64,000 nt of DNA from Lachnospiraceae bacterium (GTDB lineage Bacteria > Bacillota > Clostridia > Lachnospirales > Lachnospiraceae), in NCBI GenBank assembly GCA_024694625.1, contig JAILJP010000022.1, positions 1 through 64,000 of the forward strand. The letters run 5' to 3'. Shown in pieces: positions 1-64,000 of this stretch (the first letter of the stretch is position 1; each line of letters begins with the position of its first letter). Both the position numbers and the translations under genes were made by a program. The notes under the pieces are model-generated. The model had not been told where the DNA came from, searched no databases, and saw only the letters and a list, made by a program, of their open reading frames with translations.

Positions 1-300
1 CGAGGTGCCATGGACGGCACCGAGAACACATAACCGAAATGGACTGAGATTGTGTGTGGTACCGACATCTAAAAACATGCTTCGTCTTTTTTCTTAGCAA
101 GCGGTGACTTAAGCCGGCTCACCTTGAGTTTTGAAAAGCGCTAAGAATAAAAACAAGTCTTTGTCCCCGGCACACACTTGCTTCGAACTGTAAATTGTTG
201 TCCGGACACAAAATGGATGCTCGTATTTAGCATCAAGAGTTTCTAGCATCCTTGCAAAATGCAGCGGGTGGGAGGGGCACCCCAAAAGGGGGGATAAAAA
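1..300. ncRNA. Candidate structured non-coding RNA, truncated by the window edge; strand and family unresolved
   Basis: No convincing ORF. Complementary segments: 4-9/16-21 (GGTGCC/GGCACC), 52-58/171-177 (GTGTGTG/CACACAC), 91-98/140-147 (TTCTTAGC/GCTAAGAA), 103-107/119-123 (GGTGA/TCACC), 216-221/229-234 (GATGCT/AGCATC) with alternative 215-221/245-251. Confidence 0.35.
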
Positions 301-315
301 AGGAACTGTGAATGG

Positions 316-353
316 AAAAAAAATATCCTTGCTCCATTACAGAGCAAGGATAT
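316..353 (-). terminator. Rho-independent terminator of the lipoprotein gene
   Basis: Perfect 12-bp stem ATATCCTTGCTC (323-334)/GAGCAAGGATAT (342-353) followed on the minus strand by T8. Confidence 0.9.
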
Positions 354-379
354 GATCATCTTTTTAAGAAGGGGTTTTA

Positions 380-835
380 TTACTGGATTGCTACCCAAGT
401 TCCTTCTGATTCAGCAGCTTCTACAATCAAAGGACCGTCTGTCTGCATGAATCCGGTTTTGTCTTCGGTAACTTCTCCGTTTTTCACTACAACTACCTGC
501 TCATCACCATAGAACATGCACTGAATATAGTATTCAGACTTGTCTGCTTTTCTAGAAACGGTAGCTGCAAATGTAGCACCTGCATCTTCGATTGTGTATT
601 CAATAATTGTATACTCATCATAGTCTGCATTTGCCTCGAAGACATCGTCCCCATATGTAGCCTTTAAGTCATCAAATGCGGATGCATCTGCTTCCTGTGT
701 ATCGCTGGATGCTTCTATTGTTTCTGTGCTTTCTGTAGCTGCACTTTCTTCGGATGTACTCTTACTTCCGCATCCGGCAAGAAGTCCTACTGTCATAACA
801 GTTGCCATTAATACAGTTAACAATCTCTTTCTCAT
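380..835 (-). CDS. Small secreted lipoprotein of unknown function
   Basis: 151 aa; signal peptide with lipobox LLAGC followed by a Ser/Glu/Thr-rich linker. Confidence 0.85.
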   Translation of the reverse strand: MRKRLLTVLMATVMTVGLLAGCGSKSTSEESAATESTETIEASSDTQEADASAFDDLKATYGDDVFEANADYDEYTIIEYTIEDAGATFAATVSRKADKSEYYIQCMFYGDEQVVVVKNGEVTEDKTGFMQTDGPLIVEAAESEGTWVAIQ

Positions 836-887
836 TTTTTATCTCCTTTACTATAACCTCGGAAGTCCCTCTTCCTTTGATGGATTG

Positions 888-893
888 ACTATA
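888..893 (-). promoter_or_regulatory. -10 box TATAGT (extended, TGC-TATAGT) of the lipoprotein promoter
   Basis: Minus strand TTCATGCTATAGT; 27 nt downstream of the proximal direct repeat. Confidence 0.65.
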
Positions 894-920
894 GCATGAA
901 ATAAATTCAAGAAATGATAC

Positions 921-953
921 TTGTCGCAAACCGTATTCCCTTTGTCGTGAAAC
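921..953 (-). promoter_or_regulatory. Putative LytTR-type operator, site C (two direct repeats, 21-bp period)
   Basis: Minus strand GTTTCACGACAA-agggaatacg-GTTTGCGACAA, upstream of the lipoprotein gene; matches sites A and B. Confidence 0.7.
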
Positions 954-957
954 GTCT

Positions 958-2457
958 TTATTCCAAAGTAAACTCGTAAAAAGAGAAGTGCCCTTTTCCT
1001 TCAAAATGGATAAAAATAGGCTCATTCTCACTGCCGCCTTCAAGGAAAACGGTGACGGAAGCAACATCCTTTAATAGTTCAATTCTTTTAGAACCAAGGC
1101 ATCTGTCCTTTCCCCACACTTCCACTCTTCCTTTTGCATTTCCGGAAATCAAAAGCTTTATTTTCTTTGTATTGGACAAATCAAAAAACTTATACCCAAT
1201 GACGGATTTGTCACAGACGTTTTTCACATATTGCTTCGGAGGATTTTTTCCCTCCTCTTCTTTGTAATCCGGTTCGTCCTGGGTCAGGTAGGGAACGCCA
1301 AAAAATGGGCGCTTAATCATGGATAAAAATTTGGTTTTCTTCTTTCCGTAAAGATTACAACAAATATGAGCCGGATAACGTCCTTTCCCTTCTAAGGGGC
1401 CCTCATTTAATCCGCAAGAAGTCATCTCCGCCTGATAAAACTTTCCATTTTCAAAACGAATCTTTTCCGCGCAAGCCTGACGGGAAGACTGTTTACGATT
1501 GCTCTGGCGATGATAAAACACATAATACTGCCCATTGATTTCTATCAAACTTCCATGGGTATTTCCCGTATCATTGGATGCAGTGGAAATGGTACGCTCT
1601 CCTCCTTTTGTTTTTCCGTTATAGGCCAAAAGACCGATATCACCATTGGAAATCAACGTACCACCATAAACAAACCCTTTTGTAGGTTCATTGCTTACAG
1701 CATAACAAAGTTCATGACTTTGAAGGGAACTGTAAATGAAGTAATACCTTCCGTCAAATTTTCTCAAAGAAGAGGCTTCTAAGAATTCATGACCTTCGTA
1801 TCCACTGCCTTTGCTGTTTGCCTCTCCACAAACACCGATGTGCATAGGCCCCTTTTTTACCGTCAGCATATCCTTTGGATCCAACTCATAGCACATGGGT
1901 CCTTCCAAAGATGGCTTTGAGCCTTCCAAAATAATGGGATTGGACTTTAGCCCAAATCCGGTGTACAAATACAGTCTTCCGTCATCATCCAAGAAAATCC
2001 CCGGATCAAACTGCAAAGGTCCCCCTTCTTTTCCAATTGGGGTGCCATCCTCATAATGCACATATCCGTAAAACTCATACTTTCCTGCCGGTTCATCACA
2101 AACCGCCACTGAAATCATCTTGGTACCACCGATAAAGTAGTAAAGATAAAATCTTCCATCCGGCCCTGTTAACATATCCGGTGCTGCCATTCCATTGAAA
2201 AGCATCAAGCCCTTCGCCTCCGGGTCCTGTTCTCTTCGAAGAATTTCTCCCTCATAGCGCCAATCTCCCAAATCATCCAAAGGCGCGGAATAACAAACAT
2301 AGTTATTTAAGCAAAAATTCCATCCGTTAAACTTATCGTGAGAGCCATAGACATATACCCGGTCTCCCACAATGTGAGGTTCTCCGTCCGGCACGTACTC
2401 ATAGCTTGGCATATAGGGGTTAAATGCTTGTGTTTTTTCCATTTTATTTCCATCCAT
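958..2457 (-). CDS. Glycoside hydrolase family 43 protein (arabinofuranosidase/xylosidase type)
   Basis: GH43-like N-terminus (NPYMPSYEYVPDGEPHIVGDRVYVYGSHDK), FDPGIFLDDDGRLYLYTG, GHEFLEASSLRKFDGRYYFIYSS. Start may be the internal MEKTQ at 2442. Confidence 0.88.
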   Translation of the reverse strand: MDGNKMEKTQAFNPYMPSYEYVPDGEPHIVGDRVYVYGSHDKFNGWNFCLNNYVCYSAPLDDLGDWRYEGEILRREQDPEAKGLMLFNGMAAPDMLTGPDGRFYLYYFIGGTKMISVAVCDEPAGKYEFYGYVHYEDGTPIGKEGGPLQFDPGIFLDDDGRLYLYTGFGLKSNPIILEGSKPSLEGPMCYELDPKDMLTVKKGPMHIGVCGEANSKGSGYEGHEFLEASSLRKFDGRYYFIYSSLQSHELCYAVSNEPTKGFVYGGTLISNGDIGLLAYNGKTKGGERTISTASNDTGNTHGSLIEINGQYYVFYHRQSNRKQSSRQACAEKIRFENGKFYQAEMTSCGLNEGPLEGKGRYPAHICCNLYGKKKTKFLSMIKRPFFGVPYLTQDEPDYKEEEGKNPPKQYVKNVCDKSVIGYKFFDLSNTKKIKLLISGNAKGRVEVWGKDRCLGSKRIELLKDVASVTVFLEGGSENEPIFIHFEGKGHFSFYEFTLE

Positions 2458-2488
2458 TTCTTTATTAGCAAGTCAATATTTACACCAA

Positions 2489-3526
2489 TTATAAATGCTC
2501 ATTTATAAAACTGCATAATTTTTCCAACTGGTCTTGGGAATAACATCTGTCGTCTGCATGTTTTCCGTTTTCAATCACCACATAGGAAACATTTTTTTCT
2601 CCCAGTAAAGCCTTAGCATCTTCATAAAAATACTGGGACTGCAAAATGGGAACGGTAATATCGGAATCCCCGTGGCAGATCCAAATGGCCAAATCCAAAT
2701 CCGTATTTTTTTCCAAATAATACATAGGGGAAATCTCATTTATTTCTTCTTTTGTCATGTCAGAAATTTCTTTTCCCAACCAGTAGGATTCAATGGTGGT
2801 TTCCTTTGCATCCTCCGGGATATACTTTGTCACCCAGTTATTTGCAATGTCGTAAACCCAGGCGGGAAGTCCAACCTCCTTCCACTGACTATGGGCGGTT
2901 TCCATATCTATCACACCGTAGTAATCCACCAATACCGACACCTTTGCCGATACATCTCCGTAGATATCTTCATCAATGTATTCCAAATCACAAAACTCAT
3001 CGTCACCAGTCACCGCTGCCATGGTGGCCAGATATCCACCGGCAGATTCTCCCCAAATGGCAATGGAGGAGGCATCGTATCCGTATTCTTTTGCATGGGC
3101 TCTCAAATATCTCACACAGGCCTTTACATCTTCCAACGCAGCGGGATAGATTTCTTCCTGAGCCAATCGATAGTTTACGGAAGCACAGGCAAATCCATGA
3201 TCCCTGAAATAACGATACATAAGCTGTGCCTGTCGGCTTGTGGCGTCATTGCTGACAAATCCGCCACCGTGGACCAACACAAAAAGTGGGGGATTTTCCA
3301 CATCATCCGGCACATAAATATTTACATAATCCGATTCCGACACCGAAGCGTAGTTTACCTTTTCATAAAAGGTACCGCCACTCCATTCGTCTGTACTTTC
3401 ATCCAATTCATAGGTAGGGGCTGTCAAGTTATCAAACACCCACCCAATTACTTTATGATAATAAATCACACCAATGGCAATCACCAAAAGAATTACCAAG
3501 GCGATTATTCCTATCTTTTTTTTCAT
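2489..3526 (-). CDS. Membrane-anchored alpha/beta hydrolase (esterase/lipase, hormone-sensitive-lipase-like)
   Basis: HGGGF oxyanion motif, GESAGG nucleophile elbow, N-terminal TM segment, C-terminal GKHADD. Confidence 0.88.
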   Translation of the reverse strand: MKKKIGIIALVILLVIAIGVIYYHKVIGWVFDNLTAPTYELDESTDEWSGGTFYEKVNYASVSESDYVNIYVPDDVENPPLFVLVHGGGFVSNDATSRQAQLMYRYFRDHGFACASVNYRLAQEEIYPAALEDVKACVRYLRAHAKEYGYDASSIAIWGESAGGYLATMAAVTGDDEFCDLEYIDEDIYGDVSAKVSVLVDYYGVIDMETAHSQWKEVGLPAWVYDIANNWVTKYIPEDAKETTIESYWLGKEISDMTKEEINEISPMYYLEKNTDLDLAIWICHGDSDITVPILQSQYFYEDAKALLGEKNVSYVVIENGKHADDRCYSQDQLEKLCSFINEHL

Positions 3527-3586
3527 TTTTGGTCTCCTATATCCTGTTTGTCTGCTTTGATTTCAAAGGATCTTTTAAAATCACAA

Positions 3587-3610
3587 TAGGGGAAGCATAT
3601 GCTTCCCCTA
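3587..3610. repeat. Perfect palindromic hairpin inside the GH3 operon
   Basis: TAGGGGAAGCATATGCTTCCCCTA between the small membrane-protein gene and the esterase gene; weak T-run on the minus strand. Confidence 0.7.
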
Positions 3611-3627
3611 CAAAAATAATATCAATT

Positions 3628-4044
3628 CTATACTTCTTTTTGCAATGGTAAAAAGTTTGCAACAATGTTTACAATCATTGCCACCAAAGTGATTGCCTCA
3701 AAAACAATAAATGTAATGATGGTATCCACTCCGTCCAATCCTGCTACCACGTAGCCCAACTGGTTTACCATTAGATAAAAGCCTGCTCCAGCAGCACCCG
3801 CGTCAAAGATTGCTCCAAGTATAGGCATAAAGCTTACTGCTACGGTGAAATTGGAATTGGATGCTTGCTTTTTCATCATTACAATCATTCCTGCTTCCAA
3901 CAAAACTGCCAATACCAAAAATACAAAGACAACAGGCAGTGTATACATCACTTGGGTATAAACAATACATGCTACCAAAGATAATGCGGCTGCAATCAAT
4001 GTAAACATAAATCCTACAGATTTTTTCTGACTCATATCCTTCAC
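3628..4044 (-). CDS. Small integral membrane protein, four predicted TM segments
   Basis: 138 aa, strongly hydrophobic; directly downstream of the GH3 gene. Confidence 0.75.
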   Translation of the reverse strand: MKDMSQKKSVGFMFTLIAAALSLVACIVYTQVMYTLPVVFVFLVLAVLLEAGMIVMMKKQASNSNFTVAVSFMPILGAIFDAGAAGAGFYLMVNQLGYVVAGLDGVDTIITFIVFEAITLVAMIVNIVANFLPLQKEV

Positions 4045-4048
4045 CTCA

Positions 4049-7000
4049 CTATCTTCTTTCTTCTTTATATGCTTTTACTGTCATAAGTCCGGAACAAATT
4101 GTGGTTGCACCAAACAATACAATACCAAGAATAATCAACCACTGATACCAGGTAAGCACACGCTTAATCTCAGTGTTTACAGATAACCCGTTCATCGCAT
4201 TGGAATCTGCTAACTGATAGAACCAGTACTTAATGCTATTCTGCATCATTTCCTGGAATGCGGTATCTTTTGCGATTTCTGACTTGGATGCCGCCATGGT
4301 TCCGATTTCTGAGGTATCATATGCTGATGTGGTAAGGCAATTTCCACCACCGGCAAAAGTGATATCTCTCCAGTTCATATAATCCGCACCGTTAATCATA
4401 TCGGTAACAAAGGCACCTTCATAGCCCCACTCATTTCTTGAAATATTTACAAGGAGTGGTTCGTATGCACCAACAAATACGGTTCCTGCACGGTTAAATG
4501 CTGTCATAACGGAAGATGTGGTATTGGTTGCCATTGCCAACTGGAAGCAACGAAGTTCATTTTCTCTTGCCGCCTGCTCATTCATAAAGGTAGACAAACC
4601 GGAACGGTTGCTTTCCTGATGGTTGAATGCAAAATGCTTCATCTGGGTATTCAATCCCTTTGCTTCTGCACCTTCGCAAAATGCTACGGCACAAAGTCCG
4701 GTAAGGATGGAATCCTCTGAATAATATTCATGATTTCTTGCACAATAAGGTGTACGGTGTTCATTGGACCAAAGAGCATCTTCTGCAAATGCGTCACCTT
4801 CCTGTGCGATTAATTCAGCATTTAAGGTAGCTGCCATTACAGGTTCTGTAGGGAAGGTACACATAGAATATTTTGCATACTCATCATCTTCGGAAACATA
4901 AGTTGCTTCACTAGACTGAGATGCAGTCCAACGAACATAGTATCCGGCAACCTGATCAAAGGTAAATCCTACAGGTCCGTCGTTTGAGTATGTTCTGGGT
5001 AAAAGTACGGAGTCAACATTTTCAATATCATCTCCGCCTTTTTCAATAAACTGAATGGCTTCATCCAAGCTCATCTGCTGAACCAGCTTATCCCAGAATT
5101 CATCATCCAGATCTTTTACACCAATGTAATTTCCATCTTCATCAAATTCCAAAGCATCCAAAATAGTAAGACCATTGTCTTCTTCCCACTGAACGCCCTC
5201 TCCATTTTCCGTCAGTTCATAAACGCTATTGGTCAATCCTGCCATCATTTCCTCTGTTGGAGTAAATGCTTCGATGGTAGTCCAACCCTTTGTCCAATCA
5301 CTTCTGGTGGTATACTCTACCGCATCATCAATGTAAGTATTCAAATCCATAGATGAAAGCTGATTTTCCACATTTTCAGAGTAAGTAGTTGCATCAGTTT
5401 CAGCCAGATTCCAAACTACAGCATTGGCAGTGTTAATCACGTCCTTTTCTGTGGTACGAACCAAGCCTGACTCAGAACCGGTCTTATTTGCCAACACATT
5501 GTTCAATGCTTCATGGGCACCGTTTCCGATTGCAAAATAGTAATCACCGGCATCCAATACCCAGGCACCCTTTGTTCCATTGGCATTGTCTGCTGTTTCA
5601 TCATAGCTTGCAAAATAAGATGCATCAAAGGTGATTTCCACTGTTTCAGATGCTCCAGGCTGAAGTTCTGAAGTCTTTGCAAAACCAACCAACTGAATGG
5701 CAGATTTTTCAACACCCCCTGAAATATAGGGAGCCTGTACGTAAAGCTGTGCTGTGGATTTTCCTGCAACACTTCCTGTGTTTGTTACGGTAACCTTTGC
5801 TGTGGAGGTTCCTCCTACGTTTACTTCCACACTATCCAAAGTCTGTTCAAAGGTGGAATAAGACAATCCATATCCAAAGGAATAACTTACTTCATCTCCA
5901 TAGGACCAGGCACTTCCGGTAGAAGAGCCACTGGTGGAGGTAGCATTTCCCTGATTTAATACAGCATCTTCGTAACGGGTTTCATAGTATTTGTATCCGT
6001 CGTAAATGCCTTCAGACTCTACTAAATACCAATCCCCTTTATCATTGGCATCCAAAGCGTCGGATGCATCGGAGTTGGAAGCGTTGGCATAGGTATAAAC
6101 GCCGAAATTTACCATAGCAGGTGAAGATGCTGAATTTACCGCGTAGGTATCTGTCAAAGAGCCGGAAGGATTTACTTCACCGCTTAACACATCAGCAACT
6201 CCCAAGAATCCATATACACCAGGATCTCCTACCCAGATAATGGAATCAATTTCGGAATCGTTCTTTAAGTCTTCAATTTCAATGGCATTGGAAGCGTTAA
6301 TCATAACTACTACCTTAGTGCTATGGGCCTTTGCCAATGCAATCATTTCTTTTTCATAATCGGACAATGCCAAAGGTCTTTCATAACTGTCATCCGTACC
6401 GGTGGTCATTTCCGTTTCATAATCTGCTGCCTCTGATGAATCTCTTGAGATTACCACCAAAGCAACCGTTCCATCTGCAGAAGAAAGGACATCATCAGTA
6501 TACAAAGAAGAAGGCAATTCCCCTACGTTGTAAGTGGAAGGATTTTCATAAATCGGTCCAAAAGAAGGAGAAAGCGCATGTCCTGCTGTTCTTGCATATT
6601 CCTTTGCTTCCTCAGAAGAATACAAATCAATCATGGTCTGATTCAATGTGTATCCTTTTTCCATTAAGGCTTTTTCAATATCGTAACTCTCCTGTCCGGC
6701 TTCATCATTTACCGTTGCAGAGGAACCGATCATTCCCCCCAATGTGGGATAATGGGAGTTTAATCCCCAAAGGGTTACAGTTTCTGAAGAGATATCCAAA
6801 GGCAATGCCAAATTGTCATTTTTTAACAATACACATCCTTCCTCTGAGATTTCCTCCGCCAAAGCATTTTTGGCTTCCACTACATCAGATAATGATTCAT
6901 AATCCGAATCAAAATAGGTCACATCTTCATCACCGTCTCCGGTGTTCACATACTTAAAATTTGATGTTCCCAGTCGCGTGTTAATAATAGCTGTATTTGC

Positions 7001-7090
7001 ATAAGCAATGGTCGTTCCGCATACAACTATCGTCAGGAGGGATGCACTGATTGCTGTCAGTCCCCTCCATTTTCGAAATTTCTTTCCCAT
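4049..7090 (-). CDS. Membrane-anchored glycoside hydrolase family 3 protein with permuted domain order (GH3_C - Fn3-like - GH3_N)
   Basis: GH3_C motifs (GCVLLKNDNLALPL, GDPGVYGFLGVADVLSGEVNPSGSLTDTY) precede GH3_N motifs (KHFAFNHQESNRSG, WGYEGAFVTDM). TM helices at both termini. Confidence 0.92.
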   Translation of the reverse strand: MGKKFRKWRGLTAISASLLTIVVCGTTIAYANTAIINTRLGTSNFKYVNTGDGDEDVTYFDSDYESLSDVVEAKNALAEEISEEGCVLLKNDNLALPLDISSETVTLWGLNSHYPTLGGMIGSSATVNDEAGQESYDIEKALMEKGYTLNQTMIDLYSSEEAKEYARTAGHALSPSFGPIYENPSTYNVGELPSSLYTDDVLSSADGTVALVVISRDSSEAADYETEMTTGTDDSYERPLALSDYEKEMIALAKAHSTKVVVMINASNAIEIEDLKNDSEIDSIIWVGDPGVYGFLGVADVLSGEVNPSGSLTDTYAVNSASSPAMVNFGVYTYANASNSDASDALDANDKGDWYLVESEGIYDGYKYYETRYEDAVLNQGNATSTSGSSTGSAWSYGDEVSYSFGYGLSYSTFEQTLDSVEVNVGGTSTAKVTVTNTGSVAGKSTAQLYVQAPYISGGVEKSAIQLVGFAKTSELQPGASETVEITFDASYFASYDETADNANGTKGAWVLDAGDYYFAIGNGAHEALNNVLANKTGSESGLVRTTEKDVINTANAVVWNLAETDATTYSENVENQLSSMDLNTYIDDAVEYTTRSDWTKGWTTIEAFTPTEEMMAGLTNSVYELTENGEGVQWEEDNGLTILDALEFDEDGNYIGVKDLDDEFWDKLVQQMSLDEAIQFIEKGGDDIENVDSVLLPRTYSNDGPVGFTFDQVAGYYVRWTASQSSEATYVSEDDEYAKYSMCTFPTEPVMAATLNAELIAQEGDAFAEDALWSNEHRTPYCARNHEYYSEDSILTGLCAVAFCEGAEAKGLNTQMKHFAFNHQESNRSGLSTFMNEQAARENELRCFQLAMATNTTSSVMTAFNRAGTVFVGAYEPLLVNISRNEWGYEGAFVTDMINGADYMNWRDITFAGGGNCLTTSAYDTSEIGTMAASKSEIAKDTAFQEMMQNSIKYWFYQLADSNAMNGLSVNTEIKRVLTWYQWLIILGIVLFGATTICSGLMTVKAYKEERR

Positions 7091-7168
7091 GAAAATTTCC
7101 CCTTTCTATAACCTCCGGATGTAACCGAACCAGTTTCGATATATTACTACCATCCGTATTTCATCTTA

Positions 7169-7174
7169 AATATA
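7169..7174 (-). promoter_or_regulatory. -10 box TATATT (extended, TGC-TATATT) of the GH3 operon promoter
   Basis: Minus strand GAATGCTATATTT; 27 nt downstream of the proximal direct repeat. Confidence 0.65.
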
Positions 7175-7195
7175 GCATTCCGATTTTCCGAAAAA

Positions 7196-9571
7196 TTATA
7201 GCTGTCGTAAACCAATCGTCACTTGTCGTAAACGGTTTGTTTCGTCAGAAACACTTACTACCACTTCGTTGGCATCCTCCTTTGCTTTTACAACGCAAAG
7301 GGCCTGACCGTAGTAAGTAAAGGTCTTATCTTTGTCATAGCCGTCCTTGTTATAGGAGCAGGCATTTCCCAGTCCCAAAAGAGTTCCGCCTTCTACCTTT
7401 ACCGATACCTGATGTTTTTCCATGGGCTTTAACACGCCCTTTTCATCCGTATAACGAATAGGAATATACACAAGGTCTCCCTGATGAATCACTGACTCTT
7501 CCGGCGTAACATTTAAAATCGTTTCTTTTGATGCTGTGTATAAGGAGTTTTCTTCCAGCAATTTTCCCTCTTTATCATAAGTTTTCACCTGTAAGGTTCC
7601 CGGCGAATAGACAAGTTTGTAATGGGCTCTGCATTCTTTGCCCAATCTCTTTTTACCTAGAGAAACTCCATTTAAAAAGAGTTCGCAAGTCTCTCCTTTT
7701 CCGTAGACTTCCACAAAAGCATTCATTCCCTCACACCCGGGATAGGTCCAGCTTTCCAAAGCATCTGTCATCTTCCATGCAGAAGGAGAATGTTTTCCTC
7801 TTTGATAGACAGGCTTTACCGCAATGGCAGGCTTTTTTTGTTTATCAAATACAACTCTGGTATAGGCCGCTTCTCCGTTGGGATTTCCCAAAATATCAAT
7901 ACGTCCGCTTCCTGCGGTTAACCAACCCCATTCAGGTGAATTCTTTGGCGCATAATCCTCATATTCCCAGGCACCAATTCCCGCTTCTCCGATATAATCC
8001 ATTCCGGCCCAAACAAAATCACCGATGATTCTTGGATTTTCCTTTGCAATCTCCATAAACTGCCATGCATCTTTACAGAAGGTTTCACTTCCTAAAATCA
8101 AACGGGAAGGGTATTTTCTCAAATCTTTTTTATAACGTAAAATACCATAATTGTATCCGGCAATATCCATGGCAGCATAGGCATCCCTTGTCTTTACGTC
8201 ACAGGCATAAATGGTAGCCCCCAACTTCATGGTTTTGTCTCCAAAGATTCCTGCTAAGGTATTGTAAAATTCACTTCCTACCGGTTTTTGTTTTTTCTTA
8301 GTGTCTTCCTCTGCCTTGTCATCGGAATACACACCGAATCCTGCAGAACTTAAAAAGTTAAAGAAAATGTTGATTCCACAGCTCACCGGTCTGCTGTCAT
8401 CCAGTTCATGCAAACGGTCAGTGAAATCCTGGGTCAGTTTAATTCCCTTTTTTTGCGCAGTTTCCGCTACTTCATTTCCGGTGGAATACATGATTACAGA
8501 AGGATGGTTGAAATCCTTGTATACCATGTCCTTTAAGTCCTGCTGCCAGTTCTCCATTAAATAATTTACATAATCATATTTTGTCTTATGAATGTACCAA
8601 GCATCCACATACTCATCCATTACCAACATTCCCAAGCGGTCACAGGCACGAAGCAAAGCTTTGGAGCAGGGGTTATGGGCACTTCTTAAGGCATTATACC
8701 CTTGTTCCAAATGAAGTCTTACCTTTCGCTCTTCTGCCTTGTCATAAGCGCAAGCTCCCAACACACCATTGTCGTGATGGATGCAGGCACCTTTTAGCAA
8801 CACCCGCTTACCGTTAATGGTCATTCCCTCCTTCGGTGTCCAACGAAGTTCACGGATACCAAATTCTTCCGTCACTTCATCCTCGCCGTAGGATACTTTG
8901 ATTCGATATAAATAAGGAGACTCCGGTGACCAGAGATTTCCCTCTTCCAATTCCACTTCAAACCAATGGTCCACCGGTCCTTTTTGAGAAAGCACAACCT
9001 TCCCCTCTTGATCCAAAATTAAAATCGTAACTTCCTCTTTTCCACCGTAGACCTCAGCCTTTATTCCAAGGCGAATGGGCGCAATGGATAACGTCTTTAC
9101 CTTTACTCCATCCAATGCAATATGTTCTTTTGGCAACTCATACAACCAAACCGGACGATAAATACCGGTTCCGGAATACCATCTGCTGTTGGGCTGATCA
9201 GAATTTCTGGCAATTACACGAAGGGAATTTTTTTCTCCATAGGTAATGTAGTCATCCAAGGTTACATAAAACCCGGTATAACCATAGGGATGAAAGCAAG
9301 CCTTGTTCCCGTTTACATACACCTCAGCGTTGTGATAAACCCCTTCAAATTCCAACACCAAATGTTTTTGTTGCTTTTCTTTTTCTACAAAAAAAATGGT
9401 CTCATACTCATAGTCTTTTGCGTCAAACCATCCGATATTGTGCATACCGTCACTGTCATTGCTTCTTGTTTCATGAATCATGGCATCATGGGGAAGATTC
9501 ACCTCATGCCATGCTACATCTTCTCCCAGAGGACGCACCCGCCAATTTTTATTAAAATCTTGTTTTCTCAT
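7196..9571 (-). CDS. Glycoside hydrolase family 2 protein (beta-galactosidase/beta-glucuronidase type)
   Basis: N-terminal FNKNWRVRPLGEDVAWHEVNLPHDA, acid/base STGNEV, putative nucleophile LGSETF. Confidence 0.92.
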   Translation of the reverse strand: MRKQDFNKNWRVRPLGEDVAWHEVNLPHDAMIHETRSNDSDGMHNIGWFDAKDYEYETIFFVEKEKQQKHLVLEFEGVYHNAEVYVNGNKACFHPYGYTGFYVTLDDYITYGEKNSLRVIARNSDQPNSRWYSGTGIYRPVWLYELPKEHIALDGVKVKTLSIAPIRLGIKAEVYGGKEEVTILILDQEGKVVLSQKGPVDHWFEVELEEGNLWSPESPYLYRIKVSYGEDEVTEEFGIRELRWTPKEGMTINGKRVLLKGACIHHDNGVLGACAYDKAEERKVRLHLEQGYNALRSAHNPCSKALLRACDRLGMLVMDEYVDAWYIHKTKYDYVNYLMENWQQDLKDMVYKDFNHPSVIMYSTGNEVAETAQKKGIKLTQDFTDRLHELDDSRPVSCGINIFFNFLSSAGFGVYSDDKAEEDTKKKQKPVGSEFYNTLAGIFGDKTMKLGATIYACDVKTRDAYAAMDIAGYNYGILRYKKDLRKYPSRLILGSETFCKDAWQFMEIAKENPRIIGDFVWAGMDYIGEAGIGAWEYEDYAPKNSPEWGWLTAGSGRIDILGNPNGEAAYTRVVFDKQKKPAIAVKPVYQRGKHSPSAWKMTDALESWTYPGCEGMNAFVEVYGKGETCELFLNGVSLGKKRLGKECRAHYKLVYSPGTLQVKTYDKEGKLLEENSLYTASKETILNVTPEESVIHQGDLVYIPIRYTDEKGVLKPMEKHQVSVKVEGGTLLGLGNACSYNKDGYDKDKTFTYYGQALCVVKAKEDANEVVVSVSDETNRLRQVTIGLRQL
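7202..7233 (-). promoter_or_regulatory. Putative LytTR-type operator, site B (two direct repeats, 21-bp period)
   Basis: Minus strand GTTTACGACAA-gtgacgattg-GTTTACGACAG; lies in the last codons of the GH2 gene, upstream of GH3. Confidence 0.75.
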
Positions 9572-9584
9572 AATAAAAACCTTT

Positions 9585-11183
9585 CTACTCTAAAAAAGAA
9601 AGTATATTTTTTTTCTTCTTTTTTTGTTGATATTTTTGTTCCTCTTCCCGGCGCATCTGCTCTTCCGGTTCCACCCATTCTCTTCCTTCCGCAAGCACCT
9701 GTTCCTTTTGTCTTTGACGAATAATCTGCTGATCCTTTGCCACTTCTTTTTCCACTTTCAAAAAGCTCATAAGAACTACTAAAATCGCATAGCAAATTAA
9801 CTCAATTCCCAAATAACAAAGCACCAGCATGTTTCCTACAGAATCGTTTTGCACAGATGCGGTGGCATCATATCCACTGGCAGTCAACAAGGCATTGATA
9901 ATACCGTTTCCCAGACCTGTCATTCCCACCATAATGGCTCCATAAACTGACATGGTAAATCCGTCGCTTCGGAATCCGTTTTTAGCTTCCAAATGATCCA
10001 ACACATCGGACAAAAGAGCCAATGTCACATACATTGCCGGAATAGATCCGATTCCCTTTAAAATCACACCGATACAAACAATCAAAAAGCTGTGTACATT
10101 GAAAAAGCTAACGCTTCCTCCAATCACGGAAATCAACAGTCCCAAAACAATGGACTTTTGTTTTCCCAGCTTTGCCGCAATAGGCCAGGCAACCACCATA
10201 CCAATAGCGGTAGGGATTCCTCCAATAAGTCCCAAGGTTCCCATTGCTGTTCCTGCTGTAGCCTCTGTGGTGATTCCATCAAACATCCATCTGCAGTAAT
10301 AACTCATAGAACCGTTTTTCACCAATCCACCGAATTGGAACAAAAGGAAATACAAAATAATTATCCACCAGTACTTTTCCTTTACACAAACTGCAATCTG
10401 CTGTTTCATAGGAAGTTTTTCTTCCTTGATATTGAGCCGCATGTTTTCTTCTGTAATACGTTCTCTGGTGTTGTAGTACTCCAGCAAAATACCCACAAAG
10501 GTAAAAACGCAAAGCACCATCATAATAACGCGCCAATGATTGTAACTGGCTTTTTGATCAATCACTCCGTTATGATCTACAAACAAATAACTTTGCAACA
10601 AAATGGGAACCAAAATAGAAGAACCAATTCCCAAAGATGCCACACCACTGGCATTGGATAGGGTTGCCAATAGTCCTCTCTTCTTTTGATCTCTGGTGGA
10701 AAGATTCACCATAGAACTGTGGGAGGTATAATAGAATGGATAAGAAACGGCATAATACATATTGTAAGAAAACGCCATCCAAATCATTTGTACCATTGGA
10801 CTGGAATTGGTGGGGGTTAAGAATAATAATCCCACCGCCACCGTTACCAGAGGAGCCGAAAGAAGCATAATCGGACGTGCCTTTCCCTGTGATGTGTGGA
10901 TGGTATCCATAAATCGTCCTACCAGTAAATTTCCCAGTATAACAAAAAGTACGGACACAATAGGGAGCAATGCAGAAAAAACTCCAAATTTACTTTTATC
11001 TGTCCATCCGATTACGTCGGAATAATATCGATTCAAATAAGAGGCAAAAATCGCATTGGAAATCAGTGCCATAAAAGGAGCCAGAAAGTATCCCAGCAAC
11101 ATTTCATTTGGCTTTACCTCAGCGGATTTTATCTTTGTTTGAAAAATCTTTTTATCAAATATGCTTTCTTTTTCAGCGTTCAT
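9585..11183 (-). CDS. GPH/MFS-family sugar:cation symporter
   Basis: 532 aa, about 12 TM segments, GPH-like layout; embedded between GH78 and GH2 genes. Confidence 0.85.
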   Translation of the reverse strand: MNAEKESIFDKKIFQTKIKSAEVKPNEMLLGYFLAPFMALISNAIFASYLNRYYSDVIGWTDKSKFGVFSALLPIVSVLFVILGNLLVGRFMDTIHTSQGKARPIMLLSAPLVTVAVGLLFLTPTNSSPMVQMIWMAFSYNMYYAVSYPFYYTSHSSMVNLSTRDQKKRGLLATLSNASGVASLGIGSSILVPILLQSYLFVDHNGVIDQKASYNHWRVIMMVLCVFTFVGILLEYYNTRERITEENMRLNIKEEKLPMKQQIAVCVKEKYWWIIILYFLLFQFGGLVKNGSMSYYCRWMFDGITTEATAGTAMGTLGLIGGIPTAIGMVVAWPIAAKLGKQKSIVLGLLISVIGGSVSFFNVHSFLIVCIGVILKGIGSIPAMYVTLALLSDVLDHLEAKNGFRSDGFTMSVYGAIMVGMTGLGNGIINALLTASGYDATASVQNDSVGNMLVLCYLGIELICYAILVVLMSFLKVEKEVAKDQQIIRQRQKEQVLAEGREWVEPEEQMRREEEQKYQQKKKKKNILSFLE

Positions 11184-13455
11184 AATTCACCTCAGTCAGT
11201 TTTATCTTTCTTTTATGGATTCCCTCAAAAAGCTGTTCTTTTGAACCATCAGGGAGTTCCAATTCGCAGGATGTTTCCTTTGGAACCTCTAGTTGAATTT
11301 CAAATTCATCTCCCAGCTTCCAGGAAACAGAAATGGTTCCAAAAGGTGTATCCACCCTTCCTTTTGCTTCATGTAAATCCCCACCCAATATAGGTTTTAC
11401 CATAAAGGTTTTATATCCCGCCTCTAACGGTTCCAAGCCTAGGATTCTTCTGTAGAAGAAGGCGCCTACCGCACCGGAGGCATAATGATTGTAGGAAATC
11501 ATAGTATCCGTACCATCATCTCCAATAGGACAATTGCCTTTTTCATCCAATCCGTCCCATCGTTCCCAAATCGTGGTTGCCCCCATCTTTACTTCGTACA
11601 GCCAGGAGGGACAGTTGGTATTTAAAAGCATTTTGTAGGCCACGTCTGCAAATCCGTTATCCGCCAGTGCAAATAAAATATAAGGCGTTCCCGGAAATCC
11701 CGTTCCAATGCAGTAATTGTTTTTCTTTACTAATTCAGCCAAATTAGCCGCTGCTTTTTTCTTTGTCTTTTCATCAAAAATACCAAAATAAATAGGAAGC
11801 ACGTAGGCCGTTTGGAATTCTTCCAAAAGTTTTCCCTCTCCGTCGGTAAAGTGTTTCAAATACGCTTCCCCTACCTTTTTGGAATAGGCATCATAAGCCT
11901 TTGCATCCTCCCTCTTATGTAGAATGGTTGCAATCTTTGCCAAAAGGGATGTGGTATGGTACAAACTTGCCGTTGCGGTCCAAGGACTTCTCTTCTGCCA
12001 CTGGCTCATATTGTCCACATCCGGTGCCACCCAATCGCCAAAATGCAACAGATGAAAGGTGTCCCAAATATAGCGTTTTGTTCCAACAGAGGCAAACGCC
12101 GCCCATCTTTTACTGGCATTGGCGTAGGCTTTCATCATCTCGTAGTTTTCTTCCAACACCTGCTCATCACCATAAGCCATATACAAAGCATAGGGCACCA
12201 TAATACAGGCGTCTCCCCAAAAGTCCACCGCCATAGTAGGCATGGTTTCCGGGAATCCATATCCCTGAGAAGGAATGGTGTTTGGAATTCCCCCTGTTTT
12301 TTTCTGTTCGCTTCTCATATCCCGAAGCCACTTTTTCAAAAACTTCTCCATTTTGAAATTGTAGCAAGCGGTTTGTGCAAACACTGCAATATCTCCGGTC
12401 CATCCCATACGCTCATCCCTTTGAGGGCAGTCCGTAGGAATTTCAAAGAGATTGGAGGTTGCTCCCCACAAAATATTTTGCTGCAGGCGATTGATTTTAT
12501 CATTGTCACAGGAAAACTCTCCGTTTCTCTGCGTGGCGGAAGTCAGCACCTTTGCCTTTAAACAAAAGCTATCCACCTGTTCTTTTTCCAATCCCCTTAC
12601 GGATACATATCGAAATCCCATATAGGTATGTCTTGGGCTAAAGCTTTGCTGCCCTTCTTTGCAAGTGTATTCCACTCTTGCCTTGGCAGTTCTTAAAAAG
12701 TCTCTTTGCAAAGTGCCATCCGGTCGCAATACTTCGCTGTGTAAAAACAAAAGCTTTTGACCTTCTTTTCCAATAATGTCAAAGGAAATCACTCCGGCAA
12801 AATTTTGACCAAAGTCAAAAATATATTCCTCTTCCACCCGGTTTACACTAAGGGGAAACAATTCTTTTACTTCCTGCACCGGTGCTCGGTCGTCCCGAAT
12901 CAGAGCGGGGTGAATCTTTAATTCTTCTTTTTCGGCGATTTGCCATACATGGTCTTTTACGGAGACGGTGGCATCATAGACTTCTCCGTCATAAATGCAA
13001 GCCTCCTTCAAAGGTCCGTTTTGACTTACCAGCCAGTTTTCATCAGTAACGATTACTTCTTCGGTTCCGTCTTCATAGGTGATGGTAATTTCAGCGGCAA
13101 AAGCCTGACGTTTGGCAGTAATGCGATTCTTTCTGGTAAATCCAAATGAGCCCACGGCCCAGCCGCCAGTTACCACCGAGAAGAGAGAGTTTTTTCCGGA
13201 AAGTAGTAATTCGGTAATATCATAGGTTTGATACAAAAGGGTATGTTTATATGAAGTAAACCCCGGAGCAAAATACTGATTTCCAACGACGTTTCCATTT
13301 AACAAAAGGGTGTAAATCCCCAAAGCCGTAGCTGAGATTTCGGCCTTTTTTACCGGCTTTTCAATATCCAATTCCCTGCGAAACATCATGGGAATCGGTG
13401 AAATTCCTTTTTCTTTGAATATATAATTTCCCTTTGTAATAAAATGATTGATCAT
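11173..13455 (-). CDS. Alpha-L-rhamnosidase (GH78)
   Basis: GH78 motifs (FAPGFTSYKHTLLYQTYDIT, EIPTDCPQRDERMGWTGD). Start moved from ORF-track 13563 to MINHF at 13455 because GGAGCG precedes it. Confidence 0.92.
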   Translation of the reverse strand: MINHFITKGNYIFKEKGISPIPMMFRRELDIEKPVKKAEISATALGIYTLLLNGNVVGNQYFAPGFTSYKHTLLYQTYDITELLLSGKNSLFSVVTGGWAVGSFGFTRKNRITAKRQAFAAEITITYEDGTEEVIVTDENWLVSQNGPLKEACIYDGEVYDATVSVKDHVWQIAEKEELKIHPALIRDDRAPVQEVKELFPLSVNRVEEEYIFDFGQNFAGVISFDIIGKEGQKLLFLHSEVLRPDGTLQRDFLRTAKARVEYTCKEGQQSFSPRHTYMGFRYVSVRGLEKEQVDSFCLKAKVLTSATQRNGEFSCDNDKINRLQQNILWGATSNLFEIPTDCPQRDERMGWTGDIAVFAQTACYNFKMEKFLKKWLRDMRSEQKKTGGIPNTIPSQGYGFPETMPTMAVDFWGDACIMVPYALYMAYGDEQVLEENYEMMKAYANASKRWAAFASVGTKRYIWDTFHLLHFGDWVAPDVDNMSQWQKRSPWTATASLYHTTSLLAKIATILHKREDAKAYDAYSKKVGEAYLKHFTDGEGKLLEEFQTAYVLPIYFGIFDEKTKKKAAANLAELVKKNNYCIGTGFPGTPYILFALADNGFADVAYKMLLNTNCPSWLYEVKMGATTIWERWDGLDEKGNCPIGDDGTDTMISYNHYASGAVGAFFYRRILGLEPLEAGYKTFMVKPILGGDLHEAKGRVDTPFGTISVSWKLGDEFEIQLEVPKETSCELELPDGSKEQLFEGIHKRKIKLTEVNYER

Positions 13456-13480
13456 ACTTCGCTCCTTTATGTCTGATATT

Positions 13481-13486
13481 ACTATA
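13481..13486 (-). promoter_or_regulatory. -10 box TATAGT of the GH78 operon promoter
   Basis: Minus strand CGGGTATAGTAATATC; 27 nt downstream of the proximal direct repeat. Confidence 0.65.
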
Positions 13487-13513
13487 CCCGAAATTTGAAG
13501 GACATTTTCCCTT

Positions 13514-13545
13514 CTGTCGTAAACAAACAAAAATCTGTCGCAAAC
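13514..13545 (-). promoter_or_regulatory. Putative LytTR-type operator, site A (two direct repeats, 21-bp period)
   Basis: Minus strand GTTTGCGACAG-atttttgttt-GTTTACGACAG upstream of GH78. Confidence 0.75.
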
Positions 13546-13577
13546 AAAAAAATCTCCTGCCAAAACAGCAGAAGATT
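13546..13577 (-). terminator. Rho-independent terminator of the kinase/regulator operon
   Basis: Minus strand AATCTTCTGC-loop-GCAGGAGATT (one G-U pair) followed by a T-run that abuts site A. Confidence 0.8.
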
Positions 13578-13581
13578 CTTG

Positions 13582-14901
13582 TTATATATGTGATTGTGGA
13601 ATTAAAATACGAGACTCAAACCATCCGTCTTCGAAAGAAAATGTCAAGGAACCCCCATATTTTTTAACGGTGTTTTGGATGCTCTTCATCCCATAACCGT
13701 GATATCGTTTGTCCTGTTTCGTTGTTTGAACCAATCCATTTTTAATGGTGGGTTTACCATCACAGCAGTTCTCCAAACGAATGCGCACAAATCCCTTTTG
13801 CTGGGAAATTGCCAAATGGATCAGTCGTCGTTCCTTTGCCTCTATTTTTTCCACACTTTCAATGGCATTATCCAAAAGATTTCCAAATAGGGAACTTAAA
13901 TCCATGGCATCCATAAAGGAAAGGGCATCCCCATCCGCCACCACCGTAAGTTCAATCCAGTGATTTTGGCAGTAGATACTTTTTCCTGTCAAAATGGTGT
14001 CCAAAACCTTGTTACCCGTTTTGTTTTGGGCTTCATAGAGTTTAATGTCCGCTTCCATTTTGTTTAAGTATTCCATAGACTCATCTTTATTGCTCAGCCC
14101 CTCTTTCAAAAGGCCGATTTGATGCTTCAAATCATGGTATTTGATATTCACCACTTCCATGCTTTTTTCCAGCACTTCATAATTGGTGTACTGCATTTCC
14201 AAATCATCCAAAAGACGGTCTCGTTCCAAACGAATATGCATGTCGGACATTTGAATATAAAAGGCATATAAAATCGCCAGTCCTCCCATATCCACAGTGG
14301 TACGCACCACAAAAATAACCATTGCAAAAGTTCCACCGAAGAGCTGGTTTCCGATCAAATAACTGATGTTACTCATAATATATACTGCAACGGTAATCAA
14401 TATACTGGCCCACAGTTCTCCGGAGTGAATCTTAAATTCCAGACTTCGTTTGGCGAGATTTTTTTCCAACGTCCAAAAGAAGATTCCCATAAGAGAGTGA
14501 ATCACCACCAGCATGAGAATTTCCATAAATAAGGTCGTTGGATATTTTAATACCGTCACTGCGATGTAATACATCATCCATTCGAAGGAGGACAACAACT
14601 CTCCTATCATAAAAGCCCGAATGGTGACAAAAATTGCAGTCTTCCAATCATAAACCGTATTAAATAGCACAAGACCATACATTCCCAATGCATAAAACAA
14701 CACCAAAAAAATAAAATAGCGTCTCTCACCTGTAGATACCACAATCACCGGTGCGATTATGACAAAATACAATCCATGGGAGAGAGCCATCATCCAATTG
14801 GATTTTTTTCTTTCCGAAGCGCCGATGACAAGAAAAGCCGCCAGCACATATCCGATGGCATAATAGATTCCGGGGGTATTGATGGTTGTAAACTCAGTCA
14901 T
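13582..14901 (-). CDS. Membrane sensor histidine kinase, GHKL/AgrC-like (HPK10 type)
   Basis: Multi-TM N-terminus, H-box NIKYHDLKHQI, GHKL ATPase SSLFGNLLDNAIESV...YHGYGMKSIQNTVKKYGG. Confidence 0.9.
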   Translation of the reverse strand: MTEFTTINTPGIYYAIGYVLAAFLVIGASERKKSNWMMALSHGLYFVIIAPVIVVSTGERRYFIFLVLFYALGMYGLVLFNTVYDWKTAIFVTIRAFMIGELLSSFEWMMYYIAVTVLKYPTTLFMEILMLVVIHSLMGIFFWTLEKNLAKRSLEFKIHSGELWASILITVAVYIMSNISYLIGNQLFGGTFAMVIFVVRTTVDMGGLAILYAFYIQMSDMHIRLERDRLLDDLEMQYTNYEVLEKSMEVVNIKYHDLKHQIGLLKEGLSNKDESMEYLNKMEADIKLYEAQNKTGNKVLDTILTGKSIYCQNHWIELTVVADGDALSFMDAMDLSSLFGNLLDNAIESVEKIEAKERRLIHLAISQQKGFVRIRLENCCDGKPTIKNGLVQTTKQDKRYHGYGMKSIQNTVKKYGGSLTFSFEDGWFESRILIPQSHI

Positions 14902-15608
14902 TAGCCCACCTCATTCATATAATTATTCAGCGCATCCAAAAACTCTTTTTTTCTGGCACGGGAAACCATCAGTCGTTCTCCTCCAACCAAAGCATCCCCG
15001 TTTTCAAAACCATCCACATATTCCAAATTCACCAAGTATGCCTTGTTGCAGCGAAAGAAGGATTCTTCTTTTAGGTTTTCTTCCGCTTCTCTCATGGTTC
15101 CACGAATCATAAGATTTCCATCTTTGGTGTGATAAATCAAATCATGGTCCCGCACTTCCACATAGTACAAATCAGAGATTCGAATTTTTTGAACCCCACC
15201 TCGATAATTCAGCGTAAGGTAGGTCTCCTCCTGCTTTTTCATCTTGGAAAGAGCTCTGGTAAGTCTCTGGGAAAATGCATAATAGTTGATTGGCTTTAAG
15301 ACATAATCCAAGGCATCCACGGCGTAGCCCTGCATGGCATACTGGGGAGAGTTGGTAATAAACATAATAATTACCTCTTCATCCACTTCCCGGATCTTTT
15401 TGGCGGCTGACATACCGTCCATAAACTGCATTTCAATATCCATCAGAATAATATCAAAATGCCCCTTATATTCTTCGGCAATATCTTCACCGTCTTCAAA
15501 CCACTCTACTGAGAACTTTATATTCTGTTCTTCTTCGTATCGCAGAATATATTTTTTTAAACTTGCAGCGTAATTTTTATCATCTTCTACGATTGCTACC
15601 TGAATCAT
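14901..15608 (-). CDS. Response regulator with LytTR DNA-binding domain
   Basis: REC domain (VEDDKNYAAS, DIILMDIEM, LKPINYYAF) plus LytTR (YYVEVRDHDLIYHTKDGNLMIRGTMREAEENL..FFRCNKAYLVNLEYV). Confidence 0.95.
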   Translation of the reverse strand: MIQVAIVEDDKNYAASLKKYILRYEEEQNIKFSVEWFEDGEDIAEEYKGHFDIILMDIEMQFMDGMSAAKKIREVDEEVIIMFITNSPQYAMQGYAVDALDYVLKPINYYAFSQRLTRALSKMKKQEETYLTLNYRGGVQKIRISDLYYVEVRDHDLIYHTKDGNLMIRGTMREAEENLKEESFFRCNKAYLVNLEYVDGFENGDALVGGERLMVSRARKKEFLDALNNYMNEVG

Positions 15609-15621
15609 TGTTCCCTCACAT

Positions 15622-16917
15622 CTAACCTGCTTTTGGAATGGAAATGGTCACATTGGTTCCAACATCCAAGGTACTTTCCACTTCCATGGTTCCATTACAC
15701 ATATCTGTAATTCGTTCCCGGACACTGGCAATTCCTATATGGGAAATCCGTCCGTTTTTATCTACCGGATTGGAATTTACATTAAACCCAACCCCGTCGT
15801 CAATTACTTCAATCAAATATTGGTCTTTATTTTCTTTTACCCGCAATGTTACACAGCCACCCTCAGGTCTTTGGCAAACACCATGTTTTACCGCATTTTC
15901 CACAATAGGCTGAATACTTAAGGGCGGTATTTCAAAATCAAGATTATCGATATCATACTCCACCTGAAGTTCATCTTCAAAGCGCATTTTCTCCAATTCC
16001 AAATACCCTTTTACATGCCGAATCTCAGAATCGATGGGTATTAAATGAGAAATTGAAAGGGATTCAAAATTTCCTCTTAGGTAATCAGAAAACATCCCCA
16101 AGGCCTTTTGTGCCTTTTTTGCATCTGTATCACATAGATAATAAATGCTGTTTAACACATTAAAAATCATATGAGGCTGTAGCTGGGACTCTACCAGTTT
16201 TACCTGCATATCTTTTAATTCAATTTCCTTTTTTCTAAGCATTTCATTTCGATCTTCATTGTAATAAAAATACTGAAACAAAATAGAGAATCCAAGTCCA
16301 AGATTTTGTAACTGTAACGGAGGTCGAAATACAATCTGAAGAATCAACGCCGATAAAACCAGTATAAAATAACTGATCGTAGCCCGAAGTAAGGACGGGC
16401 GTAGTTTTTTCCGATAGTGAAATACCACCAAAAGCACAATCACCATGGCCAAGGTACTAAGGATCTGAGATGTCAAAAACATGGAGCCTCTATGATATGC
16501 GCCATTTTCGTCATAATAAAAATACAAATGTGTCCAATGGGAAAAAGCAGCCATTAAAGCGTTAAAAATGCAGATTCCGGTAACGAGACGTTTTATGGCT
16601 ACAACACCTCTTTCTCCTTCCAAGAAAATCCCCACATAATGGGTGAAAAGAATAAAGAATATGTATGCCATAATGAAATTGGACAAACATACAATCTTTA
16701 AGACAATAATGAAATAATCCCCTGTAAAACAAACAATCTGATATGCCAGACTGTCTAGCGCCATAAGCACTGCCCCAACAATCATCATTGCGTTAATGGT
16801 ATGACCTTTCGGTCCTTTATTTTTTACTGCGCAAATACCATAACCGGCAGCCCATAGGCACATAAAGGCCAAAACCATCTCTACGGCAGCCAAATACATG
16901 TAAACGTTTTCCACCAT
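15622..16917 (-). CDS. Membrane sensor histidine kinase, LytS/YesM-like (His_kinase + HATPase)
   Basis: LVESQLQPHMIFNVLNSIYYLCDTD, PLSIQPIVENAVKHGV, DDGVGFN. Start set to MVEN after GGGAGGAAAT. Confidence 0.9.
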   Translation of the reverse strand: MVENVYMYLAAVEMVLAFMCLWAAGYGICAVKNKGPKGHTINAMMIVGAVLMALDSLAYQIVCFTGDYFIIVLKIVCLSNFIMAYIFFILFTHYVGIFLEGERGVVAIKRLVTGICIFNALMAAFSHWTHLYFYYDENGAYHRGSMFLTSQILSTLAMVIVLLVVFHYRKKLRPSLLRATISYFILVLSALILQIVFRPPLQLQNLGLGFSILFQYFYYNEDRNEMLRKKEIELKDMQVKLVESQLQPHMIFNVLNSIYYLCDTDAKKAQKALGMFSDYLRGNFESLSISHLIPIDSEIRHVKGYLELEKMRFEDELQVEYDIDNLDFEIPPLSIQPIVENAVKHGVCQRPEGGCVTLRVKENKDQYLIEVIDDGVGFNVNSNPVDKNGRISHIGIASVRERITDMCNGTMEVESTLDVGTNVTISIPKAG

Positions 16918-17069
16918 ATTTCCTCCCATTCTTTTTTCATTATAGCAAAAATGAATAAAAAATCATATTTCACCTTTTCCATTTTGCCATATTGTTTTCA
17001 CTACAAAAACCATGATACAATAACCTCACTTTAAATCTGTTCCCGCAGGATATGTCAAATGGAGGAAAT

Positions 17070-17963
17070 ATGACATATCAAGAATTTAAAGAAACAATCT
17101 ACAAAACCGTAACCAATCGTTACGATTCTCGTGCCAACGTGCACCTTTCCACTTATACCAAAAATAATGACGTAAAACTGGACGGACTTTCCCTAAGCAG
17201 AAAAGACAGTCTGGTATCACCCACTGTGTACCTAAATGATTTTTATCCTTTGTTGGATCAGGGCGCTTCAATAGATGAAATTGTCCAAAAAATCATTGCA
17301 ACCTTCGAAAATGCCAAGGGGGTAAAAGGATTTCATCCAAAGGAGATTTCCGACTTTTCCAAAATCAAAGGCTCTGTATTTTTTAAACTCATTGGGAAAG
17401 AAAGCAATCAAAATCTGCTAAAAGATGTTCCCTACATGGAATACCTGGATTTGGCCATTGTTTTTTGTATTATGGTCAATCTAAAAGACGGTGAATGGGG
17501 CTCGATTCTAATACAGAATCATTTATTGGAATGTTGGAAGCTCTCCAAAGAGGATTTGTTTGAGTTTGCAAAGGTGAATACCTATCAATTGTTTCAGCCT
17601 TCCCTGACGCCCATTGAACAACTTCTGCAAAGGATGATTTCCCCGGAAGAACAGGACCTTTTTCCTACACTTACCCCCTCTTTTCCCATGTTTGTTGCTA
17701 CAAACTCCAGACAGGCCAATGGGGCAACCGTCATTTGCTACCCTGATTTTTTAAGGAAGATTTCCGAGTCCATGAACACGGATTTTTATATTCTCCCCTC
17801 AAGTATTCATGAGGTGATTTTGGTTCCTATGGACAATGGAATCAATATCAATGATTTAACTCAGATGGTACAGCAGGTAAACAAAACTCAGTTGGAACCG
17901 GAAGAAGTGTTATCCAACCACGCCTACTATTACTGCCGTCAAAAGAACAAAATTATGTATTAA
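17070..17963 (+). CDS. DUF5688-like protein of unknown function
   Basis: About 297 aa; start set to MTYQEF preceded by GGAGGAAAT. Resembles the DUF5688 proteins common in Lachnospiraceae. Confidence 0.8.
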   Translation: MTYQEFKETIYKTVTNRYDSRANVHLSTYTKNNDVKLDGLSLSRKDSLVSPTVYLNDFYPLLDQGASIDEIVQKIIATFENAKGVKGFHPKEISDFSKIKGSVFFKLIGKESNQNLLKDVPYMEYLDLAIVFCIMVNLKDGEWGSILIQNHLLECWKLSKEDLFEFAKVNTYQLFQPSLTPIEQLLQRMISPEEQDLFPTLTPSFPMFVATNSRQANGATVICYPDFLRKISESMNTDFYILPSSIHEVILVPMDNGININDLTQMVQQVNKTQLEPEEVLSNHAYYYCRQKNKIMY

Positions 17964-17966
17964 CTC

Positions 17967-18000
17967 ATAAAAATATCCCCCGGAATACTCCGGGGGATAT
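17967..18000. terminator. Bidirectional Rho-independent terminator
   Basis: 12-bp stem ATATCCCCCGGA (17973-17984)/TCCGGGGGATAT (17989-18000) between convergent genes. Confidence 0.85.
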
Positions 18001-18004
18001 GATT

Positions 18005-18358
18005 TTATGAACTTTCCAACTGTGAAATACGTGCTACAGCTTTTTCATATGCTTCCGTCACTTTCGGAAAGTGTTCTTTCGCATATGCAAGGTTTTTTGC
18101 CCGAAGGGCCTCTGTAACAACCACGTCTGCTTCATATAGAGAATCCAGTGCCAGATTTTGGCAAACTCCCTTTAGTGTGTGTGCGGCAATAAATGCATTG
18201 TCAATATCATCTGCACGTAATGCCTTTTCCAGCTTTTCGTAGTTGTCATCTTTTAAAAACAATCCAAGGAAGCGTTTAATGGTGGCGTCTGCATGAAAGC
18301 ACGCACTCATTCTTTCATAGTCACCAATCCCGTTGTAACAGTTCTTCACTGTCATCAT
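18005..18358 (-). CDS. Stand-alone Hpt (histidine phosphotransfer) protein
   Basis: Hpt motif AAHTLKGVCQNL. Start set to MMTVKN preceded by GAGGAGGTG. Confidence 0.85.
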   Translation of the reverse strand: MMTVKNCYNGIGDYERMSACFHADATIKRFLGLFLKDDNYEKLEKALRADDIDNAFIAAHTLKGVCQNLALDSLYEADVVVTEALRAKNLAYAKEHFPKVTEAYEKAVARISQLESS

Positions 18359-18490
18359 GGACACACACCTCCTCATAATAAATGACTCCTCAGTCAAAAA
18401 CACACCCCATTTATATAAAGTTTTTATACAAGAAAGAATACCACAATTCACACAATGGTGCAAATTTTTCTAAAAACCCGTTTTTTTCTT

Positions 18491-19231
18491 TTAATTGTCA
18501 GACTTATATAGGGATAAGGGCAATTCCAATCCATTTTCATTCAATAATTTTTCATTTGTAAGAATCTCTTTTGCATCCCCATCTGCAATAATTTTGCCCT
18601 GATTCATCAAAATTACCCGATTGCAGGTATCCAGAATAAAATCCAAATCATGGCTGGCTATAATTTTTAAATGGTCAAACTCATTTAGGATATGAATCAA
18701 GTTTCTACGGTTTTTGGGATCCAAGGCAACGGAAGGCTCATCCATTAAAATCACATCCGGGGTCATGGACAAAATCGTGGCAATGGACGCCAGCTTTTTC
18801 TCCCCTCCGGATAATTTATAGATTGCCTTATGACGCAAGTGTTCAATATGAACCTTTTCTAAAGCTGCCGTTACCCTACGCTGTACTTCCGCTTCCGGAA
18901 GGCCATAGTTTCTCGGGGCAAAGGCCACGTCCTCTTCCACCGTGGTCATAAACAACTGACTGTCAGAATCCTGAAATACATATCCGATTTTTTCCCGGAT
19001 TTTATTTAAGGTATTTTGTTCCAATGGAATTTCTTCCACACGGATGCTTCCCTCAAAACGAAGATCCAGTCCAACCAGCAATTTTAAAAGAGTGGATTTT
19101 CCAACACCATTGTGACCCACAATACCGATGGCATCATTTTCTCCTGCGAAGAAAGAAACATTTTGTAAAATCGGCTCATTCTTTTCGTAGGAAAAACTTA
19201 AGTTTTCAACAGCTACATGTATGTGACTCAT
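18491..19231 (-). CDS. cbiO: ECF cobalt/nickel transporter ATP-binding subunit
   Basis: Walker A GHNGVGKST, signature LSGGEKK, Walker B VILMDEP. Start set to MSHIHV preceded by GGAGGTTTG. Confidence 0.9.
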   Translation of the reverse strand: MSHIHVAVENLSFSYEKNEPILQNVSFFAGENDAIGIVGHNGVGKSTLLKLLVGLDLRFEGSIRVEEIPLEQNTLNKIREKIGYVFQDSDSQLFMTTVEEDVAFAPRNYGLPEAEVQRRVTAALEKVHIEHLRHKAIYKLSGGEKKLASIATILSMTPDVILMDEPSVALDPKNRRNLIHILNEFDHLKIIASHDLDFILDTCNRVILMNQGKIIADGDAKEILTNEKLLNENGLELPLSLYKSDN

Positions 19232-20028
19232 ACAAACAAACCTCCAACCAAGCGAAATACAGGATAAGTACGAATAACAAACAAAACAATCACCCAAAAA
19301 ATAAAGTATGCGACATCGCCGCCGGCAGACTTTTTCGGCTTTCCAAAAGGAAATTCTCCATTGAATCCCCGAAGGCACATGCTCTCATACACATCATCTG
19401 CACGGTCCATACTGCGCAACAACAGCTGTCCTACCAAAGATCCCCATACTTTATAATGGATTCCTTTTTGTCCCGGTGCCCGAAGGGCATAGGCCTGGGT
19501 AATCCGTTTGGTCTCCGTTAACAAAAGGGTGATATAGCGGTAAATCAACAAAAACTGGGTAACCATAATCTTTGGCACATGGAGAAGACGAAAGGCATAA
19601 CAAATACCTTCAATACTGGTAGTGGCGATCAGAATGTAGGATGCAAATACCGTAAGAATTCCCTTTAGCATTAAGGTAATCATGGAGCAAACGCCGCCCC
19701 ATACCTGAACACTGCCAAAAGTAGCCACCACTCGGTGATCGAAGAAAGGGTTAAAGATTCCCACGATACATACCAAAGGCAAGACGATGCGCAAACGGTA
19801 CAAGGCATCCTTCCATTTTAAATCCCCGATAATAAACACCACCATAGGATAGATACACATACCAAGAAGTCCTTCCACATCATACTTGTGGAAGGACACT
19901 GTTAAAACAATATAATAAATGGTTAAAATAAGCTTCACCAGAGGATGGATTTGATTCATCCAACGGTTTTGCTTTGCTGTTGCATCTATGCTTTGCAGTT
20001 CATAGATTGCACGATTGATTTTACTCAT
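19228..20028 (-). CDS. cbiQ: ECF cobalt/nickel transporter transmembrane subunit
   Basis: CbiQ-like membrane protein (RAYALRAPGQKG, SMDRADDVYESMCLRGF) between cbiO and cbiM. Confidence 0.9.
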   Translation of the reverse strand: MSKINRAIYELQSIDATAKQNRWMNQIHPLVKLILTIYYIVLTVSFHKYDVEGLLGMCIYPMVVFIIGDLKWKDALYRLRIVLPLVCIVGIFNPFFDHRVVATFGSVQVWGGVCSMITLMLKGILTVFASYILIATTSIEGICYAFRLLHVPKIMVTQFLLIYRYITLLLTETKRITQAYALRAPGQKGIHYKVWGSLVGQLLLRSMDRADDVYESMCLRGFNGEFPFGKPKKSAGGDVAYFIFWVIVLFVIRTYPVFRLVGGLFV

Positions 20029-21031
20029 TACCTTTTACTGTTTCCTTATTCTGGTTCCTGAAAAATTTAAATACATAAGAAACTGCTACACAAAGTAAAA
20101 GTACAATAACAGCTCCTACGATTCCGGAGATAGTGGTTCCCACTGCGGACTCGCTACCTTTCAGTGCATAATCCGGTAAGAAGGCTGTCTTTTCCTGAAT
20201 GGAAGCAAATACATCATATATTCCACCAGCAGATTCCAATTCAGTTGAACCGGTAATCCTTTCGATGGACCATTCCAAACCGTCAGGGAAAGCAGAAGCA
20301 AACAATGAAAGGATTCCTCCAACCAATGCTGTCAAAACACCAAGGATTACCAAAGTGTTTTTGAAACTGAACTTTCCTTCTTCTGTCTCGCCTACGCCCC
20401 AAAGCATTTCCGGTCTTGCTTCATGAACAAATACCAATACCGCGGAAGTAATCAAACCTTCCACTGCTCCGATAGCCAAATGAATCGGCTGCATAGTCAT
20501 TAAAAATACTGAGAAAGGAAGTTCGGTAACACCGGAGAAGAAGGTTTCCAAACATACGGAAAACGCTCCCAACTGAAGTGTTAATACACAGCCCAACATA
20601 GAAGCCAAAATAATCTTTCCTTTTGAAACTCCCTTTTTCATAATCGGACGCCAAATCAAAAGTGCTCCAATAAAGCATCCATAAAACGCCATATTCCAGA
20701 CATTACAACCCAATGCCAAAAGTCCTCCGTCAGCGAAGAACAGACACTGCACCAAAAGCACACCGATCATGGTTAAAAATCCTGCATAAGGTCCCAACAA
20801 AGCTGACAACATCATGCCTCCGCACAAATGTCCGGATGAACCTGTGCCGGGAATGGTGAAGTTGATCATTTGAGCAGCAAAAACAAACGCTCCCATAACA
20901 CCCATAACCGGAATTTTCTTTGTTTCATTTTCCAATTTTACTTCACGTACACTTACCCCTGCAGCAACCGTTGAAGCAACATACATTGTACCGGCAACCG
21001 CAGGTACAATCAAAGCATCAGCCATATGCAT
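20021..21031 (-). CDS. cbiM: ECF cobalt/nickel S-component CbiM with fused PDGLE (CbiN-like) domain
   Basis: N-terminal MHMADALIVPAVAG with N-terminal His, GTGSSGHLCGGMM, C-terminal PDGLEWSIERI. Confidence 0.92.
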   Translation of the reverse strand: MHMADALIVPAVAGTMYVASTVAAGVSVREVKLENETKKIPVMGVMGAFVFAAQMINFTIPGTGSSGHLCGGMMLSALLGPYAGFLTMIGVLLVQCLFFADGGLLALGCNVWNMAFYGCFIGALLIWRPIMKKGVSKGKIILASMLGCVLTLQLGAFSVCLETFFSGVTELPFSVFLMTMQPIHLAIGAVEGLITSAVLVFVHEARPEMLWGVGETEEGKFSFKNTLVILGVLTALVGGILSLFASAFPDGLEWSIERITGSTELESAGGIYDVFASIQEKTAFLPDYALKGSESAVGTTISGIVGAVIVLLLCVAVSYVFKFFRNQNKETVKGNE

Positions 21032-21052
21032 AATACTTATCCTCCCTAACTA

Positions 21053-21097
21053 TTACTTATCTATCAATACTATAAATAAGTAACACTCCTCCCACAA
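21053..21097 (-). promoter_or_regulatory. Candidate cbiM promoter and overlapping inverted-repeat operator
   Basis: Minus strand TTGTGG-17-TATAGT; IR arms 21053-21064 TTACTTATCTAT and 21072-21083 ATAAATAAGTAA (11/12 complementary, 7-nt spacer) cover the -10. Confidence 0.5.
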
Positions 21098-21174
21098 GCC
21101 ACCGGGGGGGATATCGGAAGGATTATCCTCAAAAACCATCTTTCGGGTATTTGAAAACAAGGCTCCCACCGTAC

Positions 21175-21534
21175 CTAAAACACTCTTTCATTTGTGTTTA
21201 TCAGCTGTTCCAACTGCCGCTTTGCCTCTCTCAAAGCCTTTACATCCTGACTGTAGTCCCGCTCTTCCCTGGCTCGCAGACTTTCTGTAAGACCTTCGAT
21301 TGGAATTGTCATAGGTGTCAGTGAAAGGTTGGAAACTGCCCCTTTCAAACGATGTGCGATATCAAAGGCCTTGTCATAGTCCCTTTCCAGAATCGTCTCT
21401 GCCAAAATGTCAAACCCTTCATCATCCAATACTTTTTGTACCAGACGAAGGTACAACTCTTCCTTGCCTGCGCAGCGGGCAACACCCTCATCTACATTGG
21501 CGCCATAACTTTTTAAATCTTCAACTGTCAACAT
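21175..21534 (-). CDS. Hpt (histidine phosphotransfer) protein
   Basis: Hpt motif DIAHRLKGAVSNLSL; 119 aa. Confidence 0.88.
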   Translation of the reverse strand: MLTVEDLKSYGANVDEGVARCAGKEELYLRLVQKVLDDEGFDILAETILERDYDKAFDIAHRLKGAVSNLSLTPMTIPIEGLTESLRAREERDYSQDVKALREAKRQLEQLINTNERVF

Positions 21535-21569
21535 AGTATCTCCCCTGTATCTTTTTTATTTATCCGAAA

Positions 21570-23252
21570 TCAGCCTTTAATAAAATTCTCAAACTCCTCT
21601 TTTGGAACAGGTTTTGAGAAATAGTATCCCTGTATCATCTGATACCCCATTTTCTTCAAAATATCCATCTGTTCCTTTTCTTCCACGCCTTCTGCAATCA
21701 TGGGAACATTTAAGAAATCCGCAATTTCTTTGATTAATTCCATCATTCGAAGGCTCTTTTCATCTTCCATAAGATTTGTCATAAAGCGCATATCCACTTT
21801 TAACACGTCAATGGGAAGCACCGTCAGCATATTCAATGAAGAATATCCGCTTCCAAAATCATCCATTTCTATGACAAACCCCTCTTTTTGGAATTGTGCA
21901 ACAATGTCCACCAGATTTTCCGTATCGGAGGCATAGGCAGATTCCGTAATCTCCAAATGCAAATCTTTTCGGTCGATACCGGCTGAATCCGCAATATTGC
22001 AAATGGTCTCAACAATATGCTCATCCATAATATCAATGCGACTGACATTTACAGAAATGGGGATGGTCACACCAAATTTTTCCTTCCATGTTTTTACCTG
22101 TGCGGCAGCCTGTCCCCAGATATATTCATCCATCACCTGAATCAGACCGTTTTCCTCAAAGAGAGATACGAATCTCCCCGGAGAAAGCATACCGTATTTG
22201 GGATGATTCCAACGAACCAAAGCCTCTGCTCCCACAAGACGGGGCGTATCCTCCTCCACATTGTATTTGGGCTGATACCAGACCAGAATCTCACCGTTTA
22301 TAATGGCGTCTACAATATTTCGAATCAGCGTCTCCTCAAACATACGCTGCTGTCGCATTTTTGCATCATAAAAAGCAATTTTTTCCTTTTGGCTCTCACG
22401 AATGGAGTCCCCTGCCATCCTGGCTCGCTCAAAGGACATTTCCAGAGATTCGGATTTGTCCACTTCACTGTTGATTCCGATGCGAATCTGGGTGTTGTGA
22501 ACGGTGGTATCACCGGTAATGGCGGCAATCACATCATCCAAAAAGACCTCATATCCAGCCTGATGTGCCACATATAGATAGAAATTGTCCCCCTCGCTTC
22601 TGCAGGCAATTCCCTCATGGGCATTGGCAAATTTCTCCATTTCCTTTGCGATGATTTTTAAAACCTCATTCCCCTCCTGTACCCCATAAAGCTCGTTGTA
22701 CAAATGAAAATGACTGACATTGACTGTAAGTGCATCCATACTCCGATTGGGATGAAATCGGTCCTGAAGTGATGCATACTCAAAGAAATAGCTTTTGGAT
22801 AAAAGCCCTGTTAATTCATCCTTTTCTGTAGACTGAATAATCATACGATCTTCGTATAAAGCAATAATTCTCTTTACACGAGCCATAATCTTTTCCGGCA
22901 TATCATAGGGCTTTTTAATAAAATCCGCTGCCCCCATTTTCAAACTTTCTATCTCTGCTGACTCATCTGAGGTAAGGACAATAATGGGGATATTTTTGAA
23001 AACCACATCCTGTTGCATCTGCTTCATCACTTCAAACCCGTCCATATTGGGCATTCGAAGGTCCAAAAGCACCAGAGATAGCAAAGGTCCCTGCTCCTCG
23101 ATTACCTGCAGTGCCTTTTGACCATCCTCTGCATACAATACTTCGTAACTATCCTCTAAAATACCACCTAATATCTCTCGGTTAATAAATTCGTCATCCA
23201 CCACCAGGACGCTACGTTTTATGTTTGAAAGATAAATGTTCTGATCTCCCAT
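21570..23252 (-). CDS. Response regulator with degenerate GGDEF and intact EAL domain (c-di-GMP phosphodiesterase)
   Basis: REC VLVVDDEFINREI..VLLDLRMPNMDG; degenerate GGDEF (RSEGDNF); EAL motifs EALVRW, NVSR, EITES, DDFGSGYSSL, KVD, AEGVE. Confidence 0.93.
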   Translation of the reverse strand: MGDQNIYLSNIKRSVLVVDDEFINREILGGILEDSYEVLYAEDGQKALQVIEEQGPLLSLVLLDLRMPNMDGFEVMKQMQQDVVFKNIPIIVLTSDESAEIESLKMGAADFIKKPYDMPEKIMARVKRIIALYEDRMIIQSTEKDELTGLLSKSYFFEYASLQDRFHPNRSMDALTVNVSHFHLYNELYGVQEGNEVLKIIAKEMEKFANAHEGIACRSEGDNFYLYVAHQAGYEVFLDDVIAAITGDTTVHNTQIRIGINSEVDKSESLEMSFERARMAGDSIRESQKEKIAFYDAKMRQQRMFEETLIRNIVDAIINGEILVWYQPKYNVEEDTPRLVGAEALVRWNHPKYGMLSPGRFVSLFEENGLIQVMDEYIWGQAAAQVKTWKEKFGVTIPISVNVSRIDIMDEHIVETICNIADSAGIDRKDLHLEITESAYASDTENLVDIVAQFQKEGFVIEMDDFGSGYSSLNMLTVLPIDVLKVDMRFMTNLMEDEKSLRMMELIKEIADFLNVPMIAEGVEEKEQMDILKKMGYQMIQGYYFSKPVPKEEFENFIKG

Positions 23253-23270
23253 ACTCTCTCCCCTCTCGTC

Positions 23271-26096
23271 TCACTTTTTGTTTTGTAATACCTTCTTTAA
23301 TTCATTCAAAAGTTGTTTTTGATCTATGGGTTTGGCTACGTGACCGTTCATTCCTGCCTGATAGGCGTTCTTTTTATCCTCTTCAAAAGCATTGGCTGTC
23401 ATAGCCAAAATAGGAAGGGACGCCTTTGTTTCATCCTGCAGATTTCGAATACTTTGTGCCACTTCGTAGCCATTCATCTTCGGCATTTGAATATCTAACA
23501 ATATAATATCATAATAATCTTTAGGTGCGTGTATAATTTTTTCCAGGGCATCTTCCCCGTCACAGGCTTCTTCCACTGCAAAACCATAGATTTCCAGAAT
23601 AGCCGCTCCAATCTCCCTGTTAATATCCATATCATCCGTAAGCAGCACTCTCATTCCCGTAAAATCCATTTCGGAAATATCCTCCTTGGACATATGCTGT
23701 GCCATTTCCTCCCTGGATACTGGTTCAAGGAAAAGATTAATGATAAATTCCGAACCCACATCCTCTTTTGTAATAACAGAAATCTCTCCTCCCATGGCAT
23801 CCACAATCTGTTTTGTAATTGCCATGCCAAGACCTGTTCCCTGAATGCCTTTGGTCTTTTCTGTTTGTTCTCTTTCAAAAGACTCAAAAATATGGGCGGC
23901 AAATTCCTGGCTCATACCAAATCCATTGTCCTTTACACGGATTTCATAAGGAATTTTATTCTCTTTTTCTTCCCCTTTCTTCTCCCGAAGGGTAATGTGA
24001 ATTTCGCCCTTTTCCTGCGTATATTTAATTCCGTTGGAAGCCAGATTTATCAGAACCTGATTCAGTCGCAGTCCATCTGTCAAAACATAGGGATGCGATA
24101 ACCCATCGGCGTCCACTGTAAGACTTTGGGATTTAGCCTCTGCCTGTACTCTCATAATGGAATCCAGATTCAGAAACAATTCCTGTAAATCCGTGGGACC
24201 ATAGGATAATTCCATCTTTCCGTTTTCAATACGACTCATTTCCAAAACATCATTGATTAAGGAGAGCAAATGGTTTCCGGATGCTTTGATTTTTTTTAAA
24301 TAGTCTTTGGTTTTATCGGGATTATCCTCATTCATAAGCGCCAAATCCGTATAGCCTAAAATAGCATTCATAGGAGTCCGGATATCATGGGACATATGAA
24401 ACAAAAAAGAGGACTTTGCCTGACTGCGCATTTCCGATTCCACCATTTTAATATCATTTTCTTTTTGCCTGTTTAACATAATAGAAAACAGGGAAAACAA
24501 AAAGAACAACACCACTACCACCACAGCCATTTGAATCAGTACATTGATGGACAGAAAATATCTTAGGTACTCCCTCTCCCACCCGTGGAATGCGGCGGTC
24601 TTTTCTATGGTGCGCTGACGAGTCCACATAACCGTGGAAAAGAAAATCAAAAACACCATCAAAATCCACATAGCTGTGGACTGACCGTACAACTGTCTCG
24701 TATCGTGGCGATAAATATACCAGTAATACAAAAGTCCCAGCGTACTCCAAATTGCCAGAATACAATAGGACTCTGTTGCCAGTTTATTTTGGGAAATTAC
24801 GTTTGGAATCAGTAAAAAGAAAAAGGACATGGCGGCGGCCAGCATGCCGATTACAGATTTTATTTTGATACCAATATGAACATCTTTCTCTTTTCGAACC
24901 AGACGTAAGCTCCCCCACATACTGTAAACATACACTATGGTAGCGGAAATGGTAGTAACGTCCACAAACCAGCCAATAGCGGTTCTTCCAAAAAAGGGTA
25001 TCAGCAAAGAGATTCCCATAATCAAAAAAACAGCCACTACCGGCTCCTTGTATTTATTTTCTTTTCCCACTATCGTTGGCATCAGTTCTTCATTGGACAT
25101 AATCTGCAAAAGTCTCGCTGTAGCTCCATAAAGTCCAAATAGACTGGTAAAGATTGCACATAGAATGCTGATTACCAGCATTGCAAGGCCTGCTTTCCCC
25201 ATAGTAATACTGACACTATAAAACACCGGCAGTCCAAACAAATTAGAAGCCTGTGAGGAAGCTTCAAGATAAGTACTCCAACTTGAGTACCCTTTTGGCA
25301 GAGCAAACACCGGAATTAAAACGGGAAGCAAATAAGCCAGTGCCGAAGCCACTACCGCATAAGGAAGGATCTTTTGTGCATCCTCTTCCTTTCTTCCTCC
25401 TGAATTAATCATATAAGTAACTGCTTCAAATCCCACAAACATCCAGGGACCCAGCATACAGATATTTAACACTTCCATTCCGTTGGAAACCGTGGACTTG
25501 GCAAACCCAAAGGAACCGGGCGCCGTTTTCGTGCCCAAAAGCAAAACTCCGATAAAAAGAATCACTACGAAAAGAATTTGTATCAGTGCAAACACAATAT
25601 GAAGCAGACGTACTGCCCTCTTTCCGTATACCCTCAAAAACGCCATGGCAATTAAGATTGCCTCCGTTACAAGAATCTCTCCCAGATATACGTCATATCC
25701 TGCAATGGTATAGTGAAGTCCCCACTGCAATACATCTGAAAAAAGAAATCGTATTAAAAGAACCACTGCCGTCACATTGGCCCACATTATGGATAAATAG
25801 GCCAAAAGCATAGCCCAGGCAGACAAAAAACCATGGTCTTTTCCCAGTATTTTTCCTATATATACATGCATACCGCTTTCCTGGGGAAAGCGGTGTGCCA
25901 TGTAGGAAATACTACTTCCGATAAAATAAATAATCAGTGTAGCTAAAATGATTCCAATGAGAGAGCCCATAGGTCCGGCTTCCGGCAGGAAAATATTTCC
26001 AGGCATCATAAATGCACCCCATCCACAGGCGCATCCAAAGGTATATGCCCAAGCAGATATTTCTCCTATCCTTTTCTCATCTTTTTTTTGATTCAT
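23271..26096 (-). CDS. Fusion of APC-family permease and hybrid histidine kinase (permease-HisKA-HATPase-REC)
   Basis: N-terminal ~500 aa APC-like multi-TM region (TFGCACGWGAFMMPGN), then FLFHMSHDIRTPMNAILGYTDLAL, LINLASNGIKYTQ, VKDNGFGMS, REC LLTDDMDINREI..IILLDIQMPKMNG. Confidence 0.92.
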   Translation of the reverse strand: MNQKKDEKRIGEISAWAYTFGCACGWGAFMMPGNIFLPEAGPMGSLIGIILATLIIYFIGSSISYMAHRFPQESGMHVYIGKILGKDHGFLSAWAMLLAYLSIMWANVTAVVLLIRFLFSDVLQWGLHYTIAGYDVYLGEILVTEAILIAMAFLRVYGKRAVRLLHIVFALIQILFVVILFIGVLLLGTKTAPGSFGFAKSTVSNGMEVLNICMLGPWMFVGFEAVTYMINSGGRKEEDAQKILPYAVVASALAYLLPVLIPVFALPKGYSSWSTYLEASSQASNLFGLPVFYSVSITMGKAGLAMLVISILCAIFTSLFGLYGATARLLQIMSNEELMPTIVGKENKYKEPVVAVFLIMGISLLIPFFGRTAIGWFVDVTTISATIVYVYSMWGSLRLVRKEKDVHIGIKIKSVIGMLAAAMSFFFLLIPNVISQNKLATESYCILAIWSTLGLLYYWYIYRHDTRQLYGQSTAMWILMVFLIFFSTVMWTRQRTIEKTAAFHGWEREYLRYFLSINVLIQMAVVVVVLFFLFSLFSIMLNRQKENDIKMVESEMRSQAKSSFLFHMSHDIRTPMNAILGYTDLALMNEDNPDKTKDYLKKIKASGNHLLSLINDVLEMSRIENGKMELSYGPTDLQELFLNLDSIMRVQAEAKSQSLTVDADGLSHPYVLTDGLRLNQVLINLASNGIKYTQEKGEIHITLREKKGEEKENKIPYEIRVKDNGFGMSQEFAAHIFESFEREQTEKTKGIQGTGLGMAITKQIVDAMGGEISVITKEDVGSEFIINLFLEPVSREEMAQHMSKEDISEMDFTGMRVLLTDDMDINREIGAAILEIYGFAVEEACDGEDALEKIIHAPKDYYDIILLDIQMPKMNGYEVAQSIRNLQDETKASLPILAMTANAFEEDKKNAYQAGMNGHVAKPIDQKQLLNELKKVLQNKK

Positions 26097-26115
26097 ATAA
26101 CTCCCCTTATTATCT

Positions 26116-27903
26116 CTATCCTTCCGATGCCATCTCCTCTATGGAATCTGCCATTTCAGAAACCGAAGATTCCTCTACCCGAAAGTAGCTGATGGTTGCT
26201 TTCATTTCGTGGGCAAGATTCTGTAAGTCAGCCGCACTGTCTGTAATAATGGCAAAGGTAGCATTTAATTCTTCCATAGATGCATTGGTCTGTTCCGTAG
26301 CTGCCGCATTCTCTTCTGAAATAGCAGACAAATCGGAAATAATCTCCACAAGATTGTTCTTGGCTTTGTTGAGTTCATTAATCCGACTGGTAATGTTGTT
26401 GGTACCTACGGAAACATTTTTTACATTTTCTATCATTCCATGCATATCGTTTTTGGTAGAATCCAAATACTCGGACTGTTTTACAAAACTGTCCGCAAGT
26501 TTGTTCATCACCTTTACGGACTCCTCCGAATCATGTAAAAGCTGAGAAACAATACGCTTAATCTCTTCTGCACTTTCTGATGACTGAACTGCTAACTGAC
26601 CGATTTCCGATGCCACCACTGCAAATCCTCTTCCTGCTTCCCCGGCTCTGGCGGATTCGATTGAGGCATTAAGAGAAAGCAAATTGGTCTGGGATGCAAT
26701 CTCTGTAATGGCGTTTGAAAAGTCTGCAATGGTCTTGGCAGACTGATTGGTGGATTCAATGGTCTTTCCGATTTCATCCACATCCGCTTTTACCTCTTCA
26801 CTTTGATTGATAAGCAAATCCAAAGCTTCCATAGCCGTATGGGCAGATGCATTCATTTCATCTGCATAGCTTTCCAAATTGGACACATTTTCTGTAATCT
26901 CATCTATGTCATTTCCAATATCTTCCGTATCCAAGGCAGCCGTCTGTATGGATTCTGCCTGGGAAATAGCTCCTTTGGAAATCTCTTCCACCGCATCTGT
27001 TACCTGTCCGGATGCTTCGGAAGCCTGTCCTGCAGAATCCGCCAAAGCTGTTCCGGAGTGAGCCAATTCATCAGACATCTGCTGAGACGACTGAATAACC
27101 GCTTTAATCTTTTCTCCCAACGCCCTCATGGAATCCGCAATGGTTCCCAGTTCATCCTTTCGTTCCAGAGTGGATTTTTCCACCTCCAAATGTAAATCAC
27201 CATCGGACAGCTGATGCAGGTGCGCAGCAACATTTTCCATAACGGCTGAGGTTTTCTTTGAAATTACAAATCCAACCAAAGAAAGCACCACTACTACTGC
27301 CAGTGCAAAAAATACCATAGTAAGCACTGCCTTTCGAACTGCTGTAGTCACATCATTTGCTTCACGAAGAACAGACACCATACCGGCGTTTGAACCATCG
27401 GCATTATACATAGGAATATAAAAGGAATCATAACGAACGCCTCCGATATCAATTCCTCTGGCATAGTATTTTTGCCCCTGTTTTACCACAATATCATAGA
27501 CTTCATCATCTGCGTCCGTACCTACCTCACGATTTCCGGACTGATCTACCAAAGTAGTCAGAACACGCTCTGCCCGGGACTCATCTGCATGATTGTAAAA
27601 CAGGGTAAAATTCAATCCGGTTTTTTTATGAAGGTCATCCATAAGTTCATAATCCCCACTCATATGAACATCCCCTTTGTAGAGTTCTCCGTTTTTTACA
27701 ACCCAGTCCCCTTCATAGGCAAAGTTGTACATATCTGCCATCATTTCTGCTCCGGCAGTAAGCTCCTCTTCGGTCATACTTTCATATGTACTATCTACTT
27801 CCACACTTCCCAGGATTGTCAAAAGTACTGCCGTAATTACAACACAGACAACCGCTAAAAGGATTAACCGCTGCACCAGTTTTTGATTTCTTTTTCCGTT
27901 CAT
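26116..27903 (-). CDS. Methyl-accepting chemotaxis protein with extracellular Cache-like sensor
   Basis: Two TM segments, HAMP, hairpin tip [37 protein letters not shown]. Confidence 0.93.
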
Positions 27904-28011
27904 TTTTTTCTCCCCTTGTCATTATTTCTGATAATTAACCGTATATTTTAATTATAGTCAGTTTTCTTATTGAAACAAGGTGGAATTTATAAAAAAGTAT
28001 GAAAAATCCAA

Positions 28012-28072
28012 CCAAAAAAAAGAACTCCACTTCTACAATGTTCATTTCCACTGTAAAAGTAAAGTTCCTTTT
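28012..28072 (-). terminator. Rho-independent terminator downstream of aspS
   Basis: Imperfect stem (GGAACTTTACTTTTACA..TGTAGAAGTGGAGTTC on minus) followed by a long T-run. Confidence 0.7.
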
Positions 28073-28083
28073 GTATATATTCG

Positions 28084-29877
28084 CTACATATGATTACTCA
28101 ATACTGCAATTTCCAGTTCTTCCAACTGTTTGTTGTCTACCGGAGTAGGTGCCTCTGTCATAAGACAGCTTGCATCCTTTACCTTCGGGAAGGCGATTAC
28201 ATCACGGATGGAATCAGCTCCTACCATAAGCATAATCATACGGTCCAAACCAAAGGCCAAACCTGCATGAGGCGGTACACCATACTTGAAAGCATTTAAC
28301 AGGAACCCAAATCTGTCATAAGCTTCTTCCTTGGTAAAGCCAAGAGCTTCAAACATGGTTTCCTGAACATCGTTCTGATGAATTCTTACAGAACCACCAC
28401 CAAGTTCACAACCGTTTAATACAATATCATAAGCCTTTGCTTTTGCTTCACCCTTCTTGTCCGTATTGATGATGGAAACATCCTCATCTCTGGGCATAGT
28501 GAATGGATGATGCATTGCAAGATAACGATTCTGTTCATCAGACCATTCAAATACAGGGAAGTCAACAACCCACAAGAACTTAAATTCATTTTCGGGGATT
28601 AAATCCAACTGTTTTGCAAGACTGCATCTTAAAGTACCAAGTACTTCCCAAACAATCTTATTTCTGTCAGCGGCAAAGAGTAACAAGTCTCCTGCTTCAC
28701 CTTTCATGGCCTTTACCAAAGCATCCATTTCTTCATCAGAGAAGAACTTTGCAAAAGAAGACTTAATGCTTCCGTCGTTTTGGATTGCCACATAAGCAAG
28801 ACCTTTTGCTCCGCAGCCCTTTGCTTCTTCCACTAACTTATCAATCTTTTTACGGCTCATTTCGCCCTGTCCCTTTACGTTCAAGCCTCGAACAGAACCA
28901 CCGTTTTCCAATGCTGTTGTAAACACACTGAAGCCACAGTCTTTTACCACTTCTGAAACATCGGTAAGTTCCATACCGAAACGCAAATCCGGCTTATCGG
29001 AACCAAAACGGTCCATAGCTTCCTGCCAGGTCATTCTGGGAATAGGAAGGGGAACTTCCACACCTAATGTTTCCTTAAATACATGAGCTAAAAGTCTTTC
29101 GTTTACATCAATAACATCGCCTACATCAACGAAGGAAAGCTCCATGTCCACCTGGGTAAACTCCGGCTGTCTGTCAGCACGTAAGTCCTCATCTCTGAAG
29201 CATTTTGCAATCTGGAAATAACGGTCAAATCCGGAGCACATCAAAAGCTGCTTAAATAACTGAGGTGACTGAGGAAGTGCATAAAAGCTTCCCGGATGAA
29301 TACGGGAAGGCACCAAATAATCTCTTGCTCCCTCAGGAGTGGATTTCTGCAAAATAGGAGTCTCCACTTCAATAAATCCTTCATTAATCAAAAACTGACG
29401 AATAGAAGAAACGACTCTGCTTCTCATGAAAAGCTTCTGCTGTAAATCCGGACGACGAAGATCCAAATAACGATATTTTAAACGAAGTTCATCTTTGGTC
29501 TGAATGTTTTCCTCAATAGGGAACGGAGGTGTTTCAGACTCGGATAAAACCCGAAGGGATTCAGCAAATACTTCAATCTCTCCGGTCTTTAGGTTTTCGT
29601 TCACAGCTGCAGTTCTTTTTGACACCTTACCGGTAATGGCAATTACGAATTCACTTCGAAGCGTTCCTGCTTTTTCAAAGCCCTCTTTTCCGATAACATT
29701 CTCGTCAAATACAAGCTGCATCAAACCGCTTCTGTCTCGCAAATCAACGAAAATCAAACTTCCCAAATTTCTTCTCTTTTGTACCCAGCCCATAAGGCAT
29801 ACTTCGGTACCGATATTGGATGCATCCAACTCCGCACATCTGTGGGAACGATGCAAGCCGTTCATGCTCTCTGCCAT
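28084..29877 (-). CDS. aspS: Aspartyl-tRNA synthetase
   Basis: Class II aaRS motifs (RYRYLDLRRP, FRDEDLRADRQPEFTQVDME, AFGLDRMIML), bacterial GAD insertion. Confidence 0.97.
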   Translation of the reverse strand: MAESMNGLHRSHRCAELDASNIGTEVCLMGWVQKRRNLGSLIFVDLRDRSGLMQLVFDENVIGKEGFEKAGTLRSEFVIAITGKVSKRTAAVNENLKTGEIEVFAESLRVLSESETPPFPIEENIQTKDELRLKYRYLDLRRPDLQQKLFMRSRVVSSIRQFLINEGFIEVETPILQKSTPEGARDYLVPSRIHPGSFYALPQSPQLFKQLLMCSGFDRYFQIAKCFRDEDLRADRQPEFTQVDMELSFVDVGDVIDVNERLLAHVFKETLGVEVPLPIPRMTWQEAMDRFGSDKPDLRFGMELTDVSEVVKDCGFSVFTTALENGGSVRGLNVKGQGEMSRKKIDKLVEEAKGCGAKGLAYVAIQNDGSIKSSFAKFFSDEEMDALVKAMKGEAGDLLLFAADRNKIVWEVLGTLRCSLAKQLDLIPENEFKFLWVVDFPVFEWSDEQNRYLAMHHPFTMPRDEDVSIINTDKKGEAKAKAYDIVLNGCELGGGSVRIHQNDVQETMFEALGFTKEEAYDRFGFLLNAFKYGVPPHAGLAFGLDRMIMLMVGADSIRDVIAFPKVKDASCLMTEAPTPVDNKQLEELEIAVLSNHM

Positions 29878-29906
29878 TTATACTTCCTTCTTTCTATAAT
29901 CTCAAT

Positions 29907-31166
29907 TTAGTCGGCGTAGAAATCCTTGAACTCAGTGTAGCCCTGCGCTTCCAACTGTTCCTTTTGGAACTTCTTGTTTTTGTTCATCTTTACCACTAAA
30001 ACCTGACGTCCTTCATTACGGGCAACAGCTGCTTCTTTCATAATATTTGCCAATCCCTCTGCAGGCATCTTTTTGTCTACAAGATAGGCAATCTTATTAT
30101 CACTTCCGGGAACTTTGAAATCCTGTTCCAGTAAAAGTAAGATAATACGTTCAAATCCAATGGAAAAACCACAGGCAGGAACGTTTTGACCGGTAAACTT
30201 TCCAATCATTTCATCGTAACGTCCGCCTCCACCGCAGCTTCCTCCAAATTCAGGAATGGCGATTTCAAAAATGGTTCCTGTATAATAACTCATTCCACGA
30301 ACCAAGGTGGGGTCAAATACCAATTTAAAGTCTGCTGCTTTGTTGGCATTAACTGCTGCTGCAATTTCCTTTAAGGAAGTTGCCACAGCCTCATCCAACT
30401 TATCTCCCAACTTTTCCAACAACGTGGTCACTGCTGTTTCCACGTCTCTTTGTCCATCCAAAAGAGAAAAAAGTTCCAAATATTTGTCTACCACATCAGC
30501 CAAATACTCATGAGAAATCAAATCCTCACGAACTCCGTCCAATCCGATTTTATCCATCTTATCCAAAGAAATAAACACATCATCGTAAGAATCTTCCGAA
30601 AAGCCGGCATAGGAAGCCATAGCCTTTAAGATTCTTCTTTCGTTGATACGAATTTCAAAATTGGAAAATCCAAGTTTTCCGAGACAGGTGGTAGTCGCCG
30701 TAATCAATTCAATTTCTGCAATGTTTCCAGCCTCTCCTAAAATATCGATATCACACTGGGTAAACTGACGATATCTTCCTCGCTGAGGTCTGTCTGCGCG
30801 CCATACGCTACCAATCTGAAGCGCTTTAAAAGGAGAAGGCAAATCATTGGCATGGTTTGCATAGAAACGTGAAAGAGGTAAGGTCAAATCATAACGCATA
30901 CCGTAATCCACCACATCCATTTCTTCTTTGGCTTCTTCCAGTTTTAATTTTTCGCCTCTTTTTAAAACTTTAAAAATCAGCTTTTCATTTTCACCACCCT
31001 GCTTTGAAGAAAGGTTTTGAATATCTTCCATGCATGGGGTCTCTATAGGTGTAAAACCAAAACTACGATAAGTCTCTTTGATTACACCGGTAACATAGTC
31101 TCGGATTTCCATTTCCCGAGGCATAATATCTTTCATTCCATTGACCGGTTTTTTCTTTAAGGCCAT
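29907..31166 (-). CDS. hisS: Histidyl-tRNA synthetase
   Basis: VNGMKDIMPREM, RPQRGRYRQFTQCDIDI, GGGGRYDEMIGKF. Confidence 0.95.
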   Translation of the reverse strand: MALKKKPVNGMKDIMPREMEIRDYVTGVIKETYRSFGFTPIETPCMEDIQNLSSKQGGENEKLIFKVLKRGEKLKLEEAKEEMDVVDYGMRYDLTLPLSRFYANHANDLPSPFKALQIGSVWRADRPQRGRYRQFTQCDIDILGEAGNIAEIELITATTTCLGKLGFSNFEIRINERRILKAMASYAGFSEDSYDDVFISLDKMDKIGLDGVREDLISHEYLADVVDKYLELFSLLDGQRDVETAVTTLLEKLGDKLDEAVATSLKEIAAAVNANKAADFKLVFDPTLVRGMSYYTGTIFEIAIPEFGGSCGGGGRYDEMIGKFTGQNVPACGFSIGFERIILLLLEQDFKVPGSDNKIAYLVDKKMPAEGLANIMKEAAVARNEGRQVLVVKMNKNKKFQKEQLEAQGYTEFKDFYAD

Positions 31167-31209
31167 ATGTCCTCCTAAAACTTCTTATTAAAAATTCACA
31201 ACAAGAAGT

Positions 31210-31238
31210 ATTATAGTTTGTTTTTGCCCTAACTTCAA
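31210..31238 (-). promoter_or_regulatory. Sigma-A-type promoter of hisS-aspS
   Basis: Minus strand TTGAAG-17-TATAAT, about 45 bp upstream of the hisS start. Confidence 0.75.
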
Positions 31239-31272
31239 TATAAGAAAAGGAAAAAAATCACTGCAAAAACCC

Positions 31273-32454
31273 TTAGTATTTGTACAAAAACTTTGTGAAA
31301 AAGGCTCCGATTCTATAGATGGGATGTTCAAATCTCTTTTTCACATTCTTCAACTCCTGACGAATGGGTAAATGCTGTGGACATACTTTCTCACATTTTC
31401 CGCATTCCACACAAAGGGATGCCCCGGATTTCTTTTGACGAAGTACGGTAGCCATAAAGTATTCCCGAAAGGCATTGATGTAATTATCGGTATAACTTGC
31501 ATTGTAGGAAGCAAAACAGTTTGGAATATCCACGCCCTTTGGACAGGGTTGGCAATAACCGCAGCCGGTACATCCCACCTTTACCTTTGCATTGATTTCT
31601 GCCAATACTCTATCATACAGTGCCAGCTCTTCTTTTGACAAATGGTCCACCGTAGCCTCTGAAGCAATACGGGTATTTTCCTCCACCTGGGAAATGGCGT
31701 TCATACCGGACAACACCACATTTACCTCCTTGTGATTCCAAATCCATCTAAGGCCCCAGTCCGCAGCGGAACGTTTCACCGGCATTTTTTCAAACTCTTT
31801 GTAGGCTCCCTCAGGAAGTCCGTTTACCAGTCTTCCTCCTCGAAGGGGTTCCATAATAATGACGGGAATTCCCTTTTCGTTGGCATACTGCAACCCTTCA
31901 ATACCAGCCTGGGCATGCTCATCCATATAGTTAAACTGAATCTGACAAAAATCCCAATCATAGGCGTCGATCAATTCTTTAAACGCCTTTGTTCCTCCAT
32001 GGAAGGAAAAACCGATATTTTGGATTTGTCCCAAAGCTTTCTTTTCCTTAATCCAATCCAAGGCTCCCAATTCACAAAGTCGATTCCAACTGTTTACGTC
32101 ATTGAGCATATGCATCAAATAATAATCCACATAATCCATTTGAAGGCGCTCCAACTCTTCGGAGAAATACTTTTCAAACTCCTCAGGCTTTGTCACCTTA
32201 TACTGAGGAAGTTTTGTAGCTACATTGATTTGATTCCGGCAATTATATTCTTTTACAAACTTACCTAAACAAACCTCGCTACCGCTGTAAACATAAGCGG
32301 TATCAAAATAATTCACCCCTAAATCCAAGGCTCGCTTCATCTCTTCATTTGCTTTCTTTTGATCGATTGTTCCTCCGTTTTTGGTAAAACGCATACAACC
32401 ATATCCCAACACAGAAAGCTTTGTTTTGTTTTTCTGGTTTACTCGATACTGCAT
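31273..32454 (-). CDS. Aldo/keto reductase with C-terminal 4Fe-4S domain
   Basis: AKR motifs (LGYGCMRFTKNGG, NYFDTAYVY) and CxxCxxCxxxCP clusters. Start set to MQYRV after GGGAGGATC. Confidence 0.9.
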   Translation of the reverse strand: MQYRVNQKNKTKLSVLGYGCMRFTKNGGTIDQKKANEEMKRALDLGVNYFDTAYVYSGSEVCLGKFVKEYNCRNQINVATKLPQYKVTKPEEFEKYFSEELERLQMDYVDYYLMHMLNDVNSWNRLCELGALDWIKEKKALGQIQNIGFSFHGGTKAFKELIDAYDWDFCQIQFNYMDEHAQAGIEGLQYANEKGIPVIIMEPLRGGRLVNGLPEGAYKEFEKMPVKRSAADWGLRWIWNHKEVNVVLSGMNAISQVEENTRIASEATVDHLSKEELALYDRVLAEINAKVKVGCTGCGYCQPCPKGVDIPNCFASYNASYTDNYINAFREYFMATVLRQKKSGASLCVECGKCEKVCPQHLPIRQELKNVKKRFEHPIYRIGAFFTKFLYKY

Positions 32455-32569
32455 AAGATCCTCCCTGTATATCCACACAAAATACAATTTTCATTTTTCG
32501 TCTCTTGCATAAATATACCACAAAGGATAGGATAATGATGACAAAATCTATTATGATGAGGGTTGTATT

Positions 32570-33670
32570 TTGATAAAGAGGAAAAACATACCAACAAGGC
32601 TGTTAAAACCTGGCATGATTATCGATCAAACCATTGTTGATCGCATAGGCCGAAACCTGGTGGTAAAAGGGGCTGAACTAGACGAGTACATCATTGACTC
32701 CATGTTGAAAATGGGGATTATGAGTGCCTATATTTTTGATGGATACTTACCGGATCCCGATGAGTCACTCATCACTTCTCCTGAGGCTGCCCGTCAAATT
32801 GAACGTTTGACAAAAAGCGACCGTTCTAAAGTAAAACTATCCGAGGATGTAAAAAAACGTGTTGCCGAAGGAATTCAGTACATTTACAGTTCCGGTGTGG
32901 ACACTCAAGAAATATCCAAGGCCGCTACCAACATCACCGACGATTTAATGAATGCCATTTTTAGCAACAATGCCGTAGCCATTGATATCAGTGTGTTAAA
33001 AACCAGTGATGAATATACCTTTAAGCATTCTGTAGATGTGGCAACCATTGCTATGATTACCGCCAAAAGTGCCGGACTTGCCAAAGAGCAAATCTACGAA
33101 ATCGGATTAGCCGGACTGTTGCATGACGTTGGCAAAACCAAAGTACCGGACAGTATTTTAAACAAACCTGGTCGTTTGGAAGATGATGAATTTGAGATAA
33201 TGAAAAAACATTCCCTTTTCGGCTATCGAATGATTGAGAACAACCCGGATTTAAGTTCTGCAGTAAAACTGGCGGTGCTCCAGCATCACGAAAAAATTGA
33301 CGGTTCCGGATATCCCATGGCAGTGAAAGGTGATCAGATTTCAAGCTATGCGAAGATTCTGTCCATCTCCGATATTTACGATGCTTTGGTAACGGACCGC
33401 CCTTACAAATCCGCCTTTAGCCAAAGAGATGCCATTGAAATGATTATGTCTATGACCGGCGAGTTGGATATCAAAATAATGGAAACTTTTTTGGAAAGTA
33501 TGATTCTTTACCCAGTAGGCTCCATCGTGGAACTTTCCAACGGCGAAAAAGCAAAGGTGGTATCTAATACGCCGAAGTATATTTTGCGTCCCACCGTGGT
33601 AGGACTGCAAAGCGGAATTGCCTATGATTTAGCCAATGATATGAGTTACGCAAATATCATTATTCTTTAA
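32570..33670 (+). CDS. HD-GYP domain protein (putative c-di-GMP phosphodiesterase)
   Basis: HDVGKTKVPDSILNKP, HHEKIDGSGYP; TTG start codon. Confidence 0.92.
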   Translation: MIKRKNIPTRLLKPGMIIDQTIVDRIGRNLVVKGAELDEYIIDSMLKMGIMSAYIFDGYLPDPDESLITSPEAARQIERLTKSDRSKVKLSEDVKKRVAEGIQYIYSSGVDTQEISKAATNITDDLMNAIFSNNAVAIDISVLKTSDEYTFKHSVDVATIAMITAKSAGLAKEQIYEIGLAGLLHDVGKTKVPDSILNKPGRLEDDEFEIMKKHSLFGYRMIENNPDLSSAVKLAVLQHHEKIDGSGYPMAVKGDQISSYAKILSISDIYDALVTDRPYKSAFSQRDAIEMIMSMTGELDIKIMETFLESMILYPVGSIVELSNGEKAKVVSNTPKYILRPTVVGLQSGIAYDLANDMSYANIIIL

Positions 33671-33674
33671 GCAA

Positions 33675-33719
33675 AAAACTCTTCTCTCCCGTATCTTAAG
33701 TACGAAAGAGAAGAGTTTT
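33675..33719. terminator. Bidirectional terminator between convergent genes
   Basis: AAAACTCTTCTCT/AGAGAAGAGTTTT stem. Confidence 0.85.
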
Positions 33720-33733
33720 CTTTGTAATGAAAC

Positions 33734-34657
33734 TTAACCCTGTAGGGCTTTAATAATATTTGGAAGCTCTGCATCCACCTTGTCGTTTTCCAACTGACAG
33801 GTTCCTGCATTGGCGTGTCCGCCACCTCCGTAAGATAAACAAAGTTCTCCGATGTTTACCTTTGAGTTTTTGTTAATAATGGATTTTCCAATCATAACTG
33901 CAGTGTTTTGCTTTTGGAATCCCCATGCTACATGGACAGACATCTCAACTTCGGGATGCATGGCATATACCATAAAACGATTTCCGGTGTAGATGGTCTC
34001 TTCATGTCTTAAATCAATGACTGCCACCTTTCCTTCAATCTTTGTAATGCGATTTAACTGCTCTTTGAACTTCTCCTGCTGTTCAAAGTACAAATCCACA
34101 CGCTCTTTGACATCCGGAAGAGCAAGCACATCATCAATAGGGTGGATTACACAGTAATCGATTAATTCCATCATCAAATCATAATTGGAAATACGGAAAT
34201 CATGGAATCTTCCCAAACCGGTACGGGCATCCATAATAAAGTTCATCAATACCCATCCTGTAGGAATTAAAATCTCTTCTTCAGTAAAATCAGCACTGTC
34301 GCCCTTATCTACCGCTGTCATGATTTCTTCTGAAATACGTTTAAATGTCTTGGCACCGCCGTAGTAATTGTAAACCACTCTGGCTGCGGACTTTGCTTCT
34401 CCCTCGATAATGAATTTATCCTTAGCTACTTCTGGATCCACACGACTCAATTCTGATTCATGATGATCAAAAGCAATTTTTACTCTAGGATCAAACGGAA
34501 GATTCGTGGTGATATCGTCACCGGTAAGTTCTACCTTTCCGTCCTGAATATCTTTGGGATGTACGAACTTAATCTCATCAATCAAATCCATTTCTTTTAA
34601 AAGCATGGCGCAAACCAAGCCATCAAAATCACTTCTTGTTACCAGTCTTCTACTCAT
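33734..34657 (-). CDS. DHH-family phosphoesterase
   Basis: RSDFDGLVCA, AFDHHESE, DHHA1 motif GGGGHANAG. Start set to MSRRL. Confidence 0.88.
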   Translation of the reverse strand: MSRRLVTRSDFDGLVCAMLLKEMDLIDEIKFVHPKDIQDGKVELTGDDITTNLPFDPRVKIAFDHHESELSRVDPEVAKDKFIIEGEAKSAARVVYNYYGGAKTFKRISEEIMTAVDKGDSADFTEEEILIPTGWVLMNFIMDARTGLGRFHDFRISNYDLMMELIDYCVIHPIDDVLALPDVKERVDLYFEQQEKFKEQLNRITKIEGKVAVIDLRHEETIYTGNRFMVYAMHPEVEMSVHVAWGFQKQNTAVMIGKSIINKNSKVNIGELCLSYGGGGHANAGTCQLENDKVDAELPNIIKALQG

Positions 34658-34723
34658 ATTCTCCCCTCCTCGCAAATTCTATGTGAAAATTATACACCTC
34701 TCAACTTTTAGCGGCAACAATTC

Positions 34724-36199
34724 TTACTTTTCATTTCCTTTTTTCAGCTCTTCCAAATTCTCTGTAATATCATCCATTAAAACAGAGAACTGGTCTACTA
34801 AGGAAACGTTTTTCTCACTTAAAGCCGTAATCTCTGTGGTGGAAGCTGACATTTCTTCACCTGTAGCAGAAATTGTACTTACGCTATCCACAATAACATT
34901 GTTGGAAGCTTTAATCTTCACCATAAGCTCTGCCATTTCCGTAATTTCTGAATGAAGGTTCTTCATTTCTTCTTCCACGATTTGGAATTTCTCCTCTGCG
35001 TTTTCTGCATATTCTTTTTCTGCATTGGAGATATTAACGTTGTCTTCTACTTTGCCTACAACATCATCTGCATCTTCTGCCAACTCATCCAAAATGGAAG
35101 TGATGTTTTCTGTAGCACTCTTAGTCTGTTCAGCCAGCTGACGAATCTCATCTGCAACAACGGCAAATCCACGTCCGGCCTCTCCTGCTCTGGCTGCTTC
35201 GATTGATGCATTTAATGCCAAAAGATTGGTCTGAGCAGAAATATTTAAAATCATATTTGTAATTTCCCGAACTTCTACGGATTTTACCTGAAGGTTTGCT
35301 GCTGATTCTTTCATCAGTGCTCCGGAATTTAATGCTTCCTCAACCTGTTTTGCCAACTCTGTCATAGCGGCAGAACCTTCTGCAACTGCCTTTAACACAT
35401 CATCGGAAGTATTTATGATGACGTCTGTTTTTTGAGAACTGTCATCAATCATTCCCTGAATAGCCTGGGTTTCTGATGTCTGCTCAATGATAGCATCTGT
35501 ATTGTTGGTAATTCCTTCGGAAACCCCTTCCAATGACTCGTGGGTTCTAACTGCAGATTCGTGAATCTCTCCCAAAATAGAAGAAGCTTCTTCCACATCC
35601 TGTGTAACCTTTCCAGCCACATTCATGATACGTTTGGATACCTCGGCATTAGCCGCTGTTTCATTTTCAATTTCCTCCACGGAAGCTTCGAAGAAGTCGG
35701 TAACAATACGAACTCCAGGGATGGTACAAAGGCAAATAATAATACATACGATTGCCTGAACCATAACATATTCCAATGCATCAAAAGGGTTTGCTGCCGT
35801 TACCAACATTTCAACGATTTTTATAATATTGGTTGCCAAGAATAAAAGGGACATCACCTTTACAAATTTTCGGTCCAAAGATACAACCAATGCAATCAAA
35901 AAAGGAATGTAATAAGGATATGTGGTGTTGGAAGTGGTGGTTAACAACGCCACTAAATAGGATATAAAAACGATTTGTGAAATAAACTTATAACACTTTT
36001 CACTTCTTCTGTCCTTTGCATACATTATAATTGCCAAAATCATACAGATAGCCAAGACAATCATAGGTATAATCGACAACATAGGGTTCATGCCGGATAG
36101 CTTTAATTGGGATAATAATCCCAAAAGCATAAACGCTCCCGTTGTAAGTGCACCCAATATCATAAGCTTATTGGTTCGTTCGATTAATCTTTCTCTCAT
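34724..36199 (-). CDS. Methyl-accepting chemotaxis protein with multi-TM N-terminus
   Basis: About six TM segments, then [39 protein letters not shown]. Confidence 0.92.
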
Positions 36200-36283
36200 T
36201 TCTTTCTTCCCCCTACATATTGTAGTAATAATAAAAACTAACTACATTTTATCATAGACATAGAAAAATAAATATATAGATTT

Positions 36284-37753
36284 TTACAAATATAATTGTC
36301 TCTTCCGTTCAATCATTTCATCGATTCTTTGGATGTAAAGATCAACATCCTTCACGTTTTCACAACGTTCTACTTTTATTTTTAAATCCGTTGACCCTTC
36401 GGCGTTTCGTCCTACTTTTTTACATGCACTTCCTGCCCCTAAAGCCACAATATCGCAAAGTTCTTCCATAATCTCAATATTGTAAAGGCATTCCTTGCCC
36501 TCTGGTGCAAATCCGATATTTTCCAAATTGCCGGAAATCTGTTTTTGACGGTACATATAATAGGGGCTCATTCCCATTTCTTTAGCGGCCTCGTGAACCA
36601 TCTCCATAATATCTTTGGAATTTACAAAAAGCTCGTTTTCATAGTTTTCCCACTGAATGTTTAGTCTGGAGGAACGCTTAATTGCCAAAGAATGCACCGT
36701 AAGATTGTCCGGTTTCATCTTTTTCACTTCCGCTAAAGTTTTCGCTACATCTTCTTTGGATTCTCCCGGAAGTCCTACAATCAAATCCATGTTGATAAAA
36801 AAGCCCTTTTTCCCCTGTGCCTTCGCTTCATCACTGATTTGTCTCGCCAGAGAAAAGCTCTCTCGAATCTGTTCCACCGTATGGAAGCGGCCAATCAAAT
36901 CCAAGGTCTTTTGATGCATGGTTTGCGGATTTACAGAGATTCGGTCAATATTGTGATTGGCAAGTACCCGAAGTTTATCCTCTGTAATGGAATCCGGTCT
37001 TCCCGCCTCCACAGTAAACTCCCGAAGGGCGGACAAATCCAAATGTTCTTCCACTGCCAAAAGCAATCGGTCCAACTGGGACGCAGAAAGGGATGACGGG
37101 GTACCTCCTCCAATATAGATGGTATCCAACGTACGATGTTTGAAATGTTCCCCTGCAAAGGCAATTTCTTTCATCAAAGCATCCAAATAGGCGTCACTTT
37201 TCTTTTGATACAATCCCATTGGATAAGAAGAAAAAGAACAATACAAACAAATACTGGGACAAAAGGGAATCCCAATGTATAAAGCGTACTTATCTCCAAT
37301 CTCTCCCATAACGGAGAGTTCCCGTTTCGCTATATTGGTTGCTAGGGAAATCTTTTCATCGGAACAAAGATAGGTTTCTTTCATATATCTTTGCACCTCA
37401 GCTTCTGTTTCCCCTGCCATTAATTTTTTTAAAGGAATCTTCGTGGGGCGAATCCCGGTAAGGGTTCCCCAGGGAAGTGAAATCTGTACCTTCTTTGAAA
37501 GCACTTCATATATCAGACGTTTTAATCTGTTTTTTGTATCACTGCGGTCAGCTTCATCTATGGCAATGTCTCCGGAGTATTCTCCGTTACATTCCATGGA
37601 AATTTTGTCATGTTCTACCCGGATTTCCACAGATTCTTCACCCTCCGGCAATTCTTTATTTAAAAATACCTTGGGCTTTTCTCCCTGATAAAAGGCCTGC
37701 ACCAGACCGTAAGCGTCATACAAAAAACTTTCGTTATTGATTTTCAGATTCAT
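36284..37753 (-). CDS. hemZ: Oxygen-independent coproporphyrinogen dehydrogenase-like radical SAM protein (HemZ family)
   Basis: Radical SAM CPSICLYCSFSS, GGGTPSSL; HemZ-like N-terminal region (LPWGTLTGIRPTKIPLK). Confidence 0.85.
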   Translation of the reverse strand: MNLKINNESFLYDAYGLVQAFYQGEKPKVFLNKELPEGEESVEIRVEHDKISMECNGEYSGDIAIDEADRSDTKNRLKRLIYEVLSKKVQISLPWGTLTGIRPTKIPLKKLMAGETEAEVQRYMKETYLCSDEKISLATNIAKRELSVMGEIGDKYALYIGIPFCPSICLYCSFSSYPMGLYQKKSDAYLDALMKEIAFAGEHFKHRTLDTIYIGGGTPSSLSASQLDRLLLAVEEHLDLSALREFTVEAGRPDSITEDKLRVLANHNIDRISVNPQTMHQKTLDLIGRFHTVEQIRESFSLARQISDEAKAQGKKGFFINMDLIVGLPGESKEDVAKTLAEVKKMKPDNLTVHSLAIKRSSRLNIQWENYENELFVNSKDIMEMVHEAAKEMGMSPYYMYRQKQISGNLENIGFAPEGKECLYNIEIMEELCDIVALGAGSACKKVGRNAEGSTDLKIKVERCENVKDVDLYIQRIDEMIERKRQLYL

Positions 37754-37770
37754 GATTTTTATCCTTTTCA

Positions 37771-38418
37771 TTAAGATAAGAAAGGATTATAGTGCAATTC
37801 ATCCTCCACAGTGGTTACGCTGTCATGTCCCGGATAACAAATGGTGTCCTTTGGCAGAGTAAGTATTTTTTCTTTCACTGCACGCACCAACATAGACATG
37901 GAGCCTCCGGGAAAATCCGTTCTTCCAATGGAAGAACAAAACAAAGAATCTCCCGTAAAGCAGATACCCTGATTGGGTACATAGAAGCAACAACCTCCCG
38001 GTGTGTGTCCGGGGGTAAACAATACGCGAATATCAAATCCGGCCAAGGACAATTCTTCTTCATCCTTTACGAAAACATCGGCATGATAGATTTCTCCGTG
38101 AAATCCCATGGAAGAAGAAAGATTTAAACCGGGAGTCTCCAAGGTTTCCTTTTCTGCTTCAAAAGCATAGCATAACACGTCTCTTCCCTCTTTTTTGCAA
38201 AGGTCCTGTAATTCTTTTATACCTCCTGCATGATCAAAATGACCATGGGTCAAAAGTATGGCTTCAAGAGAAAGGCCTTTGTCCTTTATTTTTTGATACA
38301 AGGGCTCTGCTGCCGCTCCGGGATCAATTACTACTGCCTTTTTTTCATCTTCATTTATTAAGAAATAGCAGTTCGTGGCAACAGGTCCCACCACATATTG
38401 TTCTACATTAAACTTCAT
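37771..38418 (-). CDS. MBL-fold metallohydrolase (glyoxalase II-like)
   Basis: LTHGHFDHAGG, FTPGHTPGG, FTGDSLF, YPGHD. Confidence 0.9.
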   Translation of the reverse strand: MKFNVEQYVVGPVATNCYFLINEDEKKAVVIDPGAAAEPLYQKIKDKGLSLEAILLTHGHFDHAGGIKELQDLCKKEGRDVLCYAFEAEKETLETPGLNLSSSMGFHGEIYHADVFVKDEEELSLAGFDIRVLFTPGHTPGGCCFYVPNQGICFTGDSLFCSSIGRTDFPGGSMSMLVRAVKEKILTLPKDTICYPGHDSVTTVEDELHYNPFLS

Positions 38419-38421
38419 ATA

Positions 38422-40737
38422 CTAACCTGTGGTTCTTTCAATATCTATAATACTTTCAATCGCTTTCAAACGATTTACCAATTCTCTCAATTCTTCTTTG
38501 GAACGTACTCCAAAGGATACATCTATGGTAGCCACTCCCTGCTTGTTTGTTCTGGAGTGAATGCTATTAATATCGATGTTTCGCTCTGTAAATACTTTTG
38601 AAATATCCACCAAAAGACCGGTACGGTTATTGCCGTAAATATGGATATCTGCCAGATATAACTCGCCCTTGTGCTGTTCCAAGAATTCCGGTTGCCATTC
38701 CGCTTCAATTAAGCGGGGTTTTTCTATTTCCGGAAGATTAATAATGTTGATACAATCAGTACGATGAACGGATATCCCTCGTCCTCTGGTAACAAATCCA
38801 ACGATTTCGTCCCCCGGTACCGGAGAACAACACTTGGAAAAACGAACGGATACATCATAGAGGCCTTTCACCACAATTCCGTTTTTGGACTTGGGATTCT
38901 TTTGGCCTTTTTCCACATCGTATGGAGTGTCCTGATGCTCTGCCAAGACTTCCTCATCGGTCTTATCCACCGGATGGTCCAAAAGAAAGGCATCAAACAT
39001 CTTGTTTACCACAGCACCTTCTTTGATACTGCCCTGTCCGATGGCGGAAAGAACGGAGTCCCAATCGTGGAATCCATATCTTCGCATTACCCGTTCCTGA
39101 TATTTCGGTTGGTTAATATCAGCCACATTAATATTCTTGGATTTTGCGGAATCCAAAAACAGTTCCTTTCCTTTGGCAATGTTTTCTTCTTTTGAAACAC
39201 TGCGGAACCATTGATTAATCTTATTTTTCGCCTGGGTGGATTTTACAATTTTAATCCAGTCCCGGCTGGGTCCTCTGGAATTTTGAGAGGTAATAATCTC
39301 GATTCGATCCCCGTTTTGGATAATATAGTCAATGGGAACTAATCTGCCGTTTACCTTTGCTCCAATCATACGGTTTCCTACCGCAGAATGAATGGAATAT
39401 GCAAAGTCAATGGGGGTAGACCCATTTGGTAAGTTCTTTACATCTCCGGAAGGAGTGAAACAAAATACCGTATCTGAGAACAAATTCAAATCACTCTTTA
39501 AGAGATTTAAGAATTCGTTGTTGTCACTCATGTCCTGCTGCCATTCCAAAATCTGACGAAGCCAGGAAAGCTTTTCCTCTTCGGAATTCACTGTGGCACC
39601 TTCGCCGGATTCCTTGTACTTCCAATGCGCCGCAATACCGTACTCAGAGGTACGATGCATTTCGTAGGTACGAATCTGGATTTCAAAAGGTGTACCGCTG
39701 GGACCAATCAAAGTGGTATGCAAGGACTGATACATATTGGGCTTTGGCATGGCAATGTAGTCTTTGAAACGTCCCGGAATAGGGGTATACATCTCATGAA
39801 TTACGCCAAGTGCCGCATAACAATCCTTTACATCCTTTACAATAATCCGAATGGCAAACAAATCATAAATCTGATCCAAGGTTTTGTTTTGATTTACCAT
39901 CTTTTTATAAATACTGAAAAAGTGTTTACTTCTTCCGTAAATCTCTGCTTCAATTTCCGCTTCGGCAATGTGATCTTTTACTTCTTCCACAAGGCCTGCC
40001 ACATACTCGTCTCTTTGGCGTTTGCGAAGGGCAATCTTTTCCACTAATTCATAATACGCCTCCGGCTCCAAATACTTCAAAGCCAAATCATCCAACTCGA
40101 TTTTTACTTTTGAAATACCAAGACGCTGTGCCAAAGGAGCATAGATTTCCATGGTCTCTCTGGCTTTTTCTTTTTGCTTTGCAGGCTTCATATATTTCAA
40201 TGTACGCATATTATGAAGTCGATCTGCAAGCTTTATAATAATAACACGTATATCTTTGGCCATGGCCAAAAACATCTTTCGTAGGTTTTCTGCCTGAATC
40301 TCTACCTTGTCCGCATCATAGGATAACTGTCCCAACTTCGTAACCCCGTCTACCAACAAGGCAACTTCCTTGGAAAACTGTTCTTCGATTTCTTCTGTAG
40401 TAAGCACCGTATCCTCGACAACGTCATGCAAGAGCCCTGCAACAATGGTTTCCTTATCCATTTCCAAATCCGCCAAAATTATGGCAACACAAAGAGGGTG
40501 AATGATATAAGGTTCACCGGATTTTCGCACCTGTCCCTCATGGGCAGAATTTGCGATACGATATGCTTTTTGAATCATGGAAATATCTGTACTGGGATGG
40601 TACTTTTGAATACGATTGATGAGTTCGTCATATAAAACTTCAGGATCCACAAAATCCTGAGTAGCCACAACTCCCCGATTTGGCCGTGACATATCCGCTT
40701 CGAGTTTTTCGAATTCTTTAGATTGAATATCAGACAT
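38422..40737 (-). CDS. relA: Bifunctional (p)ppGpp synthetase/hydrolase
   Basis: HD LLHDVVEDT, synthetase RFKDYIAMPKPNMYQSLHTT, TGS and ACT domains. Confidence 0.96.
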   Translation of the reverse strand: MSDIQSKEFEKLEADMSRPNRGVVATQDFVDPEVLYDELINRIQKYHPSTDISMIQKAYRIANSAHEGQVRKSGEPYIIHPLCVAIILADLEMDKETIVAGLLHDVVEDTVLTTEEIEEQFSKEVALLVDGVTKLGQLSYDADKVEIQAENLRKMFLAMAKDIRVIIIKLADRLHNMRTLKYMKPAKQKEKARETMEIYAPLAQRLGISKVKIELDDLALKYLEPEAYYELVEKIALRKRQRDEYVAGLVEEVKDHIAEAEIEAEIYGRSKHFFSIYKKMVNQNKTLDQIYDLFAIRIIVKDVKDCYAALGVIHEMYTPIPGRFKDYIAMPKPNMYQSLHTTLIGPSGTPFEIQIRTYEMHRTSEYGIAAHWKYKESGEGATVNSEEEKLSWLRQILEWQQDMSDNNEFLNLLKSDLNLFSDTVFCFTPSGDVKNLPNGSTPIDFAYSIHSAVGNRMIGAKVNGRLVPIDYIIQNGDRIEIITSQNSRGPSRDWIKIVKSTQAKNKINQWFRSVSKEENIAKGKELFLDSAKSKNINVADINQPKYQERVMRRYGFHDWDSVLSAIGQGSIKEGAVVNKMFDAFLLDHPVDKTDEEVLAEHQDTPYDVEKGQKNPKSKNGIVVKGLYDVSVRFSKCCSPVPGDEIVGFVTRGRGISVHRTDCINIINLPEIEKPRLIEAEWQPEFLEQHKGELYLADIHIYGNNRTGLLVDISKVFTERNIDINSIHSRTNKQGVATIDVSFGVRSKEELRELVNRLKAIESIIDIERTTG

Positions 40738-40799
40738 GTCGGCCTCCTCTCGTTTTGATTAAATATTAAACAATATATTATACGAAATCGGTTCAGATT

Positions 40800-41774
40800 T
40801 CAAACTAAAATTTCATATAATTCGTCATCTATCTGTTTAAAATTTAACTTTTTTAATAATTTAACCGATGGGACGTTTTCCTTATCCACTTGAGCATAGA
40901 TTCTCTTCTTATGTAAGGTATGAAATGTATAGTCGATAATAGCCTTGCATACCTCTGTAGCGTAGCCTTGATTTTGATACTCCTCTTTAATGGCATATCC
41001 AAGTTCCACCGTGTCCGGATCGCTTCTGTAATCATCGTCCTCTCGTCGGGAACTATGCTCGATTCCTCCTCTGGATTCCACTCCTGCCCGGCCGATTAGC
41101 TCTTTTGATTCCTTATCAAAGACCAGCCACATACCATAATCGTAAAAACCATAAACCTTTTCGATGTAATTTGCCTCATAAGCCGCTTCTTCTTCTCTTT
41201 CATACAAAGGCTCCATATAATCCGTCATATGTTCGCCTTCGTATAGTTTGAACAAATCATCCAAATCCTTCATGGAAAACTCACGTATTACCGTACGCTT
41301 TGTTTCCATTATATATAAGGGAATCTTGTGGAAACGATGATGTACCTTCCACAGGTAAGAAAAGTCTACGCTTTCAAAGCTCAAAAGAATCCAATTGTTT
41401 TCTAACTGACAGGATAGCCCTCCCTCATATGCAATGATGGGAATATTCTCCCCCCTAAAATAATCGATCAGTTCCTGCTTTTGACAAATGGCAACGCAAA
41501 AAAGACCGGACAGACCCTTTACGTCTGCCTCAGTCTTTATGTAATCATGTAGATGTTCCCGTTCTTCTTCTGCCAAAGTTGAGGCAAGTTTGGTTACACG
41601 CTGTTTGTGAACTCCGTTATAATTCTCATCAATGATGAATTCACCATTTTCAAATCCTACCTGTATTATTCGAAATCTGTCCAATTGACACTTTGCCAAA
41701 AACAGATCTAAAAATCCCATCTCCGTAGGATTTAAAAGACTTCCGTCCACCTGTAGATAAAGTATTTTTTCCAT
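40800..41774 (-). CDS. GNAT acetyltransferase with uncharacterised ~150-aa N-terminal domain
   Basis: C-terminal GNAT motifs (LGYAIKEEYQNQGYATEVCKAIIDYTF, NVPSVKLLKKLNF). Confidence 0.85.
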   Translation of the reverse strand: MEKILYLQVDGSLLNPTEMGFLDLFLAKCQLDRFRIIQVGFENGEFIIDENYNGVHKQRVTKLASTLAEEEREHLHDYIKTEADVKGLSGLFCVAICQKQELIDYFRGENIPIIAYEGGLSCQLENNWILLSFESVDFSYLWKVHHRFHKIPLYIMETKRTVIREFSMKDLDDLFKLYEGEHMTDYMEPLYEREEEAAYEANYIEKVYGFYDYGMWLVFDKESKELIGRAGVESRGGIEHSSRREDDDYRSDPDTVELGYAIKEEYQNQGYATEVCKAIIDYTFHTLHKKRIYAQVDKENVPSVKLLKKLNFKQIDDELYEILV

Positions 41775-42988
41775 TATAAGTTTTTAATTCTTTCCAATGC
41801 TTTCTTTGAATTTTCCAAAGTACCGAAAGCAGTCAATCTAAAGTAGTGTTCACCACTGGGGCCAAATCCGCTACCGGGTGTTCCCACTACGCAAGCATTC
41901 TCCAAAAGATAATCAAAGAATTCCCATGAAGTCATTTTGTCGGGAGTCTTCATCCAAATATAAGGGGCATTTACTCCACCGTAAACTTCAAGGCCCGCAT
42001 CCTTTAATCCTTCACGAATGGTTTTGGCATTGTTCATATAATAGCCAACCAATTCCTGAACTTCCTTTTGTCCAGCTTCGGAATATACTGCCTCTCCGGC
42101 TCTTTGAATAATGTAAGGGGCACCGTTGAATTTGGTACCGTGACGTCTTGCCCACATATCGTGCAAAGATACGCCGTCGCATTTTAATTCCTTTGGTACA
42201 ACAGTAAAACCTAAACGCACGCCGGTAAATCCCGCATTTTTAGAAAAGCTGCGGATTTCAATAGCGCATGTTTTTGCTCCTTCACATTCGTAAATACTAT
42301 GTGCCACATCCTCTTCGGAAATATATGCCTCATAAGCTGCATCATAAATAATCAAACAGCCGTTTTTGTTGGCGTAGTCCACCCACTCTTGAAGCTGTGC
42401 TTTTGTAATGGTAGTTCCTGTAGGATTGTTGGGGAAACATAAATAAATAATATCGGGAGTTTCCTTGGGAAATTCCGGTACGAATCCATTTTCTGCTGTG
42501 GTGGGCATATAAATAATATCGCTCCATTTTTCCAATGTGCTGTCATAGTTGCCGCAACGTCCACCCATAACATTGGAATCCACGTAAACAGGATACACAG
42601 GATCACAAACGGCAATCTTGTTGTCTGTAGCAAACAATTCCTGAATATTCCCGGAATCGGATTTTGCCCCGTCGGAAACAAATATTTCATCTGCTGCTAT
42701 ATCACAACCCCTTCTGACATAATCCCATTTACAAATGGCATCTCTCAAAAAATCATAACCTAAATCCGGTGCATATCCCCGGAAGGTATCGGCATCTCCC
42801 ATTTCGTCTACAGCTTTGTGAAGTGCATCAATCACACTGTTGGTAAGAGGTCTTGTAACATCTCCGATTCCCAAACGGATAATCTCCTTGTCGGGATTGG
42901 CCTCCTGAAAAGCTGCAACCTTTTTTGCAATATTGGAAAATAAATAGCTTCCCGGTAATTTCTGATAGTTTGTGTTAATTTTGTACAT
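41774..42988 (-). CDS. dapL: LL-diaminopimelate aminotransferase
   Basis: PLP class I aminotransferase; [35 protein letters not shown]. Confidence 0.93.
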
Positions 42989-43033
42989 CTTTTTTCTTCC
43001 TTTTCTTTATAAAACTAGTATTTCATCTGTGCA

Positions 43034-43915
43034 TTAATTCTTCGAATAGATTTTGATATCATCTTTTTCGAAATCTTCCGGCGGGAAAATCTCTCCGGAA
43101 AAGACAACCGTAGCCGGTCCGGTCATATAAACCTTATCCTCGGTTCTGTCGTATGAAATTTTTAACTTTCCTCCCAAGAGTTCCAGTTCCACTGTATCTT
43201 CGGTCAAACCGTTTAAGATAGCAGCCACTGCCGTAGCGCAGGCACCGGTACCGCAAGCCAAAGTCTCTCCACTTCCTCTTTCCCATACACGCATACGAAT
43301 ATGAGTTTTGTCAATAACGTTGGCAAACTCTGTATTGGTACGCTTGGGGAAGGTCTCATGATTCTCAAACTTGGGGCCGATTTTTTCCAAATCAAGCTGT
43401 CGAATATCCTGATCCATAAAGGTAACACAATGGGGATTTCCCATGGAAACACAGGTAACAGGATAAATCTTTCCATCCACTTCCATAGGCTCGTTAATCA
43501 TTTGTTTTTCCGGGAATGTAACCGGAACCTTTGCAGCATCCAAAATAGGAGAACCCATATCCACACGAACTGAAGTCACTTTGTGGTCGGAAACCTCCAA
43601 CTGTAAGGTTTTCACTCCTGCCAAGGTTTCAACGGTAATTTCGGTTTTGTCCGTAAGTCCAAAATCATAAACAAATTTTGCTACGCAACGAATCCCGTTT
43701 CCGCACATCTCACCTCTGGAACCGTCTGCATTATACATTGCCATTTCAAAATCGGCAACCTTGGACGGTTTGATTAAAATCAATCCATCGGAACCAATGC
43801 CAAAATGTCTGTCACTGACAAACACAGCGACTTTTTCCGGATGTTCCACTGTTTCTTCAAAACAGTTTACATAAACATAATCATTTCCCAAGCCATGCAT
43901 TTTTGTAAATTTCAT
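43034..43915 (-). CDS. dapF: Diaminopimelate epimerase
   Basis: MHGLGNDYVYVN, GEMCGNGIRC, ERGSGETLACGTGACA. Confidence 0.96.
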   Translation of the reverse strand: MKFTKMHGLGNDYVYVNCFEETVEHPEKVAVFVSDRHFGIGSDGLILIKPSKVADFEMAMYNADGSRGEMCGNGIRCVAKFVYDFGLTDKTEITVETLAGVKTLQLEVSDHKVTSVRVDMGSPILDAAKVPVTFPEKQMINEPMEVDGKIYPVTCVSMGNPHCVTFMDQDIRQLDLEKIGPKFENHETFPKRTNTEFANVIDKTHIRMRVWERGSGETLACGTGACATAVAAILNGLTEDTVELELLGGKLKISYDRTEDKVYMTGPATVVFSGEIFPPEDFEKDDIKIYSKN

Positions 43916-43930
43916 AGTAAGCCTCCTTAT

Positions 43931-44713
43931 CTAAATCGATGACTGACACATTTGTTTGACCGTTTCGTAGTTTAACTTCCCGCCAAACAAATCCAAAGCT
44001 GAGCCAACGGTAATATTCAATTTTCCTTTTCCATAGGTTTGAATTAAATCAATATCATCATAATCACTGATGCCACCGGCATAGGTAAGGGCATTTCCCT
44101 CATAATCAGATAGAATTTCAATCAAATCCTTGTCGATTCCCTCTGACTTTCCCTCCACGTCAGCTGCATGGATTAAAAACTCATCACAATAGGGAGCTAG
44201 TTTTTCCAACAACTCCGGTGTAACCTCTTCTTTTGTAAAGGTTTGCCAACGGTCTGTTACCACATAATAATTTCTGTGATGACGTCTGCAGCTTAAGTCC
44301 AACACAATATGTTCCTTTCCCACTGCATCCCGCAACCGTTCTAAATTGGTGTAGTTGATTTCTCCATTGGAAAACACATAAGACGTTACAATCACATGAC
44401 TGGCGCCGGCATCAATAAACTCTTTGGCGTTTTCCGCCGTGATACCGCCACCTACCTGAAGCCCTCCGGGATAGGCACCTAATGCCTTCATAGCCTGGGC
44501 TTTGGTTTCTAAATAATAGGGGGAGTCTTTTTTATTTAACAAAATGACATGCCCACCTTTTAATCCTTCCTGTTGATAAAACTCTGCGAAAAAGTCCGCA
44601 TCCTTTTCCGAGACGAAATTTTCTTCGGCCTTGTCTCCCTCATCCACCAAGGAACTACCCACAATCTGCTTTACCTTTCCGTTGTGGATGTCAATACAGG
44701 GTCTAAATTCCAT
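43931..44713 (-). CDS. hisA: Eukaryotic-type HisA (ProFAR isomerase, HIS6-like)
   Basis: CIDIHNGKVKQIVG, VGGGI, VTSYVF, VLDLSCR, DRWQTFT, EFLIHAADVEG, LTYAGGISDYDDI, GSALDLFGG: matches HIS6-type rather than typical bacterial HisA motifs. Confidence 0.85.
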   Translation of the reverse strand: MEFRPCIDIHNGKVKQIVGSSLVDEGDKAEENFVSEKDADFFAEFYQQEGLKGGHVILLNKKDSPYYLETKAQAMKALGAYPGGLQVGGGITAENAKEFIDAGASHVIVTSYVFSNGEINYTNLERLRDAVGKEHIVLDLSCRRHHRNYYVVTDRWQTFTKEEVTPELLEKLAPYCDEFLIHAADVEGKSEGIDKDLIEILSDYEGNALTYAGGISDYDDIDLIQTYGKGKLNITVGSALDLFGGKLNYETVKQMCQSSI

Positions 44714-44729
44714 AATTCCTCCAAGTAAT

Positions 44730-45167
44730 CTATTTCACTTTACAACTTCGCGATCCGGACCAAAGTCCGTATACCGTTCGGCCGGATGCATTCTTTTTGT
44801 ATGCCCGCACCTGAACATATAAGGTTTTGCCCTCTCGGAGATTTGCTTCCGTATGACTGGTGGAAGCTGTACGATAGGTCTTTGCCAACAGCATCAGACG
44901 ATTTCCTGAGACGCGGAACTGATATCCATCCACACCCCCTAAGGTAGATGTGGTCATAGTAACATGTCCGGGGTCTGAATTATTTAAGTTAAGATTAACT
45001 GCTCTTGGAATGGCAATTTCAGACACATACTGCAATCTGCCATTTACAAATTTCAGATTGTAATCCCTGCTGTAAAGTCCCATTAACATAAAAACCGAAA
45101 TCAGGGCGATTACCCCTAATACACCAATGGTTTGACCCATATTTCGAAAAAATCCATGTTTTTTCAT
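44730..45167 (-). CDS. Small membrane-anchored protein with Fn3-like domain
   Basis: One N-terminal TM; YQFRVSG...GKTLYVQVRAYKKNASGRTVYGLWS pattern typical of Fn3-like modules. Confidence 0.65.
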   Translation of the reverse strand: MKKHGFFRNMGQTIGVLGVIALISVFMLMGLYSRDYNLKFVNGRLQYVSEIAIPRAVNLNLNNSDPGHVTMTTSTLGGVDGYQFRVSGNRLMLLAKTYRTASTSHTEANLREGKTLYVQVRAYKKNASGRTVYGLWSGSRSCKVK

Positions 45168-45270
45168 ATTCCCTCACTCATCCTTCCTGCAAGTATAGAA
45201 ACCTTCTCGTCCAATTACATTATACATATTTTCTTTCTTAAGATAAAGTACGGAAAAAGCCGAAAAATCA

Positions 45271-45299
45271 TTGACACTCGAGGAGTAGTTTGCTAAAAT
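45271..45299 (+). promoter_or_regulatory. Strong sigma-A promoter of guaB
   Basis: TTGACA-17-TAAAAT with extended -10 (TGC). Confidence 0.85.
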
Positions 45300-45330
45300 T
45301 TTTTCAATTATCGTAAATTAGTATATATAA

Positions 45331-46814
<1,484 letters not shown>

Positions 46815-46815
<1 letters not shown>

Positions 46816-47019
46816 GGGACGGTTCTTTTGTCTTCATGTTAAAACCATAAAAAATATAGACAATAGGGACGGTTCTTATGTCTTCATATTAAATTATTAG
46901 AAAAAAATCGAGGTGTCGATACGACACCTCGATTTTTATTTTTATTCTATACACATGAAGACATAAGAACCGTCCCCATTGTCCCAAGACATAAGAACCG
47001 TCCCCATTGTCCCCCATTG
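46815..47019. repeat. Cluster of four GGGACGGTTCTT(A/T)TGTCTTC repeats, two in each orientation
   Basis: Copies at 46815-46837, 46866-46888, and inverted at 46955-46977 and 46986-47005, flanking the terminator. Confidence 0.85.
46903..46937. terminator. Bidirectional Rho-independent terminator between guaB and recN
   Basis: Perfect 16-bp stem AAAAATCGAGGTGTCG/CGACACCTCGATTTTT with 3-nt loop. Confidence 0.92.
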
Positions 47020-48708
47020 TCATTGTTTTTTTCGGTCTGCCAACTCTTTTAATTCCCGGGCATTTTCCAAGGTGGCATTGGTAATCTCAGCACCTCCCAC
47101 CATACGGGCCAGTTCTTTCGTCACCTGTTCACCGTACAATTCTTCAATGGTGGATACGGTAGCCTTTGTACCATCTGTTACCACCACATCTTTTTCAATT
47201 AAGAAATGATGATCCGCCATAGCTGCTATCTGAGGCAAATGGGTAATCAAAATCACCTGGTGCGCCTTGGAAACAAGATAGATTTTTTCTGAAACTGCCT
47301 GAGCAGTCCGTCCGGAAATACCCGCATCGATCTCATCAAAAATCAAGGTGTCGATGGAATCGCTTTCCGCCAAAATCGTCTTAATGGCAAGCATCACTCG
47401 AGACAACTCACCACCGGATGCAATCTCTTTTAAAGGTCGAAGGGGTTCTCCCGGATTTGTGGAAATCATAAACTCCCCTTCATCATAACCGTTGGCACTG
47501 TATTCCTTGGCCTTGGTAAAGGCCATATCAAACTTCACATCCAAAAAGTTCAAATCCAGCAGCGCATCTTTTACCAATGCACAAAGATTTACCGCCTGGG
47601 ACTGACGAAGTACCGATAAACCGGAAGACAACTCTTCCACTCGTTTGGTTGCCTTTTTCAACTCCTCTTCCAACTTTGCCAGATACGCATCATAGTCTTT
47701 TAATTTTTCTATTTGCGCCTGCTTCTCTTCACAAGCATTTAGAATCTCTTCTATGGTGCGGCCGTATTTACTCTTTAAGCCGTTGATTTCGTTTAGGCGA
47801 CCTTCCACCTCTGCAAAATGCTCTTTTGAAAAATCCAAGGAATCCACATAATCAGAAACCTCGCGGTTAAAGTCTGACAAGATGCCATCCACATCGGTCA
47901 AGACAGAAATCATATCGGACAATCCATCGTCATAGTCCTCTACACTGCGAAGAGCACGAAGGGCTCGGCCGATTTTATCTGACGCACTGTTTCCGCTTCC
48001 CGATCCGGTTTCTCCATAAGCCTCGTTTAAGGCATCATGGATTTTTTGACCGTTCAACATTTTTTTGTAGGTTTCTTCTAATTCCTCATCTTCCCCTATG
48101 CGAAGTTTTGCATTTTGGATTTCTTCTGTTTCATGTTCCAAAAAAGATAATTCTCTGGCTCTTTCCGATTCGTCTCGGTCCGCTTCTTCGAATTCCTTTT
48201 TCTTTGAAACATAGGTCTGATACGCCTGTGCCAATTCTTCTTTGATTGGCGAAAGGCTGTCTTTTCCAAACTCATCCAATAGTTCCAAATGTTTTTTCTT
48301 GTGCAAAAGAGACTGATTCTCATGCTGGCCGTAGATATCCAAAAGAAGTTCTCCCACTTCTTTTAAACGCTGGGCAGGGAAGGTCTCTCCATTGATTTTT
48401 GCGGAAGAACGTTCACCGGAAATCTTTCTGCTTAAAATCACCTCATCATCATAAACAGAAATATCCATGGCGTTTAAAACCGCCTTTTCCTCTTCCCCAA
48501 CGGAAAATACCGCTTCCACCAAAGCTTCTTCGTTGGGATTTCGCAATGCATCTTTGGACACTTTTTGACCAAGTGCAAAAGACAATGCCCCCAAAATAAT
48601 GGACTTTCCTGCACCGGTTTCACCGGATAGAATATTTAGTCCTTTTCCAAAATGAATCTCTTCTTCTTGTATCAGCGCCAAGTTTTTTACATGTAAATTA
48701 ACAAGCAT
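47020..48708 (-). CDS. recN: DNA repair protein RecN
   Basis: Walker A SGETGAGKSII, LIFDEIDAGISGRTAQAV, ITHLPQIAAMAD. Confidence 0.96.
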   Translation of the reverse strand: MLVNLHVKNLALIQEEEIHFGKGLNILSGETGAGKSIILGALSFALGQKVSKDALRNPNEEALVEAVFSVGEEEKAVLNAMDISVYDDEVILSRKISGERSSAKINGETFPAQRLKEVGELLLDIYGQHENQSLLHKKKHLELLDEFGKDSLSPIKEELAQAYQTYVSKKKEFEEADRDESERARELSFLEHETEEIQNAKLRIGEDEELEETYKKMLNGQKIHDALNEAYGETGSGSGNSASDKIGRALRALRSVEDYDDGLSDMISVLTDVDGILSDFNREVSDYVDSLDFSKEHFAEVEGRLNEINGLKSKYGRTIEEILNACEEKQAQIEKLKDYDAYLAKLEEELKKATKRVEELSSGLSVLRQSQAVNLCALVKDALLDLNFLDVKFDMAFTKAKEYSANGYDEGEFMISTNPGEPLRPLKEIASGGELSRVMLAIKTILAESDSIDTLIFDEIDAGISGRTAQAVSEKIYLVSKAHQVILITHLPQIAAMADHHFLIEKDVVVTDGTKATVSTIEELYGEQVTKELARMVGGAEITNATLENARELKELADRKKQ

Positions 48709-48732
48709 ATTTCCTCCTATGCGCTCTTCTTG

Positions 48733-49185
48733 CTAGCCTTCCAAAGCTTCTTCTAACTGATTCATCACAGAAATGGTATCGTCCACAGAACGAATGGCAC
48801 ACATAATGGTATCATCTCCCGCAATAGAACCTACGATTTCATGAAGTTCCATATGGTCAATGGCAGCCGCTACCGCCATGGCCATTCCTGATACGGTACG
48901 AATTACCAAAATGTTTTGGGCATTGTCCATAGACAAAAATCCATCTCTGAAAATACGTCTGTATTTTTCTGTCAGATCATCTTCTGTTTCCCGATATGCC
49001 ACGTAACGAAGTTTTCCATCGGACAAAGCAACCTTTGTTAACTTCATTTCCCGAATATCTCTGGAAACCGTAGCCTGGGTCACGCTGTAGCCTGCTTTAT
49101 TTAATTCTTCCATCAGCTCCTCTTGGGTACCGATTTCTTTTTTTACAATCAAATCCAGAATCTGATTCTGACGTTGTGTTTTCAT
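48733..49185 (-). CDS. argR: Arginine repressor
   Basis: ATVSRDIREMKLTKV, C-terminal GSIAGDDTIMC; operon context. Confidence 0.95.
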   Translation of the reverse strand: MKTQRQNQILDLIVKKEIGTQEELMEELNKAGYSVTQATVSRDIREMKLTKVALSDGKLRYVAYRETEDDLTEKYRRIFRDGFLSMDNAQNILVIRTVSGMAMAVAAAIDHMELHEIVGSIAGDDTIMCAIRSVDDTISVMNQLEEALEG

Positions 49186-49186
49186 A

Positions 49187-50035
49187 TTAATTCTCCTGCA
49201 TTTTGTTTCTCATTCTCTCCAAAAAGTTCATACGACTCATAAAAATCATCTTTGTCTTCCGATTGGATTTGTGTACCACCAGCTTGTCCCCCGGAACCAT
49301 GTTAAAAGGAAAACTTCCGTCAAACAAAACCGTAGCAGCTTCCACCGCACTGTGACGTCTCGGTGTAATCTCAATGGAGATTTCATCCTCGGAATCCAAA
49401 ACAATACTTCTGGAGTTTAGGGTATGAGGATTGATGGGTGTCATAAGAATTGCCTCGGTCTTGGGATCCACAATAGGTCCATTGGCTGAAAGGTTGTATG
49501 CCGTAGAACCGGTAGGCGTTGCAAAAATCATTCCGTCCCCCTGAATGGAATAAAGATATTCTCCATTAATATAAACAGTCAAACGAATTACGGATTTTCC
49601 GTCATCGGCGGAAACCACAATATCGTTTAAGGAATGCTGCACCTGGGTTTTTCTTCCATCTGCCTTTACCACATATCCGGAAACCATCATACGCTCTTCT
49701 ATCTCGTATTCATCTGCAAACATCCGATCCAATGCGGAAAAAACAGACTCTTCATTTAAATCACAAAGATACCCTAAATGACCGTGATTTACCCCTATTA
49801 AAGGTGCATTTGATTCGAAGGTCATTTGTGCTGCACGGACCAAAGTGCCGTCCCCTCCGACGGTAAATATGGCTTCTACACCTTCCGGAACGTTGATTCC
49901 AAGGTTACTGGAATCTCTTGGGCGGGCAACCACTGTAGCGACGCCGCCTTTTCCTTCAATGTAGTTTTTTAATTCTGTGGTAAAGGGATGCTTTAACTCC
50001 CTTTCGTTTTTTGTAACAATCAAGTAATTCTTCAT
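49187..50035 (-). CDS. nadK: NAD kinase
   Basis: FTVGGDGTLVRAA, ATPTGSTAYNLSANGP. Confidence 0.94.
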   Translation of the reverse strand: MKNYLIVTKNERELKHPFTTELKNYIEGKGGVATVVARPRDSSNLGINVPEGVEAIFTVGGDGTLVRAAQMTFESNAPLIGVNHGHLGYLCDLNEESVFSALDRMFADEYEIEERMMVSGYVVKADGRKTQVQHSLNDIVVSADDGKSVIRLTVYINGEYLYSIQGDGMIFATPTGSTAYNLSANGPIVDPKTEAILMTPINPHTLNSRSIVLDSEDEISIEITPRRHSAVEAATVLFDGSFPFNMVPGDKLVVHKSNRKTKMIFMSRMNFLERMRNKMQEN

Positions 50036-50056
50036 TTTCTTTTTACGTATTCTTCC

Positions 50057-50905
50057 TTATTTATCCAACTGTTGATGGGCCAAATCCACAATTTCCTTAG
50101 GATGCACATCCTTAGAGATTTCCACATCTCCTACAACATGCGCCTCTTCATTTTCTCCTTCTAAACGGCCGTCTTTTAGAAGATGAACCAGATATTCGAT
50201 ATTTCCTTCCGGTCCCTTTACCGGAGAATAGGAAAGGCCCAAAACGGAAAATCCGTTTGCCGTGGCAAATCCAAGGACATTTTCGATTACTTCCAAATGA
50301 ACCTTTGGATCACGAACCACACCTTTTTTTCCAACCTTTTCTCTTCCCGCTTCAAACTGGGGCTTAATCAGGCAAACCATTTCCCCTTTGTCCTTTAAAA
50401 GCCGAAAGGCTGCAGGAAGGACCTTTGACAAAGAAATAAAGGAAACATCCACAGATGCAAAATCCAATACATCATCAATATCCTCCGGTGTTACGTAGCG
50501 AATATTGGTTTTTTCCATACATACCACCCGCTCATCCTGGCGAAGTTTCCAGGCAAACTGGCCATATCCCACATCCACTGCATATACTTTGGCAGCAAAG
50601 TTTTGTAACATACAATCCGTAAATCCTCCTGTGGAGGCACCGATATCCATGCATATTTTCCCTGTTAAATCGATGGGGAATTCCGCCATAGCCTTTTCCA
50701 ATTTCAAACCACCACGGCTTACATATTTCAAGGTATCTCCGTGAATTTCGATTTGGACGGTGGAGGAAAATACACTTCCAGCCTTATCCTCTCTTTCATT
50801 ATCCACAAATACCTGTCCGGCCATAATCAAAGCCTTTGCCTTTTCTCTAGAAGGCGCCAACCCACGATTTACCAGCAATACATCTAAACGTTCTTTTTCT
50901 TTCAT
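50057..50905 (-). CDS. tlyA: TlyA-family rRNA (cytidine-2'-O) methyltransferase
   Basis: S4 domain N-terminus, DIGASTGGFTDCMLQ, LIKPQFEAGR. Confidence 0.92.
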   Translation of the reverse strand: MKEKERLDVLLVNRGLAPSREKAKALIMAGQVFVDNEREDKAGSVFSSTVQIEIHGDTLKYVSRGGLKLEKAMAEFPIDLTGKICMDIGASTGGFTDCMLQNFAAKVYAVDVGYGQFAWKLRQDERVVCMEKTNIRYVTPEDIDDVLDFASVDVSFISLSKVLPAAFRLLKDKGEMVCLIKPQFEAGREKVGKKGVVRDPKVHLEVIENVLGFATANGFSVLGLSYSPVKGPEGNIEYLVHLLKDGRLEGENEEAHVVGDVEISKDVHPKEIVDLAHQQLDK

Positions 50906-50912
50906 GATTCAC

Positions 50913-52769
50913 CTAATTTAAAATATCCATTACCCGCTGGGCCACACCCTTTGCGTCAATACCAAGCTTTTCTTTTAAGACATCCACTGCACCGTGCTGA
51001 ATAAAGGTATCGGGGATACCAACAATTTCACAGTGTCCCTCGTAGTCCATTTCATGAAGACATGCCAATACATGTTCTCCGAAGCCACCGATTTTAGCGT
51101 TTTCTTCCAAGGTAACAATGGTTTTATATCGTTTGGATGCCTGTTTCAAATACTCTGTATCCAAAGGCTTTGCAAAACGGGCATTACATACCGCAACTTC
51201 AATTCCAAAGTCTTTTAAAATATTCCGAGCCTCCATGGCTGTATCCACCATGCTTCCAATGGCAAAGAGTAACACCTCTCCCTCTTCTATCATGGGTTCG
51301 GCTTTTCCCAGCAGTATGGGAGCACGGAACTCTTCATAACGGATATTTGCCTCCCCTCTAGGATAACGAAGGGCAATAGGACCGTTATAGTCCACAGCAA
51401 ACTTCATCATATCAGAAAGCTCGTATTTGTTCTTTGGAGCCATAATCACCATGTTTGGCATGGGAGACAAAAAGGAAATATCAAAAACACCCTGATGGGT
51501 CACTCCGTCTTTCCCTACCAGACCGGCACGATCAATGGCAAACACCACATGGAGATTCTGGACGCAAACATCATGCAACACCTGATCGTATGCTCTTTGC
51601 AAAAATGAGGAATACAGCGCCACCACAGGTTTTAACCCCTGGGTTGCCAAAGCTGCGGCAAAGGTTACCGCATGTTCTTCTGCAATTCCCACATCAAAGA
51701 ACCGCTCCGGAAACATATTATGAAATCGCTTCAATCCAGTACCGTCCATCATGGCAGCGGTAATGGCTACCACCTTTTCATCACGGTCACCCATTTTTCG
51801 CATAACCGTAGAAAAGATATCCGTATAGGAAGGATTGGTACTCTTTAAAGGAAGACCCTTTTCTTTATCAAAGGGATCTGCCCCATGAAATCTGGAAGGA
51901 TGGCGAACTGCCGGAGCAAATCCACGGCCTTTTTCTGTCAGAACATGAACCAATACCGGTCCCTGATACAACGCAGCACGCTTCAATACCCGAACCATCT
52001 CTTCCACATTGTGTCCGTCTATGGGACCAATGTACATAACACCCAGTTCCTCAAACATCATGCCGGGAATCATAAGATGCTTAAGGGAACTTTTCATTTT
52101 TCTAAGTCCGGAAACCATCTTGTCGCCCACCACAGGGATTTTTTCCAAAGAAGACTGTACCCCTTCTTTGAAACCACGGTAACCTGTGCTGGTACGTAAT
52201 TTTGAAAGATGATCCCGCATACCTCCAACATTTTCCGAAATGGACATATTATTGTCGTTTAACACAATAATATAGTTGGATTTCAACGCTGCGGCATTGT
52301 TTAAAGCTTCATATACCATGCCGCCGGTCAAGGAACCATCTCCGATTACAGATACCACATGATAGTCCTCGTGTTTCAGTTCTCTGGCAAAGGCCAGCCC
52401 CAATCCTGCAGAAAGGGAAGTGGAACTATGTCCCACGCCGAAACAATCACATTCACTTTCATCTCTTTTGGGAAAGCCGCTCAGTCCTTCATAAGCGCGA
52501 AGGGTGGGAAAGGCATCCTTGCGCCCGGTTAAGATTTTATGTGTATAAGACTGATGCCCCACATCCCAGACAATTTTGTCCTTGGGCAAATCAAACACCA
52601 AATGAAGGGCTATGGTAAGTTCCACCACTCCTAAATTGGATGCTAAATGTCCACCGGTATGGGAAATTGTATCAATCAGAAATGTACGTATTTCTTCCGG
52701 CAAAGCCTGAAGTTCTTCTGTTGTTAAGTTTTTGATATCATTGGCTTTTTCGATTTTCTCTAACGCCAT
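50913..52769 (-). CDS. dxs: 1-deoxy-D-xylulose-5-phosphate synthase
   Basis: Transketolase-type TPP motif GDGSLTGGMVYEALNNA, HVLTEKGRGF, GIAEEHAVTFA. Confidence 0.97.
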   Translation of the reverse strand: MALEKIEKANDIKNLTTEELQALPEEIRTFLIDTISHTGGHLASNLGVVELTIALHLVFDLPKDKIVWDVGHQSYTHKILTGRKDAFPTLRAYEGLSGFPKRDESECDCFGVGHSSTSLSAGLGLAFARELKHEDYHVVSVIGDGSLTGGMVYEALNNAAALKSNYIIVLNDNNMSISENVGGMRDHLSKLRTSTGYRGFKEGVQSSLEKIPVVGDKMVSGLRKMKSSLKHLMIPGMMFEELGVMYIGPIDGHNVEEMVRVLKRAALYQGPVLVHVLTEKGRGFAPAVRHPSRFHGADPFDKEKGLPLKSTNPSYTDIFSTVMRKMGDRDEKVVAITAAMMDGTGLKRFHNMFPERFFDVGIAEEHAVTFAAALATQGLKPVVALYSSFLQRAYDQVLHDVCVQNLHVVFAIDRAGLVGKDGVTHQGVFDISFLSPMPNMVIMAPKNKYELSDMMKFAVDYNGPIALRYPRGEANIRYEEFRAPILLGKAEPMIEEGEVLLFAIGSMVDTAMEARNILKDFGIEVAVCNARFAKPLDTEYLKQASKRYKTIVTLEENAKIGGFGEHVLACLHEMDYEGHCEIVGIPDTFIQHGAVDVLKEKLGIDAKGVAQRVMDILN

Positions 52770-52777
52770 AAAAACTC

Positions 52778-53698
52778 CTATTTTTCACGATATACCAAGT
52801 ACATCAAAAATTCCTCCAAGAAGGAGGTGTCACCGTCGAAGCCTTTTAATAATTCCACAGCTTCTTCCGTTAAAGTTTTTACCTTTTCTTTGGATGCTTC
52901 CAAACCATGAAGCACCACATAGGTAGGTTTTTCGTTTCGCTCATCGGAACCGATGGGTTTGCCAAGCAAAGCCTCATCTCCCACCACATCCAAGATATCA
53001 TCCTGAATCTGGAAAGCGAATCCAACGTTTTGTGCGATTTTTTGAACGCAAGCCACCTGTTCCCTTGTGGCATTGGCCAAAGTAGCCCCTACCATCATAG
53101 CGGACTCAATCAACGCACCGGTTTTATTTTCAATAATATAGCTAAGCTTTTCCTCATCTAAGGATAAGCCTTTTTTCTCAGCTTCTACATCGGCAGTCTG
53201 TCCTCCCACCATACCGTGGATACCGGCTTTGGAGGCAAACAACTGCAGTGCCTTTGGAATGGAAGAAGACAGCATCTTTACATCCTTTGTTTTTTCGAAG
53301 GACAAAAGTGCCGTCTCATAGGCATAGTTTAACAGGGCATCACCGGCCAAAACTCCCATAGCCTCGCCGTATGCCGCATGGGTGGTAGGTTTTCCTCTCC
53401 GAAGCATATCATTATCCATAGCAGGCAAATCATCATGAACCAAGGAATAGGTATGAATCATTTCCATTGCTGCCATAAAGGGCTCTACCACATCTTCTTT
53501 GCCACCAAACAAATGGTAGGTCTCTTCCATTAACATGGGACGAACTCTTTTACCACCAGCATGAATACTATAATTCATAGCTTCCAATACTGTTTGGGCA
53601 TACCCTTCTTCTTTGGGTAAGTAAGTCTCAATTATGCCATTGATATGTTTGGTTCTATCTGAAATTTCCTGTTTTAAATCTCTGTTATTCACTTTCAA
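52778..53698 (-). CDS. ispA: Polyprenyl (farnesyl) diphosphate synthase
   Basis: HDDLPAMDND and QDDILD Asp-rich motifs. Confidence 0.95.
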   Translation of the reverse strand: MKVNNRDLKQEISDRTKHINGIIETYLPKEEGYAQTVLEAMNYSIHAGGKRVRPMLMEETYHLFGGKEDVVEPFMAAMEMIHTYSLVHDDLPAMDNDMLRRGKPTTHAAYGEAMGVLAGDALLNYAYETALLSFEKTKDVKMLSSSIPKALQLFASKAGIHGMVGGQTADVEAEKKGLSLDEEKLSYIIENKTGALIESAMMVGATLANATREQVACVQKIAQNVGFAFQIQDDILDVVGDEALLGKPIGSDERNEKPTYVVLHGLEASKEKVKTLTEEAVELLKGFDGDTSFLEEFLMYLVYREK

Positions 53699-53903
53699 AA
53701 TCCTCTAATGCTTTGTCTTCTTTCAAAACCTGAACCTTTTTTTCCACCACTTCCAACTGTTCGTTGGCTTCTTTTAAAATCTTCATACCTTCTTCGTAAA
53801 CCAAAAAGCTGTCTTCCAAAGAGATGTCCTCTCCATCCATCTTTTCCAAAAGCTCATCCAGTTTTTGAAGGTTTTCTTCGATTGTTTTTTTCTTATCAGC
53901 CAT
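53685..53903 (-). CDS. xseB: Exodeoxyribonuclease VII small subunit
   Basis: XseB-like 72 aa; directly downstream of xseA. Confidence 0.92.
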   Translation of the reverse strand: MADKKKTIEENLQKLDELLEKMDGEDISLEDSFLVYEEGMKILKEANEQLEVVEKKVQVLKEDKALEDFESE

Positions 53904-53907
53904 ATAC

Positions 53908-55110
53908 TTACTCCCTTACATCTGTTACTGTCGCCTGAAGTCTGCCTTTTTGCAGGTATAATAAAAGTTCGTCTCCTACCTCTACATCACCGGCATTTGT
54001 AAGTTTTTTTCTATCCTTTGTGGTGACATAGGAATAGCCCTGGGATAACCGTTTTACAGGAGAACGCTCCTCCAAAGTTGCTGCAGACACCATGATTTTT
54101 TGTCGTGTGTCCGAAAGTTTTCCTTCCATGGACGCGTTCATTTGTCCGTAGAAATAGGAAAGTTTTGCACGAAGGGCTTTTATTTTTTCCGTTGGGCTGT
54201 AGGACTGATAACGCTGAGCCAGATGCCCCAGTCGCATTTCATAGTAATTCAGTTTGTAGTCCATTTTCTTTTGGAAGTCTCCTTCCATACGACTCAAATC
54301 GTCGCAAAGGTCTTCCAGTGAAAAACAAGCCCGCTTTGCTCCTTCTGTAGGAGTTGCCACACGCAAGTCCGCAACAAAATCCGCGATGGTGGTATCCGTC
54401 TCATGTCCCACTGCGGAAATAATGGGTGTCTTTGCATTGAAGATAGCCATCGCCACCTCTTCTTCATTAAAGGCCCACAAATCTTCAATGGAACCGCCGC
54501 CTCGTCCCACAATCATCACGTCCAAAGAAAGCTCATCCAACGCCCGGATGCCCTTGGCAATGCTTTCTGCCGCCCCTTCTCCCTGTACCAATGCAGGATA
54601 GAGAATAATCTCCACCGAAGGGTTTTGCAGTTTTGCATTTCTGATAATATCCTGAATAGCTGCACCGGTAGGCGCGGTAACCACTCCGATTCTCTTTGCA
54701 AATCGGGGAATGGGCTGCTTGTACATCTCGTCAAACATACCACGTTCTTCCAACTCAGCTTTTAGTTCCATATACTTTTGATAAAGGTCACCTACACCAG
54801 CCTTTTCAATGCGGTTGGCAATTATACTATAGCTTCCTCTGGGCTCATAAATATCAAAAGCACCGTGAACCACCACCTTGTCCCCTTCTTTCATTTGAAA
54901 GGTCAGGCCGCTTCGCTTGGAAGACCACATAGCACCGTTTAAGGATGCCCCTTTATCTTTTAGGGTAAAATAAATATGCCCTGTTTTGTGATAGGTCACA
55001 TTGGACAATTCCCCCTCCACAGAAACGTTGGAAAGGAAACAATCCCCATGCACCATATTTTTAAAATACTTTGTCACTTCCGATACGGAATAGACATCAT
55101 TATTCTTCAT
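53908..55110 (-). CDS. xseA: Exodeoxyribonuclease VII large subunit
   Basis: OB-fold N-terminus, GVVTAPTGAAIQDI, GRGGGSIEDLWAFNEE, GHETDTTIAD. Confidence 0.96.
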   Translation of the reverse strand: MKNNDVYSVSEVTKYFKNMVHGDCFLSNVSVEGELSNVTYHKTGHIYFTLKDKGASLNGAMWSSKRSGLTFQMKEGDKVVVHGAFDIYEPRGSYSIIANRIEKAGVGDLYQKYMELKAELEERGMFDEMYKQPIPRFAKRIGVVTAPTGAAIQDIIRNAKLQNPSVEIILYPALVQGEGAAESIAKGIRALDELSLDVMIVGRGGGSIEDLWAFNEEEVAMAIFNAKTPIISAVGHETDTTIADFVADLRVATPTEGAKRACFSLEDLCDDLSRMEGDFQKKMDYKLNYYEMRLGHLAQRYQSYSPTEKIKALRAKLSYFYGQMNASMEGKLSDTRQKIMVSAATLEERSPVKRLSQGYSYVTTKDRKKLTNAGDVEVGDELLLYLQKGRLQATVTDVRE

Positions 55111-55573
55111 TTGCCACTACCTTAGACAATGCTCCGTTAATAAATTTGCCGGATTTATCCGAACCGTATTTTTTTGCAAGTTCTACCGCTTCGTTAATCG
55201 CTACCTTGTTTGGAATGTCTTCATCAAACATAATCTCATAAACAGCAAGGCGAAGGATGGTCAAATCCACCTTTGGCATACGTGTGGTTTTCCACTTATC
55301 GATTTTTTTGTTCAAAGTCCCATCAATTTCTTCCAAATGAGCCAATACCTCATTGTACTTATTTTCGATATAAGACTTGTCTGCCTGGATTTCCTTTGCC
55401 TCTTCTTTGGCAAGTTCATAATCCTCTTCGGAAAGCATTTCCACTTCTTCTGCTTCCTCTTCAGCTTCTTCTTCCATGAAGAAGGCCAACTGTTCTTCTC
55501 TTTCGTCCTCTTCGTGGAACTCCACGGTAAATAATAGTTTAAAGATTTCTTCTCTAATTTCTCTTCTTGTCAT
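55100..55573 (-). CDS. nusB: Transcription antitermination factor NusB with acidic insertion
   Basis: MTRREIREEIFKLLFTVEF, LRLAVYEIMFDEDIPNKVAINEAVELAKKYG. Start set to MTRR. Confidence 0.9.
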   Translation of the reverse strand: MTRREIREEIFKLLFTVEFHEEDEREEQLAFFMEEEAEEEAEEVEMLSEEDYELAKEEAKEIQADKSYIENKYNEVLAHLEEIDGTLNKKIDKWKTTRMPKVDLTILRLAVYEIMFDEDIPNKVAINEAVELAKKYGSDKSGKFINGALSKVVANEE

Positions 55574-55597
55574 AGCATTCACTTTCTTTTTGCATAA

Positions 55598-55629
55598 ATA
55601 AAAAAGGTGCCGTGATGTAAACGACACCT
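55598..55629 (-). terminator. Rho-independent terminator/attenuator between gls24 and nusB
   Basis: Minus strand AGGTGTCG-loop-CGGCACCT (one G-U pair) followed by a T-run; ends ~25 nt before the nusB start. Confidence 0.8.
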
Positions 55630-55663
55630 AATGTTTCCAACACGTTTATAAATTTTCAAAGAT

Positions 55664-56026
55664 CTATTTGTTTGTACCTGAAACGGTAGCAATGTGAATA
55701 TCAACTTCACGAACCGGAATACCGGTCATATTTTCAACTCCGGTCTTTACCTTGTCCTGAACGGATTTGCAAACTTCCGGAATTACGTAATTATATTCGA
55801 TATTTACAGCAAGGCGAATGTTTACAGACTCATCGTCGTTGTTCACAATCTTTACTGCCTTTGCAATTTTGTTCTTTCCTGCCTTGGGAAGCACTTCATT
55901 GGTGAGATTTCCGGCAAGGGAAGAAACACCCTTTACTTCTGTAGCAGCAAGTCCGGCAATAATTCCCATAACCTCATCTGTAACGGCAATGCCTTCCTTG
56001 ATGCTGTATAATTTCTTGTCAGCCAT
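55664..56026 (-). CDS. Asp23/Gls24 family envelope stress protein
   Basis: Asp23 pattern (AGLAATEVKGVSSLAGNL, NIRLAVNIEYNYVIPEVCKSVQDKVKTGVENMTGI). Confidence 0.92.
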   Translation of the reverse strand: MADKKLYSIKEGIAVTDEVMGIIAGLAATEVKGVSSLAGNLTNEVLPKAGKNKIAKAVKIVNNDDESVNIRLAVNIEYNYVIPEVCKSVQDKVKTGVENMTGIPVREVDIHIATVSGTNK

Positions 56027-56081
56027 ACTATAAGCCTCCTAATTTCCTAACAATCTGCCATTTATTATAACAGATAGAAAT

Positions 56082-57260
56082 CTATTTTTCCACCTCATCC
56101 TCACTCCATTTATCATAGTTTTCCAAAAAGGAATGCTTGATTCCGTTTTCCTTGTAAGCAATGATGGTTTTTAGGTTTACATTTTCCACAGATTTGAAAA
56201 TATTTCCCTCCACAAAGGGATTTACCTTCTTCAATTCTGAAATCAAATGCTTGATTTCCATTCGCTTTGAGACACTTCTTCCGTCAGGATCACAAGAGGA
56301 ACAGGTGTCGGTAAAATGACAGGCACACTGGATGAAATGCAAATAATTGGCATCCCTCCACCGCTTAATATCATCCTCACGAATTAAATACAAGGGACGA
56401 ATCAACTCCATACCTTCAAAGTTTGTGCTGTGAAGTTTTGGCATCATGGTCTGAACCTGGGCGCCATAAAGCATGCCCATTAAAATTGTTTCAATCACAT
56501 CATCATAATGATGGCCTAAGGCAATTTTGTTGCAGCCCAATTCCTTTGCTTTTGCATATAAATATCCCCTTCTCATTCGGGCACAAATATAGCAAGGGTT
56601 CTTTTCAATGGTATCCACGGCATCAAAAATTTTGGATTCAAATACGGTAATAGGAATCTCCATTAACTTTGCATTTTCCTCGATTACCTTTCGGTTGGCC
56701 TTGGAATATCCGGGATCCATCACCAAAAATTCCAAGTCAAAATCAAACTTTCTGTGGCGCTTCAACTCCTGGAAAAGTTTTGCCATAAGCATAGAATCTT
56801 TTCCTCCGGAAATACATACCGCCACTTTATCCCCAGGTTGCAACATCTCGTACTGATTGATTGCTTTTGCAAAAGGGGTGAATAGCTTCTTGTGATAGGT
56901 CTTTCGAATGCTCTTTTCAATATCCTCATTGGTAATAGAACAACGCTCCATATCCTTTAAAACCCAGTCCACATAACCGCCTTTGTAGCTTTTAGCATTG
57001 ATGCCCTTTTCCCTAAGTCGAATGGCACAGTCATAAGAGGTCCGTCCAAACTGGCAAAGAATAATCGTCACCTTTTTTTCTTTCATATCATCCAAATGGC
57101 TCATCAACTGTGTCTCGGGAATACATACTGCATCAGGTATGGTGCCGTACTCCACTTCATCCTGAGAACGGATATCGATTAAGATATACATGTCTTTATC
57201 CAATCCGCTAAACTCATCATATGTTATTTCATAAATGTCCTGATTTTCCGAAAATCCCAT
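56082..57260 (-). CDS. Rhodanese domain fused to TtcA-like PP-loop ATPase (tRNA thiolation type)
   Basis: Rhodanese LIDIRSQDEVEYGTIPDA and loop CQFGRTS; PP-loop SGGKDSM; CYICARMRR; C-terminal CQCACH..CSSC-type Cys. Confidence 0.88.
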   Translation of the reverse strand: MGFSENQDIYEITYDEFSGLDKDMYILIDIRSQDEVEYGTIPDAVCIPETQLMSHLDDMKEKKVTIILCQFGRTSYDCAIRLREKGINAKSYKGGYVDWVLKDMERCSITNEDIEKSIRKTYHKKLFTPFAKAINQYEMLQPGDKVAVCISGGKDSMLMAKLFQELKRHRKFDFDLEFLVMDPGYSKANRKVIEENAKLMEIPITVFESKIFDAVDTIEKNPCYICARMRRGYLYAKAKELGCNKIALGHHYDDVIETILMGMLYGAQVQTMMPKLHSTNFEGMELIRPLYLIREDDIKRWRDANYLHFIQCACHFTDTCSSCDPDGRSVSKRMEIKHLISELKKVNPFVEGNIFKSVENVNLKTIIAYKENGIKHSFLENYDKWSEDEVEK

Positions 57261-58612
57261 TATATCGTCTCTCTTTGTTTTATGATTTTTTCACATTGTT
57301 TCACTGCATAAATGCAAATAGCCGAACTGTAAATACTTGCTACAATCCAAGCGCTTGGATCTGCCGCGCAAATGCCCCAGAATCCAAAGGCCGGCACTGC
57401 AAACAAGCTTAAAAGCGCCCGGGCAAACAGCTCCAATATGCCACAGATAATCGCCAAATTGGAATAACCTAATCCCTGGGTACTCATTCTCGTGGTATTT
57501 AATACCCCAAGAAGCCAGAAAAAGAATCCGTAAGAAGCAATGTAGTGTCCTGCTGCAAAAATAATATCCGTTTCTTCTTTTGCGATAAAAAGTAACGTAA
57601 AGGTCTTTCCAAAGAAAATCAAAACGATTCCCATGACTGCTCCATAGAAGGCTCCCATTAACACGCCGTCCTTGATTCCCTTTTTGATACGGTCTACTTT
57701 TCCTGCACCGAAGTTTTGTCCTGCAAAGGTGGAAACTGCAGTGGCTATAGCATCAAAAGGACACATGGCAAACTGTTTGATTCGCATTCCGGCGGTAAAG
57801 GCAGAAACATACACCGTACCCAATCCATTGTTGGAAGACTGAATCATCATGCTTCCGATGGCGGTAATGGAAAACTGAAGTCCCATAGGCAGACCCATGT
57901 ACAAAAGCTGTCCGATACGACGTCTGCTTAAATGACGGTTCTTTTTTGCCAAATGGAGCACCTCCACCTTTCGGATAATATAAATGAGACAAAGGAGTCC
58001 ACTTAACCCCTGAGAAGTAACGGTGGCCAAACCTGCACCGGTCACGCCCCATTTCAAAACAATAATGCAAAACAAATCCAAAAATACATTTAAACATGCG
58101 GAAAACACCAGAAAATAAAAGGGTGTTTTTGAGTCTCCAATTGCCCTTAGAATTCCCGCCAAATAGTTATAAAGCAAGGTGGCCGGAATGCCTAAAAAGA
58201 TAATCAAAAGATAATGATATGCATCCTGATAAATGGCGTCTGGAGTAGACATGATATGTAGAATACTAGGACATAAAATGGCCGTCAGTACTGTCACGGT
58301 CAAACCAATTCCTGTAGTGAGCAATGCTCCGTTATAGACAAAATTTTTCAAAGAGTCATAGCTTTTGGCACCAAAACGCTGGGCTACGGGAACACCGAAG
58401 CCGGAACAGATTCCGATACAAAAACCCAAAACCAAAAACTGTACGCTAGAAGATGCGCCAACCGCAGCCAAGGCATTACTTCCCAATACCTTGCCTACAA
58501 TTGCCGCATCTATAATGTTGTACAGTTGTTGAAATAGATTTCCCAGCAACAAGGGCAGAGAAAAATTCAATATTAATTTTACGGGACTTCCCGTGGTCAT
58601 ACTCTTTGCCAT
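57260..58612 (-). CDS. MATE-family efflux transporter
   Basis: 450 aa, about 12 TM, MATE N-terminus (GSPVKLILNFSLPLLLGNLFQQLYNIIDAAIVGK). Confidence 0.93.
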   Translation of the reverse strand: MAKSMTTGSPVKLILNFSLPLLLGNLFQQLYNIIDAAIVGKVLGSNALAAVGASSSVQFLVLGFCIGICSGFGVPVAQRFGAKSYDSLKNFVYNGALLTTGIGLTVTVLTAILCPSILHIMSTPDAIYQDAYHYLLIIFLGIPATLLYNYLAGILRAIGDSKTPFYFLVFSACLNVFLDLFCIIVLKWGVTGAGLATVTSQGLSGLLCLIYIIRKVEVLHLAKKNRHLSRRRIGQLLYMGLPMGLQFSITAIGSMMIQSSNNGLGTVYVSAFTAGMRIKQFAMCPFDAIATAVSTFAGQNFGAGKVDRIKKGIKDGVLMGAFYGAVMGIVLIFFGKTFTLLFIAKEETDIIFAAGHYIASYGFFFWLLGVLNTTRMSTQGLGYSNLAIICGILELFARALLSLFAVPAFGFWGICAADPSAWIVASIYSSAICIYAVKQCEKIIKQRETI

Positions 58613-58669
58613 TGATATTCTCCTTAATCAAGGCGTATCGTATAACTTTTTTTCACGAACTGCAAGTAC

Positions 58670-60523
58670 TTATAATAAATTTTCTTCTAAATCTTCTTCT
58701 ACAGATTCCTCTGTAACCTCTTCTTCCATTTCCCCAACAGCTTCTTCCACTGCTTCCTGAACAGATTCTGTTACCAAATCTTCTGCGTTTAACTTAAACT
58801 GATGAACGATTTCCACAAGTCCATCTGCCGCAACGTTTACATCTTCAGAATTACGGTTTACAGTATCAATTACCTCACGAACCGTAGCCGTTGTGGCTGC
58901 AATTTCCTCAGAAGAAGCCGCATTTTGCTCTGCGGAAGCAGAAAGGTTGGTAACCAAGTTTTGAATTTCATCAAATCCATGGTTCAACTGGTTGTTAATA
59001 TCATTTATGGTTTTAATCTGTTCGTTTACCGTATCGATGGAAGTTACAATCTCCTGGAACTTCTCCTTTGTGGTGGATACACTTTCACTTTGCGCCTGAA
59101 CACAATTCTTTACCACTTCGCTTTGCTCATTGGTAAGGTCTGTAGCACGATGCAACTGTTCCAACATCTCGTTAATGGTAGTAGCGGAATTTGCAGACTG
59201 CTCTGCCAAAGAACGAATCTCATCGGCAACAACAGCAAATCCTTTTCCTGCCTCACCGGCACGAGCCGCTTCAATGGAAGCATTTAAAGACAACAGATTT
59301 GTCTGACTGGCAATATCGGAAATCAAGCTGGAAGCCTGACCAATTTCTTCGGAAGACTTTGAAATACCATCCATAAGTTCAAAAATCTTTTGGAAGGCGT
59401 CCATAGCATTGTTGGTAGCCTCTGTTAACTCTTCTACTACCTGCATACCTTCTCCCGTAACGGCATCAATATCTCTGGAAGCCTTGGAAAGACTGGTATT
59501 TGCATCCACAGACTGTTCCATAACAGAACCCATGGTATTCATATTGTTGGAAATATCGGTAATGTCTGTAGCCTGCTGAGTTGCGGTAGCCGCCATTTCA
59601 TCAATGGCTACACTGATGGAGTTCATCTGGGAATCCGCATCTTTGGCACGGCTTCGGATTTCTGCTGCTGACTCTGCAACCTGGTTGGATGAACCGTTAA
59701 TATCGGAAATAATCTCATACAAGCTATCATGCAATGCTCCTGCAGACTGGGAAAGTTTTCCCAACTCATCCTTGGAATTCACCACGCGAATCTCCTTGGA
59801 CAAATCTCTCTTTGACAAGAAGTCCACGCTATCCGTAACAATCTGTGTGGTTTTTCTGATATAACGAGCTACAAACACTGCAAAGATTGCAATGGCAACA
59901 AAGATTACCATAATAATCATGCTAACCATTACCACGGTTCGAACGATCTGGTCTCTTAAGCTTCCGTCAATGAAGTTTGCATATTCCACCAAGCTGTCTT
60001 CCATAACGGAAAGATAATCTCTGGCTGCCTGGAACTCTGCAAACTGGGATGAATAGTTTCCCGCATTGGTAACAGGATAATATGCTGTCTGCCACTTGGT
60101 AAGAGACAGCTGGAACTGATCTAAAAGTTCTTTATTGTTTTTGTTTTGTCCTTCTAAAATCAGTTGAGTATATAAATAATCATCTGAGTTTTCAAACAAG
60201 GTTCGAATCTCTTCGATTTGATCTTCTACCTGCTGATAGTTTTCTTCATAGGTATCCAAATACCCCTGTAATACTTCCTTGCTGGATACGTCCTTTTGAA
60301 AATAGTATCTGGTTTCTGCCAACTGAGCCTGATACATATCTCGGTCAGCACTTAAAAGTGCCATATTCAGCGCATTGATTTGTTCGTAATAATTTGAACG
60401 TGCCGTTTCAAACACCTGCATCTGGCGGTAAGACAGAAAGGAAACCGTCCCCATTAATACAATTGCCAAAGGCAACACCATTAGTAACAATTTGGTCCCG
60501 ATTTTTAAATCCCTAATCTTCAT
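58670..60523 (-). CDS. Methyl-accepting chemotaxis protein with 4-helix-bundle-type sensor
   Basis: TM-helical ectodomain-TM, [43 protein letters not shown]. Confidence 0.94.
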
Positions 60524-60630
60524 GAAATAACCTCCTCAAGCTTTTCAAAGCAATGCTATTCTACCACACAAAATTAGACTTTCCTACGATAGATTGTCAA
60601 AAATTTAGCAGTTTTTCTGTCACTTTGCAC

Positions 60631-60696
60631 AAAAAAAACACAAGGGACGGTTCTTCTGTCTTCATTAAATCGAAGACAGAAGAACCGTCCCTTGTG
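60631..60696 (-). terminator. Terminator of rlmD formed by an inverted pair of the GGGACGGTTCTT repeat
   Basis: Perfect 25-bp inverted repeat 60639-60663/60672-60696, 8-nt loop, followed on the minus strand by T8. Confidence 0.88.
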
Positions 60697-60701
60697 AAAA
60701 T

Positions 60702-62183
60702 TTATTTCGTCAGCAGACAAACCACTTCACAGTTTGCTGTGGAAGGGAACATGTCCACTCCACAGATTTTTTTCACCTCATAACCTGCTTCAAAAAACTG
60801 CGGTAAATCTCTTGCCAAAGAAGTAGGCTTGCAGGAAATATAAATCAAAGAATCCACACCATAGTTTAAAATCTTTTTTAACGCTTTTGGATTCACACCG
60901 TCTCTGGGAGGGTCCAAAATAATAAAGTCCGGTTTTTCCTCAATATCGTCTAAGACCTTTAACACGTCTCCGGCAATAAACTCACAATTGGAAAGACCAT
61001 TTTCTTTTGCATTTTCTTTTGCCGCTTCCACCGCTTCTTCCACGATTTCCACGCCAATTACCTTATCCGCCGCATCTGACATAATCTGTGCAATGGTTCC
61101 CGTTCCTGAATACAAATCATAGACACAGGCTCCGCCGGAAAAACTGCTTCGAATATAGTCTCTGGCCTTTTGATATAACACCTCTGCTCCCAGGGAATTG
61201 GTCTGGAAAAAGGAAAAGGGCGTAATATGGAATTTCAACCCCAACAATTCCTCATCAAAAGAATCTTTTCCATACAAAACTGTGGTACCGTGGTCTTCCA
61301 CCACATCCGCTTCTCTTTCATTTTTGGTATGAAGGATTCCGGAGATCTTTCCATGGTAATTTCCCTTCAAAAGAGCATCCTTCCATCCCTGTAAAAGTTC
61401 CTCCTGAGACAGGGCGGCTTTTTTCATACCAAGAGAAAAGTCAGCATTTTCTCCACTATTTCCCTTGGCATCCACACCAAGCAGTGTAGGCTCTTCGCCG
61501 GAGGTTACCAAATCCACAAGGATTTCACCTGTAGCCTGGGCCTGTCGTACCAAAAGATGACGGAGATATCCGTTGTGACGAAGTCGGTGATAAAAACTAA
61601 TATTGTGCTCCTTAAAGTATTCCAAGGTAATGTGAAGCACTTCGCTCATATCTTTTTCACAGATGCGGCATCCTTCCACATTTACAATGTCATAGAAACT
61701 GCCTCTTTTGTGCATTCCCAAAGAAAGGGGACCATTTTGATAAGCATCTCCAAAGGAAAACTCCATCTTGTTTCGATAGTTTACTTCCCGGGGGCTACCA
61801 ATTACGCCCTCATAAAGAGGTTCAAAAGAATCTCCGATGACCGGTCCAAGCAAGCGGCGAATCTGTTCTTCTTTTAATTCCACCTGCTTTTCATAGCTCA
61901 TTTTCTGATACAGGCAGCCACCACATTCTCCAAAGTAAGGGCAAACATCTTCTTTGTCTTCCAAAATAGAGGGATACAGCACAGAAAGAAGACGACCTTC
62001 TGCTTTGTTCTTTCTGGCTTTTTTTACGGAGCACTCCACCACCTGTCCTAAGATGGCGTTGTTTACCCGAAGTAATTGTGCCTCTTCAATTCCCTCATTG
62101 TTTTCCGGCAACACTTCCACGATTCCCTTGTTTGGAAATCCCATGGATATTACGTGACCTCTTACAATTTGACCTTTTTTCAT
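60702..62183 (-). CDS. rlmD: 23S rRNA (uracil-5-)-methyltransferase RumA/RlmD family
   Basis: TRAM-like N-terminus, CPYFGECGGC Fe-S motif, DLYSGTGTIAQ, DPPRDGVNPKAL, YISCKPTSLARD. Confidence 0.93.
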   Translation of the reverse strand: MKKGQIVRGHVISMGFPNKGIVEVLPENNEGIEEAQLLRVNNAILGQVVECSVKKARKNKAEGRLLSVLYPSILEDKEDVCPYFGECGGCLYQKMSYEKQVELKEEQIRRLLGPVIGDSFEPLYEGVIGSPREVNYRNKMEFSFGDAYQNGPLSLGMHKRGSFYDIVNVEGCRICEKDMSEVLHITLEYFKEHNISFYHRLRHNGYLRHLLVRQAQATGEILVDLVTSGEEPTLLGVDAKGNSGENADFSLGMKKAALSQEELLQGWKDALLKGNYHGKISGILHTKNEREADVVEDHGTTVLYGKDSFDEELLGLKFHITPFSFFQTNSLGAEVLYQKARDYIRSSFSGGACVYDLYSGTGTIAQIMSDAADKVIGVEIVEEAVEAAKENAKENGLSNCEFIAGDVLKVLDDIEEKPDFIILDPPRDGVNPKALKKILNYGVDSLIYISCKPTSLARDLPQFFEAGYEVKKICGVDMFPSTANCEVVCLLTK

Positions 62184-62199
62184 TTCTACTTCCTAACTG

Positions 62200-64000
62200 T
62201 TAACACTTTACAAGTTTTGCAAAAGAAGCAAACATCTTCTTTACGCCCACCCGTTCAAATTCAACGGTAACTTCATAATCTCTTCCGCCGTCTGCAATTT
62301 TTTTCACGACGCCTTCACCAAATTTCTGATGAGATACCCGATCGCCTTCCCCATAATCCAAAGCATTTTTTTGAATCCTGGTTCCCGCAGTCTTTTCTTT
62401 CATTTCCTTCATCTTTGCCGCATAAGAAGATGCCGCCGTAGGCTTTGTGGCTTCTTTTTTCCTTTGGGCAAAGGTTTTCACCGGTTCATCAAAAGGTGTT
62501 GCGGCAAAATCTCTTGATTTTCCCTCCCAAAGGGAACCATCAATGATTTCCGAAGGAAGCTCTTTTACAAATCTGGAAATGGCACCATACTGCCATTCAC
62601 CACGAACCATTCTGGTTTTTGCTGCCGTCATGGTAAGCTGCTGTTTTGCTCTGGTGATTCCCACATAACAAAGTCGACGTTCTTCTTCCAATTCGGATTC
62701 GTCATCTCCTGCTATGGTCATAAAGGAAGGAAAGAGTCCGTCCTCCATTCCTGCCATGTATACGTTTTCAAATTCCAATCCCTTGGCTGAATGCAATGTC
62801 ATAAGAACAACATAGTCCTCATCCTCATCCACGGAATCAATGTCGGCAATCAAGGCAACCTCTTCTAAGAATCCGGAAAGAGTGGGATTTTCTCCCTCCT
62901 CCTGATAAATCACTGCCTTATTTACCAACTCATCAATATTTTCAATACGGGCAATGGCTTCATCGCTACCATCTGCCTCCAGTTCTTCCACATAGCCGGT
63001 TCCATTTAAAATTTCCCGTATAATTTCCGGGACCGTAAGATCCTGTGATTTTTTCTTTAAATCCTCAATAAAAGTTACGAAGGGAACAATTTTCCCTGCG
63101 GCCTTTCCAAGAGTGGTGATTTCCGATGCTTCCAAAAGCGCAGCATAGAAACTCATTTCATTTTTTCTTGCGTAAGTGGAAACCTTTCCCAAAGATGTGG
63201 CACCAATGCCTCTTTTGGGGACATTGATGATTCGCTGTACCGCCAAATCATCATCCCCGTTATCCACGGTTTTCAAATAAGCTAAAATATCTTTTACTTC
63301 TTTTCTGGAATAAAAGTTTACGCCACCTACGATTTTGTAGGGAATGTTTTCGTTCAAAAACTTTTCTTCCAAAATACGGGACTGGGCGTTGGTACGATAC
63401 AGCACCGCACTGTCCTTGAAATCAAAATTCCCACGGCGTTTTTGACTTCTTGCATCCATGGCGATAAACTCTGCCTCTTCGTAAGCAGAATCAAACTGAC
63501 GAAAACGAATCTTTTCTCCTTCGTCATTTTCTGTCCAAAGCGCCTTTTCCTTTCGGCCCTCGTTATTTTTAATCACCGCATTTGCCCCGTACAAAATTCG
63601 TTTTGTGGAACGATAATTTTGCTCCAACTTAATCACAGTGGCATTGGGAAAATGCTGTTCAAAATTTAAGATATTGTAAATATTTGCGCCACGGAATTTG
63701 TAGATGGACTGATCGTCATCACCTACCACACAAAGGTTTTCGTGGGAAGATGCCAAAAGGCGCACCAACTCAAACTGCACCGTGTTGGTATCCTGGTACT
63801 CATCCACCATAATATAACGGAACCGATTTTGATAGTAGTTCAAAACCTCAGGCTCCTGCTTCAACAATTCCACGGTTTTTAAAATTAAATCATCAAAATC
63901 AAAGGCATTGTTGGCACGAAGTCTGGACTGATACTCACGATAAGCGCTGATATAAGACTGCATCATAAACTCACCTTGATTTCTCGCTGCAAATTCTTCC
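62200..64000 (-). CDS. pcrA: ATP-dependent DNA helicase PcrA/UvrD family (5' end outside the window)
   Basis: DEYQDTN, CVVGDDDQSIYKFRGA, LEQNYRST, TLHSAKGLEF, VGITRAK. Frame stays open to 64000 upstream of the listed Met. Confidence 0.95.
   Translation of the reverse strand, partial: EEFAARNQGEFMMQSYISAYREYQSRLRANNAFDFDDLILKTVELLKQEPEVLNYYQNRFRYIMVDEYQDTNTVQFELVRLLASSHENLCVVGDDDQSIYKFRGANIYNILNFEQHFPNATVIKLEQNYRSTKRILYGANAVIKNNEGRKEKALWTENDEGEKIRFRQFDSAYEEAEFIAMDARSQKRRGNFDFKDSAVLYRTNAQSRILEEKFLNENIPYKIVGGVNFYSRKEVKDILAYLKTVDNGDDDLAVQRIINVPKRGIGATSLGKVSTYARKNEMSFYAALLEASEITTLGKAAGKIVPFVTFIEDLKKKSQDLTVPEIIREILNGTGYVEELEADGSDEAIARIENIDELVNKAVIYQEEGENPTLSGFLEEVALIADIDSVDEDEDYVVLMTLHSAKGLEFENVYMAGMEDGLFPSFMTIAGDDESELEEERRLCYVGITRAKQQLTMTAAKTRMVRGEWQYGAISRFVKELPSEIIDGSLWEGKSRDFAATPFDEPVKTFAQRKKEATKPTAASSYAAKMKEMKEKTAGTRIQKNALDYGEGDRVSHQKFGEGVVKKIADGGRDYEVTVEFERVGVKKMFASFAKLVKC

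Follow-up and report, generated by a model that had tools for sequence, protein, structure and literature searches.

Because three operons in a glycosidase gene cluster of a Lachnospiraceae bacterium carry near-identical paired repeats at a fixed distance from their promoters, in a layout that is kept in relatives, we consider it highly probable that these sites (A, B and C) are operators of the neighboring LytTR response regulator (14901..15608), which would activate the three promoters together. The sites lie in a stretch of 64,000 nucleotides (the window), and all features described below are on its minus strand. The type of switch is known; no description of this target set was found in the literature searched. 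An earlier reading of the sequence alone had proposed an undescribed local regulon. That interpretation is supported, although the arrangement reaches beyond this one locus: an association of LytTR regulators and GHKL kinases with GH3 or GH78 genes, as judged from sequence, recurs widely in Clostridia.

Three sites and their promoters

At all three sites direct repeats of about 11 bp are paired with a period of 21 bp, and a -10 element follows exactly 27 nt on. Site A (GTTTGCGACAG-N10-GTTTACGACAG-N27-TATAGT, 13545..13481) consists of operator A (13514..13545; half-sites GTTTGCGACAG and GTTTACGACAG) and the -10 element TATAGT (13481..13486); site B (GTTTACGACAA-N10-GTTTACGACAG-N27-TATATT, 7233..7169) of operator B (7202..7233; GTTTACGACAA and GTTTACGACAG) and TATATT (7169..7174); and site C (TTTCACGACAA-N10-GTTTGCGACAA-N27-TATAGT, 952..888) of operator C (921..952; TTTCACGACAA and GTTTGCGACAA) and TATAGT (888..893). 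The -10 elements of B and C are extended (TGC-TATAnT). The sequence-only reading was right about the paired repeats, the 27-nt spacing and the lack of a good -35 element (at most two of six matches to TTGACA at spacings of 16-18 nt); the repeats that it called identical and 21 bp long are near-identical and about 11 bp long, and its site C, begun at 953 with a 12-mer one base too long, starts in register at 952. The aligned half-sites read (A)CCGTTTRCGACA and contain the LytTR 9-mer layout (9 bp, 12-bp gap), with the site A half-site TTTGTTTGC being weaker in its first three bases.

Promoter A precedes genes for a GH78 alpha-L-rhamnosidase (11173..13455, taking ATG 13455 as the start codon in place of the listed TTG at 13563, which lies upstream of the promoter A -10), an MFS_2 (GPH-type) sugar transporter (9585..11183; PF13347, 4.6e-64) and a GH2 glycosidase (7196..9571; Pfam scan). 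Promoter B precedes those for a GH3 enzyme of permuted domain order (GH3_C, Fn3, GH3_N) with a hydrophobic segment at both ends (4049..7090), a hydrophobic membrane protein of 138 aa without a Pfam match (3628..4044), a BD-FAE-type esterase (2489..3526; PF20434, 5e-48) and a GH43 glycosidase (958..2457; PF04616, 2.2e-18). Promoter C serves a small lipoprotein gene (380..835), a homolog of which sits within the same cluster in two related loci (L061 and L064). Operator B overlaps the last codons, at the 3' end, of the GH2 open reading frame, and operator A is directly abutted by the T-run of a hairpin (13546..13577; -17.2 kcal/mol, z -4.55) that forms the intrinsic terminator for the GHKL kinase gene.

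A scan of the whole 2.34-Mb host genome with up to three mismatches returned only sites A, B and C, all in this cluster (one match for the reversed-pattern control); since the assembly is of draft quality (88% complete, in 123 contigs), more sites may be missing from this count. A stricter pattern that included the -10 returned three sites again, with one match in the reversed control (at most one mismatch), and the number of exact matches expected by chance from base composition is estimated at about 4e-4. The strict scan did not find the motif at the ten other LytTR loci of the host genome. The genome scan with the motif likewise found no operator upstream of the regulator's own operon, and autoregulation through this motif was rejected on that ground.

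Conservation in relatives

The motif is confined to the cluster and recurs at the same operons in relatives that carry regulator orthologs, which argues for the LytTR-type regulon proposed earlier. In a relative of the same genus (G001, regulator 87% identical) four exact sites are found, three before GH78 genes and one before a GH3 gene, and the site is present in all five loci with regulator orthologs at least 68% identical (68-87%). In the closest orthologs, from named rumen Lachnospiraceae and Butyrivibrio genomes, it lies directly after the kinase gene in every case. At regulator identities of 62-63% or less the bases drift, with the period (21, sometimes 20) and the distance (26-28) kept, and the exact motif is missing from most orthologs below about 62% identity.

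In 80 named loci, a position weight matrix (PWM) built from the window sites alone gave 12 matches with a score of at least 24 (reversed control, 1), and 11 of these follow the GHKL gene and/or precede GH78, GH2, MFS_2 or GH3 genes. The co-occurrence with regulator orthologs that the sequence-only reading had expected from such a scan is thus borne out, the sequence drifting with the regulator and the geometry staying. A motif-free test, in which repeats were counted by period in 74 post-kinase regions, found a 21-bp repeat in 12 regions (0.75 expected) and a 20-bp repeat in 7 (0.55 expected). When a -10 was required at 25-29 nt, period 21 occurred in 12 loci, period 20 in 4 and other periods in at most 3 each.

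The distance to the -10 is 27 nt in 18 of 22 aligned sites and 26 nt in the other 4; in these 22 the -35 matches at only 1-4 of 6 positions, and a C two bases 5' of each half-site, outside the PWM, is kept in 17. The consensus of these sites, (A)C(C)GTTTRC-GACA, fits the family 9-mer type ACC.[CT]TTA. (as compared with the tables of PMC6193735), and the half-site conservation among them is partly circular, because the sites were partly chosen by the motif.

The regulator, its kinase and other candidate binders

The product of 14901..15608 joins a receiver domain (PF00072, 3.6e-17) to a LytTR DNA-binding domain (PF04397, 1.3e-18), both above the Pfam cut-off, as in regulators of the AgrA/LytR type, and has FFRCNKA at the position of AgrA's FFRCHNS motif; a PDB sequence search with it returned mainly receiver domains and ComE, and no closer relative. 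The gene for a GHKL-type histidine kinase (13582..14901; PF14501, 1e-28) overlaps the regulator stop by one base, and a GHKL gene is present in 80/80 related loci; by this comparison it is this kinase that relatives retain as the regulator's partner. It lies downstream of the regulator and was absent from the earlier reading. Cultured bacteria that have an orthologous regulator-kinase pair include Anaerobium acetethylicum, Konateibacter massiliensis and Mediterraneibacter glycyrrhizinilyticus. A second, LytS-like histidine kinase (15622..16929; PF06580) is missing from the orthologous locus of G001 (the regulator there comes straight after cobalt-transport genes), and because of this absence it was rejected as an obligate partner. 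With regard to an agr-like peptide quorum-sensing system, no AgrB-type Pfam match was found among the proteins of the window that were scanned (380-33670).

We propose that the GHKL kinase would phosphorylate the regulator upon a glycan-related signal, and that two regulator molecules would bind side by side on one face of the DNA, just upstream of the -35 position. The tandem half-sites lie two helical turns apart and 26-28 nt before a -10 that has no good -35, and the bound pair may recruit RNA polymerase to the three promoters. The predicted regulon (GH78-MFS_2-GH2; GH3-membrane protein-esterase-GH43; lipoprotein) would serve to exploit a plant glycan or glycoside that contains rhamnose.

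The sites might instead be bound by another LytTR paralog, or by several (cross-talk), rather than mainly by the adjacent regulator, given that the host genome has ten other LytTR domains, nine of which belong to full-length regulators with 34-45% identity to the adjacent one, and that the motif TTYRCGAC also stands beside non-orthologous LytTR systems. We judge this unlikely, because A, B and C are all grouped around this regulator, in G001 the same genes carry the sites, the motif sequence tracks the identity of this regulator, and the best-supported paralog operator (L039, GTTTGAGTCA/GTTTGTGACA, period 20) differs and adjoins its own regulator. A broader model trained on other genomes only ranked window site C first, B second and L039 third; the candidates before GH3 in L036, L038, L042 and L043 are only suggestive, because their scores in this model are no better than the reversed control.

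It is very improbable that a non-LytTR factor (AraC-, LacI- or OmpR-type) that also serves the cluster binds the repeats. AraC or LacI regulators are found in most glycan clusters of related bacteria (PMC5320581), and direct repeats are also bound by OmpR-type regulators (PMC6222199), but a Pfam scan of window genes 380-21031 found no DNA-binding domain of these three types, the half-site contains the LytTR 9-mer, and all four exact matches found outside orthologous loci in 397 Lachnospiraceae genomes stand beside LytTR and/or GHKL genes. Family-wide, at up to one mismatch, the reversed-control total exceeds the forward total, so the pattern alone is not specific and adjacency carries the weight; at one mismatch the family-wide pattern is noisy (seven matches; of those inspected, one adjoins a LytTR gene). 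There is scarcely any chance that the repeats are a coincidence or a functionless by-product of local promoter-segment duplication: a two-copy repeat by itself can be chance, and the sites before the two GH78-MFS_2 copies of G001 are near-duplicates, but the repeats, the period and the -10 distance are kept where the intervening bases are not, in more than one genus and beside different neighboring genes, and 21-bp repeats are enriched in the motif-free test.

Known LytTR systems and the glycan link

Taken as operators of the adjacent regulator, sites A-C can be set beside known LytTR sites, which consist of 9-bp repeats separated by 12 bp (PMC2766830; PMC6193735). The VirR boxes of the Clostridium perfringens VirSR system (LytTR) are also paired direct repeats just upstream of the -35, in a fixed position relative to the promoter that is the same at every target, and activate by positioning RNA polymerase (PMC2838878); their targets are toxins and regulatory RNAs, whereas those here are glycan enzymes. 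Streptococcal promoters of the LytTR Regulatory System (LRS) and of bacteriocins (HdrR, BrsR) and SilA share the 9-bp repeats, 12-bp gap and period of 21, the distance from repeat to -10 being 33 nt in a typical LRS (10+6+17) versus 32 nt here, and some LRS/bacteriocin promoters have an extended -10 (TGnTATAnT), as do sites B and C (PMC6193735; PMC2766830). In an LRS, which is autoregulated and does without a kinase, a LytTR regulator that lacks a receiver is paired with a membrane protein that inhibits it; the present regulator has a receiver domain, a GHKL kinase and no operator seen before its operon, which places it outside that class.

LytTR regulators near glycan genes were noted earlier (PMC2914790; PMC5320581). 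PUL7, 21 and 33 of Butyrivibrio proteoclasticus B316 place a LytTR response regulator beside a GH3 enzyme that is secreted and carries a membrane helix at its C-terminus; the target set differs, and neither an operator nor a partner kinase nor a link to GH78 was found described in the available part of PMC2914790. The Roseburia intestinalis Ros-7 gpPUL is a glycan cluster with RR[LytTR], HK and a GPH transporter, but AraC and an ABC transporter are also listed, arabinoxylan is predicted, and no operator was found given in the available part of PMC5320581.

Each of the ten LytTR-GHKL systems of the host genome has a GH3 gene no more than about 10 kb away, which extends a 2010 remark on B. proteoclasticus, and of the 69 regulator-selected loci (at least 12 kb), 65 have GH78, GH2, GH3 or GH43 genes at a distance of up to 10 kb. 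LytTR regulators are known chiefly from virulence, competence and bacteriocin control; the association of LytTR-GHKL pairs with GH3/GH78 clusters suggests that the class plays a large role in plant-glycan foraging. We offer as a tentative idea, rather doubtful at present, that LytTR-GHKL pairs could be a lineage-expanded glycan-sensing family in Clostridia, a Gram-positive counterpart of the Bacteroides hybrid two-component systems, in which each pair would have its own operator variant and a membrane-anchored permuted GH3 ectoenzyme would belong to the signaling unit by forming or removing the partner kinase's ligand. Knowledge of which regulator activates which glycan cluster is scant for Gram-positive bacteria of the gut and rumen; here a regulator can be read off along with operator, promoter and targets, and the geometry of the operator may permit sequence-based target prediction for many uncharacterized LytTR systems.

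Paired-repeat sites A, B and C

The genes of the minus strand run from a LytS-like kinase (15622-16929) through the LytTR response regulator (14901-15608) and a GHKL kinase (13582-14901) to a terminator and site A; GH78, an MFS_2 transporter, GH2 and site B follow, and then GH3, a 138-aa membrane protein, a BD-FAE esterase, GH43, site C and a lipoprotein gene. Sites A (13545-13514), B (7233-7202) and C (952-921), all on the minus strand, are each followed by 27 nt and then by TATAGT, TATATT and TATAGT, respectively. The three sites and their fixed distance to the -10, as proposed in the sequence-only reading, were all recovered, with the start of site C moved from 953 to the in-register 952 (TTTCACGACAA); the reading was also correct that a good -35 is missing (at most two of six matches at all three promoters, none usable), and two of the three promoters have an extended -10. 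When the entire draft genome (2.34 Mb) was searched with up to three mismatches allowed, these sites were the sole matches, all at this cluster, and not the genome-wide scatter that had been named as speaking against a regulon. By our own arithmetic, the exact pattern including the -10, seen three times in the genome, is expected about 4e-4 times from base composition.

The listed start of the GH78 ORF (TTG 13563) lies upstream of the -10; the gene likely starts at ATG 13455, preceded by AGGAG, and the leader is then short. The last codons of GH2 (RLRQVTIGLRQL and stop) contain site B, and its counterpart in G001, a same-genus relative with an 87% identical regulator, likewise overlaps the GH2 ORF; at this coding end (window 7196-7233; locus L154 507-544) the DNA would serve both as protein code and as putative regulator site. 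The kinase-gene terminator (13546-13577; -17.2 kcal/mol, z -4.55) leads straight into operator A. Such a terminator also abuts or overlaps the operator in loci L157 (1485-1545), where the second half-site lies inside the hairpin, and L051 (16160-16245); the paralogues L039, L051, L052 and L054 have a GC-rich inverted repeat between the repeats and the -10.

Recurrence of the site beside related regulators

Related loci were chosen by the regulator alone, in one scan of genome contigs using the regulator alignment, which gave 80 named loci; the nearest are from rumen Lachnospiraceae and Butyrivibrio MAGs, followed by Anaerobium, Lachnoclostridium, Mediterraneibacter, Konateibacter, Gemmiger and others. 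Scored with a PWM derived from the six half-sites of the window, and with a -10 required at 26-28 nt, these loci gave 12 hits of at least 24, versus one in reversed sequences; of the 12, 11 (in L055-L059, L071, L072 and L102) lie downstream of the GHKL gene and/or upstream of GH78, GH2, MFS_2 or GH3. The site is present at every one of the five loci whose regulator is at least 68% identical, bearing out the co-occurrence with regulator orthologues that such a scan had been suggested to check; strong or weaker forms occur at 62-63% (L060, L061, L064, L071, L072), and below this the exact motif is seldom seen (L102). Four exact sites occur in G001, ahead of GH78, GH3, a second GH78-MFS_2 copy (which may be a strain variant within the MAG) and a third GH78 (1196 aa, with a chemotaxis receptor after it).

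Repeats were also sought independently of the motif, in the first 290 nt downstream of the GHKL gene at 74 loci (10-mer repeats with at least nine matches, order-1 shuffles as control). Period 21 was found in 12 loci (0.75 in shuffles) and period 20 in seven (0.55), compared with five for period 12 and at most three for each remaining period from 13 to 40; with a -10 demanded at 25-29 nt, the counts were 12, four and zero to three for periods 21, 20 and others. In a common register, by our own reading, the -10 of repeat-bearing loci lies at 26-28 nt, a distance kept even where the repeats now read GTTTATGCA or GATTGTGCA. Across 22 aligned sites it is 27 nt in 18 and 26 nt in four. Their information content is mostly in the half-sites, a conservation in part circular, since the motif contributed to the selection of the sites; a C two bases 5' of the 11-mer half-site, absent from the PWM, is kept in 17 of 22 copies of each half.

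Extended, the half-site reads (A)CCGTTTRC, which fits the LytTR 9-mer type (compare ACCACTTAC and ACCGCTTGT; PMC6193735) and resembles AlgR sites (CCGTTTGGC; PMC4064291); the accepted LytTR layout is 9-bp repeats with 12 bp between them (PMC2766830), and the typical promoter of the LytTR Regulatory System has 33 nt from repeat to -10, versus 32 nt here. The exact pattern occurs 11 times in 397 Lachnospiraceae genomes, seven times in the window genome and G001 and four times elsewhere (G208, G306, G324 and G015), all four adjoining LytTR and/or GHKL genes that belong to other systems. With up to one mismatch, the reversed-control total exceeds the forward total in these genomes; the evidence is therefore this adjacency and not the count. 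The relatives, the motif-free tests and the LytTR-type half-site together support the proposal that the sites are operators of the neighboring regulator. In L041 (8290-8400), a perfect 10-bp repeat (TTGGCAGATA, period 21) separates divergent GH3 and LytTR regulator genes, with TATAAT 27 nt away toward the regulator, and is possibly a shared, autoregulatory operator.

LytTR-GHKL pairs beside glycoside hydrolase genes

At least one of GH78, GH2, GH3 and GH43 is present in 71 of the 80 related loci (65 of the 69 of at least 12 kb), with GH3 in 57, MFS_2 in 40 and GH78 in 35. The window genome itself encodes 11 LytTR domains and 17 GH3 genes. Each of the ten full regulators paired with a GHKL kinase has a GH3 gene no more than about 10 kb away, usually right beside it, and the eleventh domain is a fragment lying at the end of a contig; the ten systems, on contigs C6, C17, C22, C64 (two), C72, C96, C113, C118 and C120, are close to most of the 17 GH3 genes. 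Regulator-side GH3 proteins are typically about 1000 aa, and most copies among those checked with Pfam have the permuted order GH3_C, Fn3, GH3_N, as does the window GH3 (4049-7090), whose two ends each carry a hydrophobic segment. An ORF of 130-160 aa follows GH3 in many related loci, as the 138-aa membrane protein does in the window.

The operator and promoter type is already known, and the wider link of LytTR-GHKL pairs to GH3 and GH78 is only partly noted earlier: Kelly et al. (2010) place the three LytTR regulators of B. proteoclasticus near a secreted GH3 that carries a C-terminal helix (PMC2914790), and one LytTR regulator appears in a Roseburia glycan cluster listed by Sheridan et al. 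(2016; PMC5320581). No published operator for LytTR-GHKL glycan systems was found in the literature searched, which lay mostly outside subscription journals.

Partner kinase and proposed activation

GHKL kinase homologues are present in all 80 related loci. At the orthologous locus of G001 (L055), cobalt-transport genes (window copies, 18491-21031) directly precede the regulator, and the LytS-like kinase and DUF5688 genes that intervene in the window (15622-17963) are both absent, ruling out the LytS-like kinase as a constant companion of the regulator; it may be an accessory input in the window system. Farther along, one ORF (23271-26096) joins an amino-acid permease, a histidine kinase and a receiver domain in a transporter-sensor fusion, and is followed by a receiver-GGDEF-EAL protein (21570-23252).

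Onto the observed sequence layout we place protein steps that we infer as the most likely: a glycan-derived or related signal would act on the GHKL kinase, leading to phosphorylation of the regulator, which would then bind two half-sites on one helical face, centered near -45 and -66, and recruit RNA polymerase to a promoter that has no -35. Our guess from the presence of GH78 with GH2, GH3, GH43 and an esterase is that the substrate would be a rhamnosylated plant glycan or glycoside.
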